Part shown: in pieces, positions 1 through 47,058 of the stretch
Layout: each line of letters starts with the position of its first letter
Position numbering within the stretch: position 1 is the first letter of the stretch
Source of the DNA: an uncultured Verrucomicrobiota bacterium
Lineage (GTDB): Bacteria > Verrucomicrobiota > Verrucomicrobiia > Chthoniobacterales > JACTMZ01
Length of the DNA stretch: 47,058 bases
Direction of reading: 5' to 3'
NCBI GenBank assembly: GCA_903953565.1
Contig: CAJBKE010000008.1
Coordinates: 1-47,058 of the forward strand
Position numbers and translations under genes: made by a program
Notes under the pieces: model-generated
Seen by the model: the letters and a program-made list of their open reading frames with translations, nothing else
Told to the model about the DNA's origin: nothing
Database searches by the model: none

Positions 1-1800
1 ACCTTGCCCGATCATGGTGATGGTGCCCGTGCGGGTTTGCGCGTTACGCAGATCCAGCGTGGCGGTGCTCGTGGTGTTGCTGATCGTGATGGCGCCGGAT
101 CCATTCCCCAAGGTGCCGGCACCGGTCACGAAAAGAGTGCCCTCACTGACCGTGGTGCCGCCAGTGTAGGAATTGCTGCCGGCCAAGGTCAAAAAGCTGG
201 CTCCGGTTTTGACCAAGCCCCCGCTGCCGGAAATGGTGCCATTGAACTGCCCACCAGTCGTCATCGAGGCCGTGAGGGTGTTGGCGCCGAGGGAAATCGT
301 GCCGCCCGTGCCACCCAAATTCGCAGCAGTCAGGTTGTTGCCGCCAAGGTCAAGGGTGCCACCATTCACCGTTAGGTTTCCGGATCCCAGCGCATTGGCA
401 TTTCCCAAGGCTAGCGTGCCGAGGCTGAGCGTCGTTCCCCCGCTGTAGCTGTTGCTGGCGGCAAGGATGGCCAGACCGCTCCCGGTCTTGGTCAAACTGC
501 CCGTGCCGAGGCTGATCGCGGCGTTGACCACGTTGGTGCCTGCGCCGTCGAAGGTGAGGTTGAAGTTTGATGCCTCGATCGCATTGCCCCCCGAGGCGAC
601 ATCCAACGTGAGAGTCGATCCGCTGGCCGAACCTATCGTGGCATTGGTCGCCAAAGTGACCTTGCCCTGCCAAGTATTGCTGCCCGCCGCGTTGCGCAAG
701 GCCCCGCCTGAACTCACGCCATCGCCGCTGATGGTCAGCGCTTCGTTGCCCACAGCGAACCCGCTATTGGTCGCCGTCAGGCGCAACTGCGCGCCACTGG
801 CCACAGTTGTCCCGGCTGCCGTGCTCCCCAGCGCATTGCCGTCGGCGATGGTCAACGTTCCCGCGTTAACCACCGTTGTTCCGCTGTAGCTGTTGCTCGC
901 ACCGAGGGCAAGAGTGCCCGAGTCGCTTTTGGTCAAACCGGTCGTGCCGGCCAGGGAACTGCCCACGTTGGCTGTCCGGCTGGCCGCCACCGACCAAGTG
1001 GTGTTGGTCATGGTGATCGAGCCGCCACTGAACGTGTAGTTCGTTCCGCCCACCTGCACGTTGCCCACGACTACGTTCCCGCCCACGGTCACATTGGTCC
1101 CCGCCGATGCGTTGGTGAACTGCGCCACTACCGGCTTGGCATTGTTATAGGTCGTCGCGGTGTTATCAAACTGGTCCGTCCATCCGCTCCCGCCATTGGT
1201 CCACACACCGGAAACACCGCCGTTCCACAAATACGTCGTGGCCGTGTCGGTAATGGAGACGCCGCTTATGCCGGCGGCATTAAGCGAATTCCAAAAGGCA
1301 ATATAAAGGGAGGTTCCGGGACCCACGCCCCGGGCCGTGTACGAAACCGTGGACGCACTGGTGATAGGGCCGGAATCGTAGGAGCCGAGCGGCGAGGCGT
1401 AGGGAGCCAAGGCAAGATCGTAAATCCCTGAACCCAAGCCGGAAGTATAGGGGCCTAGAGTGGTTTGGGTGAAGGTCAGTATAATGTCGGATGTGATATC
1501 CACAGTTCCCACGTTCTGACGCAGAGGAGTGAAGGAAGGGCTGGATGGACCCAGGGCTTGAAGATTCGCAAAGTAGGTTCCTCCAGAATCGAGCACTGAG
1601 TATGGGCTAGAGGGGGCCGCGGTCGTCCATCCCGCCGGAACATCGCCATACCAACCGCCACCCGTAACGGAATTGCTACTTAAGTCTGTGAACGAGCCGT
1701 TTGTTACACCGAGCGTGCCGGCGCGTGCTTGGAAAGCACAAGCCGCCGCGAAGCCGATTGCGACAAGAAAGGAAGGAAAACGGACGTGTTTTTTGTTCAT
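1..1800 (-). CDS. autotransporter-type beta-strand repeat surface protein (N-terminal 600 codons, runs off the window)
   Basis: The frame is open from an ATG at 1800 to the left edge without a stop, so the C-terminus lies outside. It begins with a Sec signal peptide (MNKKHVRFPSFLVAIGF, cleavage near QARA-GT). A beta-sandwich-like secreted domain of about 180 residues follows, then Gly/Thr/Asn-rich repeats. The repeats carry the hallmark of autotransporter-associated beta-strand repeats: SNSYSGGTTLSLGTLALG, SNSYTGGTTVSEGTLFVTG, and LTKTGSGLAIL-like joints. Such proteins are exported and form extended beta-helices at the cell surface. The missing end would hold the anchoring or sorting domain. 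No good Shine-Dalgarno precedes the ATG. A candidate activator site (1858-1886) and a TATA-like -10 (1824-1829) lie upstream. The start and family are clear. The ligand or role is unknown. Confidence 0.85.
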   Translation of the reverse strand, partial: MNKKHVRFPSFLVAIGFAAACAFQARAGTLGVTNGSFTDLSSNSVTGGGWYGDVPAGWTTAAPSSPYSVLDSGGTYFANLQALGPSSPSFTPLRQNVGTVDITSDIILTFTQTTLGPYTSGLGSGIYDLALAPYASPLGSYDSGPITSASTVSYTARGVGPGTSLYIAFWNSLNAAGISGVSITDTATTYLWNGGVSGVWTNGGSGWTDQFDNTATTYNNAKPVVAQFTNASAGTNVTVGGNVVVGNVQVGGTNYTFSGGSITMTNTTWSVAASRTANVGSSLAGTTGLTKSDSGTLALGASNSYSGTTVVNAGTLTIADGNALGSTAAGTTVASGAQLRLTATNSGFAVGNEALTISGDGVSSGGALRNAAGSNTWQGKVTLATNATIGSASGSTLTLDVASGGNAIEASNFNLTFDGAGTNVVNAAISLGTGSLTKTGSGLAILAASNSYSGGTTLSLGTLALGNANALGSGNLTVNGGTLDLGGNNLTAANLGGTGGTISLGANTLTASMTTGGQFNGTISGSGGLVKTGASFLTLAGSNSYTGGTTVSEGTLFVTGAGTLGNGSGAITISNTTSTATLDLRNAQTRTGTITMIGQG

Positions 1801-1817
1801 GGCAAGGGGGGTAAGCC

Positions 1818-1886
1818 TAAATAGCTATACCCTCGCCTCTGCCCGGTGCTCCGAGAATTCTGCCAAAACAGAGCATTTTCCTGCCA
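1818..1886 (-). promoter_or_regulatory. putative promoter with AraC-type direct-repeat site
   Basis: Read on the minus strand, TGGCAGGA and TGGCAGAA occur with a 21-bp period (1858-1886). After 27 bases comes a TATAGC -10-like hexamer (1824-1829), 23 bases before the ATG at 1800. The same arrangement occurs before the GH106-like gene (26641-26704): 24 of the 30 bases of the two sites match and the gap to the -10 differs by one base. Two direct half-sites spaced by two helical turns are typical for AraC/XylS activators. The regulator is not identified. Confidence 0.5.
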
Positions 1887-1994
1887 AGAACAAGATGCCG
1901 AGGAGAATGCTTGGTCGTCAGTCGGGTGTATTGATGGCAGGTGGGGCAGGATCAATCTCCGTGGTTTTCCAAGCGTCCAGGTTTCCGGACGGCA

Positions 1995-3401
1995 TCAAAT
2001 GTCCGTGGGAGAGTAGCGGAGGTAAGTGGAAAATGCCTCACGAACGGCATCAGCGACATGGCCGAACGTCATACTCACATGGTGCCGGTAGCCCGTGCGT
2101 CCGATGATGTTGAGTTTTTTCTGAAGTTCGGGAATGTGTGCGACTCCTGCGCAACCGAAGAAGCCCTCGGCAATCGGATCCGCGGTCATCTCGCCCTCGC
2201 CCAGGTAGTAGTGAAATATCCCGTTTTCGGTTTTTGAGCTCGCGTAGGTCATCGGAGAAGCGGCGATGCGTCCCACATTCGGTCCCCATCCACATCCGGC
2301 GCCAAGCGCCTTGGCAAACATCGGATGATCGATCACCTCGCCTTTTGCCGTCATCAGATCCTGCGGGACGGGCCCGCAGTGGAAGAGGATGCACTTGTCG
2401 GGGTCGTCGCCGTAGTTGTTATTCCAGTCGAGGCAGGTCGCCGGGGTTTCCGCGGCGAGACGCAGGGCATACATGGTGATGGCATTGCACATATCAACCT
2501 CGCAGGCCGCCGGGATGCCGCGGTTGTTCAGTTCACTCATCAAGAGACACGGCGCGATTTTCAGCTCTTTTTCCATTTCGAGCCAGCAGCGGAAGGAAAT
2601 CGCGTCCATCCGATATTCCGCGATGATGTCGTCGAGCACCACGGAGAGCCTGGCCATGGTATCCTGGGCCGGCGCCGGAACATTGGAACAATTTGCATAC
2701 TGGGGCAAAAACTGACTGCGGGCCTTAAACTCCTCACGCGAAGTGTCAAAGGATTTGACCCGCAGAAAAACCTCGGAGAGGTCGAGCGTCTCGGTCGTGA
2801 TCCCGTAGCGCTGGAGCGTGAGTTCGTCGAAGCGGACGGTCTTGAAGGCGGTCGTTCTCGCACCAATCGCGCCGACGGTCATGCGCTTCATTTTTCCCAC
2901 CACCCGGCAGACGCCCGCGAACTTTTCGAGCTGGGTTTTGAACGTCTCGCTGGCCGGATGCGCGGTGTGTGGAGGAAACACCGTGTAGGACAGTCCATAC
3001 TGGTAAAAGACATCCATGATGGAGAATTTTCCGCAGAAGGCATCACGCCGTTCCTTGAAGCCCATCTTGTCGAGCTCGTCGGGATAGGCCTGGATCAAGA
3101 TGGGCACGCCGCAATCAAGCAGCGCTGTAACCGCTCCCGTCTCATCGCCGAAATTCGGCAGACAGAGGATGACCCCGTCGTATTTCCCCTTGTTCTGCTC
3201 AAGAAAACGCGCATAGACGCGGCCCTCATCGGGAGTCTCCACCGCCCCAAATCGGGTTGCGGATTCCTCGAGCAAAAGTGCGTTATAGCCGAGCGCTTCA
3301 ACTTGGGCCTTGAGTTCCTGACGGGCACCAGCGATGAGCGTTTCCGGGAAGAATCCCCGGTTTCCAAAATAGAGGGCGAAGGTGAGTGGTTGTTTTGTCA
3401 T
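1995..3401 (-). CDS. L-fucose isomerase-like sugar isomerase
   Basis: This 468-residue protein resembles the L-fucose/L-arabinose isomerase superfamily, which interconverts aldoses and ketoses with a divalent metal. The C-terminal part shows the family pattern: an acidic ligand region (CEVDMCNAITMYAL), an HCGP motif (LFHCGPVPQDL) and a Gly-rich segment (GCGWGPNVGRIAASPMTY). The frame is open upstream to 3713, but the ATG at 3401 is chosen because it overlaps the stop of the upstream PfkB kinase as ATGA and because the conserved N-terminus (LTFALYFGNRGFFP) starts there. With the kinase (same transcript) and the class II aldolase (divergent, 5445) it completes an isomerase-kinase-aldolase series for a ketose 1-phosphate route. 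The exact sugar cannot be read from sequence. A deoxyhexose such as fucose or rhamnose, or a pentose, is plausible. Confidence 0.8.
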   Translation of the reverse strand: MTKQPLTFALYFGNRGFFPETLIAGARQELKAQVEALGYNALLLEESATRFGAVETPDEGRVYARFLEQNKGKYDGVILCLPNFGDETGAVTALLDCGVPILIQAYPDELDKMGFKERRDAFCGKFSIMDVFYQYGLSYTVFPPHTAHPASETFKTQLEKFAGVCRVVGKMKRMTVGAIGARTTAFKTVRFDELTLQRYGITTETLDLSEVFLRVKSFDTSREEFKARSQFLPQYANCSNVPAPAQDTMARLSVVLDDIIAEYRMDAISFRCWLEMEKELKIAPCLLMSELNNRGIPAACEVDMCNAITMYALRLAAETPATCLDWNNNYGDDPDKCILFHCGPVPQDLMTAKGEVIDHPMFAKALGAGCGWGPNVGRIAASPMTYASSKTENGIFHYYLGEGEMTADPIAEGFFGCAGVAHIPELQKKLNIIGRTGYRHHVSMTFGHVADAVREAFSTYLRYSPTDI

Positions 3402-4333
3402 AGTATGAGGTGTTGGTGGAGGTTGCTGGAGATGTCGCTGCGAATAAGGTCGTTTTTTTGGCTGGGGAGAGCGGTTCGTCCTCCAACACGGCCAGCCACG
3501 CGGGAGGCCAGGAGCGAGCCGAATTCCATGCGCAGCGCCAGGCTCCATCCTTCGAGCACACCCACAATGTATCCGGCATGGAAAGCGTCGCCGCATCCGG
3601 TCGTATCCACCGCATCCACGACGAAGGCCGGCTGGTGAATGATCCCGCCCGCTTCGCGGTCGAGCGCCCAGCTTCCTTGAATACCGTCGGTCACCAGCAC
3701 TTGGCCGGGACAAAGATCGCCCAAGGCGCGGAGCACATCGCCGGGCTCGCTCATTCCTGTCAGCCGCCTCGCCGCCGCCAGCGGAAGAATCGGATCGGTT
3801 CCCATGCCCAAAAGTTTTTTCAGCCGGTCTTGGTCTCCCGACTCAAAATCGAGAATGCTGCGGCACGGGGTTCCCGCCGCCGCTTCCAGCGCAGCCTCCG
3901 TGGCATCAAGGTCGTAGCTGTCCACCAGAATGGCCTTGGCCCGCGCGATCTCCGCTCGAGGAATGTCCGATGTTTGGAGATACCCGTAATTGTCCATCTG
4001 GATAAACACCGTCCGCGCCGCCGTGCGCGGATCAATCTCGACGAGGGCGATGGCCGGGCGGGATGTCTCGTCACGAACGATCAGGGCCGTGTCCACTCCA
4101 TTACTGCGGAACTCCTCCAGGCAAATCGCGCTGAGCGTGTTGCTGCCAAGACGCGCGACCATGCCCACCCGGTATCCGAGACGTGCCACGCCGCAGCATC
4201 CGGACCCGACCGGCGCTCCGCCCTGAATCACCAGATCCTCCACGAACTGCTTGTCGTCCTGCACCACCGATTCCGGCAGACGAACGAGCACGTCCACCGC
4301 ATTGAGGCCGACTGCAATCAAGTCGTACGACAT
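3398..4333 (-). CDS. PfkB-family carbohydrate kinase
   Basis: A 311-residue ribokinase/PfkB kinase, which phosphorylates a sugar with ATP in the cytoplasm. The N-terminus has the sugar-binding GGAP-type segment (VIQGGAPVGSGCCGVARLG). The C-terminal signature DTTGCGDAFHAGY contains the catalytic Asp and the anion hole. Start: the frame is open to 4402, but the ATG at 4333 gives the usual beta-strand start (MSYDLIAVGLNAVDVLV). Its stop overlaps the start of the isomerase gene by four bases (ATGA), which implies translational coupling and a shared pathway. A perfect inverted repeat (4348-4369) sits directly upstream. The substrate is probably the ketose made by the neighbouring isomerase. Confidence 0.9.
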   Translation of the reverse strand: MSYDLIAVGLNAVDVLVRLPESVVQDDKQFVEDLVIQGGAPVGSGCCGVARLGYRVGMVARLGSNTLSAICLEEFRSNGVDTALIVRDETSRPAIALVEIDPRTAARTVFIQMDNYGYLQTSDIPRAEIARAKAILVDSYDLDATEAALEAAAGTPCRSILDFESGDQDRLKKLLGMGTDPILPLAAARRLTGMSEPGDVLRALGDLCPGQVLVTDGIQGSWALDREAGGIIHQPAFVVDAVDTTGCGDAFHAGYIVGVLEGWSLALRMEFGSLLASRVAGRVGGRTALPSQKNDLIRSDISSNLHQHLIL

Positions 4334-4347
4334 GCACGAATGAGACA

Positions 4348-4369
4348 ATTGACCCAACGATAGGTCAAT
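4348..4369. promoter_or_regulatory. inverted repeat, putative operator before the kinase gene
   Basis: ATTGACC and GGTCAAT form a perfect 7-bp inverted repeat around an 8-base spacer, ending 15 bases before the kinase ATG at 4333 and within the 87-base gap after the lacI-type gene. On the minus strand the outer arm also offers a TTGACC -35-like hexamer. It could be the operator of the adjacent LacI regulator or of another repressor. It is too far from a T-run to be a terminator. Confidence 0.45.
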
Positions 4370-4420
4370 GGTTAATTTCCAGCTGCCACGAAAAACATTC
4401 AAGCCCCCGTGCCACTATTC

Positions 4421-5398
4421 CTACGAGCAAACAAAGACCGGCGCCACGGAGATGCGCCGCGGACTGGGAGTCTCGCCGCGCAGGAGTTTGCTCAGGAGGC
4501 CAGCCGCTTTTTCGGCGATGAAGGCCGGACGCAGATCCACGAATGGCAGGCGCGAGGGCATGGCCTGCACGAGCGGCGTGCCGTCAAAGCCGATCACCGG
4601 CCCCCTTTGCTCCCCGGCGGTGAGGAACCAGGCCAAGGCGCAGACGTCATTGTATCCGATCACGGCGGTTTTCTTTTTCATGCTGGGGAGGGCGCGGGCC
4701 ACCCCGGCGACGGCAGCTTGAAAATCCCAACTCTCGCCTTCGAAATAAAACAACGACGGTTCTGGAAAGCCGCGGCTGCGGCAGACGTCGAGAAGCAGAT
4801 CGGGCCGCGCTTTGGGAAGGCCGGACATGCGCGCATAAGCGGGGGCGAAGTAGGCAATCCGGCCGACTCCCCGAGCGATCAGATGGTCCACCGCCAAGGC
4901 AAGGCCGTCCTTGATGTTGATCGTCACGGCCGCCTCGCCCGGGGGGGCGTAGCCAAGGAAAACGCGAGGGCACCCGGGCTTGACGGAGAGGTCGGCGCTG
5001 CGGCTCCCCCGCACTTCCGACCAGATAAGAAGCCCGTCCACCGCCCGCTCCAAGAGGGTTTGCTCCAAACGGTGTTCGTCGTCTGCATTGTCCGCTCCGT
5101 GGCAGGTAAGAATAAGTTCGTAGCCCAGCAGACGAAGGCGTTTTTCCAGCTCCAGCGACAGCAGGGCAAAAAATGGGTTTTGCAGATTGCCAGCCACCAA
5201 CCCCACCGTGTGGCTCTTGCGAATGCGCAGGCTTCCGGCTGCCCGGTTGCGCACATATCCCAAACGACGCGCCGCTTCTTTGACGCGCAGGCGGGTCTCC
5301 GGGCCGAATCGGGAATTTCGCGAGGCATCATTAAGGACGCTGGAAGCGGTTGTGGGATGCACATTGGCCTCCCTCGCTACATCTTTCAGATTAGGCAC
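4421..5398 (-). CDS. LacI-family transcriptional regulator
   Basis: The protein has an N-terminal LacI helix-turn-helix (LKDVAREANVHPTTASSVLND) with the hinge region (RRLGYVRNRAAGSLR), followed by a periplasmic-binding-protein-like sensor domain (VGLVAGNLQNPFFALL, DGLLIWSEVR, AVIGYNDVCALAWF, PVIGFDGTPL). The start is uncertain. A GTG at 5398 gives the standard family N-terminus (VPNLKDVA, 325 residues). An ATG at 5446 would add 16 residues and overlap the divergent aldolase start, because the CATG there is read on both strands. It lies between the divergent aldolase and the co-oriented kinase and isomerase, so it probably controls all three in response to their sugar or sugar phosphate. Confidence 0.9.
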   Translation of the reverse strand: MPNLKDVAREANVHPTTASSVLNDASRNSRFGPETRLRVKEAARRLGYVRNRAAGSLRIRKSHTVGLVAGNLQNPFFALLSLELEKRLRLLGYELILTCHGADNADDEHRLEQTLLERAVDGLLIWSEVRGSRSADLSVKPGCPRVFLGYAPPGEAAVTINIKDGLALAVDHLIARGVGRIAYFAPAYARMSGLPKARPDLLLDVCRSRGFPEPSLFYFEGESWDFQAAVAGVARALPSMKKKTAVIGYNDVCALAWFLTAGEQRGPVIGFDGTPLVQAMPSRLPFVDLRPAFIAEKAAGLLSKLLRGETPSPRRISVAPVFVCS

Positions 5399-5444
5399 TC
5401 CAACCCGACTACTCACTGCGGTCCAATAACTCAACCTACGAATC

Positions 5445-6431
5445 ATGAAAGTCATTAGAGAAAGAAACGAAGTCCTGAAACGCTTGGAGGAGGCGGGAGC
5501 CGCGGGAATCCCCATCCTGTGCCCCAACGCGGAAACCCCGGATGAGATGGAAGGTATTTTGCTTGGTGCACAGCGTCACGCTGTGGGGTGGAAAATTCCC
5601 CGCATCGCCGTCGGCATAGGAGTCACTGCCTCATATCCCGACCATCCGCAGCTCGGCCGCCTTGCCATGGGCGATGGACGGGACGCATGCGTGCTGGACC
5701 ATGCCGCTCGGACATGGATGGGCTGGCTGGAGGTGTATTCCGATCGGGAAGGGTTTTTCGACCGGGTCGAAGTGATTCCTTTTCTCGATCATGGATGGGC
5801 GCCGCTGGCGGCCGATCTTGAGCTGATGAATGCCTCATGGTTCCAGGAGGCCATGGGCATCATCATGTTTGATGCGAGCCTCCATGATTTTGATGAGAAC
5901 GCCCGGTTGACCAAGGAATATGTATCGAGAGCCGGAGGGAACGTTGTGGTGGAAGCCTGCCCGGACAAGGTTTTCGAGCTGGCTGAAATCAAACGAAAAA
6001 ATCTGGGTGAAGCGGACTTGCTCTCGGATCCCCGGCGGGTCGGTCAGTTCGTCGAACGGACAGGCGTTGATCTCGTCGTTCCCAACCTCGGGACCGAACA
6101 CCGCACGGCATCGGATGTCCCGCTCGAATATCGCCGAGACATCGCCAGAGAAGTTTCAAAGCTGGTCGGACCGATCCAGGCTCTCCACGGCACAAGCAGT
6201 TTGGGCGACCGCCTGGAAACCGTTGGCAGCGACGGCGTGTGCAAAGTGAATTTTTATACGGCGATGGCTCGCAGTGCCAGCATGCAGGTGAAAGCCGCAT
6301 GGGATCAGGTTCCCGCCGGCCAGCCCCTGCCGATTTCTCTGGCTTGTGGCAGCTCGGTCCATGCTTCACGGCGCGGAATCTTTGCCGCGAAGACACAATC
6401 GATGCTGGAATTGCTGGGGGCCACACGGTGA
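5445..6431 (+). CDS. class II (metal-dependent) ketose-bisphosphate aldolase-family protein
   Basis: A 328-residue protein with the class II fructose-bisphosphate/tagatose-bisphosphate aldolase layout: FLDHGWAPL (metal-ligand loop, normally LDHG), IIMFDASLHDFDENARLTKEYV (the MxDGS helix region), VDLVVPNLGTEHRT (the GTxHG-like loop), LHGTSSL (normally LHGGS) and GVCKVNFYTAM (the GxxKxNxxTD segment). These enzymes cleave ketose (bis)phosphates to DHAP and an aldehyde. Several motif positions deviate from the canonical FbaA/KbaY sequence, so a different phosphosugar is likely. It is divergent from the LacI gene, with only 46 bases between the two proposed starts. It would supply the cleavage step after the isomerase and kinase. 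Confidence 0.8.
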   Translation: MKVIRERNEVLKRLEEAGAAGIPILCPNAETPDEMEGILLGAQRHAVGWKIPRIAVGIGVTASYPDHPQLGRLAMGDGRDACVLDHAARTWMGWLEVYSDREGFFDRVEVIPFLDHGWAPLAADLELMNASWFQEAMGIIMFDASLHDFDENARLTKEYVSRAGGNVVVEACPDKVFELAEIKRKNLGEADLLSDPRRVGQFVERTGVDLVVPNLGTEHRTASDVPLEYRRDIAREVSKLVGPIQALHGTSSLGDRLETVGSDGVCKVNFYTAMARSASMQVKAAWDQVPAGQPLPISLACGSSVHASRRGIFAAKTQSMLELLGATR

Positions 6432-6866
6432 TCACCATGCACATGTCCTTCATCATCACCTGCGGTAACCTCTGGGGGCCTCGCCTTCCGATGAATCGCG
6501 GGGCGTTTCAGCCGCGCCCCTGACCGCAGCCTGGGCGGATATTCTGACTCTCATCCTCCCCACCATCGTGATCGGCTGGCGCAACTGCCGCGGCGACCGG
6601 CTGCTGAGGGAGGCGGTGCAAGGTGGTGTCTGCGCTATTGGTGTGCTGCTTGTCTGTTGGGAAAAACGAGCTGGAAATTGGCGGAGAACTTACAGGCATC
6701 ATTCGCCGGGTTGCTTGCCCCTGGGTCACCTATGTGATCTCTTTTATATTGTTGTCGGCGGATATGCCATCGTTTGCATAGGCGGTGGGGGCCAGCACTC
6801 GTTCGTGAGCTTCTCGCGCGCCTCCCTCGCAATATCTCCAAGGGTCACGTTCATCGGGGTGCTATA
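6432..6866. other. 435-base gene-free stretch with a weak hairpin and possible degraded coding sequence
   Basis: No convincing gene is present. GGGGCG and CGCCCC (about 6500-6520) can form a 6-bp hairpin after the aldolase gene, but no T-run follows, so it is a weak terminator candidate at best. A short plus frame around 6660-6780 reads like a hydrophobic membrane segment (GIIRRVACPWVTYVISF) and ends at TAG. It is cut off upstream by a TGA and matches no family I can name. It may be the 3' scrap of a transporter gene. Confidence 0.35.
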
Positions 6867-8306
6867 TCAATTCTCCTCCGCAAGCGTGCCGCGGCGTTTT
6901 TCCAGCTCTTTGCGGATCGTGAGCGCACGGGCTTCGGTGATCGGATAGAAGCACGTGAGGAGGATCGCCCCGGCGATGGCCACGGTGGGGAGCCCGAGAT
7001 CAAGCACGCGCATCAGAAAGATTGTCCGCTCCGGTTGGGTGGCGCCGAGCGCGATGTCAAAGCCCGTGGCGTTGAGGATGAATCCCGAGAGAGTGAAAGC
7101 GAGCGTGGTGCCGAGCTTCATGATCCAGGCGTAGATCGCCCCGAGCGTTGCCTCCTTGCGCATGCCTGTCTCCAGTTCCAGAAGGTCGCAGACATCGGCC
7201 ATCATGGAGGAGGTGAGTGTCCAAAGTGCGCAGAAGCCGAGTGCAAGGAACAGCGAAGGGATCAAAAAGAGATACGGGTGCGTGGGCGAATAGCACACCC
7301 ACTTGAGCAGGCAGCCGACCACCGAGCAGGCTAGGAAAAGCACCAGCGCCGGCTTCTTGCCGAGGCGCACTCCCGCCGCGCCGACGATGAACACAAAAGC
7401 CAGGCTGCCTGCCTGCCAAGCCGTGCCCCCCCAGCCAAGCAGGATGGATGCTGGTTTTTCCGCGCCACCATAAATATGATAAATGGCAATGTAGGGGGTC
7501 AGGCTCGAGGTGCTGAAAACGCCCACGCACATAAGGAAGACGACGATGGAAAGGATGAGGAATGGCCGGTTTTTCAGCGTGCGGCCGACCTGGTGCATGA
7601 CGGTGGGGGGCTTCTCCCGTTCCGTCTTCGACACCACTCGCTCATGGCATTTGAAGGCGGAGACCAGGGCGAGCGCGGTAATGCAGATGCCCATGACAAT
7701 TCCGACCCATTTGGCCCCTTGAAGCGTGTCAGCAAACACCGACATTTGCGTCGCGGCATAGAGCCAGGGGATGCTGAGCAGCGCAACCGAGCACCAGAAG
7801 GAGTTGAACGCCATCAGCCGGGTGCGCTCGTCGTAGTCCGGCGTGAGGGAAAACCCCAACGCGCTCCAGGGAATGCCGAAGAGACTCGCGAACAGGAAGA
7901 AAATGATCGATATGAGGAAGAACCACCAAAAGTAGGCGTTACCGGACCAGCCGTGGGGCATCATCCACATCAGCGCAAAGGTCAGCCCGGCCCCGATGCC
8001 CCCCACAACCATGAACGGCTTCCGGCGGCCGTAGCGGGATTGGAAGTTGTCGGAGATGCCACCGATGACCGGATCGGCGAAGGCATCTAGGAACCGCGGG
8101 ATGGCGAGCGCCATCCCAACCATGGCGGGATTCACTCCGAGAGCCAAGGTGAGCACGAACTGCGCGAGGTTTCCCACGCTGTTGATCATCAGGTTGTAGG
8201 CCATGCCGCCGCTGGCATAGCCGAACTTGATACCAAGGGGCACCCGGTCGGCCGCGGCGGTGACATGCGCGCTGCCTTGGTGCTGCGGTTCCCCCGGTTG
8301 GATCAT
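6867..8306 (-). CDS. GPH/MFS-family sugar:cation symporter
   Basis: A 479-residue protein with about 12 hydrophobic segments. The glycoside-pentoside-hexuronide family signatures are visible: RFLDAFADPVIGGISD with SRYGRRKPFMVVGG after helix 2 (the D-P-GxxxD and R-x-GRR loop), IPWSALGFSLTPDYDERTRLMAF in the middle, and ASLFGIPW. The family imports oligosaccharides, glycosides or monosaccharides with Na+ or H+. The frame is open to 8354. The ATG at 8306 is chosen as the first start that leaves a short cytoplasmic N-terminus before helix 1. It is the last gene of the GH110-like/GH36/WbsX/AraC group and would import the galactosides that group releases. A decayed gene lies between it and the AraC gene. 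Confidence 0.9.
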   Translation of the reverse strand: MIQPGEPQHQGSAHVTAAADRVPLGIKFGYASGGMAYNLMINSVGNLAQFVLTLALGVNPAMVGMALAIPRFLDAFADPVIGGISDNFQSRYGRRKPFMVVGGIGAGLTFALMWMMPHGWSGNAYFWWFFLISIIFFLFASLFGIPWSALGFSLTPDYDERTRLMAFNSFWCSVALLSIPWLYAATQMSVFADTLQGAKWVGIVMGICITALALVSAFKCHERVVSKTEREKPPTVMHQVGRTLKNRPFLILSIVVFLMCVGVFSTSSLTPYIAIYHIYGGAEKPASILLGWGGTAWQAGSLAFVFIVGAAGVRLGKKPALVLFLACSVVGCLLKWVCYSPTHPYLFLIPSLFLALGFCALWTLTSSMMADVCDLLELETGMRKEATLGAIYAWIMKLGTTLAFTLSGFILNATGFDIALGATQPERTIFLMRVLDLGLPTVAIAGAILLTCFYPITEARALTIRKELEKRRGTLAEEN

Positions 8307-8319
8307 GGCAGGGGAAGCC

Positions 8320-8652
8320 CTAACAGAGCGGTGAAGCTGGCCGCAGCTCCTCACGTTTCATGCTGGCGACGTGGCCGTCGCAGCAGGGCAGGAGCAGCGT
8401 CGCACCGCTTGCCGGAAAGCTCTTGCACGGGTTGATACCTTGAGTGAACCCCTGCGCCATCGGCGACCGCGTGGGACGCCCAGTTTTCCGCCGTGCTCCA
8501 GCTCCCGCTGTCCGGGCGCTGCTCCACTCGCCGACGGCCGCAGATACCCAATGCGGGGCCACGCAAAGGATGATGGCCGCGAGCCCGGCCAGCTGGGGCA
8601 TGGAGCGGAAACAAGTGGAAGCAGATGCTTGAAAGGGGGAGCTCGGAAGCAT
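8320..8652 (-). pseudogene. decayed secreted surface-protein gene (signal peptide plus frameshifted fragment)
   Basis: A signal peptide is readable from ATG 8601 (MPQLAGLAAIILCVAPHWVSAA) or from ATG 8652. Shortly after it the meaningful reading moves to another frame, which gives DSGSWSTAENWASHAVADGAG. That pattern is common at the mature N-terminus of autotransporter/PEP-CTERM-type proteins of Verrucomicrobiota (GxWSTAxNWxxxxVADGAG). After about 20 residues the sense returns to the first frame (FTQGINPCKSFPASGATLLL), then ends. So at least two frameshifts and a large C-terminal deletion are needed to explain it. No function is expected. Confidence 0.55.
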
Positions 8653-8850
8653 GAGGCATGATGCAAAAACTCGGCAGGAGAATCTTGCAGAATCCGGATT
8701 ATTTATTGAAAAATCCGAGCATCCGGAAAGGAAACGAGAAGGCAACGGATCGGCGAGGTGTCGAAAAACACGAGGGAGGTTGATAGATGTGTTCGGACGG
8801 AGCCTCACCCGGCACGGTTCGCCGGTGCCCGCGCGCGGATCAAGCGGTCT

Positions 8851-9753
8851 TCATGGCCTGGCGGCGTCGCGGTAGGTCTTCCGGTATTCGAGCGGGGAAG
8901 TGCCGGTGGCAGTTTTGAAGGCGTTTGAAAAATGGGCGGAATCGCTGAAGCAAAGAGTGAGGGCAATTTCGGTGAGGTTGAGTCGGCTCTGGACGAGCAG
9001 GTTGCGGGCGCGAATCATCCGGCGCTGGTGGTAGTATTCATACGGCGTGCAGCCGGCCTGATCCTTGAATGACTTCCGGTGCCCGAGCGGCGGCTTCCCG
9101 ACGGCGCGCGCGCAATCGTCCTCGGAATACGGCTTCTCCTCGCGGAGGATTTTCTCCACATGCTGCGCGGTCAGATACACCTCGTGCGAAAGCCCGAACT
9201 GCGCAAAATCCGGATCGTGCGCCTGCAGCGAGCGCGCGATCATCCGCATGAGCCGGAAGATGCTGGATTTGAGGAGCAATTTCGACGGGTTCGGGCAATC
9301 CCGCTCGCGCTGAAGCTCCATGAGCTCGCGGGTGAATTCCGACCAATAGGCAGGGAGCAGCGGAAATTGCAGGGTCGGCTTGTAAAGCGGGGCACGGAAA
9401 AGCGAGGAGCTGAAGAAGAGCGGGACGACGCCGCCTTCATCGAGAAGCAGGCTCAAATCCTCCAGGAGCCATTCGGGAAGATAAAAAACATTGATCAGCA
9501 CGAGCTCCTGGAAATTGGTATATCCGTGAGGATGCCCGGGCTGGATGACCATCACGTCGCCGCTCGAAATTTTGAACGTCCCCTCATTGGTCACATGGTC
9601 CGCCCGCCCTTGAAGCACGAAGCTGATCTCGTGAAAGTCGTGATCGTGTATCCCGATGTCCCGGTCCATCGGCGTGATCCAGACACGGGCCGGCCGGCTG
9701 CTGGAGAGTCCGACTTCGCTGAGGTGGTATGTGTGCGTGCTCTTGAGGCTCAC
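8851..9753 (-). CDS. AraC-family transcriptional regulator with N-terminal cupin
   Basis: A 300-residue protein. The N-terminal half is a cupin-like sugar-binding domain (HDHDFHEISFVLQGRADHV, then SSGDVMVIQPGHPHGY). The C-terminal ~100 residues carry two helix-turn-helix motifs (ARAVGKPPLGHRKSFKDQAG; NLTEIALTLCFSDSAHFSNAF) and the family end motif SPLEYRKTYR. It is 30 bases after the WbsX-like gene on the same strand and probably activates this galactoside locus. The first helix-turn-helix is slightly degenerate compared with the usual pattern. Confidence 0.93.
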   Translation of the reverse strand: MSLKSTHTYHLSEVGLSSSRPARVWITPMDRDIGIHDHDFHEISFVLQGRADHVTNEGTFKISSGDVMVIQPGHPHGYTNFQELVLINVFYLPEWLLEDLSLLLDEGGVVPLFFSSSLFRAPLYKPTLQFPLLPAYWSEFTRELMELQRERDCPNPSKLLLKSSIFRLMRMIARSLQAHDPDFAQFGLSHEVYLTAQHVEKILREEKPYSEDDCARAVGKPPLGHRKSFKDQAGCTPYEYYHQRRMIRARNLLVQSRLNLTEIALTLCFSDSAHFSNAFKTATGTSPLEYRKTYRDAARP

Positions 9754-9783
9754 GGGGGACTCTGCGCGTTTACGGCTTGCCGA

Positions 9784-10986
9784 TCATACGGGGACAGCGG
9801 GTGTGCGTAAAGGAGAGGCAATAATTTCCCCGGTCGGACCAAAGAGCTCTTGGAGTGCCTCCAGATAGCCAAGCCCGAATTTCTCGCCCGGTTCCAGGCA
9901 ACTGCCCTCCGGCCATTCGTTCCAGGCGTTGACCGTGAGGATATAGGGCTGAGGTTTCTCGGTGGCGATAAGGCGGTTGGCGATCAGGCGCGTCGCCTCC
10001 TTGAAGGCTGCGGGCGTGTTGCCGGTCATTACCGGATTCACAACATGGGCGGCGGGTTTGTCCCAGCAGGCGTCGGCGTGGGCGCGCGGCGAATTGTCCC
10101 AGTGGACGGTCGTGTTGGGAAAATAGGGCACCGGATAGCAGGTCAGCGCGTGATCAAGAAACGCGAGGTAGCGGTCGCGGCCCCAGCTGTAGTCGGAGGT
10201 AGGAAACGTGTCCTCGTTCAGCGCCCCGTGGTGGACCCACGTGTATCCGGTCAGGCTGTCGAGCGCGAGATCGCGGCAGAGCCGTGGCCAGTCGGTCGGC
10301 GTCCGGCTGCCCGGCAGGTTCGGCTCGCCCCACAGGACGGCATTGAGGTGCAGCCCCGGGTGGCCCGACGCCACCACATTCTCCCGGAAGCGGTCGAGCC
10401 CGAGCCGGGCCTGCTCGACCGAGCCAAAGCTGTCCAGAAAAACCGACATGTCATAAATCGAGAAATACGGTTTCCCCTCGATCTTCCAATAGCTCGGGTG
10501 CGCGAAATACGTTTCCACCATCCGGTCGGTGATTTTCTCCCAGGTCGCTTCATTGACTGCGCCCGGATAGAGGAGCTTGCAGGGATCGGCCGGGTTGTAG
10601 CCCTGAATGTCATACCAGTCGTGGTTCGCCCACATGATCGCGAACCGGATCCGGTCATTGTTGGCGGCCTGGAGGAATCCCCTATCCAACGCCCCCTCGA
10701 GATAGGGTCCGTCATTGTAGTAATACCAATCGAAAATAAACGCATCGAGCCCATGGTCGGCCGCCGCGTCGATCTTCCGGGCCATCACCAGTGGATCGGA
10801 TTCGTCCTCGTAGCCCCAGAGCGGAGCGTTGGGCTGCAGGTGTCCGGAAAACCTCGGGCGAGCGCTGCGGACGAGATCCCACTCGGTGAAGCCCGGATAC
10901 TTCGCTTTGTCCCAGCGTGGATGCGGGTGCGTGCAGGGATAGTAATACGCAGCGACGGAGATGTGGCGCGGAGGGGACGCTTTCAT
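9784..10986 (-). CDS. WbsX/GH99-like putative glycoside hydrolase
   Basis: A 400-residue protein of the WbsX (GH99-related) type, a TIM-barrel family seen in polysaccharide loci and annotated as glycosyltransferase WbsX or GH99-like endo-hydrolase. Recognisable elements are AAYYYPCTHPHPRWDK at the start, FTEWDLVRSARPRFSGH, PLWGYEDESDP, MARKIDAAADHGLDAFIFDW, MWANHDW, and near the end NAWNEWPEGSCLEP, the most conserved family motif. There is no signal peptide, so it should act in the cytoplasm. Its start overlaps the stop of the GH36 gene by ATGA, so the two are translationally coupled. A fragment of a second copy lies at 22754-22885. The substrate is unknown; a galactose-containing oligosaccharide is suggested by context. 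Confidence 0.8.
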   Translation of the reverse strand: MKASPPRHISVAAYYYPCTHPHPRWDKAKYPGFTEWDLVRSARPRFSGHLQPNAPLWGYEDESDPLVMARKIDAAADHGLDAFIFDWYYYNDGPYLEGALDRGFLQAANNDRIRFAIMWANHDWYDIQGYNPADPCKLLYPGAVNEATWEKITDRMVETYFAHPSYWKIEGKPYFSIYDMSVFLDSFGSVEQARLGLDRFRENVVASGHPGLHLNAVLWGEPNLPGSRTPTDWPRLCRDLALDSLTGYTWVHHGALNEDTFPTSDYSWGRDRYLAFLDHALTCYPVPYFPNTTVHWDNSPRAHADACWDKPAAHVVNPVMTGNTPAAFKEATRLIANRLIATEKPQPYILTVNAWNEWPEGSCLEPGEKFGLGYLEALQELFGPTGEIIASPLRTPAVPV

Positions 10987-13130
10987 TTTTGCTTCAGCCA
11001 GATGACGCAGGCGCGGAATTCCCCTTCGGGTGACCAGACAAGCTTGTTACCCCGGATCGCCGGCGGCTTGCGGTTCACATGGAATGAATCGGCGATGATC
11101 CACGGGCGAGCGTTGCCTTTCGGGAGCTCGATGCCGATCGATTTCGGAAACTGGCCCGCGAAGGAATGGACAACCACGAGCGCCTGCTTCCCGCTCCCGG
11201 CGAGGCGCGTGACGGCCTGCCAGCCTGCGGGATGCCGGTAGCTCATCTGCTCCGAACCCACGCGGCGCGAAACCCCGTCCCGAATGATCGGGGCGATCCG
11301 CCGGTAGAGTTTGACCGCGCGGAGAGCCAGCGACCATTGGCTCTTGTCGAGGTGGTGGACATCCCCCGTGAGGCACATGCGGCCGAGGAAAGTCGCCGCA
11401 AGCGAATAGGCAAGCCGCTGCGGGGAGTCGGTCGTTCGCAGTGCCGCCCAGATCTGGTTTTTGCGCGCCGGGATCAAGCGCCCGACGTTGGCCGCGACAA
11501 TCGGAACTTCCGGCGTTTCGTGGGCATCGGAGAACGATCCCATCGCGCCGAGGTCGAGCATCGATGGTTCGAGCCGGTGCCCGCCCGAGGCGCAGATCTC
11601 GATGACCAGCCCGGGCAACTCGCGGAGGATTTTCCGGAAGAATTCTCGGACGCCTTCGATGTGGGCGCGGAGGCCTTCGCCCGGCGATTCCGCACCATCG
11701 CAGCCGATGCCGATGGTGTCATTGTAGTCCACCTTCAGATAGCCGATGCCATTGTCGCGGATGAGGTCGATGACCTTCTTCGTCAGGTAGCGATGCACCC
11801 ACGGATCGCGGAAATCCCAGAACCGCCGGCCGCCGCCCTCAATCAAAACCCCGTCGAAGTGGAGCTGGTGTCCGGTTTTCGCGTAGGCTTTCGCCATTTC
11901 GGTCACCAGCTCGAACTCGAACCAGATGCCCGGAATCAGGCCGCGTTCCCGGATGGCATCGGCCGTCGCCCGGAGGCCGCCGGGAAAAGATTTACGGTTC
12001 ACGTTCCAGTCCCCGATTTTCAGGACGCTGTCGTCCGGCCCCTCCGCCCAGCCGGTATCAATCACCAGATACCGGACCCCGGTGCCGCGCAGGCGGTCGG
12101 CGATGGCCACGAGCTTGTCATGGGTCGGAGCTCCCCAATTCGTGCACCATTCGTTGAAAATGACGGGCAGATCGTCCTCGACCTTGGGCACGTCGGTCCG
12201 GTGGGCCGCCTGCAAGCGGGTGGTCGCCTCATCGAGGTTGCCGCGCACCACGGTGAGAAATGCCGACGGCGTTTCAAACGCCTGGCCCGGCGCGATGGTC
12301 TTCGACCAGTGGCCGAACTCACGGTCTGCCAGGCCCCCGGAGAAATTCACGCAATCATCCCGGCGATAAACCTCCATCTGCCACGAGCCAGCCCACGCGA
12401 CTTGGGCCGCCCAGGTGACCCCGGCCTCGGTGTCTTCGATGGCGGCGACGGGGAAAAACCCGCGCACAGGAAGCGAGCCGACCTGCCCAAAGCGCTCGCA
12501 TGCGACCGAGCCTCCAATCCATGAGCGCTCGATCTGCAGTTCCTCCAGGCGCCGGCTTTCGGGGCGGCCCTCGGCCGTCCAGGCGCTGCGGAACCTGTGC
12601 AGGCACAGCTTTTCCGGTGCTTCATCCGCATGAAAAGGCGAGAGGGAGCCGAGGGAAAAACTCGACAGCATCGCCAGGGTCAGCGGATTGCGGGATGAAT
12701 TGATGAAGCGGGTTTTGCATTGCAAAACCTCCCCGCCCCTGGCCCATGCGAGCGAATGTTCGCACTCAAAGCCCAGGGCGCTTTTCAGCACGGTGACAAT
12801 CCGGTTCCCCTCCTTGCGCTGGCTGGAAAATTGCAGGCTCTCGGTGGCGGAGCCGTTGCGCAGCGTGCGCCCCTGCGCAAACCGTCCCGGTCCAGGCACC
12901 CCAACCAGCCCGACCTGCACGAGGGAATCCAAATTCCATGCGCGCAGGGGCAACCAGCGCGCAGGCAGCGAGGCCAGGGCCGGCTCGTCCAGCAGCTCCC
13001 TCCGCGCGACAACGCGATCGGCCATCGAGCGCGGAATGATCTCCAGCCCGACGCGCTGGCTTTCGGAATCGATCAGGTAGCGGACGATCTGGTCGCCCAC
13101 GGTGAAGCGGGAAAGAGTTTTTATTGGCAT
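10983..13130 (-). CDS. GH36-type alpha-galactosidase
   Basis: A 715-residue enzyme with the GH36/GH31-clan layout: an N-terminal beta-sandwich (about 1-315), a catalytic TIM barrel (about 320-640) and a C-terminal sheet. Motifs: NEWCTNWGAPT, YLVIDTGWAEG, GIWFEFELV, YLKVDYNDTIG (Asp468, expected nucleophile), EICASGGHRLEPSM and SFSDAHET (Asp535, expected acid/base). No signal peptide is seen, so it probably hydrolyses imported alpha-galactosides in the cytoplasm. It lies 7 bases after the GH110-like gene and overlaps the WbsX-like gene by ATGA, so the three form one transcription unit. Another alpha-glycoside specificity within GH36 cannot be excluded. Confidence 0.9.
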   Translation of the reverse strand: MPIKTLSRFTVGDQIVRYLIDSESQRVGLEIIPRSMADRVVARRELLDEPALASLPARWLPLRAWNLDSLVQVGLVGVPGPGRFAQGRTLRNGSATESLQFSSQRKEGNRIVTVLKSALGFECEHSLAWARGGEVLQCKTRFINSSRNPLTLAMLSSFSLGSLSPFHADEAPEKLCLHRFRSAWTAEGRPESRRLEELQIERSWIGGSVACERFGQVGSLPVRGFFPVAAIEDTEAGVTWAAQVAWAGSWQMEVYRRDDCVNFSGGLADREFGHWSKTIAPGQAFETPSAFLTVVRGNLDEATTRLQAAHRTDVPKVEDDLPVIFNEWCTNWGAPTHDKLVAIADRLRGTGVRYLVIDTGWAEGPDDSVLKIGDWNVNRKSFPGGLRATADAIRERGLIPGIWFEFELVTEMAKAYAKTGHQLHFDGVLIEGGGRRFWDFRDPWVHRYLTKKVIDLIRDNGIGYLKVDYNDTIGIGCDGAESPGEGLRAHIEGVREFFRKILRELPGLVIEICASGGHRLEPSMLDLGAMGSFSDAHETPEVPIVAANVGRLIPARKNQIWAALRTTDSPQRLAYSLAATFLGRMCLTGDVHHLDKSQWSLALRAVKLYRRIAPIIRDGVSRRVGSEQMSYRHPAGWQAVTRLAGSGKQALVVVHSFAGQFPKSIGIELPKGNARPWIIADSFHVNRKPPAIRGNKLVWSPEGEFRACVIWLKQK

Positions 13131-13137
13131 GGCGATT

Positions 13138-14979
13138 TTACTTTCGTTGGTCGTCCACCCGGAGTCCGGCTGGTTCGAATTTGACCCCCTGCCCGCCCGG
13201 CTGCAGCAGGCTTCCGAGCATGAGATCGGATGCGAAGCCAGGGTCCTGGACGCTCAGTTGGCTGATGACGACCCCGGCGCTGTTATCAACTTCCACTGCG
13301 GCGGATTTGAGCGTCTCCGCTGGTCCCGTGCGCTTGACCACGTTATTCTCGAGGATCGCGCCTTCGACGCCGCCGAGGCGGATGGCGGGGGCGGAAAGAT
13401 TTTCAAACGTGTTGCCGCGGATCTTGAGGTTCCGGAATGGCCGTATCCCGAGATCCGCTGGCTGCGACCCTTGCATGCTCGCTACAAAATCGATGGTCAC
13501 GTGGACCATAATGGCCGGCAGGATGCCGCCTTTGCCGACGAACTCGTTATCCGCGATGACGATGTTCCCCGGGGGCGGGCCTTCGCCATAGAGGCGCTCG
13601 CCGAAGCCGAGGTCGATGGCCCATCCCTCGTTGTTTTCAAACCGGTTCCGCTCGATGATCCCCCCCTTCGAACTCGCCAGAATCCCGCGTCCGCGGAACG
13701 AGAGAAATTTGCAGTCCCGGATCACAAACGGGCTGCCCGCTTCCGAGAGATTGTAGATCCGGTCCGCCTCGGCAAAGCTCCCTCCCGCCTTCAATCCCTC
13801 GATCGGTTTGGTGAACCGGATGCGCGTGCCACCCGGCCCGGGCTCCGAGGAGGCCACGGTCGTGCGGCCTTTTTCCGCCAGCGTTTGCGGGTCCATGACG
13901 ACCAGCTCATCGCCGGGCCGCACGCTCCAGGTGTGCTGCGGCGCGATAATCTCGGACGGCGAGACGATGTTTTGCACGAGAATGGCACTGCTGTGGATGT
14001 TGATCGCGTCGTCCGACATGCCCTCGAAGGAACATCCCTCGATGAGGATCTTGCCGCGGAGGCCGCGGGCGTGAATGCCGTCCGCATTCGAAGAGAGCGG
14101 CCGACCGGGCACCACGCGCACATGGCAGTCCACAAACGCAATCTCCCCGCCGCAGAGGATGGGCAGAAACGCCAGGCCCGGCGAGGCCAGGATCGTCACG
14201 CCCTCGGCGCGCACGTTGCTGGAATTACGGAAGCAGACGCCCGCGCCGTAGGTCCGCGGTATGTGGACGTAGCGCGTGCCCGGCTTGAGTTCCTCGACGG
14301 TGCAGGGTGGCCAGAACCATTGGTTGCTTCCCAGCCGCCAACGACGGCCTTCCACCAGAGAAATCTTCGCGCCGCCTCCGATGACGTTAGGCCCGTAGCG
14401 AGTCGTCCCGTGGGCTGGATCAGGACGCACGGTTATTCCCCAGAGGGCCTTGGCGTTTTCAGGCAAGAATGCGGGATGATCGAAAGCGAGCGACCCGGCT
14501 TCGAGATCGAGGTCGAACGTGCCGCCCTGCGGGTCCACCGACGCGATCGTCCCGCTGGCATACGGCAGCGGATCGTAATCCAACTGGAGGTCTTTGATCG
14601 CAACGTCGGTGCAGCCCTCAAAGAGCACGCCAACGGCCGAGGGATGGGTGAAGACGAGCGTTGTGGTGCCGCCCTTCGCGCCCCGCAGGGTGAGATCCCG
14701 CGCCCCGCGGACAGGCAAAGAAACCAGCTCGCCGTCCACCACAGGCGCGGTATCCACACGGTATGTCCCGGCCTCGAAGACCACCTCGGACGGTTTGCCG
14801 GACGCCTGTGCCGCCGCGATGCACTTGCGGATCGCCTCGCCATCGGCCTGCGCCTCATCGGGCACGGCTCCGAAATCGCGGACAAAAAATCTCGCCTTCC
14901 CACTTGCGGACGGATGATCGCACGAAGTGAGCATCGCGGCGCAGGCAATCAATACGGACACGGCTGGAAGAGGTCGCAT
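13138..14979 (-). CDS. right-handed beta-helix lipoprotein, GH110-like (putative alpha-1,3-galactosidase)
   Basis: A 613-residue protein. It starts with a lipoprotein signal peptide (hydrophobic stretch then LTSC, lipidated Cys20). It continues with a pectate-lyase-type start (FVRDFGAVPDEAQADGEAIRKCIAA), then beta-helix coils. Segments such as DGIHARGLRGKILIEGCSF followed by MSDDAINIHSS resemble GH110 alpha-1,3-galactosidases, where acidic residues in this region are catalytic. The family link is by pattern and the gene neighbours (GH36, WbsX-like) fit a galactoside substrate. It is first in the operon. Its promoter region shares an element with the broken gene at 15099-15449. It is likely tethered in the periplasm or outer membrane. 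Confidence 0.75.
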   Translation of the reverse strand: MRPLPAVSVLIACAAMLTSCDHPSASGKARFFVRDFGAVPDEAQADGEAIRKCIAAAQASGKPSEVVFEAGTYRVDTAPVVDGELVSLPVRGARDLTLRGAKGGTTTLVFTHPSAVGVLFEGCTDVAIKDLQLDYDPLPYASGTIASVDPQGGTFDLDLEAGSLAFDHPAFLPENAKALWGITVRPDPAHGTTRYGPNVIGGGAKISLVEGRRWRLGSNQWFWPPCTVEELKPGTRYVHIPRTYGAGVCFRNSSNVRAEGVTILASPGLAFLPILCGGEIAFVDCHVRVVPGRPLSSNADGIHARGLRGKILIEGCSFEGMSDDAINIHSSAILVQNIVSPSEIIAPQHTWSVRPGDELVVMDPQTLAEKGRTTVASSEPGPGGTRIRFTKPIEGLKAGGSFAEADRIYNLSEAGSPFVIRDCKFLSFRGRGILASSKGGIIERNRFENNEGWAIDLGFGERLYGEGPPPGNIVIADNEFVGKGGILPAIMVHVTIDFVASMQGSQPADLGIRPFRNLKIRGNTFENLSAPAIRLGGVEGAILENNVVKRTGPAETLKSAAVEVDNSAGVVISQLSVQDPGFASDLMLGSLLQPGGQGVKFEPAGLRVDDQRK

Positions 14980-15028
14980 CGATACAGAATGCGACAGAAC
15001 GCCCGAAAGATCTTGAAAATAACCGAGT

Positions 15029-15044
15029 GATTTTTTGTAGAATC
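15029..15044 (-). promoter_or_regulatory. GATTCTACAAAAAATC element, 50 bases from the start of the GH110-like gene
   Basis: On the minus strand this site begins the putative promoter of the gene starting at 14979. The same element (one A shorter) occurs at 15499-15513, and both sit exactly 50 bases from the downstream ATG. Downstream both also share ATnTTCAAG at the same place. This looks like a binding site of one regulator, probably an activator. Nothing else was seen in 14980-15098. Confidence 0.45.
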
Positions 15045-15098
15045 CTCATCATCGCTGGAGAACTCCCCGCTGGGGATCAACACTCCCAGCCTCAGCAA

Positions 15099-15449
15099 TT
15101 AGCATTTTGTTTGTGCGCGGGGGCGTAATTCATTCCTAATGCCAAGCTCGACATCGAGCTTTTCCACATGCCCGTCAACGAAGAGCGAAGCCGGCGGCGA
15201 GTGATGGACACGAAGTGCCGCAAGAAGATCGCAGAGTATTTCGGTTCATACAAAGGCCGGGCCCAGGTTGCGGCGGAAAGCATCGGCAGCAAACTTCGCG
15301 GGCAGAATCTTGGAAGCCGGGTCGAGCCGCTCGGAGAATTTCGACCAGTCGATGCGGGTCTGGACGCTTTCGGCAATCGCGCTGCCCGGCAAACACGAGG
15401 CCGCGATCAAAGAAAGCAGCAGAGACTTGGTGCAATGCGATGCCTTCAT
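15099..15449 (-). pseudogene. truncated secreted glycosidase start followed by an H-X9-DG pseudopilin-type tail
   Basis: From ATG 15449 the frame gives a clear signal peptide (MKASHCTKSLLLSLIAASC, cleavage after GSAIA) and about 40 residues that read like the start of a large secreted glycoside hydrolase (IDWSKFSERLDPASKILP). It stops at TGA 15246-15248. Past that stop, in the same frame, comes LLAALRVHHSPPASLFVDGHV, which fits the H-X9-DG motif of type II secretion pseudopilin-like proteins, and then TAA at 15099. This is best read as a gene remnant produced by a deletion joining two unrelated genes. It has a good -10 (TATAAT, 15457-15462). Confidence 0.5.
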
Positions 15450-15456
15450 GCTGGGA

Positions 15457-15513
15457 ATTATAACCTGCGACAGGCACCAAACTTGAAGATTCCGCACTGA
15501 TTTTTGTAGAATC
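15457..15513 (-). promoter_or_regulatory. putative promoter of the truncated gene: TATAAT and GATTCTACAAAAATC element
   Basis: TATAAT (minus strand, 15462 to 15457) lies 7 bases before the ATG at 15449, so the message would be nearly leaderless. GATTCTACAAAAATC (15513 to 15499) lies 50 bases from the ATG, as in the promoter of the GH110-like gene. The divergent glycosidase gene starts at 15630, so the element could serve either side. Confidence 0.45.
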
Positions 15514-15629
15514 GCATCCGGCTCTTGCTCCCCCTGCCCTGGCGGCGGCATATGTGTTGGCGACTGCTGGAATCGGTTGCCACCGACTCCGCGCGCAACA
15601 ACCTCACACCTTCAAGAACCAGACCATCC

Positions 15630-16685
15630 ATGACCCAATCCCATTACCGTGACGGCCGCAACTCCGCGAAATTCCGCATGGAGGCCAGCGACCAGGGCGT
15701 CGTTTTCGAATACGGCCACGGACCGGGAGGCTGCGACCACCTCGGCGCGCGCGAGGCATGGGTCTTCGAGCACGAGGGGCGCTACCACATGACCTACGAC
15801 GGGGCCGGCCGGCACGCCTGGCTTGTTTGTCTCGCCACCAGCACCGACCTTGTGCAGTGGGAACGACATGGCCCGATCATCGAATGCGGGAAGCCGGGCA
15901 GCCCGGACTCCGCCACCGCCTCCTACGGCACGGTCTCCAAACACGGCGGCAAGTGGCACATGTTTTATCTCGGGAGCCCGAATGTCACACCGGCACCGAA
16001 TTTCATTCCGTCGTTCCCCTATCTCACGCTGAAGGCCGAGGCCGATTCGCCGCGCGGTCCATGGCGCAAGCGCTACGACATCACCCCGTGGCAGCCGCAG
16101 CCGGGGAGCTACTACCAGGATACCGCCAGCCCGGGGCGCATCATCGAGCACGGCGGCGAGTTCCTCCAGTTCTTCAGCGCCTCGGTGAAAAAGGATTTTG
16201 GCCGGGGATGCGAGATCAAGCGCACCCTGGGAATCGCCCGCACCAGGGATCTCGACGGACCCTGGACGCTCGATCCGGAGCCACTCGCGCCGCTCGATGA
16301 CCAGATCGAGAATTCCGACCTCTACTACGAGCCGTCCAACGGCTACTGGTTTCTCTTCACCAACCACGTCGGCATTCTCTCCGAGGCGGATATCAACCCC
16401 GCGAACATGCCGGAAGCCATCGAGGGAAACCCCGAGGAATTCACCGATGCCATCTGGGTCTATTGGTCAAAGGACCCGAACCACTGGAATCCCGAACACA
16501 AGGCCGTCGTGCTCGACGGAAAAAACTGCACTTGGGCGAAGCGCTGTATCGGCCTGCCGGGAATCATCGTGCGCGACGGCCGCCTGGCCATTCTCTATGA
16601 CGGAGCGCCCGGCGAGAGCGTGAGCCACATGCGCCGGAGCATCGGGCTGGCTTGGCTGAATCTGCCGCTCGTGCCGCCCGCCTGA
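15630..16685 (+). CDS. five-bladed beta-propeller glycosidase-like protein (GH43/GH32/GH130-type fold)
   Basis: A 351-residue protein with the repeated blade pattern of the GH32/43/68/130 fold: AREAWVFEHEGRYHMTYDGAG, ATSTDLVQWERHGPII, YGTVSKHGGKWHMFYLGS, IARTRDLDGPWTLDPEPL, ENSDLYYEPSNGYWFLFTNH and IIVRDGRLAILYDG. Family members hydrolyse or phosphorolyse furanosides or mannosides; I cannot fix the family. No signal peptide is visible, so it is cytoplasmic. Start: the frame is open from 15525, but the ATG at 15630 is chosen because the upstream residues look non-coding. It is transcribed away from the galactoside operon. Confidence 0.78.
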   Translation: MTQSHYRDGRNSAKFRMEASDQGVVFEYGHGPGGCDHLGAREAWVFEHEGRYHMTYDGAGRHAWLVCLATSTDLVQWERHGPIIECGKPGSPDSATASYGTVSKHGGKWHMFYLGSPNVTPAPNFIPSFPYLTLKAEADSPRGPWRKRYDITPWQPQPGSYYQDTASPGRIIEHGGEFLQFFSASVKKDFGRGCEIKRTLGIARTRDLDGPWTLDPEPLAPLDDQIENSDLYYEPSNGYWFLFTNHVGILSEADINPANMPEAIEGNPEEFTDAIWVYWSKDPNHWNPEHKAVVLDGKNCTWAKRCIGLPGIIVRDGRLAILYDGAPGESVSHMRRSIGLAWLNLPLVPPA

Positions 16686-16873
16686 CCGGCACGGGCCCGT
16701 AGCACCAACGCCCGCAGAGGATCGAGAGCGCCGCCGTCCCCGACACTTTACCTTGGACAACAAGCGGCGGGGGATTCGTCGCAACGTGAGTCCGTTTCTT
16801 TCGCCGATATTCTCTCACGGTTGGCTGATGAACCGATTCCGACTGAATTGGGGAGGCATTGGCAATCTCCGGA

Positions 16874-18199
16874 CTATTTTTGTTCATGGCTGTTCGTCGC
16901 GCCCGGCTCGGTGCGGTAGGCTTGCGCGAGCAGAGACACGGGCTGCGTCACCCGAACCTTGGAGTCCGCTTGGCGCAGGCCGTTGACCAGTTGCAGATGA
17001 CAACCCGGATTGCAGGTGGCAACAACGGGTGCCCCGGTGGATTCGATGCGGGCGACCTTGCGCTCCTGCAGCACCGCGGCAGTGGCCGGTTGCGTGATGT
17101 TGTAAACCCCCGCGCTACCGCAGCACCAGTTGGACTCCGGGAGTTCGGTCAGTTCGAGCCCTGGGATGGCGCGCAGGATTTCCCGCGGTTGCTTGGTGAT
17201 CTTCTGTCCGTGGCAAAGGTGGCAGGCCTCGTGGTAGGTGACCTTCTGCGGCTCCGCAGCCTCGGACGCGGGGACACGGAAGCCGATTTCCACCAGCCAT
17301 TCGTTGATGTCCTTCAATTTGCGGTCCCATTCGCGCGCTCGCACCGCGTAGTCGCGGTCGTCGGCGAGCAGTCTCCCGTAATGTTTCAAGTGGGAACCGC
17401 AGCCGGCGGCGTTGGTGATGATGGCGTCGAAGGTAAAAGGATCGAAAAGGTCGATCATGCGCCGCGCCATCACTTGCGCCACGGCATGCTCTCCGTTGTG
17501 GCCGTGGATCGAGCCGCAACACGGTTGCACGGGCGGGGTCACAACTTCGCAACCGTTGGCCAGCAAGACATCGGCCGTGTCGCGATTGATGTCGGCAAAA
17601 ACCAAATCCTGCACGCACCCGGTGAGCAAGCCCACGCGGTAGCGACGTCCGCCGGTCGGTTGTTCGACCGGGGCGATGAGTTGATGCGAGAATTTCGGGA
17701 GCACAGTCGGAGTCATGGGCTCCAACTCGCGCAGTTTGGCAGGAAGCAGCCGCGTCAGACCGAGCCGACGGAAAAGCCATTGCGCTCCCGTGACTTGGTA
17801 GAGCCAGAGCATCCGCCCGACGAGTCGCAGGAGACGCGGATGGGTAAAGAGGATCTTCAGCAACGCGGTGCGGACCACGGATCGCACGGGGTTGGCCATG
17901 ACGCCGGATTTTTCCACGTCGGACCGCGCTACTTCGAAGAGGTGGGCGTAGTCTACCCCGGCCGGGCAGGCGGTTTCACAGGCGAGGCAGCCAAGGCAGT
18001 AGGACATCTCCTCGCCGAATGCGGGCCCCAGCGCGAGATGGTCGTCGGCGATGGCCCGCATGAGGGCGATGCGACCACGCGGGCTGTGCTTTTCGAGCTT
18101 GGTCAGGTCATAAGTCGGACAAGTCGGAAGACACATCCCGCAGTGCATGCACTGCTGGAGCACCGAGTAATCGAGCGACTTGAGGGCGAGCTCGCTCAC
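16874..18199 (-). CDS. glcF: glycolate/D-lactate oxidase iron-sulfur subunit GlcF-like
   Basis: A 441-residue protein with two N-terminal 4Fe-4S binding motifs (C17-x2-C20-x2-C23-x3-C27 in CMHCGMCLPTCP, and C68-x2-C71-x2-C74-x3-C78 in CLGCLACETACP). Two CCG domains follow (PCCGSIHGH with NAAGCGSHLKHY; CHLCHGQ with NWCCGSAG). It passes electrons from the flavin subunit to the membrane quinone pool. Its start overlaps the stop of glcD by ATGA. No GlcE-type subunit is present. In this operon the substrate may be a hydroxy acid such as lactate or glycolate formed from the aldehyde product of deoxysugar cleavage. Confidence 0.93.
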   Translation of the reverse strand: MSELALKSLDYSVLQQCMHCGMCLPTCPTYDLTKLEKHSPRGRIALMRAIADDHLALGPAFGEEMSYCLGCLACETACPAGVDYAHLFEVARSDVEKSGVMANPVRSVVRTALLKILFTHPRLLRLVGRMLWLYQVTGAQWLFRRLGLTRLLPAKLRELEPMTPTVLPKFSHQLIAPVEQPTGGRRYRVGLLTGCVQDLVFADINRDTADVLLANGCEVVTPPVQPCCGSIHGHNGEHAVAQVMARRMIDLFDPFTFDAIITNAAGCGSHLKHYGRLLADDRDYAVRAREWDRKLKDINEWLVEIGFRVPASEAAEPQKVTYHEACHLCHGQKITKQPREILRAIPGLELTELPESNWCCGSAGVYNITQPATAAVLQERKVARIESTGAPVVATCNPGCHLQLVNGLRQADSKVRVTQPVSLLAQAYRTEPGATNSHEQK

Positions 18200-19602
18200 G
18201 GGCGCGGGTCGAAAATTTTCCCGGGGTTCAAAATCCCCTGCGGATCGAAGGCCGACTTGATGCTCCGCATGACCCCGACGTTCAACTCGCCGACGGCGGC
18301 GGACAGAAACTCTTTTTTGGCCAAACCCACACCGTGTTCGCCGGTAATCGTGCCACCGAGCTCGATGGCCCGCGCGAAGATCTCCTTCATCGCCAACTCC
18401 ACGCGGTGCATCTCCTCTTGGTTTTTCTCGTTGGTCAAAAAGGTCGGGTGCAGGTTGCCATCACCCATGTGGCCGAAGGTGCCGATCTTGAGGTTGTGGC
18501 GCCGCGCCGTTTCCTGGATGCAACGGACCATCTCCGGCAAACGGTTGCGCGGCACGGTGGCGTCTTCAAGGATCGTGGTCGGCCCGACCCGGGCCAGAGC
18601 GGAAAATGCGGTGCGCCGGGCCGCCGCGAGCGAGGCGGCTTCTTCGGCGGTCGCGGCTATTTTGACCTCCCCCGCCCCGTTGGCCTTGGCGATGGCGACC
18701 ATGGCGGCGGCTTCTTCCTCCACCGCGGCCGGATGCCCGTCGCTTTCGATGAGGAGCAGGGCCTCGGCCTCGCGCGGCAAACCGATCCCCGCGTAATCCT
18801 CCACGCAATTGATCGTGACCTTGTCGAGGAACTCCAGCGTGCAGGGAATGATCTTGGCTTTGATGATGGCGGACACCGTCTTGGCCGCGTTCTCCATGTT
18901 GTCATAAACAGCCAGCATGGTTTTGCGCGCGGCGGGCGGCGGGATCAGCTTGAGCAGGACTTTCGTAATGATGCCGAGGGTTCCCTCTGAGCCGATGAAG
19001 AGATCGCGCAGAGTGTAGCCGGCCACATCTTTCACGCATTTGTTGCCGGTCCACATGACCTCGCCATCCGGCAACACGACCTCGAGTCCCATGATATAGT
19101 CGCGCGTCACGCCGTATTTGAGCCCGCGCAGGCCGCCGGAGTTCTCCGCGACATTGCCGCCAATCGTGGAAATCTTCATCGAGCCCGGGTCCGGCGGATA
19201 AAAAAGACCGACCCCCGCGGCGGCCGCCGCGACATCCGCAGTGACCGCGCCGGCTTCGGCCAAGAGCGTGAGATTTTCCGCGTCGACCTCAATGATGCGG
19301 TTCATTTTCGTCAGGCACAGGACGAGACATCCATCCACCGGGACACTCCCCCCGCTCAAACCGGTGCCGGAACCGCGCGTCACCACGGGAATCCGCCGGG
19401 CGGCGGCAAACTTCAACACGCTGGACACCTGGGCGGTATCGACCGGGAAAACAACGGCCGCAGGTTCCGCGCGCAGGGCCGCGGTGCCGTCGTAAGCGTA
19501 GGCTGCCCGTTGCTCCGGCGAATCGTGGACCTCCAACCCGGGCACGAACCCACGCAATTGCTGCGAGAGAAAGGATGCCGACGCCGAAGGATTTGCTGTC
19601 AC
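18196..19602 (-). CDS. glcD: FAD-linked glycolate/D-lactate dehydrogenase subunit GlcD-like
   Basis: A 468-residue FAD-binding oxidase of the GlcD/vanillyl-alcohol-oxidase family. The N-terminal FAD domain shows VTRGSGTGLSGGSVP, YPPDPGSMKISTIGGNVAENSGG and YTLRDLFIGSEGTLGIIT. The C-terminal cap ends with FGHMGDGNLHPTF and GTITGEHGVGLAKKEF, both family hallmarks. It oxidises a 2-hydroxy acid to the 2-oxo acid. It is coupled to glcF by a 4-base overlap and lies 66 bases after the Gfo/Idh/MocA gene, so it belongs to the deoR-led operon. Glycolate and D-lactate cannot be told apart by sequence alone. Confidence 0.93.
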   Translation of the reverse strand: MTANPSASASFLSQQLRGFVPGLEVHDSPEQRAAYAYDGTAALRAEPAAVVFPVDTAQVSSVLKFAAARRIPVVTRGSGTGLSGGSVPVDGCLVLCLTKMNRIIEVDAENLTLLAEAGAVTADVAAAAAGVGLFYPPDPGSMKISTIGGNVAENSGGLRGLKYGVTRDYIMGLEVVLPDGEVMWTGNKCVKDVAGYTLRDLFIGSEGTLGIITKVLLKLIPPPAARKTMLAVYDNMENAAKTVSAIIKAKIIPCTLEFLDKVTINCVEDYAGIGLPREAEALLLIESDGHPAAVEEEAAAMVAIAKANGAGEVKIAATAEEAASLAAARRTAFSALARVGPTTILEDATVPRNRLPEMVRCIQETARRHNLKIGTFGHMGDGNLHPTFLTNEKNQEEMHRVELAMKEIFARAIELGGTITGEHGVGLAKKEFLSAAVGELNVGVMRSIKSAFDPQGILNPGKIFDPRP

Positions 19603-19668
19603 GATGATGAGACAGACTTGAGGTTGAACGTCACGAGATGGAAAGGGAGTTGCGGACGTGTCGTTGTG

Positions 19669-20799
19669 TCATGTCTCCGCCAGCGAAACAGCACGCCCCT
19701 CTCGGTCGGACTGCAGCGCGGCGGCAAAAACCTCGTGCGCACCCACTGCCTCGTCGGGCGTGACGCAACCGAAACGCGTTCCCAGAGTGCCGGCCCGTTC
19801 GGCGGCGAACGAGGCGAGCATTTGCTGGAGGATGTCGGGAAAGCCGGGCTCGAAGATGCCTCCGGTGACAGTTTTGAAAGGCATGCTGAATCCGAGGTCG
19901 ATGCGCTCCCAAGATTGTTCCTTGCCGCGCCGGAAAAGCCAGAGGGCCTTGGGATCCTTGGTCGAATAGCGGGCTCCGCCATCGGTCCCGAAAACCTCGA
20001 AGATCCAGCTGTTGGTGTCGCCCGGCGAAAGCCGCTTCATCTCAAGCCGCATCGGTATCTGGTCGCCGAGCACGGAGACATCGGTGTGGAGCATGGCATT
20101 GTCCCACGTATCAGCCGGCGCAGTGCCACCTTTGCCATCGGGACGTTGCGTATAAACCTTCTGCAACTGCGCATAGACGCGCTTCGGCTTCCAGCCGAGC
20201 CGCAGCGGAAGGTGCATGACATGCATGCCGAGGTCGCCCATCACGCCGATTTTGCCGCACGTCGCATTTTGGCGCTTCCAGTTGACCGGCTTGGACGGAT
20301 CGAGGTCGCTGGAATGGAGGAAGGCCGAGCGCACTTCGAGCGGACGCCCGAGTTTTCCCTCGCGGGCGAATTGGAACACGCGTTGCGCCCCGGGCAGGAA
20401 CGGGAATTCCGAACTGCAGCGCACGAAGCGCCCGAGTTCTTTGGCGCGCGTGGCAATGTTCCTCGCGGCGGCGAGATCGATGCCGAAAGGTTTTTCGGCC
20501 AGCAGGTCTTTGCCCGCTTCCAAGACGTCAAGATAGATCTTCTCGTGCAATTGGTGCGGGACGGCGACGTAGACCGCATCGACTTCCGTGCTGGCCAGCA
20601 ATTCGCGGTGGTCGGCGGTGGACACACGCAGCGAAGGCAATCGTCGGAACCAATCCCGCGCCGTTGGCGCAAGGTCGCAAACTGCGGTGATTTCGCAGCC
20701 CACCCCGACGTCCTCCAGCGCGCACCAGCGGCTGACCGCCGAAGCCATTTCGCGCCCCATCAGGCCGCCGCCGATGATGCCGAGACGCAGCGTGCTCAT
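19669..20799 (-). CDS. Gfo/Idh/MocA-family NAD(P)-dependent dehydrogenase
   Basis: A 376-residue oxidoreductase. The N-terminal Rossmann fold starts LRLGIIGGGLMGREMA. EKPFG (catalytic Lys of the family) is at about residue 105, and DLGMHVMHL (the D-x3-H active-site motif) near 195. The C-terminal alpha/beta domain is of normal length. Family members oxidise sugars, cyclitols or their derivatives. Its start overlaps the stop of the upstream aldolase gene by ATGA, so the two are coupled. Substrate unknown. Confidence 0.9.
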   Translation of the reverse strand: MSTLRLGIIGGGLMGREMASAVSRWCALEDVGVGCEITAVCDLAPTARDWFRRLPSLRVSTADHRELLASTEVDAVYVAVPHQLHEKIYLDVLEAGKDLLAEKPFGIDLAAARNIATRAKELGRFVRCSSEFPFLPGAQRVFQFAREGKLGRPLEVRSAFLHSSDLDPSKPVNWKRQNATCGKIGVMGDLGMHVMHLPLRLGWKPKRVYAQLQKVYTQRPDGKGGTAPADTWDNAMLHTDVSVLGDQIPMRLEMKRLSPGDTNSWIFEVFGTDGGARYSTKDPKALWLFRRGKEQSWERIDLGFSMPFKTVTGGIFEPGFPDILQQMLASFAAERAGTLGTRFGCVTPDEAVGAHEVFAAALQSDREGRAVSLAET

Positions 20800-21632
20800 T
20801 TGGCGGATAGATGTTTGGCGGCCTGCCTCGCCGTGGCGCCGTCGTGCACGATCGCCATGAGCGCGGCGACCATGCCGGCCGGGTTGGCGTGCTGCACGAC
20901 GTTGCGACCATAGACAATGCCCGACACACCCTGTTTGATCAGTTCCTCGGTGCGCGCGAGGATCTCCTCGTCTGGCGCTTTGCCGCCGCCGCGCACGAGG
21001 ACGGGAATCCCGCCGGCCGCCTCTACGACCTTGTGGTAGACGGAAACGTCGTCGGTCGGATCTGCCTTGATCACGTCCGCACCCAGCTCGACCGCTTGCC
21101 GCACGAGGTGCTGTATTTTTACCAGATCGCCGTCGACCATGTAGCCGCCGGCTTCGCTATTCGGACGGAAGACGAGCGGCTCGACCATCATGGGCATGCC
21201 GTAGTAGTCGCTCTCCAGCTTGAGCGCGCAGATGTTCTCGATGCATTGGTTGGTCACTCCGGCGGCATCGGGAATCTGGAAAAGATTCACGCACATGCAG
21301 GAGGCGTCGAGTCGCACGGCCTGCAAGGCCGGCTCTTCGATCATCGCGCTGAGCGCCTCGACCGGCAGCTCGCGGCCGTAAACATTGGCCACGTCGGTGC
21401 GGAGCACGAGCGAGGGCTTTTGCCGGCCCGGCAAACTCTGCAAATGGCGCGCCTGACCCGTGGTCAATTGGACGGCGTCCGGAGCCGCCTCGACAACGGT
21501 CCGCACGGCCTTGGCCATATCCTCGATCCCCGTGAGGAAGCCGGGTTGGTTGAAGAAGCCGTGGTCGATGGCCACATCGAAGCAGCGGCCCGATTTGGCG
21601 TTGAAGAGACGGTTGAGTCGGTATGGTTTCAT
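20796..21632 (-). CDS. class I aldolase of the DhnA/LacD/LsrF type
   Basis: A 278-residue TIM-barrel protein. FDVAIDHGFFNQPG near the N-terminus, GADVIKADPTDD (Schiff-base Lys) near residue 190 and VLVRGGGKAPDEEIL / VYGRNVVQH phosphate-binding segments place it in the DhnA-type class I aldolase family. Related enzymes act on fructose 1,6-bisphosphate, tagatose bisphosphate or LsrF substrates. Located 30 bases after deoR and coupled to the downstream dehydrogenase, it probably cleaves a phosphosugar derived from a less common carbohydrate. It is a second, unrelated aldolase in this window. Confidence 0.85.
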   Translation of the reverse strand: MKPYRLNRLFNAKSGRCFDVAIDHGFFNQPGFLTGIEDMAKAVRTVVEAAPDAVQLTTGQARHLQSLPGRQKPSLVLRTDVANVYGRELPVEALSAMIEEPALQAVRLDASCMCVNLFQIPDAAGVTNQCIENICALKLESDYYGMPMMVEPLVFRPNSEAGGYMVDGDLVKIQHLVRQAVELGADVIKADPTDDVSVYHKVVEAAGGIPVLVRGGGKAPDEEILARTEELIKQGVSGIVYGRNVVQHANPAGMVAALMAIVHDGATARQAAKHLSAK

Positions 21633-21662
21633 GGATTCGTGGTGGTGTGAGGTTGAAAATTT

Positions 21663-22439
21663 TCAGGCGACCCGCTCCAACTTTCCTGCCGGGGAAGAAA
21701 CAAGATGAAGACGGACATGGCGCGGCAGGCGCGCTTTCGGGCGGCGATCAGTGACGATGTCGGTGAAGTCCGCCCAGTCCGCGAAACGGACCAAACTCGA
21801 CTGGTCCCACTTGGAGGCATCGGCCAAAAGCACGCGGCGTCGAGCCCGCTGCAGGAGAGCCTGCTTGAAGGCCGCCTCGGACAGTTCCGTCGTGCTCGCC
21901 CCGGATCGCTCGGACAGCCCCGTGGCCCCGATGAAGGCGATGTCGCCCTGCAGACGTTCGAGTGCTCCGAGCGAAGCGGCACCAGTAAGAGCACCACTCA
22001 CCCTGCGGAGTTCCCCGCCGAGGCAGATCAAGCGGCCTCGCCCGTGGAGCCCCGCCTCCAAAAGCGGAAGGGAGTTGGTCACGACGGTCACATCCTCGCG
22101 CCCGAGCAGATGGAGCGCGGCCTCCAGACAGGTCGAACCCGCATCGACCAACACGCAATCGCCGGACCCCACCAAGGAAGAGGCCATCAGGCCGATCGCT
22201 TTTTTTGCGGGGCGCCGGTTGGCCGTGCGTTCGTCGAAGGACATCTCACCGCGAAGCCGGACCGGATCTAAGATGCCGCCGTGGACGCGAACCGCCTGCC
22301 CGGATGCGGCGAGCGCCGTCAGGTCGCGCCGGAGCGTGGCGGCGGAAACACCCAGCTGGCTTTTGAGTTCTTCGAAAGTCAGGCGTCCGCGCTGCCGCAG
22401 GAGCTTGCGGATGAGAGTGGAGCGCTCGTGAGCGAACAT
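21663..22439 (-). CDS. DeoR-family transcriptional regulator
   Basis: A 258-residue regulator. The N-terminal winged helix (LTFEELKSQLGVSAATLRRDLTAL, then GQAVRVHGG) is the DeoR signature. The rest is the sugar-phosphate sensor domain (KKAIGLMASSLVGSGDCVLVDAGST, VVTNSLPLLEAG, GELRRVSGALTG, ADASKWDQSSLVRF). It is first in an operon with an aldolase, a dehydrogenase and glcDF and is likely an autoregulated repressor relieved by a sugar phosphate. A good promoter lies just upstream and leaves almost no leader. Confidence 0.95.
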   Translation of the reverse strand: MFAHERSTLIRKLLRQRGRLTFEELKSQLGVSAATLRRDLTALAASGQAVRVHGGILDPVRLRGEMSFDERTANRRPAKKAIGLMASSLVGSGDCVLVDAGSTCLEAALHLLGREDVTVVTNSLPLLEAGLHGRGRLICLGGELRRVSGALTGAASLGALERLQGDIAFIGATGLSERSGASTTELSEAAFKQALLQRARRRVLLADASKWDQSSLVRFADWADFTDIVTDRRPKARLPRHVRLHLVSSPAGKLERVA

Positions 22440-22451
22440 GATGGTTTATGA

Positions 22452-22480
22452 TTTATACGCTCATGCAGCCAAGGGGTCAA
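22452..22480 (-). promoter_or_regulatory. sigma70-type promoter of the deoR operon
   Basis: On the minus strand TTGACC (22480-22475), a 17-base spacer and TATAAA (22457-22452) precede the deoR ATG at 22439. Transcription should start about six bases before the ATG, so the message would be nearly leaderless. ATAAATC and ATAAACC form a short direct repeat over the -10, a possible DeoR site. Confidence 0.6.
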
Positions 22481-22753
22481 CACCCCATGCGGCTACTAGA
22501 ACAGAGCCGTGACCGAAATCATGGTGCGGTCGGTGGCCGTCAAAGACATGGGTCGAACTTCCAAAGGCTGCGAACTTTGGTCGCAGGCTGGGTCGCGATT
22601 TCCCCATCGCGAACTCTCGGATGAAATATCGCACCGGGACGTCGCGATCCACAGCGAGTTGGCTCCCATGTCCGCATGATGGGCTCCGCGGTGGCGCTGT
22701 TGGGGGTAATCGCCTCGGTGAGATGCAGACGCGCAGGATGTCGCTCGTTCATA

Positions 22754-22885
22754 ATGCTGGCGCGCAAGATCGATGCGGCAGCCGAACACGGGATCGATGC
22801 AGTCATCTTCGACTGGAATCATTGCGACGACGGTCCGTCCCTCGACCGTCCTTTGGGCCGGGGCTTTTTCGGCGCGCTCAACAAC
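22754..22885 (+). pseudogene. fragment of a second WbsX/GH99-like gene
   Basis: The plus strand encodes MLARKIDAAAEHGIDAVIFD, then W, a short variable stretch, DDGP and RGFF-x3-NN. This matches residues about 68-110 of the intact WbsX-like protein (MARKIDAAADHGLDAFIFDW, NDGP, RGFLQAANN). Upstream the similarity fades in several frames. Downstream it ends abruptly where the last codons of the GPH symporter gene (22878) begin on the other strand, which suggests a deletion junction near 22885. The rest of 22440-22877 contains the deoR promoter and no other gene I can support. Confidence 0.6.
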
Positions 22886-24341
22886 CTGCGGCGCTTTTCT
22901 CGAGCGTGCGCAGAGATTCGCGTGTGACCGGATAGCCTCGCAAAACGAAATATGAAATCCCCATAAGGATGGGTCCAATGGCGAAGGTGATCACGGCAAT
23001 CCGGCGCACCGCCTCGGGCGACTGCGTCTCGGCCGCGGAAACAATGCCGGCCCACGAGATCAACCACCCGCTGAGGAGGAGGCCCAACGACATGGCGGCT
23101 TTCTGCAGGAAACTGAACACCGAGCTGTAGCCGCCGTCTTTGCGCACGCCGCTGCGCAAAAAGTGGATTTCGGAAAGATCGGCAACCATGGACATGGCGA
23201 TGGGTCCCAGGGAGCCCGCGCCGAACCACCACATCCACTGGCCGAGCGCAAAAATGAGAACCCCTACCGGGAGGTGGAAGCCGAGCACAGGTGAGACGGT
23301 GCGCGGCGCCAATCCCATGATGGAAAAGACAAGCAAAAGAAAGAGGCCGCCGGTCGCACCGACTAGCATACCGGCATAGCCTGCGGCCTTTTTGTCGAAG
23401 CGGTGGGTGAGCTTGGCTTGGAAAAGGGCCCCGAGGCCCGCCGCGATCATCCCGCCGCCGTGAACGAAGGTTTTCTCCTCGGGGCGGAATTCCATGAAGA
23501 AAACATAGACGAGCATCTGCAACTGCGAGACGAAGAGCATGCCGAACAGCGCGATGGAGAAAAAGGCGAAGACATACCAGGCCAGCCGGTCGCCCAGGAT
23601 CTGCGCGAAGTCGCTCCAGAAGCCGCGGATGGAATTGCCCTCCAGTTTCCCGCCCCGGTTATCGCGCGCCATGTCGCGGTTGAGCCACACGCAGAGCAGC
23701 ACCAGCGCAACCACGGTCAGAGACAGCACAGCCCCCATCGTCACGTAGTTGTCGGCGAACGCCGTTCCATCGACCCGCGCGCCATCGGATCCCGTGCGAT
23801 CACGGAAGAAGAGCATCCAGGCCAATCCGCCGAACACGAGGTTGATGACCATGAAAAAGGCGTTGCGGATGCCCTGCAGACGCGAGCGGTCCTCGTAGCC
23901 TTGGCAGAGCTCGAAACCCAAGGCGACGTAGGGAATGCCGAAGATGGTGCTGGCGGTGCGCACCATCAAATTTGCCAGCAGGGCCAGCATAAAAAGGAGC
24001 CACGCAGGCCAGCTTCCGGCCGGCAGAATCCACACGGAGAAGAAAGCTGGCGCCAGCAGCAGCCCCCCAAGCAACACGTAGGGCAAACGACGCCCCCAAC
24101 GCGAACGCGTGTGGTCGGTGATGTGGCCCATGACCGGGTCCGTGATCGCGTCCCAAAAGACGGAAATGCTCAAGGCCAGCCCGGCCATACCGGCGCCGAG
24201 CCCCAGCACGGAGGTGTAGTAGAGCAGCGCGAAATTGGAAATGCCCCCAATGGTGACGGAGGTCGCGCCCTCGCCGATCGCGTAGCCGAGAATGCGCCAA
24301 GAACTGACGCGCGGGGTGCTGTGCTCTGGCGGAGGATTCAT
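22878..24341 (-). CDS. GPH/MFS-family sugar:cation symporter
   Basis: A 487-residue membrane protein with about 12 hydrophobic segments. GPH motifs: FWDAITDPVMGHITDHTRSRWGRRLPYVLLGG between helices 2 and 4, GIPYVALGFELCQGYEDRSRL, and AMSMVADLSEIHFLRSGVRKDGGYSSVFSFLQKAA in the C-terminal half. It lies 35 bases after the GH106-like gene and probably imports the sugar that enzyme releases. The last four residues are encoded at the apparent deletion junction with the WbsX fragment, so the natural C-terminus may have been longer. Confidence 0.9.
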   Translation of the reverse strand: MNPPPEHSTPRVSSWRILGYAIGEGATSVTIGGISNFALLYYTSVLGLGAGMAGLALSISVFWDAITDPVMGHITDHTRSRWGRRLPYVLLGGLLLAPAFFSVWILPAGSWPAWLLFMLALLANLMVRTASTIFGIPYVALGFELCQGYEDRSRLQGIRNAFFMVINLVFGGLAWMLFFRDRTGSDGARVDGTAFADNYVTMGAVLSLTVVALVLLCVWLNRDMARDNRGGKLEGNSIRGFWSDFAQILGDRLAWYVFAFFSIALFGMLFVSQLQMLVYVFFMEFRPEEKTFVHGGGMIAAGLGALFQAKLTHRFDKKAAGYAGMLVGATGGLFLLLVFSIMGLAPRTVSPVLGFHLPVGVLIFALGQWMWWFGAGSLGPIAMSMVADLSEIHFLRSGVRKDGGYSSVFSFLQKAAMSLGLLLSGWLISWAGIVSAAETQSPEAVRRIAVITFAIGPILMGISYFVLRGYPVTRESLRTLEKSAAGC

Positions 24342-24376
24342 GGCGGGGAGGAGTCGTATTTGATGACGAAACCGGC

Positions 24377-26566
24377 TCAGTCGGATTTCTCGACAACCAA
24401 CAGGCTCGAATAAGGACCTATCGTCACGTTGACGGGAGTTTGCCGCGCCGCGATCGATCCGTCGAGCGGGTCGTAGACTTGCAAATCCCGTTTCCCACCG
24501 TCCGCAGACGACAGCGGAACGGACATGGGTTGCGCGCGGTAATTCACCAAGTAGTCGATACGCCGCCCCTCGCGCACAAAGCGCGCGATCAGAGGCGCGC
24601 CGTCCGTGCGAAGCGCGAAGCCCGGTGGCGAAACGGGACCGATCTCCTTGGCCACGAAGCCCGGTTTCACTGTTTTTTTCCCGGCGAAGAGCGAGCGCAC
24701 CTCTTCGTGTTCGCCGGGAGTATCGCCCAGCTCGGGCAGCGACTTCACCCAGATCAATTTTCCGCCCGCCTTTTCGAACTCCTCGAGCTTCTTCGCCACC
24801 GCGAGCGGGAGCACCTCGACTTCGGGCATGACAATGATGTCATAACGTCCGCCACCCGCGAGCAGTGCACCGTCCTCCACCCTCCCCTCCCGGATCCAGT
24901 CGCCATGCAGCCAGTTGAAATCGATGCCGGTCAGGATGAGAGAGCGCGCCACTTCACCCTGATCCGCAATGCGCTCGACCAAGCGGCGCCAAGCCTTTGG
25001 CCAGAACTCCGGAATCCACATCGACGACGAAGGAAGAAACTCCGCTTGGAATGTCTCGATCGGGTAGTAAACCGCGACCGTTGCGGCGCTGCGCGCCCCG
25101 CGCAGCACGAGCGAGAGGCGGCCGATGTATTCGTTGAGCGCACGGTAGTCCGCCGGATCGTATTGGTCCCAGTAGAGGTAATTCGTGATTTTGTTGACCC
25201 CGCAGAACGCCGCCATGTTGACAATGCGACGGATGTTCGGCGTGGGCAGAGTGAGATTCGGAGCGGAACGCGCAATCATCGGATCGAGAAGACCAGCCAC
25301 CGTCTCGCGGTTTTTCGCCTGCGCAACCGAACTGAGGAATTTCGGCATCCAGTAGTTCCACGGCGCACCGAAATGCAGCGCCTGGAGCACGAAAGACTGT
25401 CCGTCGGGCATGGGCAAGTCGACAGCGGGAACCTGCATAGGCTCGAGAAACTTGAAGAAATCCCCGTAGCCAATGACATGGTGCAACATGCTTTCCTCGA
25501 GCAGCGGATGCCCACCGGCGGAAACGCCGTTCCTCTCCGCCCAGGCCCCGATGCGGCCGGAGAAGTTCTCCGCCAGCACCGCACCGACCGTCTGGTAAAA
25601 ATGCCGGCGCACGAGCTTCGCTGCCCCATCGTCACCGCCATAGAGCGCAGGTAACCGCGGGAGCAGATCATAGCCGTGGTCTTTCTCGAAGCGCGCAGGC
25701 AATTCCGTATCCCACGGGATAAAAACCCGCCCGTTCTCGCGCGCTGTGCCGTCAAATTTGAAGGAAAGCGTCATGAGGTTCGGTTCGTTGGCGTAGAAGA
25801 CGTCCACCTTTCCGGCGAGCGGACCGAGCCGTTTGGCGTATTCCTCGTGCGTCAGCGCGACGAATTTTTCCATCGCCGCGGCGTTGAGCAGGTTGGGGTA
25901 ACGCCCGGTCGTTTTGAAACCTTCCTTGGTCGATTCGGCCTGAGTTCCTTCGCGGCTGATCTGCACGGCGAAGGCGCTCAGTTGCCACGGCCCCTCCAGA
26001 CCCATTGTCTCCACCCGGTCGGCCAGCACCGCGACCTGTTGCGCACGATCAAAGTTGGGCTTCCCGTCGACCAGCGGATACAAGAAGGCGTGGACATACT
26101 TCTCCGCGCCTGAGGGCAGATCGAGTTTCACCGCGGACGTGCCCTCGCCCGTCTTGGACACTTCCACGAGGCAACGCGTTTCGAAGTTCTGATCGGCCTC
26201 GACCACCAAGCCGCCAGCCATGCCGCTGGGGTAACCATTGTCGTCGGCGATCCACACATCGAACCCCGCTTCGTTCGCCGCCGCGATATTTTTGCCCATG
26301 TTGTCCCATGCTTCCTCCGAGCGCAGGTAGCCGTCCGACTGCATGAATAGCTTCACCCCACCGATCCCCGATTCGGCCATCTTGGCATACGGCAGCAAGG
26401 CGCCGTCGTGTTTACTATATTGGACGAGCCGGAATTCCGCCGGCGGATTAGCGAACTCGGCGTCGACCTTCTTCCAATCGGCCGAAACAGACACCGTGCC
26501 TACCGCGAGCAAGAAGGCGACAACAGTCAACTTGAGGCCGGACCGAACGGTGCAGCGCAATCGCAT
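24377..26566 (-). CDS. large secreted glycoside hydrolase, GH106-like (putative alpha-L-rhamnosidase type)
   Basis: A 729-residue exported protein. The ATG at 26566 is chosen because GGAG lies 8 bases upstream and a signal peptide follows (SGLKLTVVAFLLAVGTVSVSA). In-frame starts at 26608 and 26659 exist. The mature start (FANPPAEFRLVQYSKHDG) and AGFDVWIADDNGYPSGMAGG resemble the TIM barrel of GH106-type enzymes. YANEPN and ESMLHHVIGYGDFFKFLEP are further barrel segments. VNMAAFCGVNKITNYLYWDQY precedes a C-terminal Rossmann-like domain with YDIIVMPEVEVLPLAV as in GH42-like enzymes. The exact family is uncertain. It forms a unit with the GPH symporter downstream and has an AraC-type candidate site upstream. 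Confidence 0.7.
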   Translation of the reverse strand: MRLRCTVRSGLKLTVVAFLLAVGTVSVSADWKKVDAEFANPPAEFRLVQYSKHDGALLPYAKMAESGIGGVKLFMQSDGYLRSEEAWDNMGKNIAAANEAGFDVWIADDNGYPSGMAGGLVVEADQNFETRCLVEVSKTGEGTSAVKLDLPSGAEKYVHAFLYPLVDGKPNFDRAQQVAVLADRVETMGLEGPWQLSAFAVQISREGTQAESTKEGFKTTGRYPNLLNAAAMEKFVALTHEEYAKRLGPLAGKVDVFYANEPNLMTLSFKFDGTARENGRVFIPWDTELPARFEKDHGYDLLPRLPALYGGDDGAAKLVRRHFYQTVGAVLAENFSGRIGAWAERNGVSAGGHPLLEESMLHHVIGYGDFFKFLEPMQVPAVDLPMPDGQSFVLQALHFGAPWNYWMPKFLSSVAQAKNRETVAGLLDPMIARSAPNLTLPTPNIRRIVNMAAFCGVNKITNYLYWDQYDPADYRALNEYIGRLSLVLRGARSAATVAVYYPIETFQAEFLPSSSMWIPEFWPKAWRRLVERIADQGEVARSLILTGIDFNWLHGDWIREGRVEDGALLAGGGRYDIIVMPEVEVLPLAVAKKLEEFEKAGGKLIWVKSLPELGDTPGEHEEVRSLFAGKKTVKPGFVAKEIGPVSPPGFALRTDGAPLIARFVREGRRIDYLVNYRAQPMSVPLSSADGGKRDLQVYDPLDGSIAARQTPVNVTIGPYSSLLVVEKSD

Positions 26567-26640
26567 GGCGGAACTCCAGCGGCGACGGTTGGGAAGAGGT
26601 GAAGACATGAGGGGGCGCAGATAACGCGTGGGGGGCAGTT

Positions 26641-26704
26641 TGTATACCAACGAGGGCACGGCGTTGCGCGAAACATTCTGCCATAAAGGAGCAGAATCCT
26701 GCCA
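26641..26704 (-). promoter_or_regulatory. putative promoter with AraC-type direct-repeat site before the GH106-like gene
   Basis: On the minus strand, TGGCAGGA and TGGCAGAA repeat with a 21-bp period (26704-26676). A 28-base gap leads to TATACA (26646-26641). The same site and spacing precede the surface-protein gene at 1800, so both may respond to one regulator. The remainder of 26567-26820 shows no gene. Confidence 0.5.
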
Positions 26705-26820
26705 GCGTCAGCACGGCCGTTGAATTCGTCAAACTGCTTGCCTGCATCTCGGGGCGACCATCGGCGGTGCTGATGCCGCCACCGATTCATCACCACAGAC
26801 CCTATCCGTGGTGCAATGGT

Positions 26821-27717
26821 TCAGGCGGTGACGGAAGCATCCTCGAACAGTTGCCGAGCAATGTCGGCATAAAGCAGGGCCTGCGCATACCGGTCGGACT
26901 CCTCGACCATTTCACCGTCCGGCCCGGGAAACAGCCGGGCGTAGTAGTGAGTCCCGGACAGCAACTCCGGGGCGAAAACGAGAATGTCACCCGGACCGGC
27001 GCGATCGAGGAACCCGCGCATCGCCCGCGCCCAGATCGCCCGGAAGTCGGCGAAATAATCTATAACCCCGACCGCCGCCGCAGGGCGCGATGCGATGTCG
27101 TCGATGGGAACCTGCATATGCCCGGGACTCGCTATACGGCCGTGCATAAAGCCAATGCGGTCAAAGATGGGTTTCATGAACTCCATTTTCATCTCCAGCC
27201 CCCCATAGACCATTTCCTGTCCGCAGTAGTAATGACTGAAATCCCCGTTGAAGAGCACCTCGGGAAACTTCTTGGTGATCTGAACCGTGCGCCACATGTC
27301 CTGCGTGATCGTGGCTCGGTGGGTCTCGATGAAAATGGGCAACCGGGTTTTTTCCGAGGCGGCCAGGATGGCTTCGACCAGACAGAACACCTCTTTGTCG
27401 TCCTCGATCCCCCAGCCGACGTGGACCGTCAGGCACTGATCGCCGCGGTCGGCATGCCGTTGCGCGATGGGCAACGCGTCCCCGCGGGTGTTGATGCGGT
27501 CCAGGCCGCAAAACGGCATCACGTCGGGCGCCGGTGGTTCGCCGCCCGTGACCTGCACCCCTTCAAAACCATCCGCCCGGAGTCGGGCGATGCTTTCATC
27601 TCCCTCCCGCCCCGGCCAGAGGCTTCCCGGGCGCAACTCCTCGAGGTTGGCCAGGTTGAGGTAAACGCACAGCTTGGGCGCGTCCCGGGATCCATCATTC
27701 AGGTAGCGGGGCACCAT
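26821..27717 (-). CDS. xylose-isomerase-like TIM-barrel epimerase/isomerase, copy 1
   Basis: A 298-residue TIM-barrel protein of the sugar phosphate isomerase/epimerase (AP endonuclease 2-like) type. Likely metal-ligand segments are HVGWGIED, IFIETHRATITQD, NGDFSHYY, MHGRIASPGHMQVP and FAPEL; the E, D, H and E pattern is typical for these enzymes. There is no signal peptide, so it is cytoplasmic. It lies 57 bases after the PhyH-type oxygenase gene on the same strand. A paralogue at 35254-36153 follows a different oxygenase. Over the segment from LPIFIETHRA to MQVPID only 2 of 81 residues differ, and the DNA is nearly as similar. Function: probably isomerises or hydrolyses the product of the preceding oxygenase. 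Confidence 0.75.
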   Translation of the reverse strand: MVPRYLNDGSRDAPKLCVYLNLANLEELRPGSLWPGREGDESIARLRADGFEGVQVTGGEPPAPDVMPFCGLDRINTRGDALPIAQRHADRGDQCLTVHVGWGIEDDKEVFCLVEAILAASEKTRLPIFIETHRATITQDMWRTVQITKKFPEVLFNGDFSHYYCGQEMVYGGLEMKMEFMKPIFDRIGFMHGRIASPGHMQVPIDDIASRPAAAVGVIDYFADFRAIWARAMRGFLDRAGPGDILVFAPELLSGTHYYARLFPGPDGEMVEESDRYAQALLYADIARQLFEDASVTA

Positions 27718-27774
27718 TTAGATTTTTTTCCGGCTGTATGGGGCTGATCTCCATGGGTTGACCTTTTCGAGGAA

Positions 27775-28713
27775 TCAGCAGATGCGACGACTTGGCTGCA
27801 GATACTTCTCGTCCCTCGGGATCAGTTCGACCTCGTGTTTCCTCCAGTAATACTTCAAGTCGTCCCGCTGCCATCCCGCGTAGATTTCCTCCCACGACAA
27901 TTCCGTATGGGGATTGAGCGATCCTTCCTCGATCGGCTCGTCCGCGGGCTGATAGCGCACGTCCAGCGATAACCGGATCATTTCCTTCTGCTGGCAGCGC
28001 AAGCCTTTGTGGATGGTAAAACTCGGGAAGGTCAAGACGTCGCCTGCCTCGTATTCGACTTCCACCCAGTCCGTTTCCCACGGGCACGTTTGCGCCGCGA
28101 TGCTTCCGGCGCCCTTGGACGGTTGGATTGGCACGTAGCCGAGTTTGTGTGTTCCGCGCAAAACGGTCAAACCGCCCATCGTGCGCGGACAATCCCCCAG
28201 CGGAATCCACGCGGTCCATGTTTTGGAAGTGCCTTGGATCAGGGGAAAGTCCTGATGCGGCGGCGTAGGCACCATCGAGCGGTGTCCCGTGATCATCCGC
28301 ACGATGTGCCGCGCATGGACCAGAACCTCGCTTTGGAAAAGTTTCTCATACAAAGCGAGCAGACGGGGATGTTGCGGGAGGCGGTGAACACTCTCGACTT
28401 TTTGCGCGTCCTTGTAAGCGGCAATGCTCACCCCGATATCCAAGCGCATTTCTTCCTCGGGCACTTGGTTCAAGGCGTCCAGATCGATGACTCCGCCCTC
28501 CGCGTTTTGACCCGGCCCGCGCCATCCGTGCTTTTCGACCACGGCCAGCAAATCCCGCCTAACGGCATGAACGTCCTCTTTCGGCAACAGCTGCTTGAAA
28601 AACAAATAGCCGTCGGACTCCGCGCGTTCCCGCAACGCCTGCGGGTCATCGAGCAACGGGGAGGAATCGATCATGGTGGCTTTGGATTCTTTGGGGGCGA
28701 CCGCGGTGTTCAT
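27775..28713 (-). CDS. phytanoyl-CoA dioxygenase (PhyH)-family Fe(II)/2-oxoglutarate oxygenase
   Basis: A 312-residue protein with the PhyH double-stranded beta-helix. The iron triad is visible: His153 and Asp155 in PHQDFPLIQG, and His235 in TIHKGL. Arg247 (RLSLDVRY) should bind 2-oxoglutarate. Start candidates are ATG 28785, 28713 and 28674. I choose 28713, which leaves a 55-base gap to the divergent AraC gene; 28674 is nearly as good. PhyH enzymes hydroxylate small molecules and can dealkylate or initiate breakdown. Paired with the TIM-barrel gene and divergent AraC it forms a three-gene module that mirrors 35254-39385. Confidence 0.83.
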   Translation of the reverse strand: MNTAVAPKESKATMIDSSPLLDDPQALRERAESDGYLFFKQLLPKEDVHAVRRDLLAVVEKHGWRGPGQNAEGGVIDLDALNQVPEEEMRLDIGVSIAAYKDAQKVESVHRLPQHPRLLALYEKLFQSEVLVHARHIVRMITGHRSMVPTPPHQDFPLIQGTSKTWTAWIPLGDCPRTMGGLTVLRGTHKLGYVPIQPSKGAGSIAAQTCPWETDWVEVEYEAGDVLTFPSFTIHKGLRCQQKEMIRLSLDVRYQPADEPIEEGSLNPHTELSWEEIYAGWQRDDLKYYWRKHEVELIPRDEKYLQPSRRIC

Positions 28714-28768
28714 GCGAGCAATAAAGCCGCTTGCCCCGGAATCGGGAATGGCTGATTCTGGCAATAAC

Positions 28769-29674
28769 ATGACGTTTTCTATCAAGCGGAAGAAAAGAAA
28801 AACGCCAAAGCAAACACCGCGCCCGATCCTCGTTTACGGCAACTGGTTTCAGTTCAGGGCGGGAGAGAGACTGACGCGCTCCAGGGCGGTGGAGAGCAGG
28901 ATGTTGCTCTCTGTGCACAAAGGCTCAGGTGTTTTTCGAATCAATGGGGAGGACCACCCCGCCCGCACCGGTTCGTGGTTTTTTCTGCCTTGGGCACATG
29001 CCATCGAGTATGCCGCCGACGCCGCCGATCCGTTTCTGGTGGGCGGGCTTCACGTCATTCCTGATCATGACCATGGCTATCCCGTGCACAACCAAGTCGC
29101 GCACGAAAAGAGTGATCGTCTGGCTGGCGTAAAATATCGACGTGATGCCGACTTGTTGTGCGGAAAACATCTGCTGGAGGGATCTTTCGCTCCCCGGCAC
29201 TGCCGACTGCGTGCGCTGGTTGTTTATCTCATCGAATCTTTCGACCCGCAGCGACCCGACGAAGCAAAACAAAGGCAGTCAGCGGAATGGTTGCTGGAGG
29301 AAATAGGCATCGCGCTCGAGGACACGCCACCCTTGGGTCCAAAGCCGAGGCCTGAGGTTCTGGCGCGGGTGGAAGCTCATGTCCGGCAGAACCTCGACAA
29401 GCCCTTGAACGTTCCCGGGCTCGCGCGCGTGGGAAAATGCAGCGTGGCCGGCATTCACCGACTCTTTCGCCATTGGCATGATGATACCCCCGCAAAATGG
29501 ATTGCCGGAGAGCGAATCGAGCAGGCGGCCTACCTGCTGCGCACCACCCGCTCACCCGTGAAGAATATTGCGGAAGACGTCGGCATTCCCGACCAGTTCC
29601 AGTTTTCCCGCTTTTTCAAGCGCCACGCCGGCTGCTCTCCCCGCGAATACCGCAAGCGGCAGGGAATCCTGTAA
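28769..29674 (+). CDS. AraC-family transcriptional regulator
   Basis: A 301-residue AraC regulator with an N-terminal cupin-like sensor (SRMLLSVHKGSGVFRING, RTGSWFFLPWAHAIEY). The C-terminal DNA-binding domain of about 100 residues has LARVGKCSVAGIHRLFRHWHD, VKNIAEDVGIPDQFQFSRFF and CSPREYRK. The ATG at 28769 is chosen over 28673 because the earlier start would overlap the divergent PhyH gene. It is transcribed away from the PhyH/TIM-barrel pair and should control it. Its end is followed by a stretch of degraded genes. Confidence 0.92.
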   Translation: MTFSIKRKKRKTPKQTPRPILVYGNWFQFRAGERLTRSRAVESRMLLSVHKGSGVFRINGEDHPARTGSWFFLPWAHAIEYAADAADPFLVGGLHVIPDHDHGYPVHNQVAHEKSDRLAGVKYRRDADLLCGKHLLEGSFAPRHCRLRALVVYLIESFDPQRPDEAKQRQSAEWLLEEIGIALEDTPPLGPKPRPEVLARVEAHVRQNLDKPLNVPGLARVGKCSVAGIHRLFRHWHDDTPAKWIAGERIEQAAYLLRTTRSPVKNIAEDVGIPDQFQFSRFFKRHAGCSPREYRKRQGIL

Positions 29675-30310
29675 GCCTGCATACTGCCGTCGGTGACGCA
29701 TCGGAACCGTTTACATATAAGCATGCGCCCCGCAGGAGCGATCGCGTTGTTGTGGGGCTCAGAATGAAACAACGGACAATTCTCGAAAGGAACGGCAAAT
29801 GTCACGTCCGGCCAGCGCGACCGAATGTCGCAGATACGGGCACAGCGGCTCGCCTTTGGTGGCGCGACGGCGGGCGCCGGTCCATTGGGCGTTGCCGGGA
29901 AGTTTGGTCGGGTTTGGCATAAAAGTGGTCAATGGGCCGCGGCCCGCAGTTTGCGTTGCGTTTCCTCGGCACGTTGGCGGGTGATCGGGTAGAGCCACAT
30001 GATGCCAATGGCGAGAAGAAGCCCGGCGCATTGGAAGCCGACCAAGCCGGCTTTCATTTTCCATGCGGTGGATTCATCGAGACCCGCGCGCTCGACGATC
30101 TGCGGATCGTAGCCCGCCGCGGTGGCCATGTAGCCGCCCAGACCAAAGGTCATAAGACCGGTTCAGGTTGCGGATTTCCTCCGCCTGGATTTCGGTGCCA
30201 TCTGCCCGCACCAGCCGCAACCGGGCAAGGTTCAGGGCGTGCGGGTTGCACTTCATCCACTCCGTCACCTGCGGTCTGTCCGCGGCCACGATAACCGTGG
30301 ACAAGAAACC
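29675..30310 (-). pseudogene. cluster of three gene fragments on the minus strand
   Basis: No intact gene is present. Reading minus: (a) 30310 to about 30155 encodes STVIVAADRPQVTEW followed by a short NPHALNLARLRLVRADG stretch, which is coherent protein-like sequence of unidentified family, cut at both ends. (b) 30155 to 29929 switches frame to the C-terminal 75 residues of a GPH-type symporter, with a last helix (GLVGFQCAGLLLAIGIMWLYPIT) and a charged tail (RQRAEETQRKL). (c) 29920-29759 is a 53-residue frame (MPNPTKLPGNAQWTGARRR) that looks like the truncated start of another protein. The set looks like the decayed rest of an older sugar locus. Confidence 0.5.
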
Positions 30311-30444
30311 GAATGGGAAATATCGGTAATGTAACTCTTTGTGATATGTCGCAGCGCATGGCACGATTTTTTTGGAAATCTGACCATTTCAACAGGCTGC
30401 TAATGGCCCCCTTTAACTCTTTCTTCCCACGACTAGCGGCGAAC

Positions 30445-32496
30445 ATGGCGTCCAGGATGATCGTTCGGCCTAAGTCATCGCTTATCATTCCGTTTCTCGG
30501 GTTTGTTTTCGTCAGCTCGACCACGCAGGCTCCGGCCGCGACCAGTTCGCTCGACAATGGCACAGTCCGGATCACCGTCGACCTCGACCAAGGCGGCGGG
30601 ATCGTCGCGTTTCACCCGACGGGCCAAACAAATAACAGCGTGATCAACACATACGACCGTGGCCGTAATTGCCAGCAATCGTATTACTCCGGGCCGTCGC
30701 AGTTTTTGCCTGCTGGCACCACGCAAAATCCCAACTGGAACCCTTGGCCGTGGAATCCGGTTCAGGGGGGGGATTGCTATAACAACGGCTCCGGGACGAT
30801 CAGCTGGTCCAACAACGGCACCACGCTCTACGTGAAGTGCAGGCCCAAGCAGTGGGCGCTCCAGAACTACGACGCGGACTGCATCTTCGAGCAGTGGATC
30901 ACCTTGAACGGCAGCGTGGCGACGGTGCAGAACCGTCTCATCAACGGCCGCAGCGATACGACGCAGTATCAGGCCATGGACCAGGAACTGGGCGCTCTCT
31001 ACACATGGCGTGCCCTGAGCCAACTCTGGACCTACACGGGGACGCAGCCTTTCACGGGCGGCGCGCTCACGCAAATTCCGAAGACCGCCCCGCCGTGGGC
31101 CTATTTCCGGGCCACGGAAGGCTGGGCCGCCTACACCGCGAGCAGCGGCAGCAAGTGGGGCGTCGGGATTCTCGTGCGGGGGAACTGCTCCTTCATCGGC
31201 GGGTTCTCCGGCAGCACCACCTCCGGCACCCAGTCGAGCGTCAACACGGGCTACATCGCGCCGCTCCGTCGCGAGGTGATTGATCACAACATCGTTCACG
31301 ACTTCACCTACCAACTGATCCTCGGGAACCTGGCCGACATCCGCAATTACGCCGTCGGCCAGCAGGCGAACCTGAAGCCGAACTTCTTTTTTCGCGGCAC
31401 CCGGGCGGGGTGGACGTATCGAGTTGCGTCCGACTCCGGCTACCCCATTCCCGAAGACCACCTGCGCGTGAACGTGGACACCGGCGACCCGCAAATGTGG
31501 GGGCCGGAATGTTCATTCCAAGCCGCGGAGGTTCCGAAACTCTACATTCGGGCGGCCGTCTATTGCTCCGCCGGCACGCCAACCACGGCTCAGCTGTTCT
31601 GGGAAAAGGAAAATGGTGCTTCAGCAATGAGCGAAGCCCAGAGCTATTCGCTCCCGCTCATCAACGACGGCCAATACCACCTTTATACACTCGACCTCTC
31701 AAAGAATGCTTCTTGGACGGGGCAGATATCCCAGCTGCGGTTTGATCCAGTCTATAACGGCACTACCGGGGATTATGTGAAAGTGTCCGCGATCACTTCC
31801 ACCGCCCCCGGGGTGACCATCAGCCAGAGCGGTGGCTCGACGGTTGTGACCGAGGGCGGAGCCACCGACACCTACACGGTGGTGCTGACCGGCGAACCGA
31901 CGGCCAACGTGACCATCACTCCATCCCCGGACAGCCAGTTGACCGTTTCGCCGCCAAGTCTCACCTTCACCATCTCCAACTGGAGCACCCCGCAGACGGT
32001 CACCGTCACCGCAGTCAACGACGCGCTGGCGGAAGGCACCCACAGCGGAACGATCACCCACGCGGCCGCGAGCACCGACCCGGGCTACAACGGCATCGCC
32101 ATTGCCGCCGTCACCGCGACGATCACCGATGACGTTTCCTCTTTCAACGAATGGACCGGCGGCGAGGTTCCTATGACTCCGGGGTTGCTCACGAAGTATG
32201 CCGTCGGAGGAGCTGCGAGTCCGGCTGGTTTCAGCGAGCAATCCGCCGCGGGATTTTCGGATGCCAACTTCGCACTTACCGCCATCGTTCGGACCAACGA
32301 CCCTCTGCTTACGGTGGTTGGTCAGTCCTCGACGGATCTCATTACTTGGACCGACCTGGTCAACAACCCCTCGGGCACGCCGTCGTCCAGCCAGGCTGGT
32401 GCACCCTCCGGATGCGAGCGCCGCGATTTCTCGATCTCCACCGACACGGAACCCAAGATTTTTCTCCGCCTCGAGATAACCGACTCATCGCCGTGA
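30445..32496 (+). CDS. large secreted beta-rich protein with Calx-beta-like module
   Basis: A 683-residue exported protein of unknown function. The ATG at 30445 gives a signal peptide (MIVRPKSSLIIPFLGFVFV). Upstream in-frame ATGs from 30313 are possible but would bury it. Residues about 30-330 form an aromatic, Asn/Gly-rich beta-sandwich-like region (CFEQWITLNG-type strands, FFFRGTRAGWTYRV). A second beta domain (about 330-480) with YTLDLSKN and QLRFDPV resembles carbohydrate-binding modules. Residues about 490-590 are a Calx-beta-like repeat (VTEGGATDTYTVVLTGEPT, QTVTVTAVNDALAEGTHSG). The C-terminal ~90 residues resemble the conserved end domain of Verrucomicrobiota secreted proteins (CERRDF, IFLRLEI). 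Glycan binding or depolymerisation is likely but unproven. Confidence 0.7.
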   Translation: MASRMIVRPKSSLIIPFLGFVFVSSTTQAPAATSSLDNGTVRITVDLDQGGGIVAFHPTGQTNNSVINTYDRGRNCQQSYYSGPSQFLPAGTTQNPNWNPWPWNPVQGGDCYNNGSGTISWSNNGTTLYVKCRPKQWALQNYDADCIFEQWITLNGSVATVQNRLINGRSDTTQYQAMDQELGALYTWRALSQLWTYTGTQPFTGGALTQIPKTAPPWAYFRATEGWAAYTASSGSKWGVGILVRGNCSFIGGFSGSTTSGTQSSVNTGYIAPLRREVIDHNIVHDFTYQLILGNLADIRNYAVGQQANLKPNFFFRGTRAGWTYRVASDSGYPIPEDHLRVNVDTGDPQMWGPECSFQAAEVPKLYIRAAVYCSAGTPTTAQLFWEKENGASAMSEAQSYSLPLINDGQYHLYTLDLSKNASWTGQISQLRFDPVYNGTTGDYVKVSAITSTAPGVTISQSGGSTVVTEGGATDTYTVVLTGEPTANVTITPSPDSQLTVSPPSLTFTISNWSTPQTVTVTAVNDALAEGTHSGTITHAAASTDPGYNGIAIAAVTATITDDVSSFNEWTGGEVPMTPGLLTKYAVGGAASPAGFSEQSAAGFSDANFALTAIVRTNDPLLTVVGQSSTDLITWTDLVNNPSGTPSSSQAGAPSGCERRDFSISTDTEPKIFLRLEITDSSP

Positions 32497-32532
32497 CCCC
32501 AAACCAAAGAGTTGGTGAATTTTGTGTCAAAG

Positions 32533-32580
32533 CTGTTGCGCTCTTTGTGTTGTAGCGCAGCAACCCGCGGCTCATATAAA
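32533..32580 (+). promoter_or_regulatory. hairpin and TATAAA element before the isomerase gene
   Basis: TGCGCT and AGCGCA form a 6-bp hairpin with an 11-base loop. TATAAA follows at 32575-32580, only four bases before the ATG at 32585, which would give a leaderless message if used. No good -35 is visible at 17 bases, so an activator may be needed. The hairpin could also end transcription of the upstream gene, though it lacks a T-run. Confidence 0.35.
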
Positions 32581-32584
32581 CAGC

Positions 32585-34015
32585 ATGGATAAACATCCGC
32601 TCCGCGTCGGATTATTCGGCATCGGCCTCGAGGCTTATTGGCCGCAATTCGAAGGTCTGAAGCCGAAACTCGAAGGCTACCTCCAGCAAGTGGCGGAAAA
32701 GATCGGGCGGCCCGGCGTCGAAGTGTGCAATCTAGGCCTCGTCGATTCGCCGGAAAAAGCGATGGAAGCCGGACATGCTTTCCGTCGCGCCGATGTGGAT
32801 GTCATTTTCCTGCACGTCACGACCTACGCGCTAAGTTCGACGGTCTTGCCCGTTGTGCAACGGGCCAAAGTCCCCGTTATCATCCTCAACCTGCAACCGG
32901 TCGCCGCGCTCGACTACAAAGCATTCAACAAGATGGGCGACCGCACGAAAATGACCGGCGAATGGCTGGCCCACTGCGGAGCTTGTCCGGTGCCGGAGAT
33001 CGCCAACGCCTTCAACCGCGCACGCATCGGGTTCCATCAGGTCACCGGCACCCTGCAACCCGGCGATCCGGCTTGGCAGGAAATCGACGATTGGATCGAG
33101 GCCGCGCGCGTGGCGAACACCATGGCCCACAACCGCCTCGGGCTCATGGGCCACTACTACAACGGCATGCTCGACATTCATACCGATACCACACGCCAAG
33201 TCGCGTATTTCGGCGGACACCTCGAGATCGTCGAAGTCGAAGAACTTGCCGCAATGCGCCGCGGAGTCACCGCCGCAGAAACGCAAGCCAAGCTCGCCGA
33301 ATTCCGCCAGGCCTTCGACATCCAACCCGACTGCGCCCCGGTCGAACTCGAACGTGCGGCGCGCACTTCAGTGGCTTTGGACAAACTCGTCGCCGCGAAA
33401 AATCTCGGTTCCCTCGCCTACTACCACATGGGCACGGGCAACGAGGAGCACGAGGACGTGATGAGTTCGGTCATCCTCGGCAACTCGCTGCTCACCGCCC
33501 GCGGCATCCCCGTGGCCGGCGAATACGAAGTGAAAAATGCGCAGGCGATGAAGATCATGGACAGCTTCGGCGCGGGCGGTTCGTTCACCGAATATTACGC
33601 GATGGATTTCGACGACGACGTCGTGCTCATGGGCCACGATGGACCGGGCCATATCAAGATCGCCTCGGGCCAAACCAAAGTGCGCCCTCTGGAAGTCTAT
33701 CACGGTAAGGTTGGCAAAGGACTTTCCGTCGAGATGAGCGTGCAGCACGGACCAGTCACACTCCTTTCCGTCGTCGAGTATGCCGACGGTTCACTCAAGC
33801 TGCTCGTGGCCGAAGGCGAGTCCGTGGCCGGCCCGATCCTCGAAATCGGCAACACGAACAGCCGCTACCGTTTCCCCATCGGTGCCCGCGCCTTCGTCGA
33901 ACGATGGAACGCGCAGGGCCCCGCCCACCACTGCGCGGTCGGCGTCGGTCATCTTGCAGATCGTATGGCCAAGCTCGGCGCACTCCTCGCGATGGACGTA
34001 GTCCGCGTGTGCTGA
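32585..34015 (+). CDS. L-fucose/L-arabinose isomerase-family protein
   Basis: A 476-residue cytoplasmic enzyme. The N-terminal Rossmann-like domain starts LRVGLFGIGLEAYWPQF. The central part has LNLQPVAALDY and GEWLAHCGACPVPEIANAF. The C-terminal domain holds the expected metal ligands: Glu in GEYEVKNAQAMKIMD, Asp in YAMDFDDD and His in LMGHDGPGHI. This places it in the FucI/AraA superfamily, nearer the AraA-like branch. It is distinct from the isomerase at 1995-3401. The RhaT-type symporter gene starts 34 bases downstream, so the substrate may be L-rhamnose or another deoxy- or pentose sugar. Confidence 0.82.
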   Translation: MDKHPLRVGLFGIGLEAYWPQFEGLKPKLEGYLQQVAEKIGRPGVEVCNLGLVDSPEKAMEAGHAFRRADVDVIFLHVTTYALSSTVLPVVQRAKVPVIILNLQPVAALDYKAFNKMGDRTKMTGEWLAHCGACPVPEIANAFNRARIGFHQVTGTLQPGDPAWQEIDDWIEAARVANTMAHNRLGLMGHYYNGMLDIHTDTTRQVAYFGGHLEIVEVEELAAMRRGVTAAETQAKLAEFRQAFDIQPDCAPVELERAARTSVALDKLVAAKNLGSLAYYHMGTGNEEHEDVMSSVILGNSLLTARGIPVAGEYEVKNAQAMKIMDSFGAGGSFTEYYAMDFDDDVVLMGHDGPGHIKIASGQTKVRPLEVYHGKVGKGLSVEMSVQHGPVTLLSVVEYADGSLKLLVAEGESVAGPILEIGNTNSRYRFPIGARAFVERWNAQGPAHHCAVGVGHLADRMAKLGALLAMDVVRVC

Positions 34016-34049
34016 TCAGGATACGCGCGCTGCTAAAACTCCCCCAGCC

Positions 34050-35240
34050 GTGAACCTCGCCCTCGGAGTCATCTTGCATTGGATCGGCGGTTTGGCCGCC
34101 GCAAGTTTTTACATTCCCTACCGCGCGGTGCAGCGCTGGTCCTGGGAAACTTATTGGCTGGTTGGCGGATTTTTCAGTTGGATCGTCGCTCCTTCGCTCA
34201 TCGGAGCACTGCTCGTCCCCGATCTTTACGGGCACATTGCTGCGGCACCGCGCACGGCGATTTTCTGGGCTTATTTCTTCGGCGTGCTCTGGGGCATCGG
34301 AGGCATCACCTTCGGCCTCACCATGCGTTACCTCGGCATCGCGCTCGGCATGGCCGTCGTGCTCGGATTCTGCGCCGCCTTCGGCACGCTCATGCCGCCG
34401 ATCGTCGCGGGGGATTTCGGCGCACTGCTCGCCTCGGCCTCGGGCCTCACCGTCCTGGCCGGCGTGGCCGCGTGCCTGTTCGGTATCGGCATCAGCGGCG
34501 CGGCCGGCATGTCGAAGGAATCGGAGCTTTCAGACGAAGAGAAACTCGCCGCGGTCAAAGAGTTCAATTTCAAGAGAGGCATGCTCGTTGCCGCGTTCTC
34601 CGGCGTCATGAGCGCGTGCTTCGCTTACGGTCTCGCGGCCGGAAGACCGATCGGTGAAATCACGCTACAAGCGCTTGAGGCGTCCGGCGGCAGCCCTCTC
34701 TGGCAAAACCTTCCCGTGCTCGTCGTGGTGCTCTGGGGCGGATTCACCACCAATTTTCTTTGGTGCGTGGCGCTCAATGTCCGCAACCGCTCCACCCACC
34801 AATACCTCAACACGAGTCCCTCGCATCTCGCCGAAATGGGCGCGGCGGAGGCGGTGATGATGTCGGACGCCCCGGAGATCGCAGCCAACCGCGAAGCCGC
34901 CGCCCACGGCTCCTCGACCGGCCCAGTGCGTCCGGAGGGACCCGCACCGCTCGTGCGCAATTACCTCCTCTGCGCCCTCGCCGGGCTGACGTGGTATTTG
35001 CAGTTTTTCTTCTACAGCATGGGCGAGACCAAGATGGGAACCTACGCCTTCTCCAGTTGGACGCTGCACATGGCCTCCATCATCATTTTCAGCACGCTGT
35101 GGGGACTGGCACTCCACGAATGGCGCGGCTCGAGCCGCCGGACGATGACACTGGTTCTACTAGGCCTCTTCGTCCTCGTCGCCTCGACCATCATCGTCGG
35201 CTACGGCAACTACCTTGGCGGGAAAACCGGCACCCACTGA
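34050..35240 (+). CDS. rhaT: L-rhamnose:H+ symporter RhaT-like
   Basis: A 396-residue membrane protein with ten or so hydrophobic segments. Family features: an N-terminal helix ending SFYIPYRAVQRWSWETYWL, then GGFFSWIVAPSLIGALLVPD, FGVLWGIGGITFGLTMRYLGIALGMAVVLG, and the last helices YLQFFFYSMGETKMGTYAFSSWTLHMASIIIFSTLWG. These match the RhaT family. It is longer than the usual about 344 residues because of a loop with Ser/Pro/Ala content (about 265-305). It is co-transcribed with the isomerase and converges on the TIM-barrel copy 2, 13 bases away. Confidence 0.88.
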   Translation: MNLALGVILHWIGGLAAASFYIPYRAVQRWSWETYWLVGGFFSWIVAPSLIGALLVPDLYGHIAAAPRTAIFWAYFFGVLWGIGGITFGLTMRYLGIALGMAVVLGFCAAFGTLMPPIVAGDFGALLASASGLTVLAGVAACLFGIGISGAAGMSKESELSDEEKLAAVKEFNFKRGMLVAAFSGVMSACFAYGLAAGRPIGEITLQALEASGGSPLWQNLPVLVVVLWGGFTTNFLWCVALNVRNRSTHQYLNTSPSHLAEMGAAEAVMMSDAPEIAANREAAAHGSSTGPVRPEGPAPLVRNYLLCALAGLTWYLQFFFYSMGETKMGTYAFSSWTLHMASIIIFSTLWGLALHEWRGSSRRTMTLVLLGLFVLVASTIIVGYGNYLGGKTGTH

Positions 35241-35253
35241 CGCGCGAGGTCGA

Positions 35254-36153
35254 TTATTCCTGCGAGCTAGCGTCCTCGAACAGGCAACGCGCAATTTTGG
35301 CGTAAAGAAGCGCCTGCGCATAACGATCGGATTCCTCGACCACCATCCCGTCCGACCCGGGGAAGAGCCGTGCATAGTAGTGGGCGCCACCGAGCAACTC
35401 CGGCGCGAAGACAAGCACATCGCCGGGACCCGCATAGTTGCGGAATCCGCGCATCGCCCGCGCCCAGATCGTCCGGAAGTCGGCGAAGTAATCCACCACC
35501 CCGACGGCCGCAGCAGGACGGGAGTTGGTCTTGTCGATGGGAACCTGCATATGCCCGGGACTCGCTATGCGCCCGTGCATGAAGCCGATGCGGTCGAAGA
35601 TGGGCGCCATGAACTCCATTTTCATCTCCACCCCCCCATAGACCATTTCCTGTCCGCAGTAATAATGACTGAAGTCCCCGTTGAAGAGCACCTCGGGAAA
35701 CTTCTTGGTGATCTGAACCGTGCGCCACATGTCCTGCGTGATCGTGGCGCGGTGGGTTTCGATAAAAATCGGAAGTCCGGTTCTTTCCGATGCAGAGAGG
35801 ATGGCCTCGACGAGGCGAAAAACATCGTCATCGTCCTCGATCCCCCAGCCAACGTGGACAGTCAAGCATAGGTCGCCTCGCGCCGCATGCTTCTCGGCGA
35901 GGGGCAACGCCTCGCCGGGCTGATTGATCCGTCCGAGCCCGCAGTAGGCAAGCGGACCGGGCGGCTGAGGACCGTCATCCGTGAGCTGGACACCCTCGAA
36001 ACCGTCGGCGGCCAGTCGCTCGAGCAGCTCTTCCTTTGCCACGCCGGTCCAGATCGAATCGCGGCGCAGATCGACAAGATTATCTAGGTTGAGGAAGACC
36101 CGCAGCTTAGGGGCATCAACCGATCCGTCGTTGAGGTAACGTGGGCGTTTCAA
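35254..36153 (-). CDS. xylose-isomerase-like TIM-barrel epimerase/isomerase, copy 2
   Basis: A 299-residue near-duplicate of the protein at 26821-27717, with the same putative metal-ligand segments (HVGWGIED, IFIETHRATITQD, NGDFSHYY, HGRIASPGHMQVP). Start: an ATG at 36213 would give 20 extra residues inside the oxygenase gene. A TTG at 36153 gives MKRPRYLNDGS, which lines up with MVPRYLNDGS of copy 1. That TTG overlaps the stop of the upstream desaturase fusion as TTGA. The overlap implies translational coupling, so the TIM-barrel protein should act on the fusion's product. Confidence 0.78.
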   Translation of the reverse strand: MKRPRYLNDGSVDAPKLRVFLNLDNLVDLRRDSIWTGVAKEELLERLAADGFEGVQLTDDGPQPPGPLAYCGLGRINQPGEALPLAEKHAARGDLCLTVHVGWGIEDDDDVFRLVEAILSASERTGLPIFIETHRATITQDMWRTVQITKKFPEVLFNGDFSHYYCGQEMVYGGVEMKMEFMAPIFDRIGFMHGRIASPGHMQVPIDKTNSRPAAAVGVVDYFADFRTIWARAMRGFRNYAGPGDVLVFAPELLGGAHYYARLFPGSDGMVVEESDRYAQALLYAKIARCLFEDASSQE

Positions 36154-38444
36154 AATTCGTCGCAAGCTATCTGGGACGCGCTCACGCCGAGCTCGGTGAG
36201 CATCTTCCGGCACGCCTTGACCATCATCGGGGGCCCACAGAGGTAAAATTCCACAGCACGCACGTCCGGATGGTGACGAAGATGCCGGTCGAGAACGACC
36301 TCATGGATGAATCCCGCGGGACCATCCCAGCTGTCCTCCGGCAGCGGCGAGGAGAGCGCCGGGTGAAAACTGAAATTGCCGTGGCTAGCCGCGAGATCTT
36401 CGAAGTATTCCCCGTAATAGAGCTCCTGTTTCGAACGGGCTCCATACCAATAACTAATCTTGCGTGGCGAGTTCGCGGACTCAAGCAAGTGGCTGAGGTG
36501 TGCACGCAGCGGCGCCATGCCCGCACCGCCCCCGATGTAGACCATTTCCTTCTGCGTCGGCTTGACGTGGAAGTCACCGAAAGGCCCGACTGCGGTCACT
36601 TCGTCCCCCGGCTTCAAACTGAAGACGTAGGAGGATCCGATACCCGGGGGGCAATCTTGTCCGGGCGGCGGGGTGGCGATGCGGACATTGAATCGGAGCG
36701 TCCGCTCGCGGGACGGATTTGACGCCAGTGAGTAATTGTTGCGCTTACCGGACGAGGGATTGGCGGCCTCGAGATCGAAGACGTGCTGTTGGCGCCAGAC
36801 GGCTGCAAACGGCTCGGGAATGTCGAAGTCCCGGAAGCGAATGCGATCGTAAGGCGGGATTTCGATTTGCAAGTAATCGCCCGGAGTGAAATCAAGCTTT
36901 GCGGAAGAATCCAACGGTTCCAGGACAAGTTCTTTGATGAAGGTTGCGACACTCCGATTGCTGACAACCCGAAACTGCAGCGTCGCTTGCTGACGGGACC
37001 CCGCTCCGCCCGCGCGGAGAACGTTGAGCCATAACCGGCCGCCACGCTCCTTGATCGGGTAAGTGGCAAGCCCGCGGCATATGGGGGCCCGGGCAGGCGA
37101 ACCGTCGGCGAGATGAAACCGGCCGTTGTGTTTGGGGCATTCTATAATGCCGTCCTTGACGAGGCCGCCTGCGAGATGGGTGTTGCCATGGGTGCAGATG
37201 CCATCGGTGGCGTGGAGCGCACCCCGCTCGTCGCGGATCAGGGCATAGGTTTTGCGCCCATGGTCGAAACGAAGCACATCGGAAGCATCGAGATCGGCGG
37301 CCGCACATACCTCGATCCAGCCCGCCGCATCGGGCTTGGCGTCGTTTCCCTGCGGTTGCTCGGCGCCACTGTTCCGGGGCGGCGGGAGCTTGCGCTTCAC
37401 GTGGTAGGACGGATCAGACACCTGCCGCAGCACAGCCGGCAATATTTCCCGCCAAGCGGCTGCCAGCGACGGATAAGGCGGCGGACAGTCGTCTTTGATC
37501 AGCTCATGCAGTTTCGGAAGGTTGTGATAAGGCACCAACGGGAACATGTGATGCTCGAGGTGGTAGTTCATGTTCCAGTAAACAAAGCGACTGAACGGAT
37601 TCATGAAAACCGTGCGGCAGTTCAACCGGTGGTCGAGCACGTTCTCCGCCAGCCCGGCGTGCTGTGTCGTGTTGTGGACAATCATGAGCCACGTGCCGAA
37701 AAAATGCGGGAGGATGACGAGGAAGACCGGAACCCAGGATTTCAGCGCGATGGCGAGGACAATGGTTGCGACATAGATACCGAGGACAATACGCGCGTTG
37801 CGGAAAATTTTTGGAAATTCGCTCTCCGGAATAAACGTCCTCTCATCCGGCGTCACACGCCCGAACGCATGACCGATTAGTCCGGGGAAATACCCGCGGT
37901 AAACACCGATCGCGAAAAGGCTCATGAGATGCGACGTTATGTCCGGAGGGCGGGAAACTTGGATTTCCGGATCCCGACCGACGATGATGGTGTCTGAATG
38001 GTGCCGTGTGTGGCTCCAGCGCCAGACCACGGACTCGCGCATGACCATGAACGACGCCAGTTCGTAGAGGGCGTTGTTCAGCCAGTCCGTTTTGAATGCG
38101 GTTCCGTGACCCGCCTCATGCCATCGAGAGTCCGAAGCTGTGGCGTAGAGCACGGCATACAGAGCGTAGGGCAACACAACCCACCAACTGCCCCAAAGCG
38201 CAACAGTGCCCCACGCCGTGAGCCCCAATAGCGCAAACCACAGCAGCGTGTCGCGCAGCGCCGGCCCATCGCGCCGCTCCAGCAGGCCGCGCAACGCTTT
38301 GCGCGGAACCGGGGTTTGATACCAATCCGCCTCGGCGAGACCCATTTCGATCGCCTTGGCTGCATTGTTTCCAGTGAGGGAGTAGTCGAGACGCTCCGGT
38401 GGCTTGGTGACCGGAGCAAACGCCGTGGGGGAGTCGTGGTCCAT
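36150..38444 (-). CDS. three-domain oxygenase: desaturase-type diiron domain, Rieske ferredoxin, NqrF-like FAD/NAD reductase
   Basis: A 764-residue fusion. Residues about 40-350: membrane diiron oxygenase of the fatty-acid-desaturase/MocD type, with His boxes HEAGH (109-113), HTRHH (145-149) and HLEHH (295-299), and hydrophobic segments between. Residues about 375-475: Rieske domain with Cys417/His419 (ICTHGNT) and Cys436/His439 (CPKHNG). Residues about 485-764: reductase with RNNYSLAS (FAD), GGGAGMAPLRAHL (NAD) and CGPPMMVKA, close to the flavin part of NqrF but without its plant-type ferredoxin. The chain holds a full electron path from NADH to the diiron site. It parallels MocD, MocE and MocF of rhizopine demethylation. 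It is divergent from an AraC gene and coupled to the TIM-barrel gene. The ATG at 38444 is chosen over 38573, which overlaps the AraC gene. Confidence 0.88.
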   Translation of the reverse strand: MDHDSPTAFAPVTKPPERLDYSLTGNNAAKAIEMGLAEADWYQTPVPRKALRGLLERRDGPALRDTLLWFALLGLTAWGTVALWGSWWVVLPYALYAVLYATASDSRWHEAGHGTAFKTDWLNNALYELASFMVMRESVVWRWSHTRHHSDTIIVGRDPEIQVSRPPDITSHLMSLFAIGVYRGYFPGLIGHAFGRVTPDERTFIPESEFPKIFRNARIVLGIYVATIVLAIALKSWVPVFLVILPHFFGTWLMIVHNTTQHAGLAENVLDHRLNCRTVFMNPFSRFVYWNMNYHLEHHMFPLVPYHNLPKLHELIKDDCPPPYPSLAAAWREILPAVLRQVSDPSYHVKRKLPPPRNSGAEQPQGNDAKPDAAGWIEVCAAADLDASDVLRFDHGRKTYALIRDERGALHATDGICTHGNTHLAGGLVKDGIIECPKHNGRFHLADGSPARAPICRGLATYPIKERGGRLWLNVLRAGGAGSRQQATLQFRVVSNRSVATFIKELVLEPLDSSAKLDFTPGDYLQIEIPPYDRIRFRDFDIPEPFAAVWRQQHVFDLEAANPSSGKRNNYSLASNPSRERTLRFNVRIATPPPGQDCPPGIGSSYVFSLKPGDEVTAVGPFGDFHVKPTQKEMVYIGGGAGMAPLRAHLSHLLESANSPRKISYWYGARSKQELYYGEYFEDLAASHGNFSFHPALSSPLPEDSWDGPAGFIHEVVLDRHLRHHPDVRAVEFYLCGPPMMVKACRKMLTELGVSASQIACDEF

Positions 38445-38503
38445 AAGGGTAAAAACGTAGTTCAGGCAGACATCCGCGGGAATGGACACGACCGCACGAT
38501 CGC

Positions 38504-39385
38504 ATGTATTTTCCGGATATGGCGAAAGTCCCCGACCGGTATCGACTGTATTCCTTTCCAGAGCAGCACACACCTCTCGGGCGTGTGCATTTCGGGGGTG
38601 AACTCCCGCAAAGCCAAGGAACGGGATGGGATGGCTATCGCGAATACGGCATGTATGCCGCGGTCTTGATCACGCGCGGCAACGGCGTCTATCGGGATGC
38701 GGCCGGCCGGGAAATTGGATTGTGTGAGGGGTGCGTAATTCTAGTCTTTCCGGAAGTTCCCCACCACTACGGACCGGCACCGGGCAAACTTTGGGATGAG
38801 GTCTTCGTGGCTTTCAGCGGGGCCGCCTTCGACGCCTGGCGAGGCCACGGGCTGGATCCGATTCACCCCGTCTGGCGCCTGCAGAACGCGCGCCGCGAGG
38901 CGGATTTCCTCCGCTCCCTATTGCGAAAAAAGGTCGAGGACCTGCGGGGTTCAATCAAACAAGCCGCGGATGTGCACGAGATGCTGGCGCGATGGTTGGC
39001 ACAGCGACCGAATGAACAGGGCATGCCGGTGTGGCTGGAAAAAGCCCGCCGGACTTTGGCTGCTCTACCGGAGCAGCGGACCCCAGCCTCCGTCGCACGG
39101 GAGTGCGGCCTCCACGCCGACGCATTCCGCCGCGCCTTCCGGAAATGGACCGGGGAAACGCCAGCCCAGTTCCGGCGCCGACACCGCCTGGCCATGGCTG
39201 TCGATCTGCTCCGGCGACAAGAACTCAGCCTGGGGCAGATCGCCGAGTCACTCGGCTTTCACGACGCGTTTCATTTTTCGAAACGCTTCAAGGAAGCTTA
39301 TGGAACCCCACCCTCCGTCTTCCGCAACATGCCTCCCGAACCAATAGGGAAGATGCTCCGTCCGTGTCGCAAGTCGACGCGGTAA
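38504..39385 (+). CDS. AraC-family transcriptional regulator
   Basis: A 293-residue regulator. The N-terminal cupin-like domain has GMYAAVLITRGNGVYRDAAG and CEGCVILVFPEVPHHYGP. The C-terminal ~100 residues have two helix-turn-helix motifs (ASVARECGLHADAFRRAFRKWTG; LGQIAESLGFHDAFHFSKRF) and the family end GTPPSVFRNM. ATG at 38504 or 38522 are both possible starts. It is divergent from the desaturase-Rieske-reductase gene (60-77 bases between starts) and should control it. It is not closely similar to the AraC gene at 28769. Confidence 0.92.
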   Translation: MYFPDMAKVPDRYRLYSFPEQHTPLGRVHFGGELPQSQGTGWDGYREYGMYAAVLITRGNGVYRDAAGREIGLCEGCVILVFPEVPHHYGPAPGKLWDEVFVAFSGAAFDAWRGHGLDPIHPVWRLQNARREADFLRSLLRKKVEDLRGSIKQAADVHEMLARWLAQRPNEQGMPVWLEKARRTLAALPEQRTPASVARECGLHADAFRRAFRKWTGETPAQFRRRHRLAMAVDLLRRQELSLGQIAESLGFHDAFHFSKRFKEAYGTPPSVFRNMPPEPIGKMLRPCRKSTR

Positions 39386-39439
39386 TAGTCGGCAAGCAGG
39401 ACGGATCGGTCTGCCGCCTCGGGCAACTGGCGTTGCATC

Positions 39440-39598
39440 TCATCGGTGCGTTTCGGGATGCAGGAAGATCGAGTAGTTCGAGACACCGTGGTCTTTGAGG
39501 ACCTTCTCCAACTCCGGCCAGATCGGGTTGTGGCGTTTTTCGTACTCCTCCTCGGCGCCGGCGTTGACTGACATGATGAAGGCTTTGCGGATTTTCAT
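39440..39598 (-). pseudogene. rhaM: truncated L-rhamnose mutarotase (N-terminal half)
   Basis: ATG 39598 opens 52 codons ([20 protein letters not shown], then [30 protein letters not shown]). This is the first half of RhaM-type L-rhamnose mutarotase, which has about 104 residues, and stops at TGA 39440-39442. The rest of the enzyme is missing. A diverged second copy lies at 40352-40656 beyond the vapBC genes. The rest of 39386-39669 holds no gene I can support. Confidence 0.8.
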
Positions 39599-39669
39599 GA
39601 ATTGTTGGTGTACGAGACCGTGTGATCTTGGTCAGCGCGTCCTCCGCGGGGGCACGGACGGGCGCTTTT

Positions 39670-40089
39670 TCACTTGGACTTACGCGAGCACCAATCCGAC
39701 GGTGTCACGCCACCGGCCCGCTCGATCAGTTCGTTGTCCCACGTGACAAGCGTCGTTCCCGTCGACGCCGCGGCGGCGACGTAGATGGCGTCTGCCCCGC
39801 GCAGCAGGCCACGCGTCCCGCAAGTCAACGCTTCGTCGATCAATGTCATATCCACGTCCACCCATCGCAGGACGGGAATCGCCTGCAGGCTCCGGGCCAC
39901 GGCTATACCCTTGGCACCGTCCTGCTGTCTGCGGGCCATCGCACATGCTGTCTCCACGATGGCCAGCGAAGGAGCGAACATCTCAACGCGCCGCCGCTCG
40001 CACTCCCGCAGGAAGGCGACACTTTCGATGTGGAAAGCGTCCTTCGGCTCGAAAAAGGCCGTCCAGACGCTGGCATCGATCGTGATCAT
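39670..40089 (-). CDS. vapC: VapC-type PIN-domain toxin
   Basis: A 139-residue PIN ribonuclease with the expected acidic residues: Asp5 (MITIDASV), Glu46 (IVETACA), Asp100 (GADAIYVAAA) and Asp118 (TWDNEL). VapC toxins cleave tRNA or other RNA when freed from the antitoxin. Its start overlaps the stop of the antitoxin gene as ATGA, the usual antitoxin-toxin order. It is placed between two broken rhamnose-mutarotase copies. Confidence 0.92.
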   Translation of the reverse strand: MITIDASVWTAFFEPKDAFHIESVAFLRECERRRVEMFAPSLAIVETACAMARRQQDGAKGIAVARSLQAIPVLRWVDVDMTLIDEALTCGTRGLLRGADAIYVAAAASTGTTLVTWDNELIERAGGVTPSDWCSRKSK

Positions 40090-40355
40090 CGGGCGGCACG
40101 CTCCAGACGGTTTCGGTCCTTCTCGAGGATTTCCCGCGCGGTGGGACCGGGCCGGTCAACCGGCACAGCATGCTCAAGGAGTTGATCCACCCAGCTGACC
40201 GGCGACTCCCCCGCCGCATGAGTGGCACTTCCCGGCTCTTGGACCCAGTTGCGGAACAACTCAATGGTCACATCACGCACAGCCCGCCCTTTAAGAGCTG
40301 TCTTGGCCTTCACACGACGGTAAAGATCATCCGGAATATCGATGGTTGCTTTCAT
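40086..40355 (-). CDS. vapB: VapB-type ribbon-helix-helix antitoxin
   Basis: An 89-residue protein. The N-terminal ribbon-helix-helix (MKATIDIPDDLYRRVKAKTA, then RAVRDVTIELFRNWV) binds its own promoter. The C-terminal tail (about 50-89) should wrap and neutralise VapC. It is translationally coupled to vapC. Its start overlaps the end of the broken rhaM copy 2 frame. Two tandem CAG(C/T)TTAC octamers lie directly upstream (40362-40377). Confidence 0.9.
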   Translation of the reverse strand: MKATIDIPDDLYRRVKAKTALKGRAVRDVTIELFRNWVQEPGSATHAAGESPVSWVDQLLEHAVPVDRPGPTAREILEKDRNRLERAAR

Positions 40356-40656
40356 GTTATACAGCTTACCAGTTTACAAGTTCGTGTCAATCGACCCGAG
40401 AACTTAGCATCGCCCATGTGTTGCCAGCATCCTTGGCACGCCTCCGTTAAGCCAACGGGCACCCACTGTTCCTCGCTCTCGATTTCGGCGTAGCCGAAAA
40501 GCTGGTGAGTCTCGGTGTGCAGGAAGATCGAGTAGTTCAAGACGCCGTGGCCTTTGAGCACCTTCTCCAACTCGGGCCAGATTGGATTGTGCGGCTTGTG
40601 GCATTCCGTGTCGGCGCCGGCACGAACCGACAAGACGAGGCTTTGCGGATTTTCAT
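40352..40656 (-). pseudogene. rhaM: frameshifted L-rhamnose mutarotase, copy 2
   Basis: ATG 40656 gives MKIRKA and then goes out of frame. After a shift of one base the RhaM sequence continues ([67 protein letters not shown]). It then loses similarity before reaching vapB. So the copy has an early frameshift and a replaced C-terminus. Its start is 36 bases after the sulfatase gene, the position of a last gene of that operon. Confidence 0.75.
40356..40390 (-). promoter_or_regulatory. vapB promoter/operator region
   Basis: Two tandem octamers CAGCTTAC and CAGTTTAC (40362-40377) lie next to the vapB start and are a plausible VapB binding site. TATAAC (40361-40356, minus strand) touches the ATG, and TTGACA (40390-40385) lies 23 bases from it, too far for a standard pair. 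The exact promoter is unsure. Confidence 0.35.
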
Positions 40657-40692
40657 GGTTGGCAAGTTTTCAGAGCTAAACCCTACGCGGGT

Positions 40693-43035
40693 TTATTCCA
40701 AGTAAGCCGGACGGAAGACATCAACCGGTTTGCCTTGGGGCATGCTGCGGAAGCGCTCCCACGCGCGGCGGGTAGCCGGGTCGTTTTCATCGGGCAGCGG
40801 GATCGCCTTCAGATATGTCTCGAAGCGCTGGCGGGCGGCAATGACTTCCGGGTCTGTGGAATCGCTCACATCGCGGTATTCGTCGCGGTTGGCCGCGCCA
40901 CGAGTGTCATAGAAGCGCCCTCGCCCATCGAGGAGCCAGTCTTTGTCGCGCACCCAACGCGCATTGTTCATGGCCATTTGGATGGTCTCGCGCGGGGCGA
41001 ACGGTTCTCCGAGAAGATACGGGGCGAAGCTGTGGCCGTCGGTGTTCATCGGTCCGCGATACCCGGCGAGCTGGGCGAAAGTCGGCCAGAAATCGGTGAA
41101 GTCGACGAGCACTTCGCTGGAATCGCGGGGCTTGACCGGCCCGCCGCCCACGACCAAAGGCACGCGGATGCCGTTGTCGCGGTCGTAGCTGTTTTTGTCC
41201 ATGACCTCATTGCTGCCGCGGATCTCAGCCGTTCCGTTATCGGCAGAGAAGAAGATGATGGTGTCCTTCGCCCTTCCCTGCCTGGCCAATCCCTCGCGGA
41301 GACGGCCGAGCAAATGGTCGAGGTATTGCATGTTCGACTCGAGCGCGCCGGGCACTTTGCCGCCGGTCGGACGACCTTGTTTGTCCAACTCCGGCACATC
41401 GGTGTAATACCAGCGTCCCTCGAGCGAACCAGCTACCTCCTCGTGCGCTTTGTGCGCGAGATTGGTCGCCCAGTAAGCGATGAACGGTTTGTCGCGGTCC
41501 GGCGCAGTGAACTCCAACAAATGCTTCAGTTCCAGATCGGGCCCGAAGTCATCCGGCGTGGCCGGCACCCCCTTGCCATTGCGGACGAGACCCGGGTGCC
41601 AATACCAAGAGACGCCATACATGTCGTTCCGGTCGGGCGACCAATGATTTTGCCGCGGCCCATCATGCCCCGGCCAATACCACGCAATCAGCCAGTCCTC
41701 CGCCCCCAGAACACCCGCATCGGGACCATCCCCGGGGTGCTTTTTGCCGATCATGCTGGTGGCATAACCAGCCTCCTTCATCATCTTGAGCACCGGCAGA
41801 TGTCGCGAATCTTCCCAAAACGGGACTTCGGGGCACACCGGGTTCTCATAGTAGCCGGTATTGTGCGGGTATTTTCCGGTCATCATCATGGCACGCGACG
41901 GGGCACACACGGGCGTGGACCACGCATTCCGGAAAAGGACACCGTCGTCGGCCAACTTCTGCAGGTTGGGCATGGGAATGGAGCCGCCGTAGGGCGACAA
42001 CTCGCAAGCCGAGACATCGTCCGCGAGAATGAAGACGATGTTGGGAGGACGCGCTGCGGTCAGGTTGCGCTCCCCGTCATCGCGGATCGCGCGCGGTGAT
42101 GCCGGAGTGAAAACATTTGCCGTCACCGTATTGTCGTCGGCGAAATCGCGGTTGTCGGCACTGCTTCCGAAATTGTAACCGGCATCGGCTTCGCAGTAAC
42201 TGCGGCGCCCTTGACGGGAACCGAGCCAGATCCCGTAGCTGCCGGGACGCAATCCGGAGAGATCGAAGGTATTGTTCTCGATGCGGTTTTCGCGAGGCGT
42301 TTGGTGGCGCACCGTGCCCCCCTCACCGCAGTTGCGATAAAGGTATATGCCGCCGAAAGCGGCGCGGACGAAGCGGTTTCCTTCGATAACATTGCAGGCT
42401 GATCCATCGACGGCGATAACCTCGCGGGCCGCACGGAGGTCGAAGGTGCAATTTTCTATTCTGTTACCCGCACTTTCGGCATCGAAATAAACAACCGTTG
42501 AAACCGTCGAACCAGTGAACGCGCAGTCTTTCACGGTCACGCCAGTGACACCCGGCCCCAAGTAGAGCGGGATGCGGTGCTCCGCCTCGATCTGCAGATT
42601 TTCGAGGACGATTTCCCGGGGCGCCGCCGCTTGGGCGCGTTCCGTGTGGCCCTCGCTCACGGAAGACTCGCGCACGCGCGGCGCTTCCCCATTGCGCCCC
42701 ATTCCGGAGATGCGGATCGCTCCGCGCAAACGTCCGTTGCGGATGGTGATGCGTTGAGGAACATCCCAACCGTCGCGTGCTTCCTGCGAGCGAATGAGAA
42801 TCTCGGTTGGTTTCCCTTCGTTGAACCATCCGCCCTGCAAATCGATCACCGTTCCGCTGGCCGAACTTCCGGCAAGCTCCACCATTTCCAGACGAGGCGC
42901 CGGAGCGAGCAGTTTCAGGAGGCTCGAAGGCGCGACGTAAAACCAAATCCCAAGCAATGATGCTGATAAGGCGACGACAGCGGAAAGCACCGCCACGCTG
43001 CGTCGACAACTCGAGTGCTTCTTAGGGTGCGTCAT
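40693..43035 (-). CDS. beta-helix/sulfatase fusion, type I formylglycine sulfatase
   Basis: A 780-residue protein. The N-terminus has a transmembrane anchor or uncleaved signal (VAVLSAVVALSASLLGIWFYV). Residues about 45-315 form a right-handed parallel beta-helix (IENCTFDL, NVIEGNRFVRAAFGGIYLY, NRIENNTFDL). Residues about 330-780 are a type I sulfatase: PNIVFILADDV (metal Asp339/Asp340), STPVCAPSRAMMMTGKYPHN (C-x-P-S-R, Cys377 to become formylglycine), IGKKH and FFSADNGTAE. It hydrolyses sulfate esters, probably on a polysaccharide held by the beta-helix part, outside the cytoplasm. Activation requires a sulfatase-maturating enzyme, not seen here. It follows fucP (66 bases), consistent with a sulfated fucose- or rhamnose-containing glycan. 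Confidence 0.85.
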   Translation of the reverse strand: MTHPKKHSSCRRSVAVLSAVVALSASLLGIWFYVAPSSLLKLLAPAPRLEMVELAGSSASGTVIDLQGGWFNEGKPTEILIRSQEARDGWDVPQRITIRNGRLRGAIRISGMGRNGEAPRVRESSVSEGHTERAQAAAPREIVLENLQIEAEHRIPLYLGPGVTGVTVKDCAFTGSTVSTVVYFDAESAGNRIENCTFDLRAAREVIAVDGSACNVIEGNRFVRAAFGGIYLYRNCGEGGTVRHQTPRENRIENNTFDLSGLRPGSYGIWLGSRQGRRSYCEADAGYNFGSSADNRDFADDNTVTANVFTPASPRAIRDDGERNLTAARPPNIVFILADDVSACELSPYGGSIPMPNLQKLADDGVLFRNAWSTPVCAPSRAMMMTGKYPHNTGYYENPVCPEVPFWEDSRHLPVLKMMKEAGYATSMIGKKHPGDGPDAGVLGAEDWLIAWYWPGHDGPRQNHWSPDRNDMYGVSWYWHPGLVRNGKGVPATPDDFGPDLELKHLLEFTAPDRDKPFIAYWATNLAHKAHEEVAGSLEGRWYYTDVPELDKQGRPTGGKVPGALESNMQYLDHLLGRLREGLARQGRAKDTIIFFSADNGTAEIRGSNEVMDKNSYDRDNGIRVPLVVGGGPVKPRDSSEVLVDFTDFWPTFAQLAGYRGPMNTDGHSFAPYLLGEPFAPRETIQMAMNNARWVRDKDWLLDGRGRFYDTRGAANRDEYRDVSDSTDPEVIAARQRFETYLKAIPLPDENDPATRRAWERFRSMPQGKPVDVFRPAYLE

Positions 43036-43101
43036 TGACCATGGTGCGCAGCCAGAGCTTGCCCGAGAAACCTGCGTGAAGCACGGTCGATCGACGGCAA
43101 C

Positions 43102-44568
43102 TCAGACAGCGCCTGACTCCGTCCCGCCCAGCCTCCGCCACAGAACCCCATAGGCACATACAAAGAGGAAGCAGACGAGCGGGACGATAAAGCTGAAGGA
43201 AACGTTCGTCAGGTCGGCGATATGTCCCATGAGCTTGGGCACGATAGCCCCGCCCATGATGGCCATGACCAGATAGGACGCTGCCCGCTTCGCCCCGGCG
43301 CCGAGGCCTGCGATTCCAAGCGCGAAAATTGTCGGAAACATGATGGACATGACAAAGTAGGCCCCGAACACAGCACCGGTGGAAATCCATCCCAACTTGA
43401 GGACGATCAGCCCGCAAAGCAGAGCACCCAAGGCGCCGTAGAGCCCAAGCACACGGTGCGCGCGGAATTTTTTAACCAAGCCCGCCCCCGTGAAACGTCC
43501 GACGAGGAAGCACAGAAATCCCACCGAGGCCAACGTCGATGCGGTGGCGTTGGAGACCACAACCGGCGGTTGGGATGTCATGTAGTTGATGAAATAAGCG
43601 AAGATGCCGGATTGCGCGGCGACATAGAAAAACTGCGCGAGAGTGGCTGCCGAGAAGTGAGGTTTCAGCCAGATGCTATCGGACGCGATCCGTCCAGCGC
43701 GCACCGCAAGCAACACGCTAAGCAGTGCCGCAGCGGCCAGCGAGACAGTGAGCAGCACCTTGCCGAAAATCGCCTGATTGAAGATGGAGGCCACCGCTGT
43801 GGCAATCATGCCCAGTGAAACCGAGAGAACGAGCAGGTTGAGCCAGAGCAAGCCCATGGCAACGCCGCGTCCGGGGCGCGCAACGACTGAGGCAGTTGCG
43901 CTGTGACCGGCCGATGAGCCCGCTTCGCCCTCGCCCGGCGTGATGTCGGGCAACTTGACTCGTGCAAAGATCACGGCCAGCAGCAGAACAACGACGCCGA
44001 CCGCCGCGTAGGGAATCCACAATGTCTCCGCACCCGTGCTCTTCCCTGTGTGGTCCGTGCCATAGAAAAACATGGCGCCCGCCATCGGTCCAAACACCCA
44101 CCCGATACCATTGAAGGATTGGGCCAAGTTGATGCGGGTTGCCGCATAAGCGGGCGCTCCGAGCACGGTGGTGTATGGATTGGCAACGGTCTCGAGAAAG
44201 GTAAGCCCTGCGGCGATGATGCACACACCGAGAAGGAAGGCCCAGAACTGCGCAATCTGCGTGGCAGGTATGAACCAGAGGCCCCCGACAGCCACCATGA
44301 GCAGCCCAGCAACGATACCGCCCTTGTAACCGAGCCGCATTGCCAGCCAACCAGCGGGCAATGCCATGAGAAAGTATCCGAGATAGTGCGCAAACTGCAC
44401 CCAGGCGGATTGCGCCAAGGTGAGCCCCAGCTCCTCTTGGAAATGCTTGTCCATCACGTCGATCATCCCATTGCAGAATCCCCAGAGGAAAAACAGGGAC
44501 GTGACGAGAGCGAAGGTGACGAAGTGATTACGGCCGTCAGCCGTGGTGAATAAGCGGGAAGCGTTCAT
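43102..44568 (-). CDS. fucP: FucP-like MFS sugar permease
   Basis: A 488-residue MFS transporter of the fucose:H+ symporter type. Characteristic segments: HFVTFALVTSLFFLWGFCNGM at helix 1, FAHYLGYFLMALPAGWLA, TFLETVANPYTTVLG (the FucP LETxANPY helix), NLAQSFNGIGWVFGP and, in the second half, FFYVAAQSGIFAYFINYM and FPTIFALGIAGLG. It lies three bases after the DUF6786-like gene. It probably imports L-fucose or a related sugar; other substrates of this family include glucose and galactose. Confidence 0.88.
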   Translation of the reverse strand: MNASRLFTTADGRNHFVTFALVTSLFFLWGFCNGMIDVMDKHFQEELGLTLAQSAWVQFAHYLGYFLMALPAGWLAMRLGYKGGIVAGLLMVAVGGLWFIPATQIAQFWAFLLGVCIIAAGLTFLETVANPYTTVLGAPAYAATRINLAQSFNGIGWVFGPMAGAMFFYGTDHTGKSTGAETLWIPYAAVGVVVLLLAVIFARVKLPDITPGEGEAGSSAGHSATASVVARPGRGVAMGLLWLNLLVLSVSLGMIATAVASIFNQAIFGKVLLTVSLAAAALLSVLLAVRAGRIASDSIWLKPHFSAATLAQFFYVAAQSGIFAYFINYMTSQPPVVVSNATASTLASVGFLCFLVGRFTGAGLVKKFRAHRVLGLYGALGALLCGLIVLKLGWISTGAVFGAYFVMSIMFPTIFALGIAGLGAGAKRAASYLVMAIMGGAIVPKLMGHIADLTNVSFSFIVPLVCFLFVCAYGVLWRRLGGTESGAV

Positions 44569-44571
44569 GGG

Positions 44572-45822
44572 TCATTTAGCCGCCCCAGCGAAAGCATCGC
44601 GAATTTCGCGGATGCCCGCACCGAGCTTTGCTTCGGCAATGGGATCGAGTTGTTCGGGTTGCCCGGCGAAATGCACGGTGACTTGTTTGTGCGTCAGACT
44701 GGCTCCGGGCGCCAGCTCCGCGCCGGGCGAAGAGGTTTCCAGTTCGTAGAAGGGGCCGAGAGGAGGTTCACCGGGGGCCGGGGATCCGTCATTGTAAGCG
44801 TTGATCACGTCGCCGGCGTAGGGGTTCTCCTGCTTTTCCCACATCGAATTGACGTAGCGGCCGTCCTTCTCCACCGGCTCGCAACGCACGATGGTCAGCG
44901 CGCCGAGATCGGGAGAGTAGCTGCCAGCGAAAGGCGTGGATCGCGACGGCGGGATGCCGATCTTGCCGCGCGCGGCGCCGTCGCCTTTGAAAAAGACCAC
45001 GCCCTTGCCGACCTTGAGCCGGTCCGGCGCGATCTTGCCGAAGTAAGCATCGTTGACCACCGGCCCCTCAGCGTCCGCGCGGAACGGGATGGCCATGACG
45101 GTCGACGGCGAGGGCTTATACATGCCCAGAATCCAGACCGAGAGAAGTCCGGTGTCCGCATCCCACGCCTTCTCGCCGCGGTTGGTGATGGTGTTGACTG
45201 TCTCGTAGGCGACGAACGGCAAATCTTCGGGAATTGTCACACCCAAGGCCTGCGCGGTCTGCTCACGATCGAGCAAGCGCACCGTGCGCTCGGCACCGAC
45301 GTCGAACTTTGTGCCGGACTGGTTCGTCACCATAAAGTTGCGAGCGAAGACGGCCTTTGTTTCATCCGAAGACACCTTGTCGAAGGCTTCGGTATCGATG
45401 GCGACGGGTGTCTTCCAGTCCGCGAAATCGAACTTCGCTCCCGGCGCGAAGAAGATGCCGAACTGGCCACCCTCGGGCCCCAGCCAAAACCGCTCCTCGC
45501 CGCCGAAAACATGGATTTTGGATTCGAGCGTGCCCTTGGCTTCCTCCGGCGGGACGACGCCTTTGGCGATGAGTTTGTAATTGAGCCAACCGTAACTGTT
45601 GCCGCCGTCGCCCGTGGCCGTGCTGGTCATGACGCGCCCTTGATACGCCGGCGCAACGGCCACGGCCGCGTCACCGCGGCGCAGAACGATCGCGTCGGTA
45701 TGTTTTTTCAAGAAGGCAACGTCTTCGCCGAAGTTTGAGGGTGTGTTTTCCATGGGTTCGGAGGAGGCGACCAAACTTGTCGCCGTGAATGTGGCTAGGA
45801 GAAGGGTGAGGCAGTTATTCAT
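44572..45822 (-). CDS. secreted protein of the DUF6786-like type, mutarotase-like fold
   Basis: A 416-residue exported protein with an N-terminal signal peptide (MNNCLTLLLATFTATSLVAS). The body is beta-rich with YQGRVMTSTATGDGGNSYGWLNY, FGGEERFWLGPEGGQFGIFF and FFKGDGAARGKIGIPPSRS, a pattern I associate with the DUF6786 family, which has an aldose-1-epimerase-like sandwich. Catalysis is not demonstrated. It sits in the operon with GH116-type, FucP and sulfatase genes and is likely to handle a released or surface sugar. Confidence 0.65.
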   Translation of the reverse strand: MNNCLTLLLATFTATSLVASSEPMENTPSNFGEDVAFLKKHTDAIVLRRGDAAVAVAPAYQGRVMTSTATGDGGNSYGWLNYKLIAKGVVPPEEAKGTLESKIHVFGGEERFWLGPEGGQFGIFFAPGAKFDFADWKTPVAIDTEAFDKVSSDETKAVFARNFMVTNQSGTKFDVGAERTVRLLDREQTAQALGVTIPEDLPFVAYETVNTITNRGEKAWDADTGLLSVWILGMYKPSPSTVMAIPFRADAEGPVVNDAYFGKIAPDRLKVGKGVVFFKGDGAARGKIGIPPSRSTPFAGSYSPDLGALTIVRCEPVEKDGRYVNSMWEKQENPYAGDVINAYNDGSPAPGEPPLGPFYELETSSPGAELAPGASLTHKQVTVHFAGQPEQLDPIAEAKLGAGIREIRDAFAGAAK

Positions 45823-45859
45823 GGGGGAGAAAGTAGAATTCGGCCGCAGGCCCGAAGCC

Positions 45860-46498
45860 TCAGTTGGAAACGGTGAATTTCCAGTCGGAGGTGGCCAGAG
45901 TCGGCAGGCCGGGCATTTCCTGCTTCGTCTGCACTTGCAGCTCGACCCTCAAATCCTTGCCGGCATCTTCGGGCTTGATGGTGTAGCTGACGACTATCTC
46001 GCCCCAGTCTTTTTCGCCGACGGATTCAAAAAGGAAATCCCGCGTTCCTTCCAGGCCTTGCGCAAGTTGGCCGCCGACAACGAAGCCGCCGTGCCCCGAA
46101 ATGATGAGGTCCTGCACACGCATCGGTTCACCGCCATACCAGCCGAAGAGGCCGCTGAACTTGATCGTCTTCCCTACGTCGTCCGCGGAGACGGCGCCCA
46201 ACGGCCAGACTGTGCGGCTGACGATGCTGCGCAAGTAGGGGTCTGTTTCACTTTCGACCGGTTGCCATTGGCCGGCCTTGATCACCGCGAAATACTCCCC
46301 ACTCTTGTCCGACATTCCCTCGTCGCCTCTTAGCTGCAACTGACCCGGGGTCGCGCCCCACTGCATCATGAGGGACCCGGGCCCCCACTGGACCGGAGAA
46401 GAAAAGTCGATCGTCTTGTCCGCCAGCTGCGCGCAAACGACATGCGCCGGGAGTGTCAGGACGGTCAGAAGCAAGAGGGAAGGCCGGGGGAAATTCAT
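45860..46498 (-). CDS. small secreted protein of unknown function
   Basis: A 212-residue protein with a signal peptide (FPRPSLLLLTVLTLPAHVVCA) from ATG 46498. The mature part is a beta-rich domain (FSSPVQWGPGSLMMQWG, IKFSGLFGWYGGEPMRVQDL, DWGEIVVSYTIKPEDAGKDL) resembling a carbohydrate-binding or accessory module. I do not recognise the family. The frame is open from a GTG at 46594 that overlaps the stop of the preceding glycosidase gene as GTGA, so an earlier start with 32 extra residues is possible, but the signal peptide argues for 46498. Confidence 0.6.
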   Translation of the reverse strand: MNFPRPSLLLLTVLTLPAHVVCAQLADKTIDFSSPVQWGPGSLMMQWGATPGQLQLRGDEGMSDKSGEYFAVIKAGQWQPVESETDPYLRSIVSRTVWPLGAVSADDVGKTIKFSGLFGWYGGEPMRVQDLIISGHGGFVVGGQLAQGLEGTRDFLFESVGEKDWGEIVVSYTIKPEDAGKDLRVELQVQTKQEMPGLPTLATSDWKFTVSN

Positions 46499-46590
46499 CA
46501 AGTGAGAATATGTGGGTTTTCCGGCCAAGGGAACCTTGGTGGTGGCGCCAAACAGCTTCAGGTAAGTGCCAAAGGGATTTAGCACGGCGG

Positions 46591-47058
46591 TCACTTCTCA
46601 CCCGGACCTAGTGTAATCTCTAGTGCCTGCCCCGCGGAAATCGTGATTTCCGAGTCGAACACCACTTCTGCCCTGCCATCCTTGGCGCGCAAGGTCGCAG
46701 GCACCGGCTTGCCGTCGACGGACGCAGTCACCTTTTGGTGCGTCTGCCCCGCAGGCGGAACAAGCGACATGGTGCGCAGCGGCACCTTGCCATACTTCAC
46801 CGCGAGATCCGCGCGCAGGGTCCCGCTGGTGATCTTCTGGCTGAAACTCCCCCACCCTTCGGCCGCGGTGAATGGCGCCTTGAAGTTTTCCGGCGTGAGG
46901 CGCGGCGCAAAGCCGATGTGCCGTTCAGGACCGTCGTATTCAAACCCCGCGATGGCGATGAGCGCACCATAAGAGGCCATGGAACGGGCATAGTGGTCGC
47001 CGCACTCCACCTCGTTGAAAGGATTGCGTTTGTTTCCGTCATAGCGCTCGTCGAGCGT
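46591..47058 (-). CDS. GH116-type glycoside hydrolase (C-terminal part, runs off the window)
   Basis: The frame is open to the right edge (156 codons to TGA 46591). It contains YDGNKRNPFNEVECGDHYAR, then SMASYGALIAIAGFEYDGP, HIGFAPRLTPENFKAPF and GWGSFSQKI. This is the C-terminal end of GH116 (DUF608, non-lysosomal-glucosylceramidase-like) enzymes, where NPFNEVECGDHYAR is a conserved active-site-side segment. It is the most upstream visible gene of the operon ending in the sulfatase. The N-terminal part is outside the window. Confidence 0.8.
   Translation of the reverse strand, partial: TLDERYDGNKRNPFNEVECGDHYARSMASYGALIAIAGFEYDGPERHIGFAPRLTPENFKAPFTAAEGWGSFSQKITSGTLRADLAVKYGKVPLRTMSLVPPAGQTHQKVTASVDGKPVPATLRAKDGRAEVVFDSEITISAGQALEITLGPGEK

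Follow-up and report, generated by a model that had tools for sequence, protein, structure and literature searches.

Why should one genome pair closely related TIM-barrel genes with two oxygenases of unrelated families? The question is raised by the window, the whole stretch of 47,058 nucleotides that was analysed here, from an uncultured Verrucomicrobiota bacterium. The answer we propose, at about an even chance of being right, is that its two modules serve as alternative entry points to a single pathway that breaks down O-methylated sugars, in which oxidative O-demethylation is carried out by interchangeable oxygenases and a metal-dependent isomerase or epimerase stays constant.

Two modules with one gene in common

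Both modules that an earlier note had described are there (Table 1), with their reading frames open and their active-site motifs intact. The fusion protein retains the His boxes HEAGH (at 152), HTRHH (at 188) and HLEHH (at 338) together with the Rieske motif CTH...CPKH, and the PhyH protein retains H177-x-D179 and H259, all of which we take to be the catalytic motifs of these enzymes. In the fusion we detected the Pfam domains FA_desaturase (PF00487, 126 bits), Rieske (62 bits) and NAD_binding_1 (59 bits). The best-scoring model on its Rieske domain, among the families listed (25 of 29), was the MocE-family model TIGR02377, with 102.7 bits and thus below the cut-off of 136.15. The C-terminal part matches nqrF with 326 bits; naming the whole protein NqrF was rejected, as the FAD/NAD part alone matches this equivalog model. 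The PhyH and fusion ORFs overlap those of the divergent AraC genes and homology starts later, so that the true starts are not fixed.

Table 1. Features of the two modules and their surroundings in the window
Feature	Coordinates	Strand	Basis and remarks
MFS_2 sugar transporter	22878..24341	-	73% relative in fusion-TIM locus L028, 59% relative in PhyH locus L122
GH106-like (alpha-L-rhamnosidase-like) protein, adjoining module 1	24377..26659	-	PF17132 29.2 bits, cut-off 29; 55% relative in PhyH locus L122
TIM-barrel copy 1, 298 aa, PhyH partner	26821..27717	-	Putative metal-site residues E130, D158, H191, E250 (numbering as in A2, first row)
PhyH-type Fe(II)/2OG oxygenase	27775..28785	-	PF05721 61 bits, cut-off 22; HxD...H motif; 57 bp ahead of TIM copy 1 ORF
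AraC-family regulator, module 1, divergent from PhyH	28673..29674	+	PF12833 66 bits
Sugar isomerase-like protein (arabinose isomerase C-terminal domain), between modules, role putative	32522..34015	+	PF11762 32.7 bits, cut-off 25
L-rhamnose/proton symporter RhaT, end to end with TIM copy 2	34050..35240	+	NF010024 512.6 bits, cut-off 468
TIM-barrel copy 2, ORF overlapping the fusion gene end	35254..36213	-	ORF and alignment with copy 1
Fusion, 807 aa: membrane diiron desaturase, MocE-like Rieske and NqrF-like FAD/NAD reductase domains	36150..38573	-	Pfam/NCBIfam
AraC-family regulator, module 2, divergent from fusion	38504..39385	+	AraC-type HTH (Pfam)

Neither module is a duplicate of the other. 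Only the TIM gene is common to them (77.6% over 879 columns, blastn), and their AraC proteins align over just 79 HTH residues with 34% identity. A genome search returned two TIM copies, both within the window, and a single fusion gene. Over their whole length the TIM proteins are identical at 231 of 293 residues (79%, pairwise alignment), and the description as near-identical therefore applies to a core stretch only, LPIF...VPID, where the 79 of 81 identical residues counted in the earlier note are indeed found. At codons 141–180 the two genes have the same third base in 38 of 40 cases, compared with 5–14 of 18–20 in the other codon blocks (except for 16/20 at codons 221–240), and the two genes have a 74-bp exact match. 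Because of this agreement and this match, the high-identity core likely includes a patch of local gene conversion.

A TIM-barrel family with a candidate metal site

Neither TIM protein of the window matches a Pfam or NCBIfam family at E 0.001, and PF01261 (AP_endonuc_2) gave no match to them, while a homologue from locus L125 passes that model (33.0 vs 31.1 bits). A PDB sequence search with TIM copy 1 or with the family profile returned no usable solved relative (AsbF appeared at E 0.023), so that the reaction has to be guessed from the fold. The predicted structure (pLDDT 96.4) adopts an XylE-like TIM-barrel fold; matches to it have VIA Z scores of 15.4–17.4 and rmsd values of 3.1–4.1 among the 50 matches listed, the top one with Z 17.4 and 232 aligned residues. 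Among the 82 aligned sequences of the family, E130, D158 and E250 are invariant and H191 is conserved in at least 90%. In the model these four residues lie in or beside strands, where they may form a metal site. The same fold, apparently with a comparable Glu-Asp-His-Glu set in or next to strands, is found in IolE, D-allulose 3-epimerase, DgpB/CarB and Art22; however, these proteins are only 7–16% identical to the window TIM, which forms a family of its own with ETHR and HGR motifs. The family profile matched neither another XylE-like TIM barrel used as a control (the second TIM of L048) nor the Rhizobium C104 TIM that adjoins MocDEF-like genes (L124). A scan of viral contigs with TIM copy 2 yielded no relative.

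Recurrence of the pairing and probable exchange of the oxygenase

In order to follow the TIM gene into related genomes we used the best 80 of 178 TIM matches, a non-random sample to which at least two genomes contribute a pair of loci (L025/L032 and L054/L074). Genes were called as longest ORFs, with 16 TIM frames restored by script. The pairing recurs in these neighbourhoods, so the outcome that the earlier note named as refuting its idea, a neighbourhood confined to this genome, did not occur. The fusion lies directly upstream of the TIM gene, with a gap of 3–181 bp, in 39 of the 80 loci, a count that includes five loci at contig ends (L031, L033, L038, L047, L059) and one remnant (L030), and PhyH takes this place in seven. 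Fusion loci come mostly from Verrucomicrobiota and Acidobacteriota (36/39); their fusion genes are split or shortened in L026, L046, L051 and L059, possibly by assembly error. Besides the two partner types known from the window, a third, cytochrome P450, stands directly upstream of TIM in one locus (L044; PF00067 62 bits plus the heme motif), and a proteobacterial sterol-desaturase-type enzyme is a fourth. The latter was met in a set of 12 plasmid loci, chosen from listings and not at random; such proteobacterial plasmids carry a distant TIM homologue whose neighbours are genes of the MocD/E/F-like or the sterol-desaturase type, or a P450.

In 31 of the 80 loci the place directly upstream of TIM yielded no oxygenase, although five of these hold less than 2 kb of upstream sequence, and a further two loci are cut. 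The sensitivity of this result is set by the search itself, since PhyH was sought with a custom profile built partly from the same loci and P450 with one motif. In five of the 31 (L071, L084, L086, L093, L095) a PhyH or desaturase gene lies elsewhere within 2 kb. Two acidobacterial genomes carry two TIM copies each, with no oxygenase beside either.

The regulators recur as well. In L028 and L032 the gene divergent from fusion-TIM encodes a relative of the module 2 AraC protein (77% and 72%). Relatives of the window PhyH (64–66%) have a divergent AraC1-like gene in three other genomes of the order, and in L121, L122 and L123 the protein divergent from PhyH is 39–43% identical to the module 1 AraC. 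TIM is missing beside these PhyH relatives in L121 and L122, and the L123 contig ends behind PhyH.

The TIM tree adds L019, L021, L022 and the two window copies to the 80 loci and omits L055, L066 and L077, which are stopped, cut or split. On this tree, window TIM copy 1 falls inside an 11-row clade (SH-aLRT 99) whose remaining 10 rows are all fusion-partnered, and the P450-partnered row falls inside a 38-row clade (SH-aLRT 96), 31 of whose rows carry the fusion; the partner must have changed three times or more. As the PhyH-partnered copy is nested within a fusion clade, the swap around it looks like a replacement.

Proposed demethylation of methyl sugars and its alternatives

Substrates, formaldehyde release, the TIM reaction and regulation are what we infer for the proposed route. 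Its substrates would most likely be O-methyl 6-deoxyhexoses, such as methyl-rhamnose. The oxygenase would hydroxylate the methoxy carbon and the resulting hemiacetal would collapse to the free sugar and formaldehyde. This chemistry needs only mono-oxygenation of the ether methyl, so that unrelated oxygenases can do the job: PhyH, which is self-contained, the diiron enzyme, to which Rieske and reductase domains are fused, or a P450 might each supply it. Before or after demethylation, the XylE-like TIM barrel with its conserved Glu-Asp-His-Glu would isomerise or epimerise the sugar, and the divergent AraC regulators could let each module respond on its own, to methyl position, oxygen or the supply of cofactor, for instance.

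Demethylation is supported by formaldehyde dehydrogenases, corrinoid or URO-D genes and rhamnose genes near TIM or PhyH, and by homology to MocD and MocE. A glutathione-independent formaldehyde dehydrogenase (752 bits, cut-off 637) follows TIM in L072 and L084, no desaturase being found near the TIM of L072, and a gene annotated as class III alcohol/S-(hydroxymethyl)glutathione dehydrogenase adjoins TIM in Mesorhizobium (L132). Corrinoid or URO-D methyltransferase-type genes occur in 10 of 82 loci, and the linkage of MtaB to TIM given below likewise speaks for methyl chemistry. The RhaT gene of the window hints at rhamnose, and RhaT-like genes occur in four of the 82 loci; in L123, rhamnulose-1-phosphate aldolase, LutB and rhamnulokinase genes lie near PhyH. 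Mutarotase genes, in nine of the 82 loci, fit with a reducing sugar. The reading is weakened by the 31 loci in which no upstream oxygenase was found, by the two acidobacterial genomes, by L072, whose dehydrogenase has no desaturase found near it, by the PhyH relatives of L121 and L122 with no TIM beside them and by MtaB in L027, L035 and L074, which points to methanol. In the window's own genome the C1 check covered MtaB, B12-binding_2, TIGR02818 and TIGR02819: MtaB had no match, neither formaldehyde dehydrogenase model exceeded its cut-off, and the only B12-binding_2 match lies within a frame of 1410 aa, which exceeds the size of a free corrinoid protein. The last of these checks, on formaldehyde dehydrogenase and B12-binding_2, lowered our confidence slightly, from just above even to even. 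The earlier suggestion of a shared TIM step after methyl-ether removal is partly supported: it gains from the recurring pairing, the C1 and rhamnose genes and the MocD/MocE homology, and loses from the absence of MtaB and of the tested formaldehyde dehydrogenases in this genome.

Methanol could instead be the C1 product, if the oxygenase hydroxylated the methoxy-bearing ring carbon, or its neighbour, to give methanol and a keto-sugar; TIM would then act on the keto-sugar as a lyase, hydratase or epimerase, in the manner of DgpB/CarB/IolE, and MtaB/MtaC would take up the methanol. In L027, MtaB, a corrinoid protein, RACo and DUF1638 form a same-strand run with fusion-TIM, although this MtaB stays below the NCBIfam cut-off (411 vs 720 bits) and the family match does not fix its substrate. 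MtaB was present in 6 of 45 TIM-bearing genomes (those of L023–L066 without L032, plus L070 and L077, which include other phyla, unlike the controls) compared with 13 of 387 in the phylum, and three of the eight MtaB copies in the 45 lie within 8 kb of TIM (P ~3e-6, assuming random placement in 4.4-Mb genomes). With these frequencies MtaB was rejected as a general requirement. The fold list does include CarB, DgpB/C, IolE and a keto-glucal hydratase, but plain epimerases have tied Z scores, within 1 Z, and the DgpB/CarB match was rejected as proof of a lyase. With formaldehyde dehydrogenases adjoining TIM in two other lineages, and a P450 precedent that attacks the methyl group, we regard the methanol route as unlikely.

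That the modules act on unrelated substrates, with TIM paralogues recruited separately and the AraC/oxygenase/TIM layout a common operon style, would agree with regulators and oxygenases that are not duplicates and with the AraC-PhyH pairs that have no TIM beside them in L121 and L122. We consider it unlikely as well, given the probable gene-conversion patch keeping the TIM cores alike and the neighbours that the two kinds of locus have in common: the MFS_2 transporter and a WbsX-type family accompany both the fusion-TIM pair of L028 and the PhyH of L122. A single pathway is likewise supported by Gfo/Idh and second-TIM genes in fusion loci (L048, L064, L065) and PhyH loci (L091, L092, L099; second TIM alone in L098). 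The oxygenases might also introduce a hydroxyl group or a double bond into the sugar or cyclitol without any demethylation, the C1 genes being chance neighbours in catabolic islands. Oxidation of C-H bonds is widespread among PhyH and desaturase enzymes, and PtlH, SnoN and SnoK are the relatives of the window PhyH with solved structures; the lack of the tested C1 genes in the window's genome would suit this reading. It is nevertheless improbable, as MtaB-TIM linkage exceeds chance placement and two different formaldehyde dehydrogenases lie directly beside TIM.

For O-demethylation a close likeness is MocDEF, the demethylase of rhizopine catabolism in Rhizobium/Sinorhizobium, with its MocD-like diiron desaturase and MocE-like Rieske protein. 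The MocD compared was that of Acidiphilium, whose MocD-like and MocE-like proteins are 58% and 45% identical to the desaturase and Rieske domains of the fusion. Rhizopine catabolism requires the mocDEF genes and rhizopines include 3-O-methyl-scyllo-inosamine; MocC of Sinorhizobium L5-30 is essential for rhizopine use too (PMC10107442). Unlike mocDEF, the fusion joins three domains in one protein, has a constant TIM partner and a different taxonomic spread, and its reductase is NqrF-like, in contrast to the Pyr_redox_2 MocF-like protein of a Shinella locus. In marine Flavobacteriia, a P450 oxidatively demethylates 6-O-methyl-D-galactose and gives formaldehyde; that system likewise removes a sugar methyl ether with an oxygenase, but it has one oxygenase class and an alcohol dehydrogenase neighbour, and the portion of the paper at hand mentions no such TIM partner (PMC10033563). 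Corrinoid methanol/methoxy methyltransferase genes (MtaB, MtaC, RACo, MtaA-like URO-D) are found close to the fusion-TIM or P450-TIM pair at several loci. Among the open-licence papers of PubMed Central that the searches listed we recognised no description of the TIM-oxygenase pairing or of such an oxygenase swap, in line with what the earlier note had said.

More broadly, and with somewhat less than even confidence, a demethylation module of plug-in design may be built around the TIM family as its invariant part. Four or more oxygenase families with no relation to one another (FA-desaturase-type diiron with Rieske, sterol-desaturase-type diiron, P450 and PhyH) would have entered it independently in several phyla, and the C1 unit would be disposed of by formaldehyde dehydrogenase in one set of lineages and by corrinoid methyltransferases in another. 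Ether methyl groups are chemically stable, and to our knowledge few demethylases are known for the carbon pool of O-methylated sugars and cyclitols. Such sugars are reported from Botryococcus exopolysaccharides (3-O-methylrhamnose and 3-O-methylfucose; PMC8750022) and cyanobacterial ones (2,3-, 3- and 4-O-methyl rhamnose; PMC4500136). If the proposal is true, the fixed TIM part would define a general bacterial route for them, the family would be a marker gene for tracing sugar O-demethylation across genomes, and the locus a clean case of unrelated enzymes replacing one another around one conserved partner. The family has no known reaction, and its function is directly testable. The pairing is also seen in L153, where a TIM protein 33% identical to the query adjoins a 63% fusion gene in reversed order.

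Oxygenase partners of the TIM-barrel gene

A genome scan returned 178 relatives of the TIM-barrel protein (TIM), the best 80 of which were kept as loci, and the partner was counted as the gene directly upstream of TIM on the same strand. The desaturase-Rieske-reductase fusion occupies this place at 39 of the 80 loci, including five cut by contig ends (L031, L033, L038, L047 and L059) and one degenerate remnant (L030), while PhyH is found at seven (L068, L076, L083, which is cut, L091, L092, L098 and L099) and a P450 at one (L044). Two loci are cut at TIM itself (L063, L066), and no oxygenase was found directly upstream of TIM in the other 31, five of which carry a PhyH or desaturase gene elsewhere within 2 kb (L071, L084, L086, L093, L095). 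The oxygenase swap around one TIM partner, which the earlier note had read from two modules, is sound and recurring, and it is wider than that note could see. The fusion loci, with fusion-TIM gaps of 3–181 bp, come from Verrucomicrobiota (25), Acidobacteriota (11), Kiritimatiellota (1), Pseudomonadota (1) and an unplaced genome (1).

A plasmid search with TIM gave 74 records at below 60% identity, with Rhizobium, Bradyrhizobium and Sinorhizobium foremost. An Acidiphilium TIM homologue (E 1.9e-26 among nine proteins) immediately follows a set of MocD-, MocE- and MocF-like genes. Twelve further plasmid loci were picked from the TIM listings, and in every one TIM has a membrane diiron gene or a P450 no more than 6 kb away. 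Ten carry the sterol-desaturase type (identified by annotation or tblastn, with PF04116 confirmed in L127), Caballeronia L135 an FA-desaturase type, and Agrobacterium larrymoorei L129 a P450 accompanied by a ferredoxin and an FAD reductase. The TIM profile matches 11 of these 12 loci, the gene of L131 being a fragment. At L153 a 63% identical fusion adjoins a TIM of only 33% identity to the query, with overlapping ORFs and TIM first; genomes G874 and G914 have two TIM copies each, with no oxygenase beside any.

The window TIM proteins have no Pfam or NCBIfam match, and a sequence search gave no usable solved relative. The family is rare: with an E threshold of 1e-10, matches were obtained in 10 of the 387 genomes searched in the phylum, in 7 of 213 in the order and, for the phylum to which Acidobacterial genome G600 belongs, in 4 of 297. 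The structure model is confident (pLDDT 96.4) and predicts an XylE-like fold, the best VIA matches including isomerase Art22, IolE, CarB, DgpB and D-allulose 3-epimerase (Z 15.4–17.4 among the 50 matches listed). Of the putative metal-site residues, E130, D158 and E250 never vary across 82 TIM sequences, and H191 hardly does. The TIM reaction is the most uncertain point of the whole reading.

Features and their coordinates (window or locus numbering)
Feature	Location	Position	Content
Module 1	window		AraC gene (+), PhyH gene (-), TIM copy 1 (-)
Module 2	window		AraC gene (+), desaturase-Rieske-reductase fusion (-), TIM copy 2 (-)
Exact match between TIM copies	window	27242-27315 and 35675-35748	74 bp
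Fusion	window	36150-38573	nqrF equivalog match, FAD/NAD part only
Large catabolic island	window	5445-24341	class II aldolase, WbsX, melibiase, beta-helix, GH43-like, GlcD/GlcF-type FAD oxidase and Fe-S subunits, DeoC/LacD aldolase, Gfo/Idh, two MFS_2 transporters
Corrinoid run	L027 (verrucomicrobial)	238-14129	same strand: RhaT, FGGY kinase, URO-D, fusion, TIM, DUF1638, RACo, AraC, corrinoid protein, MtaB
Glutathione-independent formaldehyde dehydrogenase	L072	8936-10126	directly behind TIM
Glutathione-independent formaldehyde dehydrogenase	L084	2454-3650	directly behind TIM
URO-D/MtaA-like gene	L122	6321-8524	directly behind window-type PhyH, in TIM's window place
Fusion remnant	L030	7700-7987	95 aa, degenerate, adjoins intact TIM gene

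Origin of the two modules

The window belongs to a draft genome of 2.86 Mb that is 96% complete. Of the near-identical TIM core described in the earlier note, the 79 of 81 residues are real, but identity is 79% over the 293 residues aligned between the whole proteins. The core is alike to an unusual degree in its DNA as well: 38 of 40 third positions are the same (codons 141–180), and the exact match lies within this patch, which suggests gene conversion in addition to conservation. Apart from the TIM gene, the two modules have no blastn similarity, and the match between their regulators AraC1 and AraC2 is confined to the HTH; TIM alone was therefore copied, and the layout put together twice. 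An automatic label of Na+-NQR subunit F for the fusion would be mistaken, since the nqrF similarity, above the equivalog cut-off (326 vs 295 bits), is limited to one part of the protein.

On the TIM tree the fusion label requires 9 changes, against 27.6 in shuffles. The PhyH-partnered TIM copy of the window is nested in a clade (support 99) whose remaining 10 rows all have the fusion, and the row with the P450 sits in a larger clade (support 96) in which 31 of 38 rows have it. The Acidobacterial PhyH proteins that were compared are 25–30% identical to that of the window, so PhyH was recruited on at least two occasions. Elsewhere in the order, three genomes carry a gene 64–66% identical to the window PhyH, each divergent from an AraC1 relative (39–43%). 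PhyH has no TIM beside it in L121 and L122, and the contig of L123 breaks off behind PhyH. Of the three genomes, G463 and G581 have no TIM match at all, and in G468 TIM stands with a P450. Because such pairs occur elsewhere without an adjoining TIM, module 1 looks like a pre-existing AraC-PhyH pair to which a TIM copy was added. AraC2 has relatives in L028 (77%) and L032 (72%), both divergent from a fusion-TIM pair, which makes module 2 the probable older form. In G468, the genome of L122, the P450-TIM pair is at another site (L044/L120).

Candidate chemistry and substrate

Three kinds of evidence indicate a one-carbon group: formaldehyde dehydrogenases, corrinoid methyl transfer and MocD/MocE likeness. 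In two Chloroflexi loci the formaldehyde dehydrogenase gene that immediately follows TIM matches TIGR02819 (752 bits, cut-off 637); a desaturase gene lies 1.5 kb behind TIM in L084, and none was found near TIM in L072. In Mesorhizobium L132 an annotated S-(hydroxymethyl)glutathione dehydrogenase gene stands between MocDEF-like genes and TIM. Relatives of MtaB, corrinoid protein, RACo, DUF1638 or URO-D occur in 10 of 82 loci (L024, L025, L027, L032, L035, L040, L044, L058, L070, L074), and L022 has a URO-D protein by Pfam. The clearest run, that of L027, suggests use of methanol or methoxy groups via a corrinoid system. MtaB is present in 6 of 45 TIM-bearing genomes, with three of its eight copies within 8 kb of TIM (P ~3e-6 under chance placement), compared to 13 of 387 genomes of the phylum (Fisher p 0.009; the 45 include other phyla). 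The MocD/MocE-like proteins of Acidiphilium are 58% (desaturase part) and 45% (Rieske part) identical to the fusion, and related genes are described in PMC10107442 as needed for rhizopine use. PanB-like ketopantoate hydroxymethyltransferase genes, which adjoin MocDEF-like or sterol-desaturase-type genes in the rhizobial plasmid loci L124, L126, L130 and L134, may, speculatively, provide another sink for C1 units.

Counting against a one-carbon group, the genome of the window lacks MtaB, shows neither tested formaldehyde dehydrogenase type above cut-off, and has a single B12-binding_2 match inside a 1410-aa frame. These checks lowered our estimate for putative oxidative O-demethylation, the best-supported mechanism, from slightly better than even to an even chance. 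The known kinds, MocDEF and P450 demethylation of methyl-galactose, already cover this chemistry; for a fixed TIM partner with exchangeable oxygenases, our searches of open-licence PubMed Central papers found no description.

Partners common to fusion and PhyH loci argue indirectly, from gene neighbourhoods, for both modules being on one route, and fall short of proving a common substrate. MFS_2 transporter relatives accompany fusion-TIM in L028 (73%) and PhyH in L122 (59%), and both loci also have a WbsX-type gene. Fusion loci L048, L064 and L065 have Gfo/Idh, a second TIM and a mutarotase; PhyH loci L091, L092 and L099 share the first two of these, and PhyH locus L098 has the second TIM alone.

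For the window, rhamnose-type sugars are our best guess of substrate, and for the rhizobial loci cyclitols are plausible. The window RhaT is above its NCBIfam cut-off, and 4 of 82 loci (L027, L029, L048, L065) have a RhaT-like gene. The 9 kb around the PhyH-AraC pair of L123 also hold rhamnulose-1-phosphate aldolase/dehydrogenase (1058 bits, cut-off 634), LutB (482 bits, cut-off 445) and a cut rhamnulokinase (275 bits, under the cut-off of 528). The window and L122 encode GH106-like proteins, and the lone-TIM locus L057 has a weak relative (26%). A mutarotase near TIM in 9 of 82 loci suits a reducing sugar, and the ketohexokinase-type gene that follows TIM in L053, where no oxygenase is beside TIM, would suit a ketose product. 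O-methyl rhamnose and fucose occur, according to PMC8750022 and PMC4500136, in algal and cyanobacterial exopolysaccharides.

Follow-up and report, generated by a model that had tools for sequence, protein, structure and literature searches.

One protein encoded in the window, the 47,058-nucleotide stretch of DNA analyzed here in full, was confirmed to carry an N-terminal anchor, a beta-helix, and an S1-type sulfatase, in that order. Two genomes, that of the window and L027, each encode the fusion as a single, conserved ORF. The helix belongs to a widespread, highly conserved, uncharacterized family, and because the fusion links this family with a sulfatase and with the breakdown of fucose and rhamnose, it gives a hint at what the family does.

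The fused protein and its two domains

The 780-amino-acid ORF is intact and starts with ATG (Table 1). Because an antisense ORF of 505 amino acids overlaps it, ORF length alone is no proof of a gene; that the gene is real is indicated by its domain matches, by the L027 homolog with the same architecture, and by low dN/dS. The first-pass annotation had placed a sulfatase behind a membrane-anchored beta-helix, and its coordinates, domain order, and C-x-P-S-R motif match this ORF, the Pfam domains, and C377-A-P-S-R381. Its estimate of about 270 residues of helix ahead of the sulfatase agrees with the ~280 assigned here (residues ~45-325), and the membrane anchor is borne out by a hydrophobic stretch (residues 14-32, mean hydropathy 2.25) within a helix modeled by AF2 (residues 8-34). 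The AF2 model of the full-length fusion, with a pLDDT of 66, is too poor for domain geometry.

Table 1. Position, strand, and basis of the features of the fused gene and its neighborhood in the window.
Feature	Position	Strand	Basis
Fused beta-helix-sulfatase gene, 780 aa	40693..43035	-	ORF call, Pfam, same fusion in L027
N-terminal tail and transmembrane anchor, residues 1-34, hydrophobic core 14-32	42934..43035	-	Hydropathy; AF2 helix 8-34
Right-handed parallel beta-helix domain, residues ~45-325	42061..42903	-	PF13229, TIGR03804 repeat, AF2 pLDDT 93.8, VIA-align Z 18-21 vs beta-helix enzymes
Junction, last helix segment DDGERNLTAA (319-328)	42052..42081	-	Stand-alone helix proteins end here; remnant kept in helix-less G002
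S1-type sulfatase domain, residues 329-780, including stop codon	40693..42051	-	PF00884 E 2e-40; closest solved structure 6prm E 6e-27
Sulfatase maturation motif C377-A-P-S-R381 (formylglycine site)	41893..41907	-	Motif alignment
MFS permease closest to L-fucose:H+ symporter FucP, upstream, same direction	43102..44568	-	TIGR00885 256 bits, below equivalog cut-off 280
DUF6786 protein	44572..45822	-	PF20583; synteny
RhaT-type sugar symporter	34050..35240	+	PF06379; 69% homolog near L028 stand-alone helix
Desaturase-Rieske-reductase fusion	36150..38573	-	Pfam; 73% homolog near L028 stand-alone helix

The sulfatase half matches Pfam Sulfatase PF00884 over the entire profile (1-301 of 301; residues 331-659, E 2e-40, 139 bits against a cut-off of 25). 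Alignment with other sulfatases places the active-site set at D339, D340, C377, R381, K431, H433, H528, D599, and N600, with K614 as a candidate further active-site residue, and the predicted active site is complete. The same genome encodes an FGE (PF03781, 282 bits) and has no match to anSME. The nearest solved structure is the exo-4S-kappa-carrageenan sulfatase PfS1_19B (6PRM, 6PSM; ~98 bits, E 6e-27), which shares the sulfatase fold family and the complete set of active-site motifs. PfS1_19B has no beta-helix and acts on carrageenan, whereas the fusion described here lies in a fucose/rhamnose gene context; because similarity is low, 6PRM does not fix the substrate of this sulfatase.

In the helix half, Pfam detects Beta_helix PF13229 above its cut-off (residues 157-271, E 9.6e-8), NCBIfam finds TIGR03804 repeats, and AF2 models the domain alone with a mean pLDDT of 93.8. 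Seventy-three helix positions are conserved in at least 90% of 54 homologs, and the fused copy retains 71 of these 73; conserved residues include D185, E187, R204, E205, D210, R234, N235, E238, R243, H244, and Q245. By fold (VIA-align, Z 18-21), lyase, epimerase, depolymerase, and hydrolase families match about equally well, and the adhesin PfbA is also among the matches. Lyases, alginate epimerases, and capsule depolymerases (7w1c, 6kfn, 8ja4, 5lw3, 4nk6) have the same fold (Z 19-21 over 202-215 residues, rmsd 2.3-2.6), but the fused helix is only 12-14% identical to them and many families are tied. The structural comparison with lyases and GH28/GH110 helices that the first-pass annotation had proposed recovers a shared beta-helix fold, with matches that tie across families. 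The PDB holds no sequence relative of the helix at E<=1, and Pfam gives the helix no polysaccharide lyase, GH28, GH110, or alginate epimerase family match. Attempts to place the helix in a known CAZy family, through Pfam and NCBIfam profiles, PDB sequences, or fold comparison, gave no decisive match. The glycan role first suggested for the helix is plausible in view of its conserved polar residues, its fold, and the fucose/rhamnose context, while the comparisons above point to no single catalytic family.

Stand-alone forms, fusion, and loss of the helix

The helix is usually a protein on its own, with an anchor or signal at its N-terminus. Scanning the helix family alignment against 84,980 species genomes gave 223 relatives, all of this uncharacterized family, with L027 the best. 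Stand-alone helices share 74% (G102/L028), 61% (G235/L031), and 58% (G069/L035) identity with the fused helix, and more distant ones from Rhizobiaceae, Cyanobium, Neisseria, and others share 44-55%. Taken with Alkanindiges, the stand-alone family has the same domain at 44-76% identity; it differs in that no sulfatase is attached and none lies in the flanks inspected. The stand-alone helices of Verrucomicrobia terminate in a RAIRDDGxxN-like motif, the same C-terminal end as in the fused helix, where the fusion runs on into the sulfatase, and several have the same kind of N-terminal anchor. Close relatives of the sulfatase also stand alone, with cleavable-looking signal peptides (G100, 61%; G808, 50%). 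Because both halves occur separately and the stand-alone helix ends at the junction, the fusion appears to have joined two existing genes near their domain ends. Altogether, these alignments show a helix of the stand-alone type whose natural C-terminus runs on in frame into the predicted mature part of an S1-type sulfatase.

The second copy of the fusion, in L027 (MAG contig CAIVXP010000324.1), is one ORF of 788 amino acids with the same junction. The two proteins are 83% identical over query residues 12-779 (helix 84%, sulfatase 85%), and their DNA is 83.7% identical in the helix part and 81.5% in the sulfatase part. Between the two genes, dN/dS is 0.138 for the helix and 0.101 for the sulfatase (dS 0.6-0.9); judged by these ratios, both halves are under purifying selection. 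The similar nucleotide identity of the two halves, together with these ratios, therefore indicates that they have been co-inherited. The L027 contig is 5.6 kb long, and its binning is uncertain, since the fusion is absent from relatives of the MAG, which is labeled Akkermansiaceae.

The best 80 of the 223 helix loci were inspected for a neighboring or fused sulfatase; among these 80, only L027 has a matching sulfatase in its flanks, and further fusions are possible among the ~140 others. No further fusion was found among 57 relatives scanned with the helix query, among 59 relatives of G785, in genomes of the order (213), class (384), or a phylum sample (387), or on plasmids at a required coverage of at least 80%. 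Viral contigs gave no match in a close-relative scan with the sulfatase.

G002, a genome from the same genus, has the orthologous locus with the helix missing: the DUF6786 gene and the sulfatase are 92.9% and 84.8% identical to those of the window in DNA, and the G002 contig and the window have a further matching stretch elsewhere on the contig. The anchor of the G002 sulfatase matches that of the L027 fusion in 41 of 51 nucleotides (score 31; the highest-scoring of 2000 shuffles reached 17); the anchor of the window itself has diverged and has no significant match to the G002 anchor. The ten codons that follow the G002 anchor find their best in-frame match in the fused genes at the helix C-terminus (19 and 20 of 30 nucleotides). 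In a FastTree phylogeny of the sulfatase domain, G002 groups with the window, and L027 falls outside (SH-like 0.84). Since G002 retains the anchor and about ten of the last helix codons, the fusion would be older than the split between the window and G002, and the simplest history is apparently a single fusion followed by an in-frame deletion of the helix in G002. The helix seems dispensable there, as G002 lost it and kept the anchor and sulfatase. The reverse order, in which a helix was inserted into a sulfatase that already had its anchor, is less likely, given that a similar anchor and juxtamembrane segment come with the stand-alone helices and that G002 holds a remnant of the helix.

The stand-alone helix, the fusion, and the helix-deleted fusion at an orthologous locus make a clear case of domain gain and loss among polysaccharide-utilization genes. 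The trio also provides ready-made constructs for asking what the helix contributes, be it activity, binding, or nothing at all. At the same locus, the permeases between the DUF6786 gene and the sulfatase (6873-8129 on the G002 contig L147, compared to 43102-44568 in the window) share only 30% identity, while both neighbors are 85-93% identical in DNA, so the transporter has apparently been swapped.

Gene neighborhood and predicted function

In addition to the neighbors in Table 1, the cluster in the window encodes sugar-isomerase-like, GH106-like, melibiase-like, and WbsX/GH99-like proteins. On the G002 contig, a GH78 rhamnosidase adjoins the sulfatase, and an L-fucose isomerase lies beyond DUF6786. 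The L028 stand-alone helix also has RhaT and the desaturase-Rieske protein beside it. Based on the FucP-like and RhaT neighbors, together with the rhamnosidase and L-fucose isomerase in G002, we infer that the substrate class is sulfated fucose/rhamnose glycans and that the fused protein has a role in their use. Use of such glycans has been reported for Verrucomicrobiota in general (PMC8857213, PMC5615132).

Several other features of the neighborhood were observed. A DUF6786 protein is encoded near the fused gene, near the G002 sulfatase, and directly after the stand-alone helix in L036 (9177-10316), from a Paludibacter-labeled MAG, which suggests a functional link between this protein and helix/sulfatase loci. 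The desaturase-Rieske-reductase protein (807 aa) combines a fatty-acid-desaturase-type domain, a Rieske domain, and an FAD/NAD reductase, and is possibly a sugar-modifying oxygenase. Just downstream of the sulfatase, at 39440-40690, two broken copies of L-rhamnose mutarotase (rhaM, PF05336) lie on either side of a pair of genes, one for a PIN-domain (VapC-like) protein (39670-40089) and one that probably encodes an antitoxin (40086-40355); G002 has a third rhaM remnant at the equivalent place (L147 ~5240-5360). The cluster includes a second beta-helix protein (13138-14979, 613 aa) that is pectate-lyase/rhamnogalacturonase-like, and a protein with passenger-associated transport repeats (PF12951) is encoded at the edge of the window (1-1800).

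We favor, with moderate confidence, a membrane-anchored two-domain protein that processes sulfated fucose/rhamnose glycans and whose helix is probably enzymatic. The N-terminal helix would insert the protein into the membrane and leave both domains outside the cytoplasm, a topology assumed from the anchor. The FGE of the same genome would convert C377 to formylglycine, and the sulfatase would then cleave sulfate esters off oligosaccharides that contain fucose and/or rhamnose. The same class of glycan would be the target of the beta-helix, a member of an uncharacterized family and probably a lyase, hydrolase, or epimerase, and the sugars would enter via the FucP- and RhaT-type permeases encoded nearby. 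The suggestion that the protein joins glycan action to desulfation needs loosening on one point: the two domains need not act together on one polymer, as G002 keeps the sulfatase without the helix.

Membrane position seems to matter more than the helix in G002, where the anchor is kept and the helix lost. This loss, together with the presence of the adhesin PfbA among the fold matches, fits a rather less probable alternative, in which the helix is non-catalytic and instead binds glycan or acts as a spacer, keeping the sulfatase off the membrane and near the polymer. However, the stand-alone family is conserved, and in its dense charged and aromatic conservation it resembles an enzyme more than a spacer. 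We consider it unlikely that the fusion is nearly neutral, with two independent enzymes sharing an anchor, uncoupled, and the helix on its way to being lost: the rarity of the fusion (two genomes), its loss in G002, and the decay of rhaM just downstream agree with this, but the helix dN/dS between the window and L027 and the retention of nearly all of its conserved positions point to selection on the helix inside the fusion. The window is a MAG contig and stand-alone forms exist elsewhere, but an assembly or sequencing error that joined two genes has a negligible probability and is contradicted by L027, an independent MAG contig that repeats the in-frame junction at the identity and dS given above, and by the junction remnant in G002; with L027, both findings that had been named beforehand as refuting the fusion, a sequencing error and the lack of any homolog with the same architecture, are excluded.

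Returning to the glycan-processing protein with a probably enzymatic helix, a bolder and more tentative extension is that the helix represents a new carbohydrate-active enzyme family, stand-alone in Verrucomicrobia, Rhizobiaceae, cyanobacteria, and Neisseria, whose fusion to a sulfatase may reveal its substrate class in this lineage, sulfated fucose/rhamnose glycans.

Relation to known sulfatase fusions

Our literature search, which used limited terms and is not proof of absence, found no description of a beta-helix-sulfatase fusion. In lake Verrucomicrobia, sulfatase genes often adjoin putative pectin lyase genes (PMC5615132). Sulfatases fused to glycoside hydrolases are established: P36 of Formosa agariphila joins an S1_25 sulfatase to a GH78 rhamnosidase, with domains that act in consecutive steps (PMC8511951), and PVC sulfatase-GH fusions have GH10, GH32, and GH29 partners (PMC6388578). 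Thus, the fusion described here is a new combination of known parts and not a new kind of system. Like P36 and the PVC fusions, it places a sulfatase and a second, putatively glycan-active domain in one protein; while their partners belong to assigned GH families, the partner here is an N-terminal, membrane-anchored beta-helix of an uncharacterized family.
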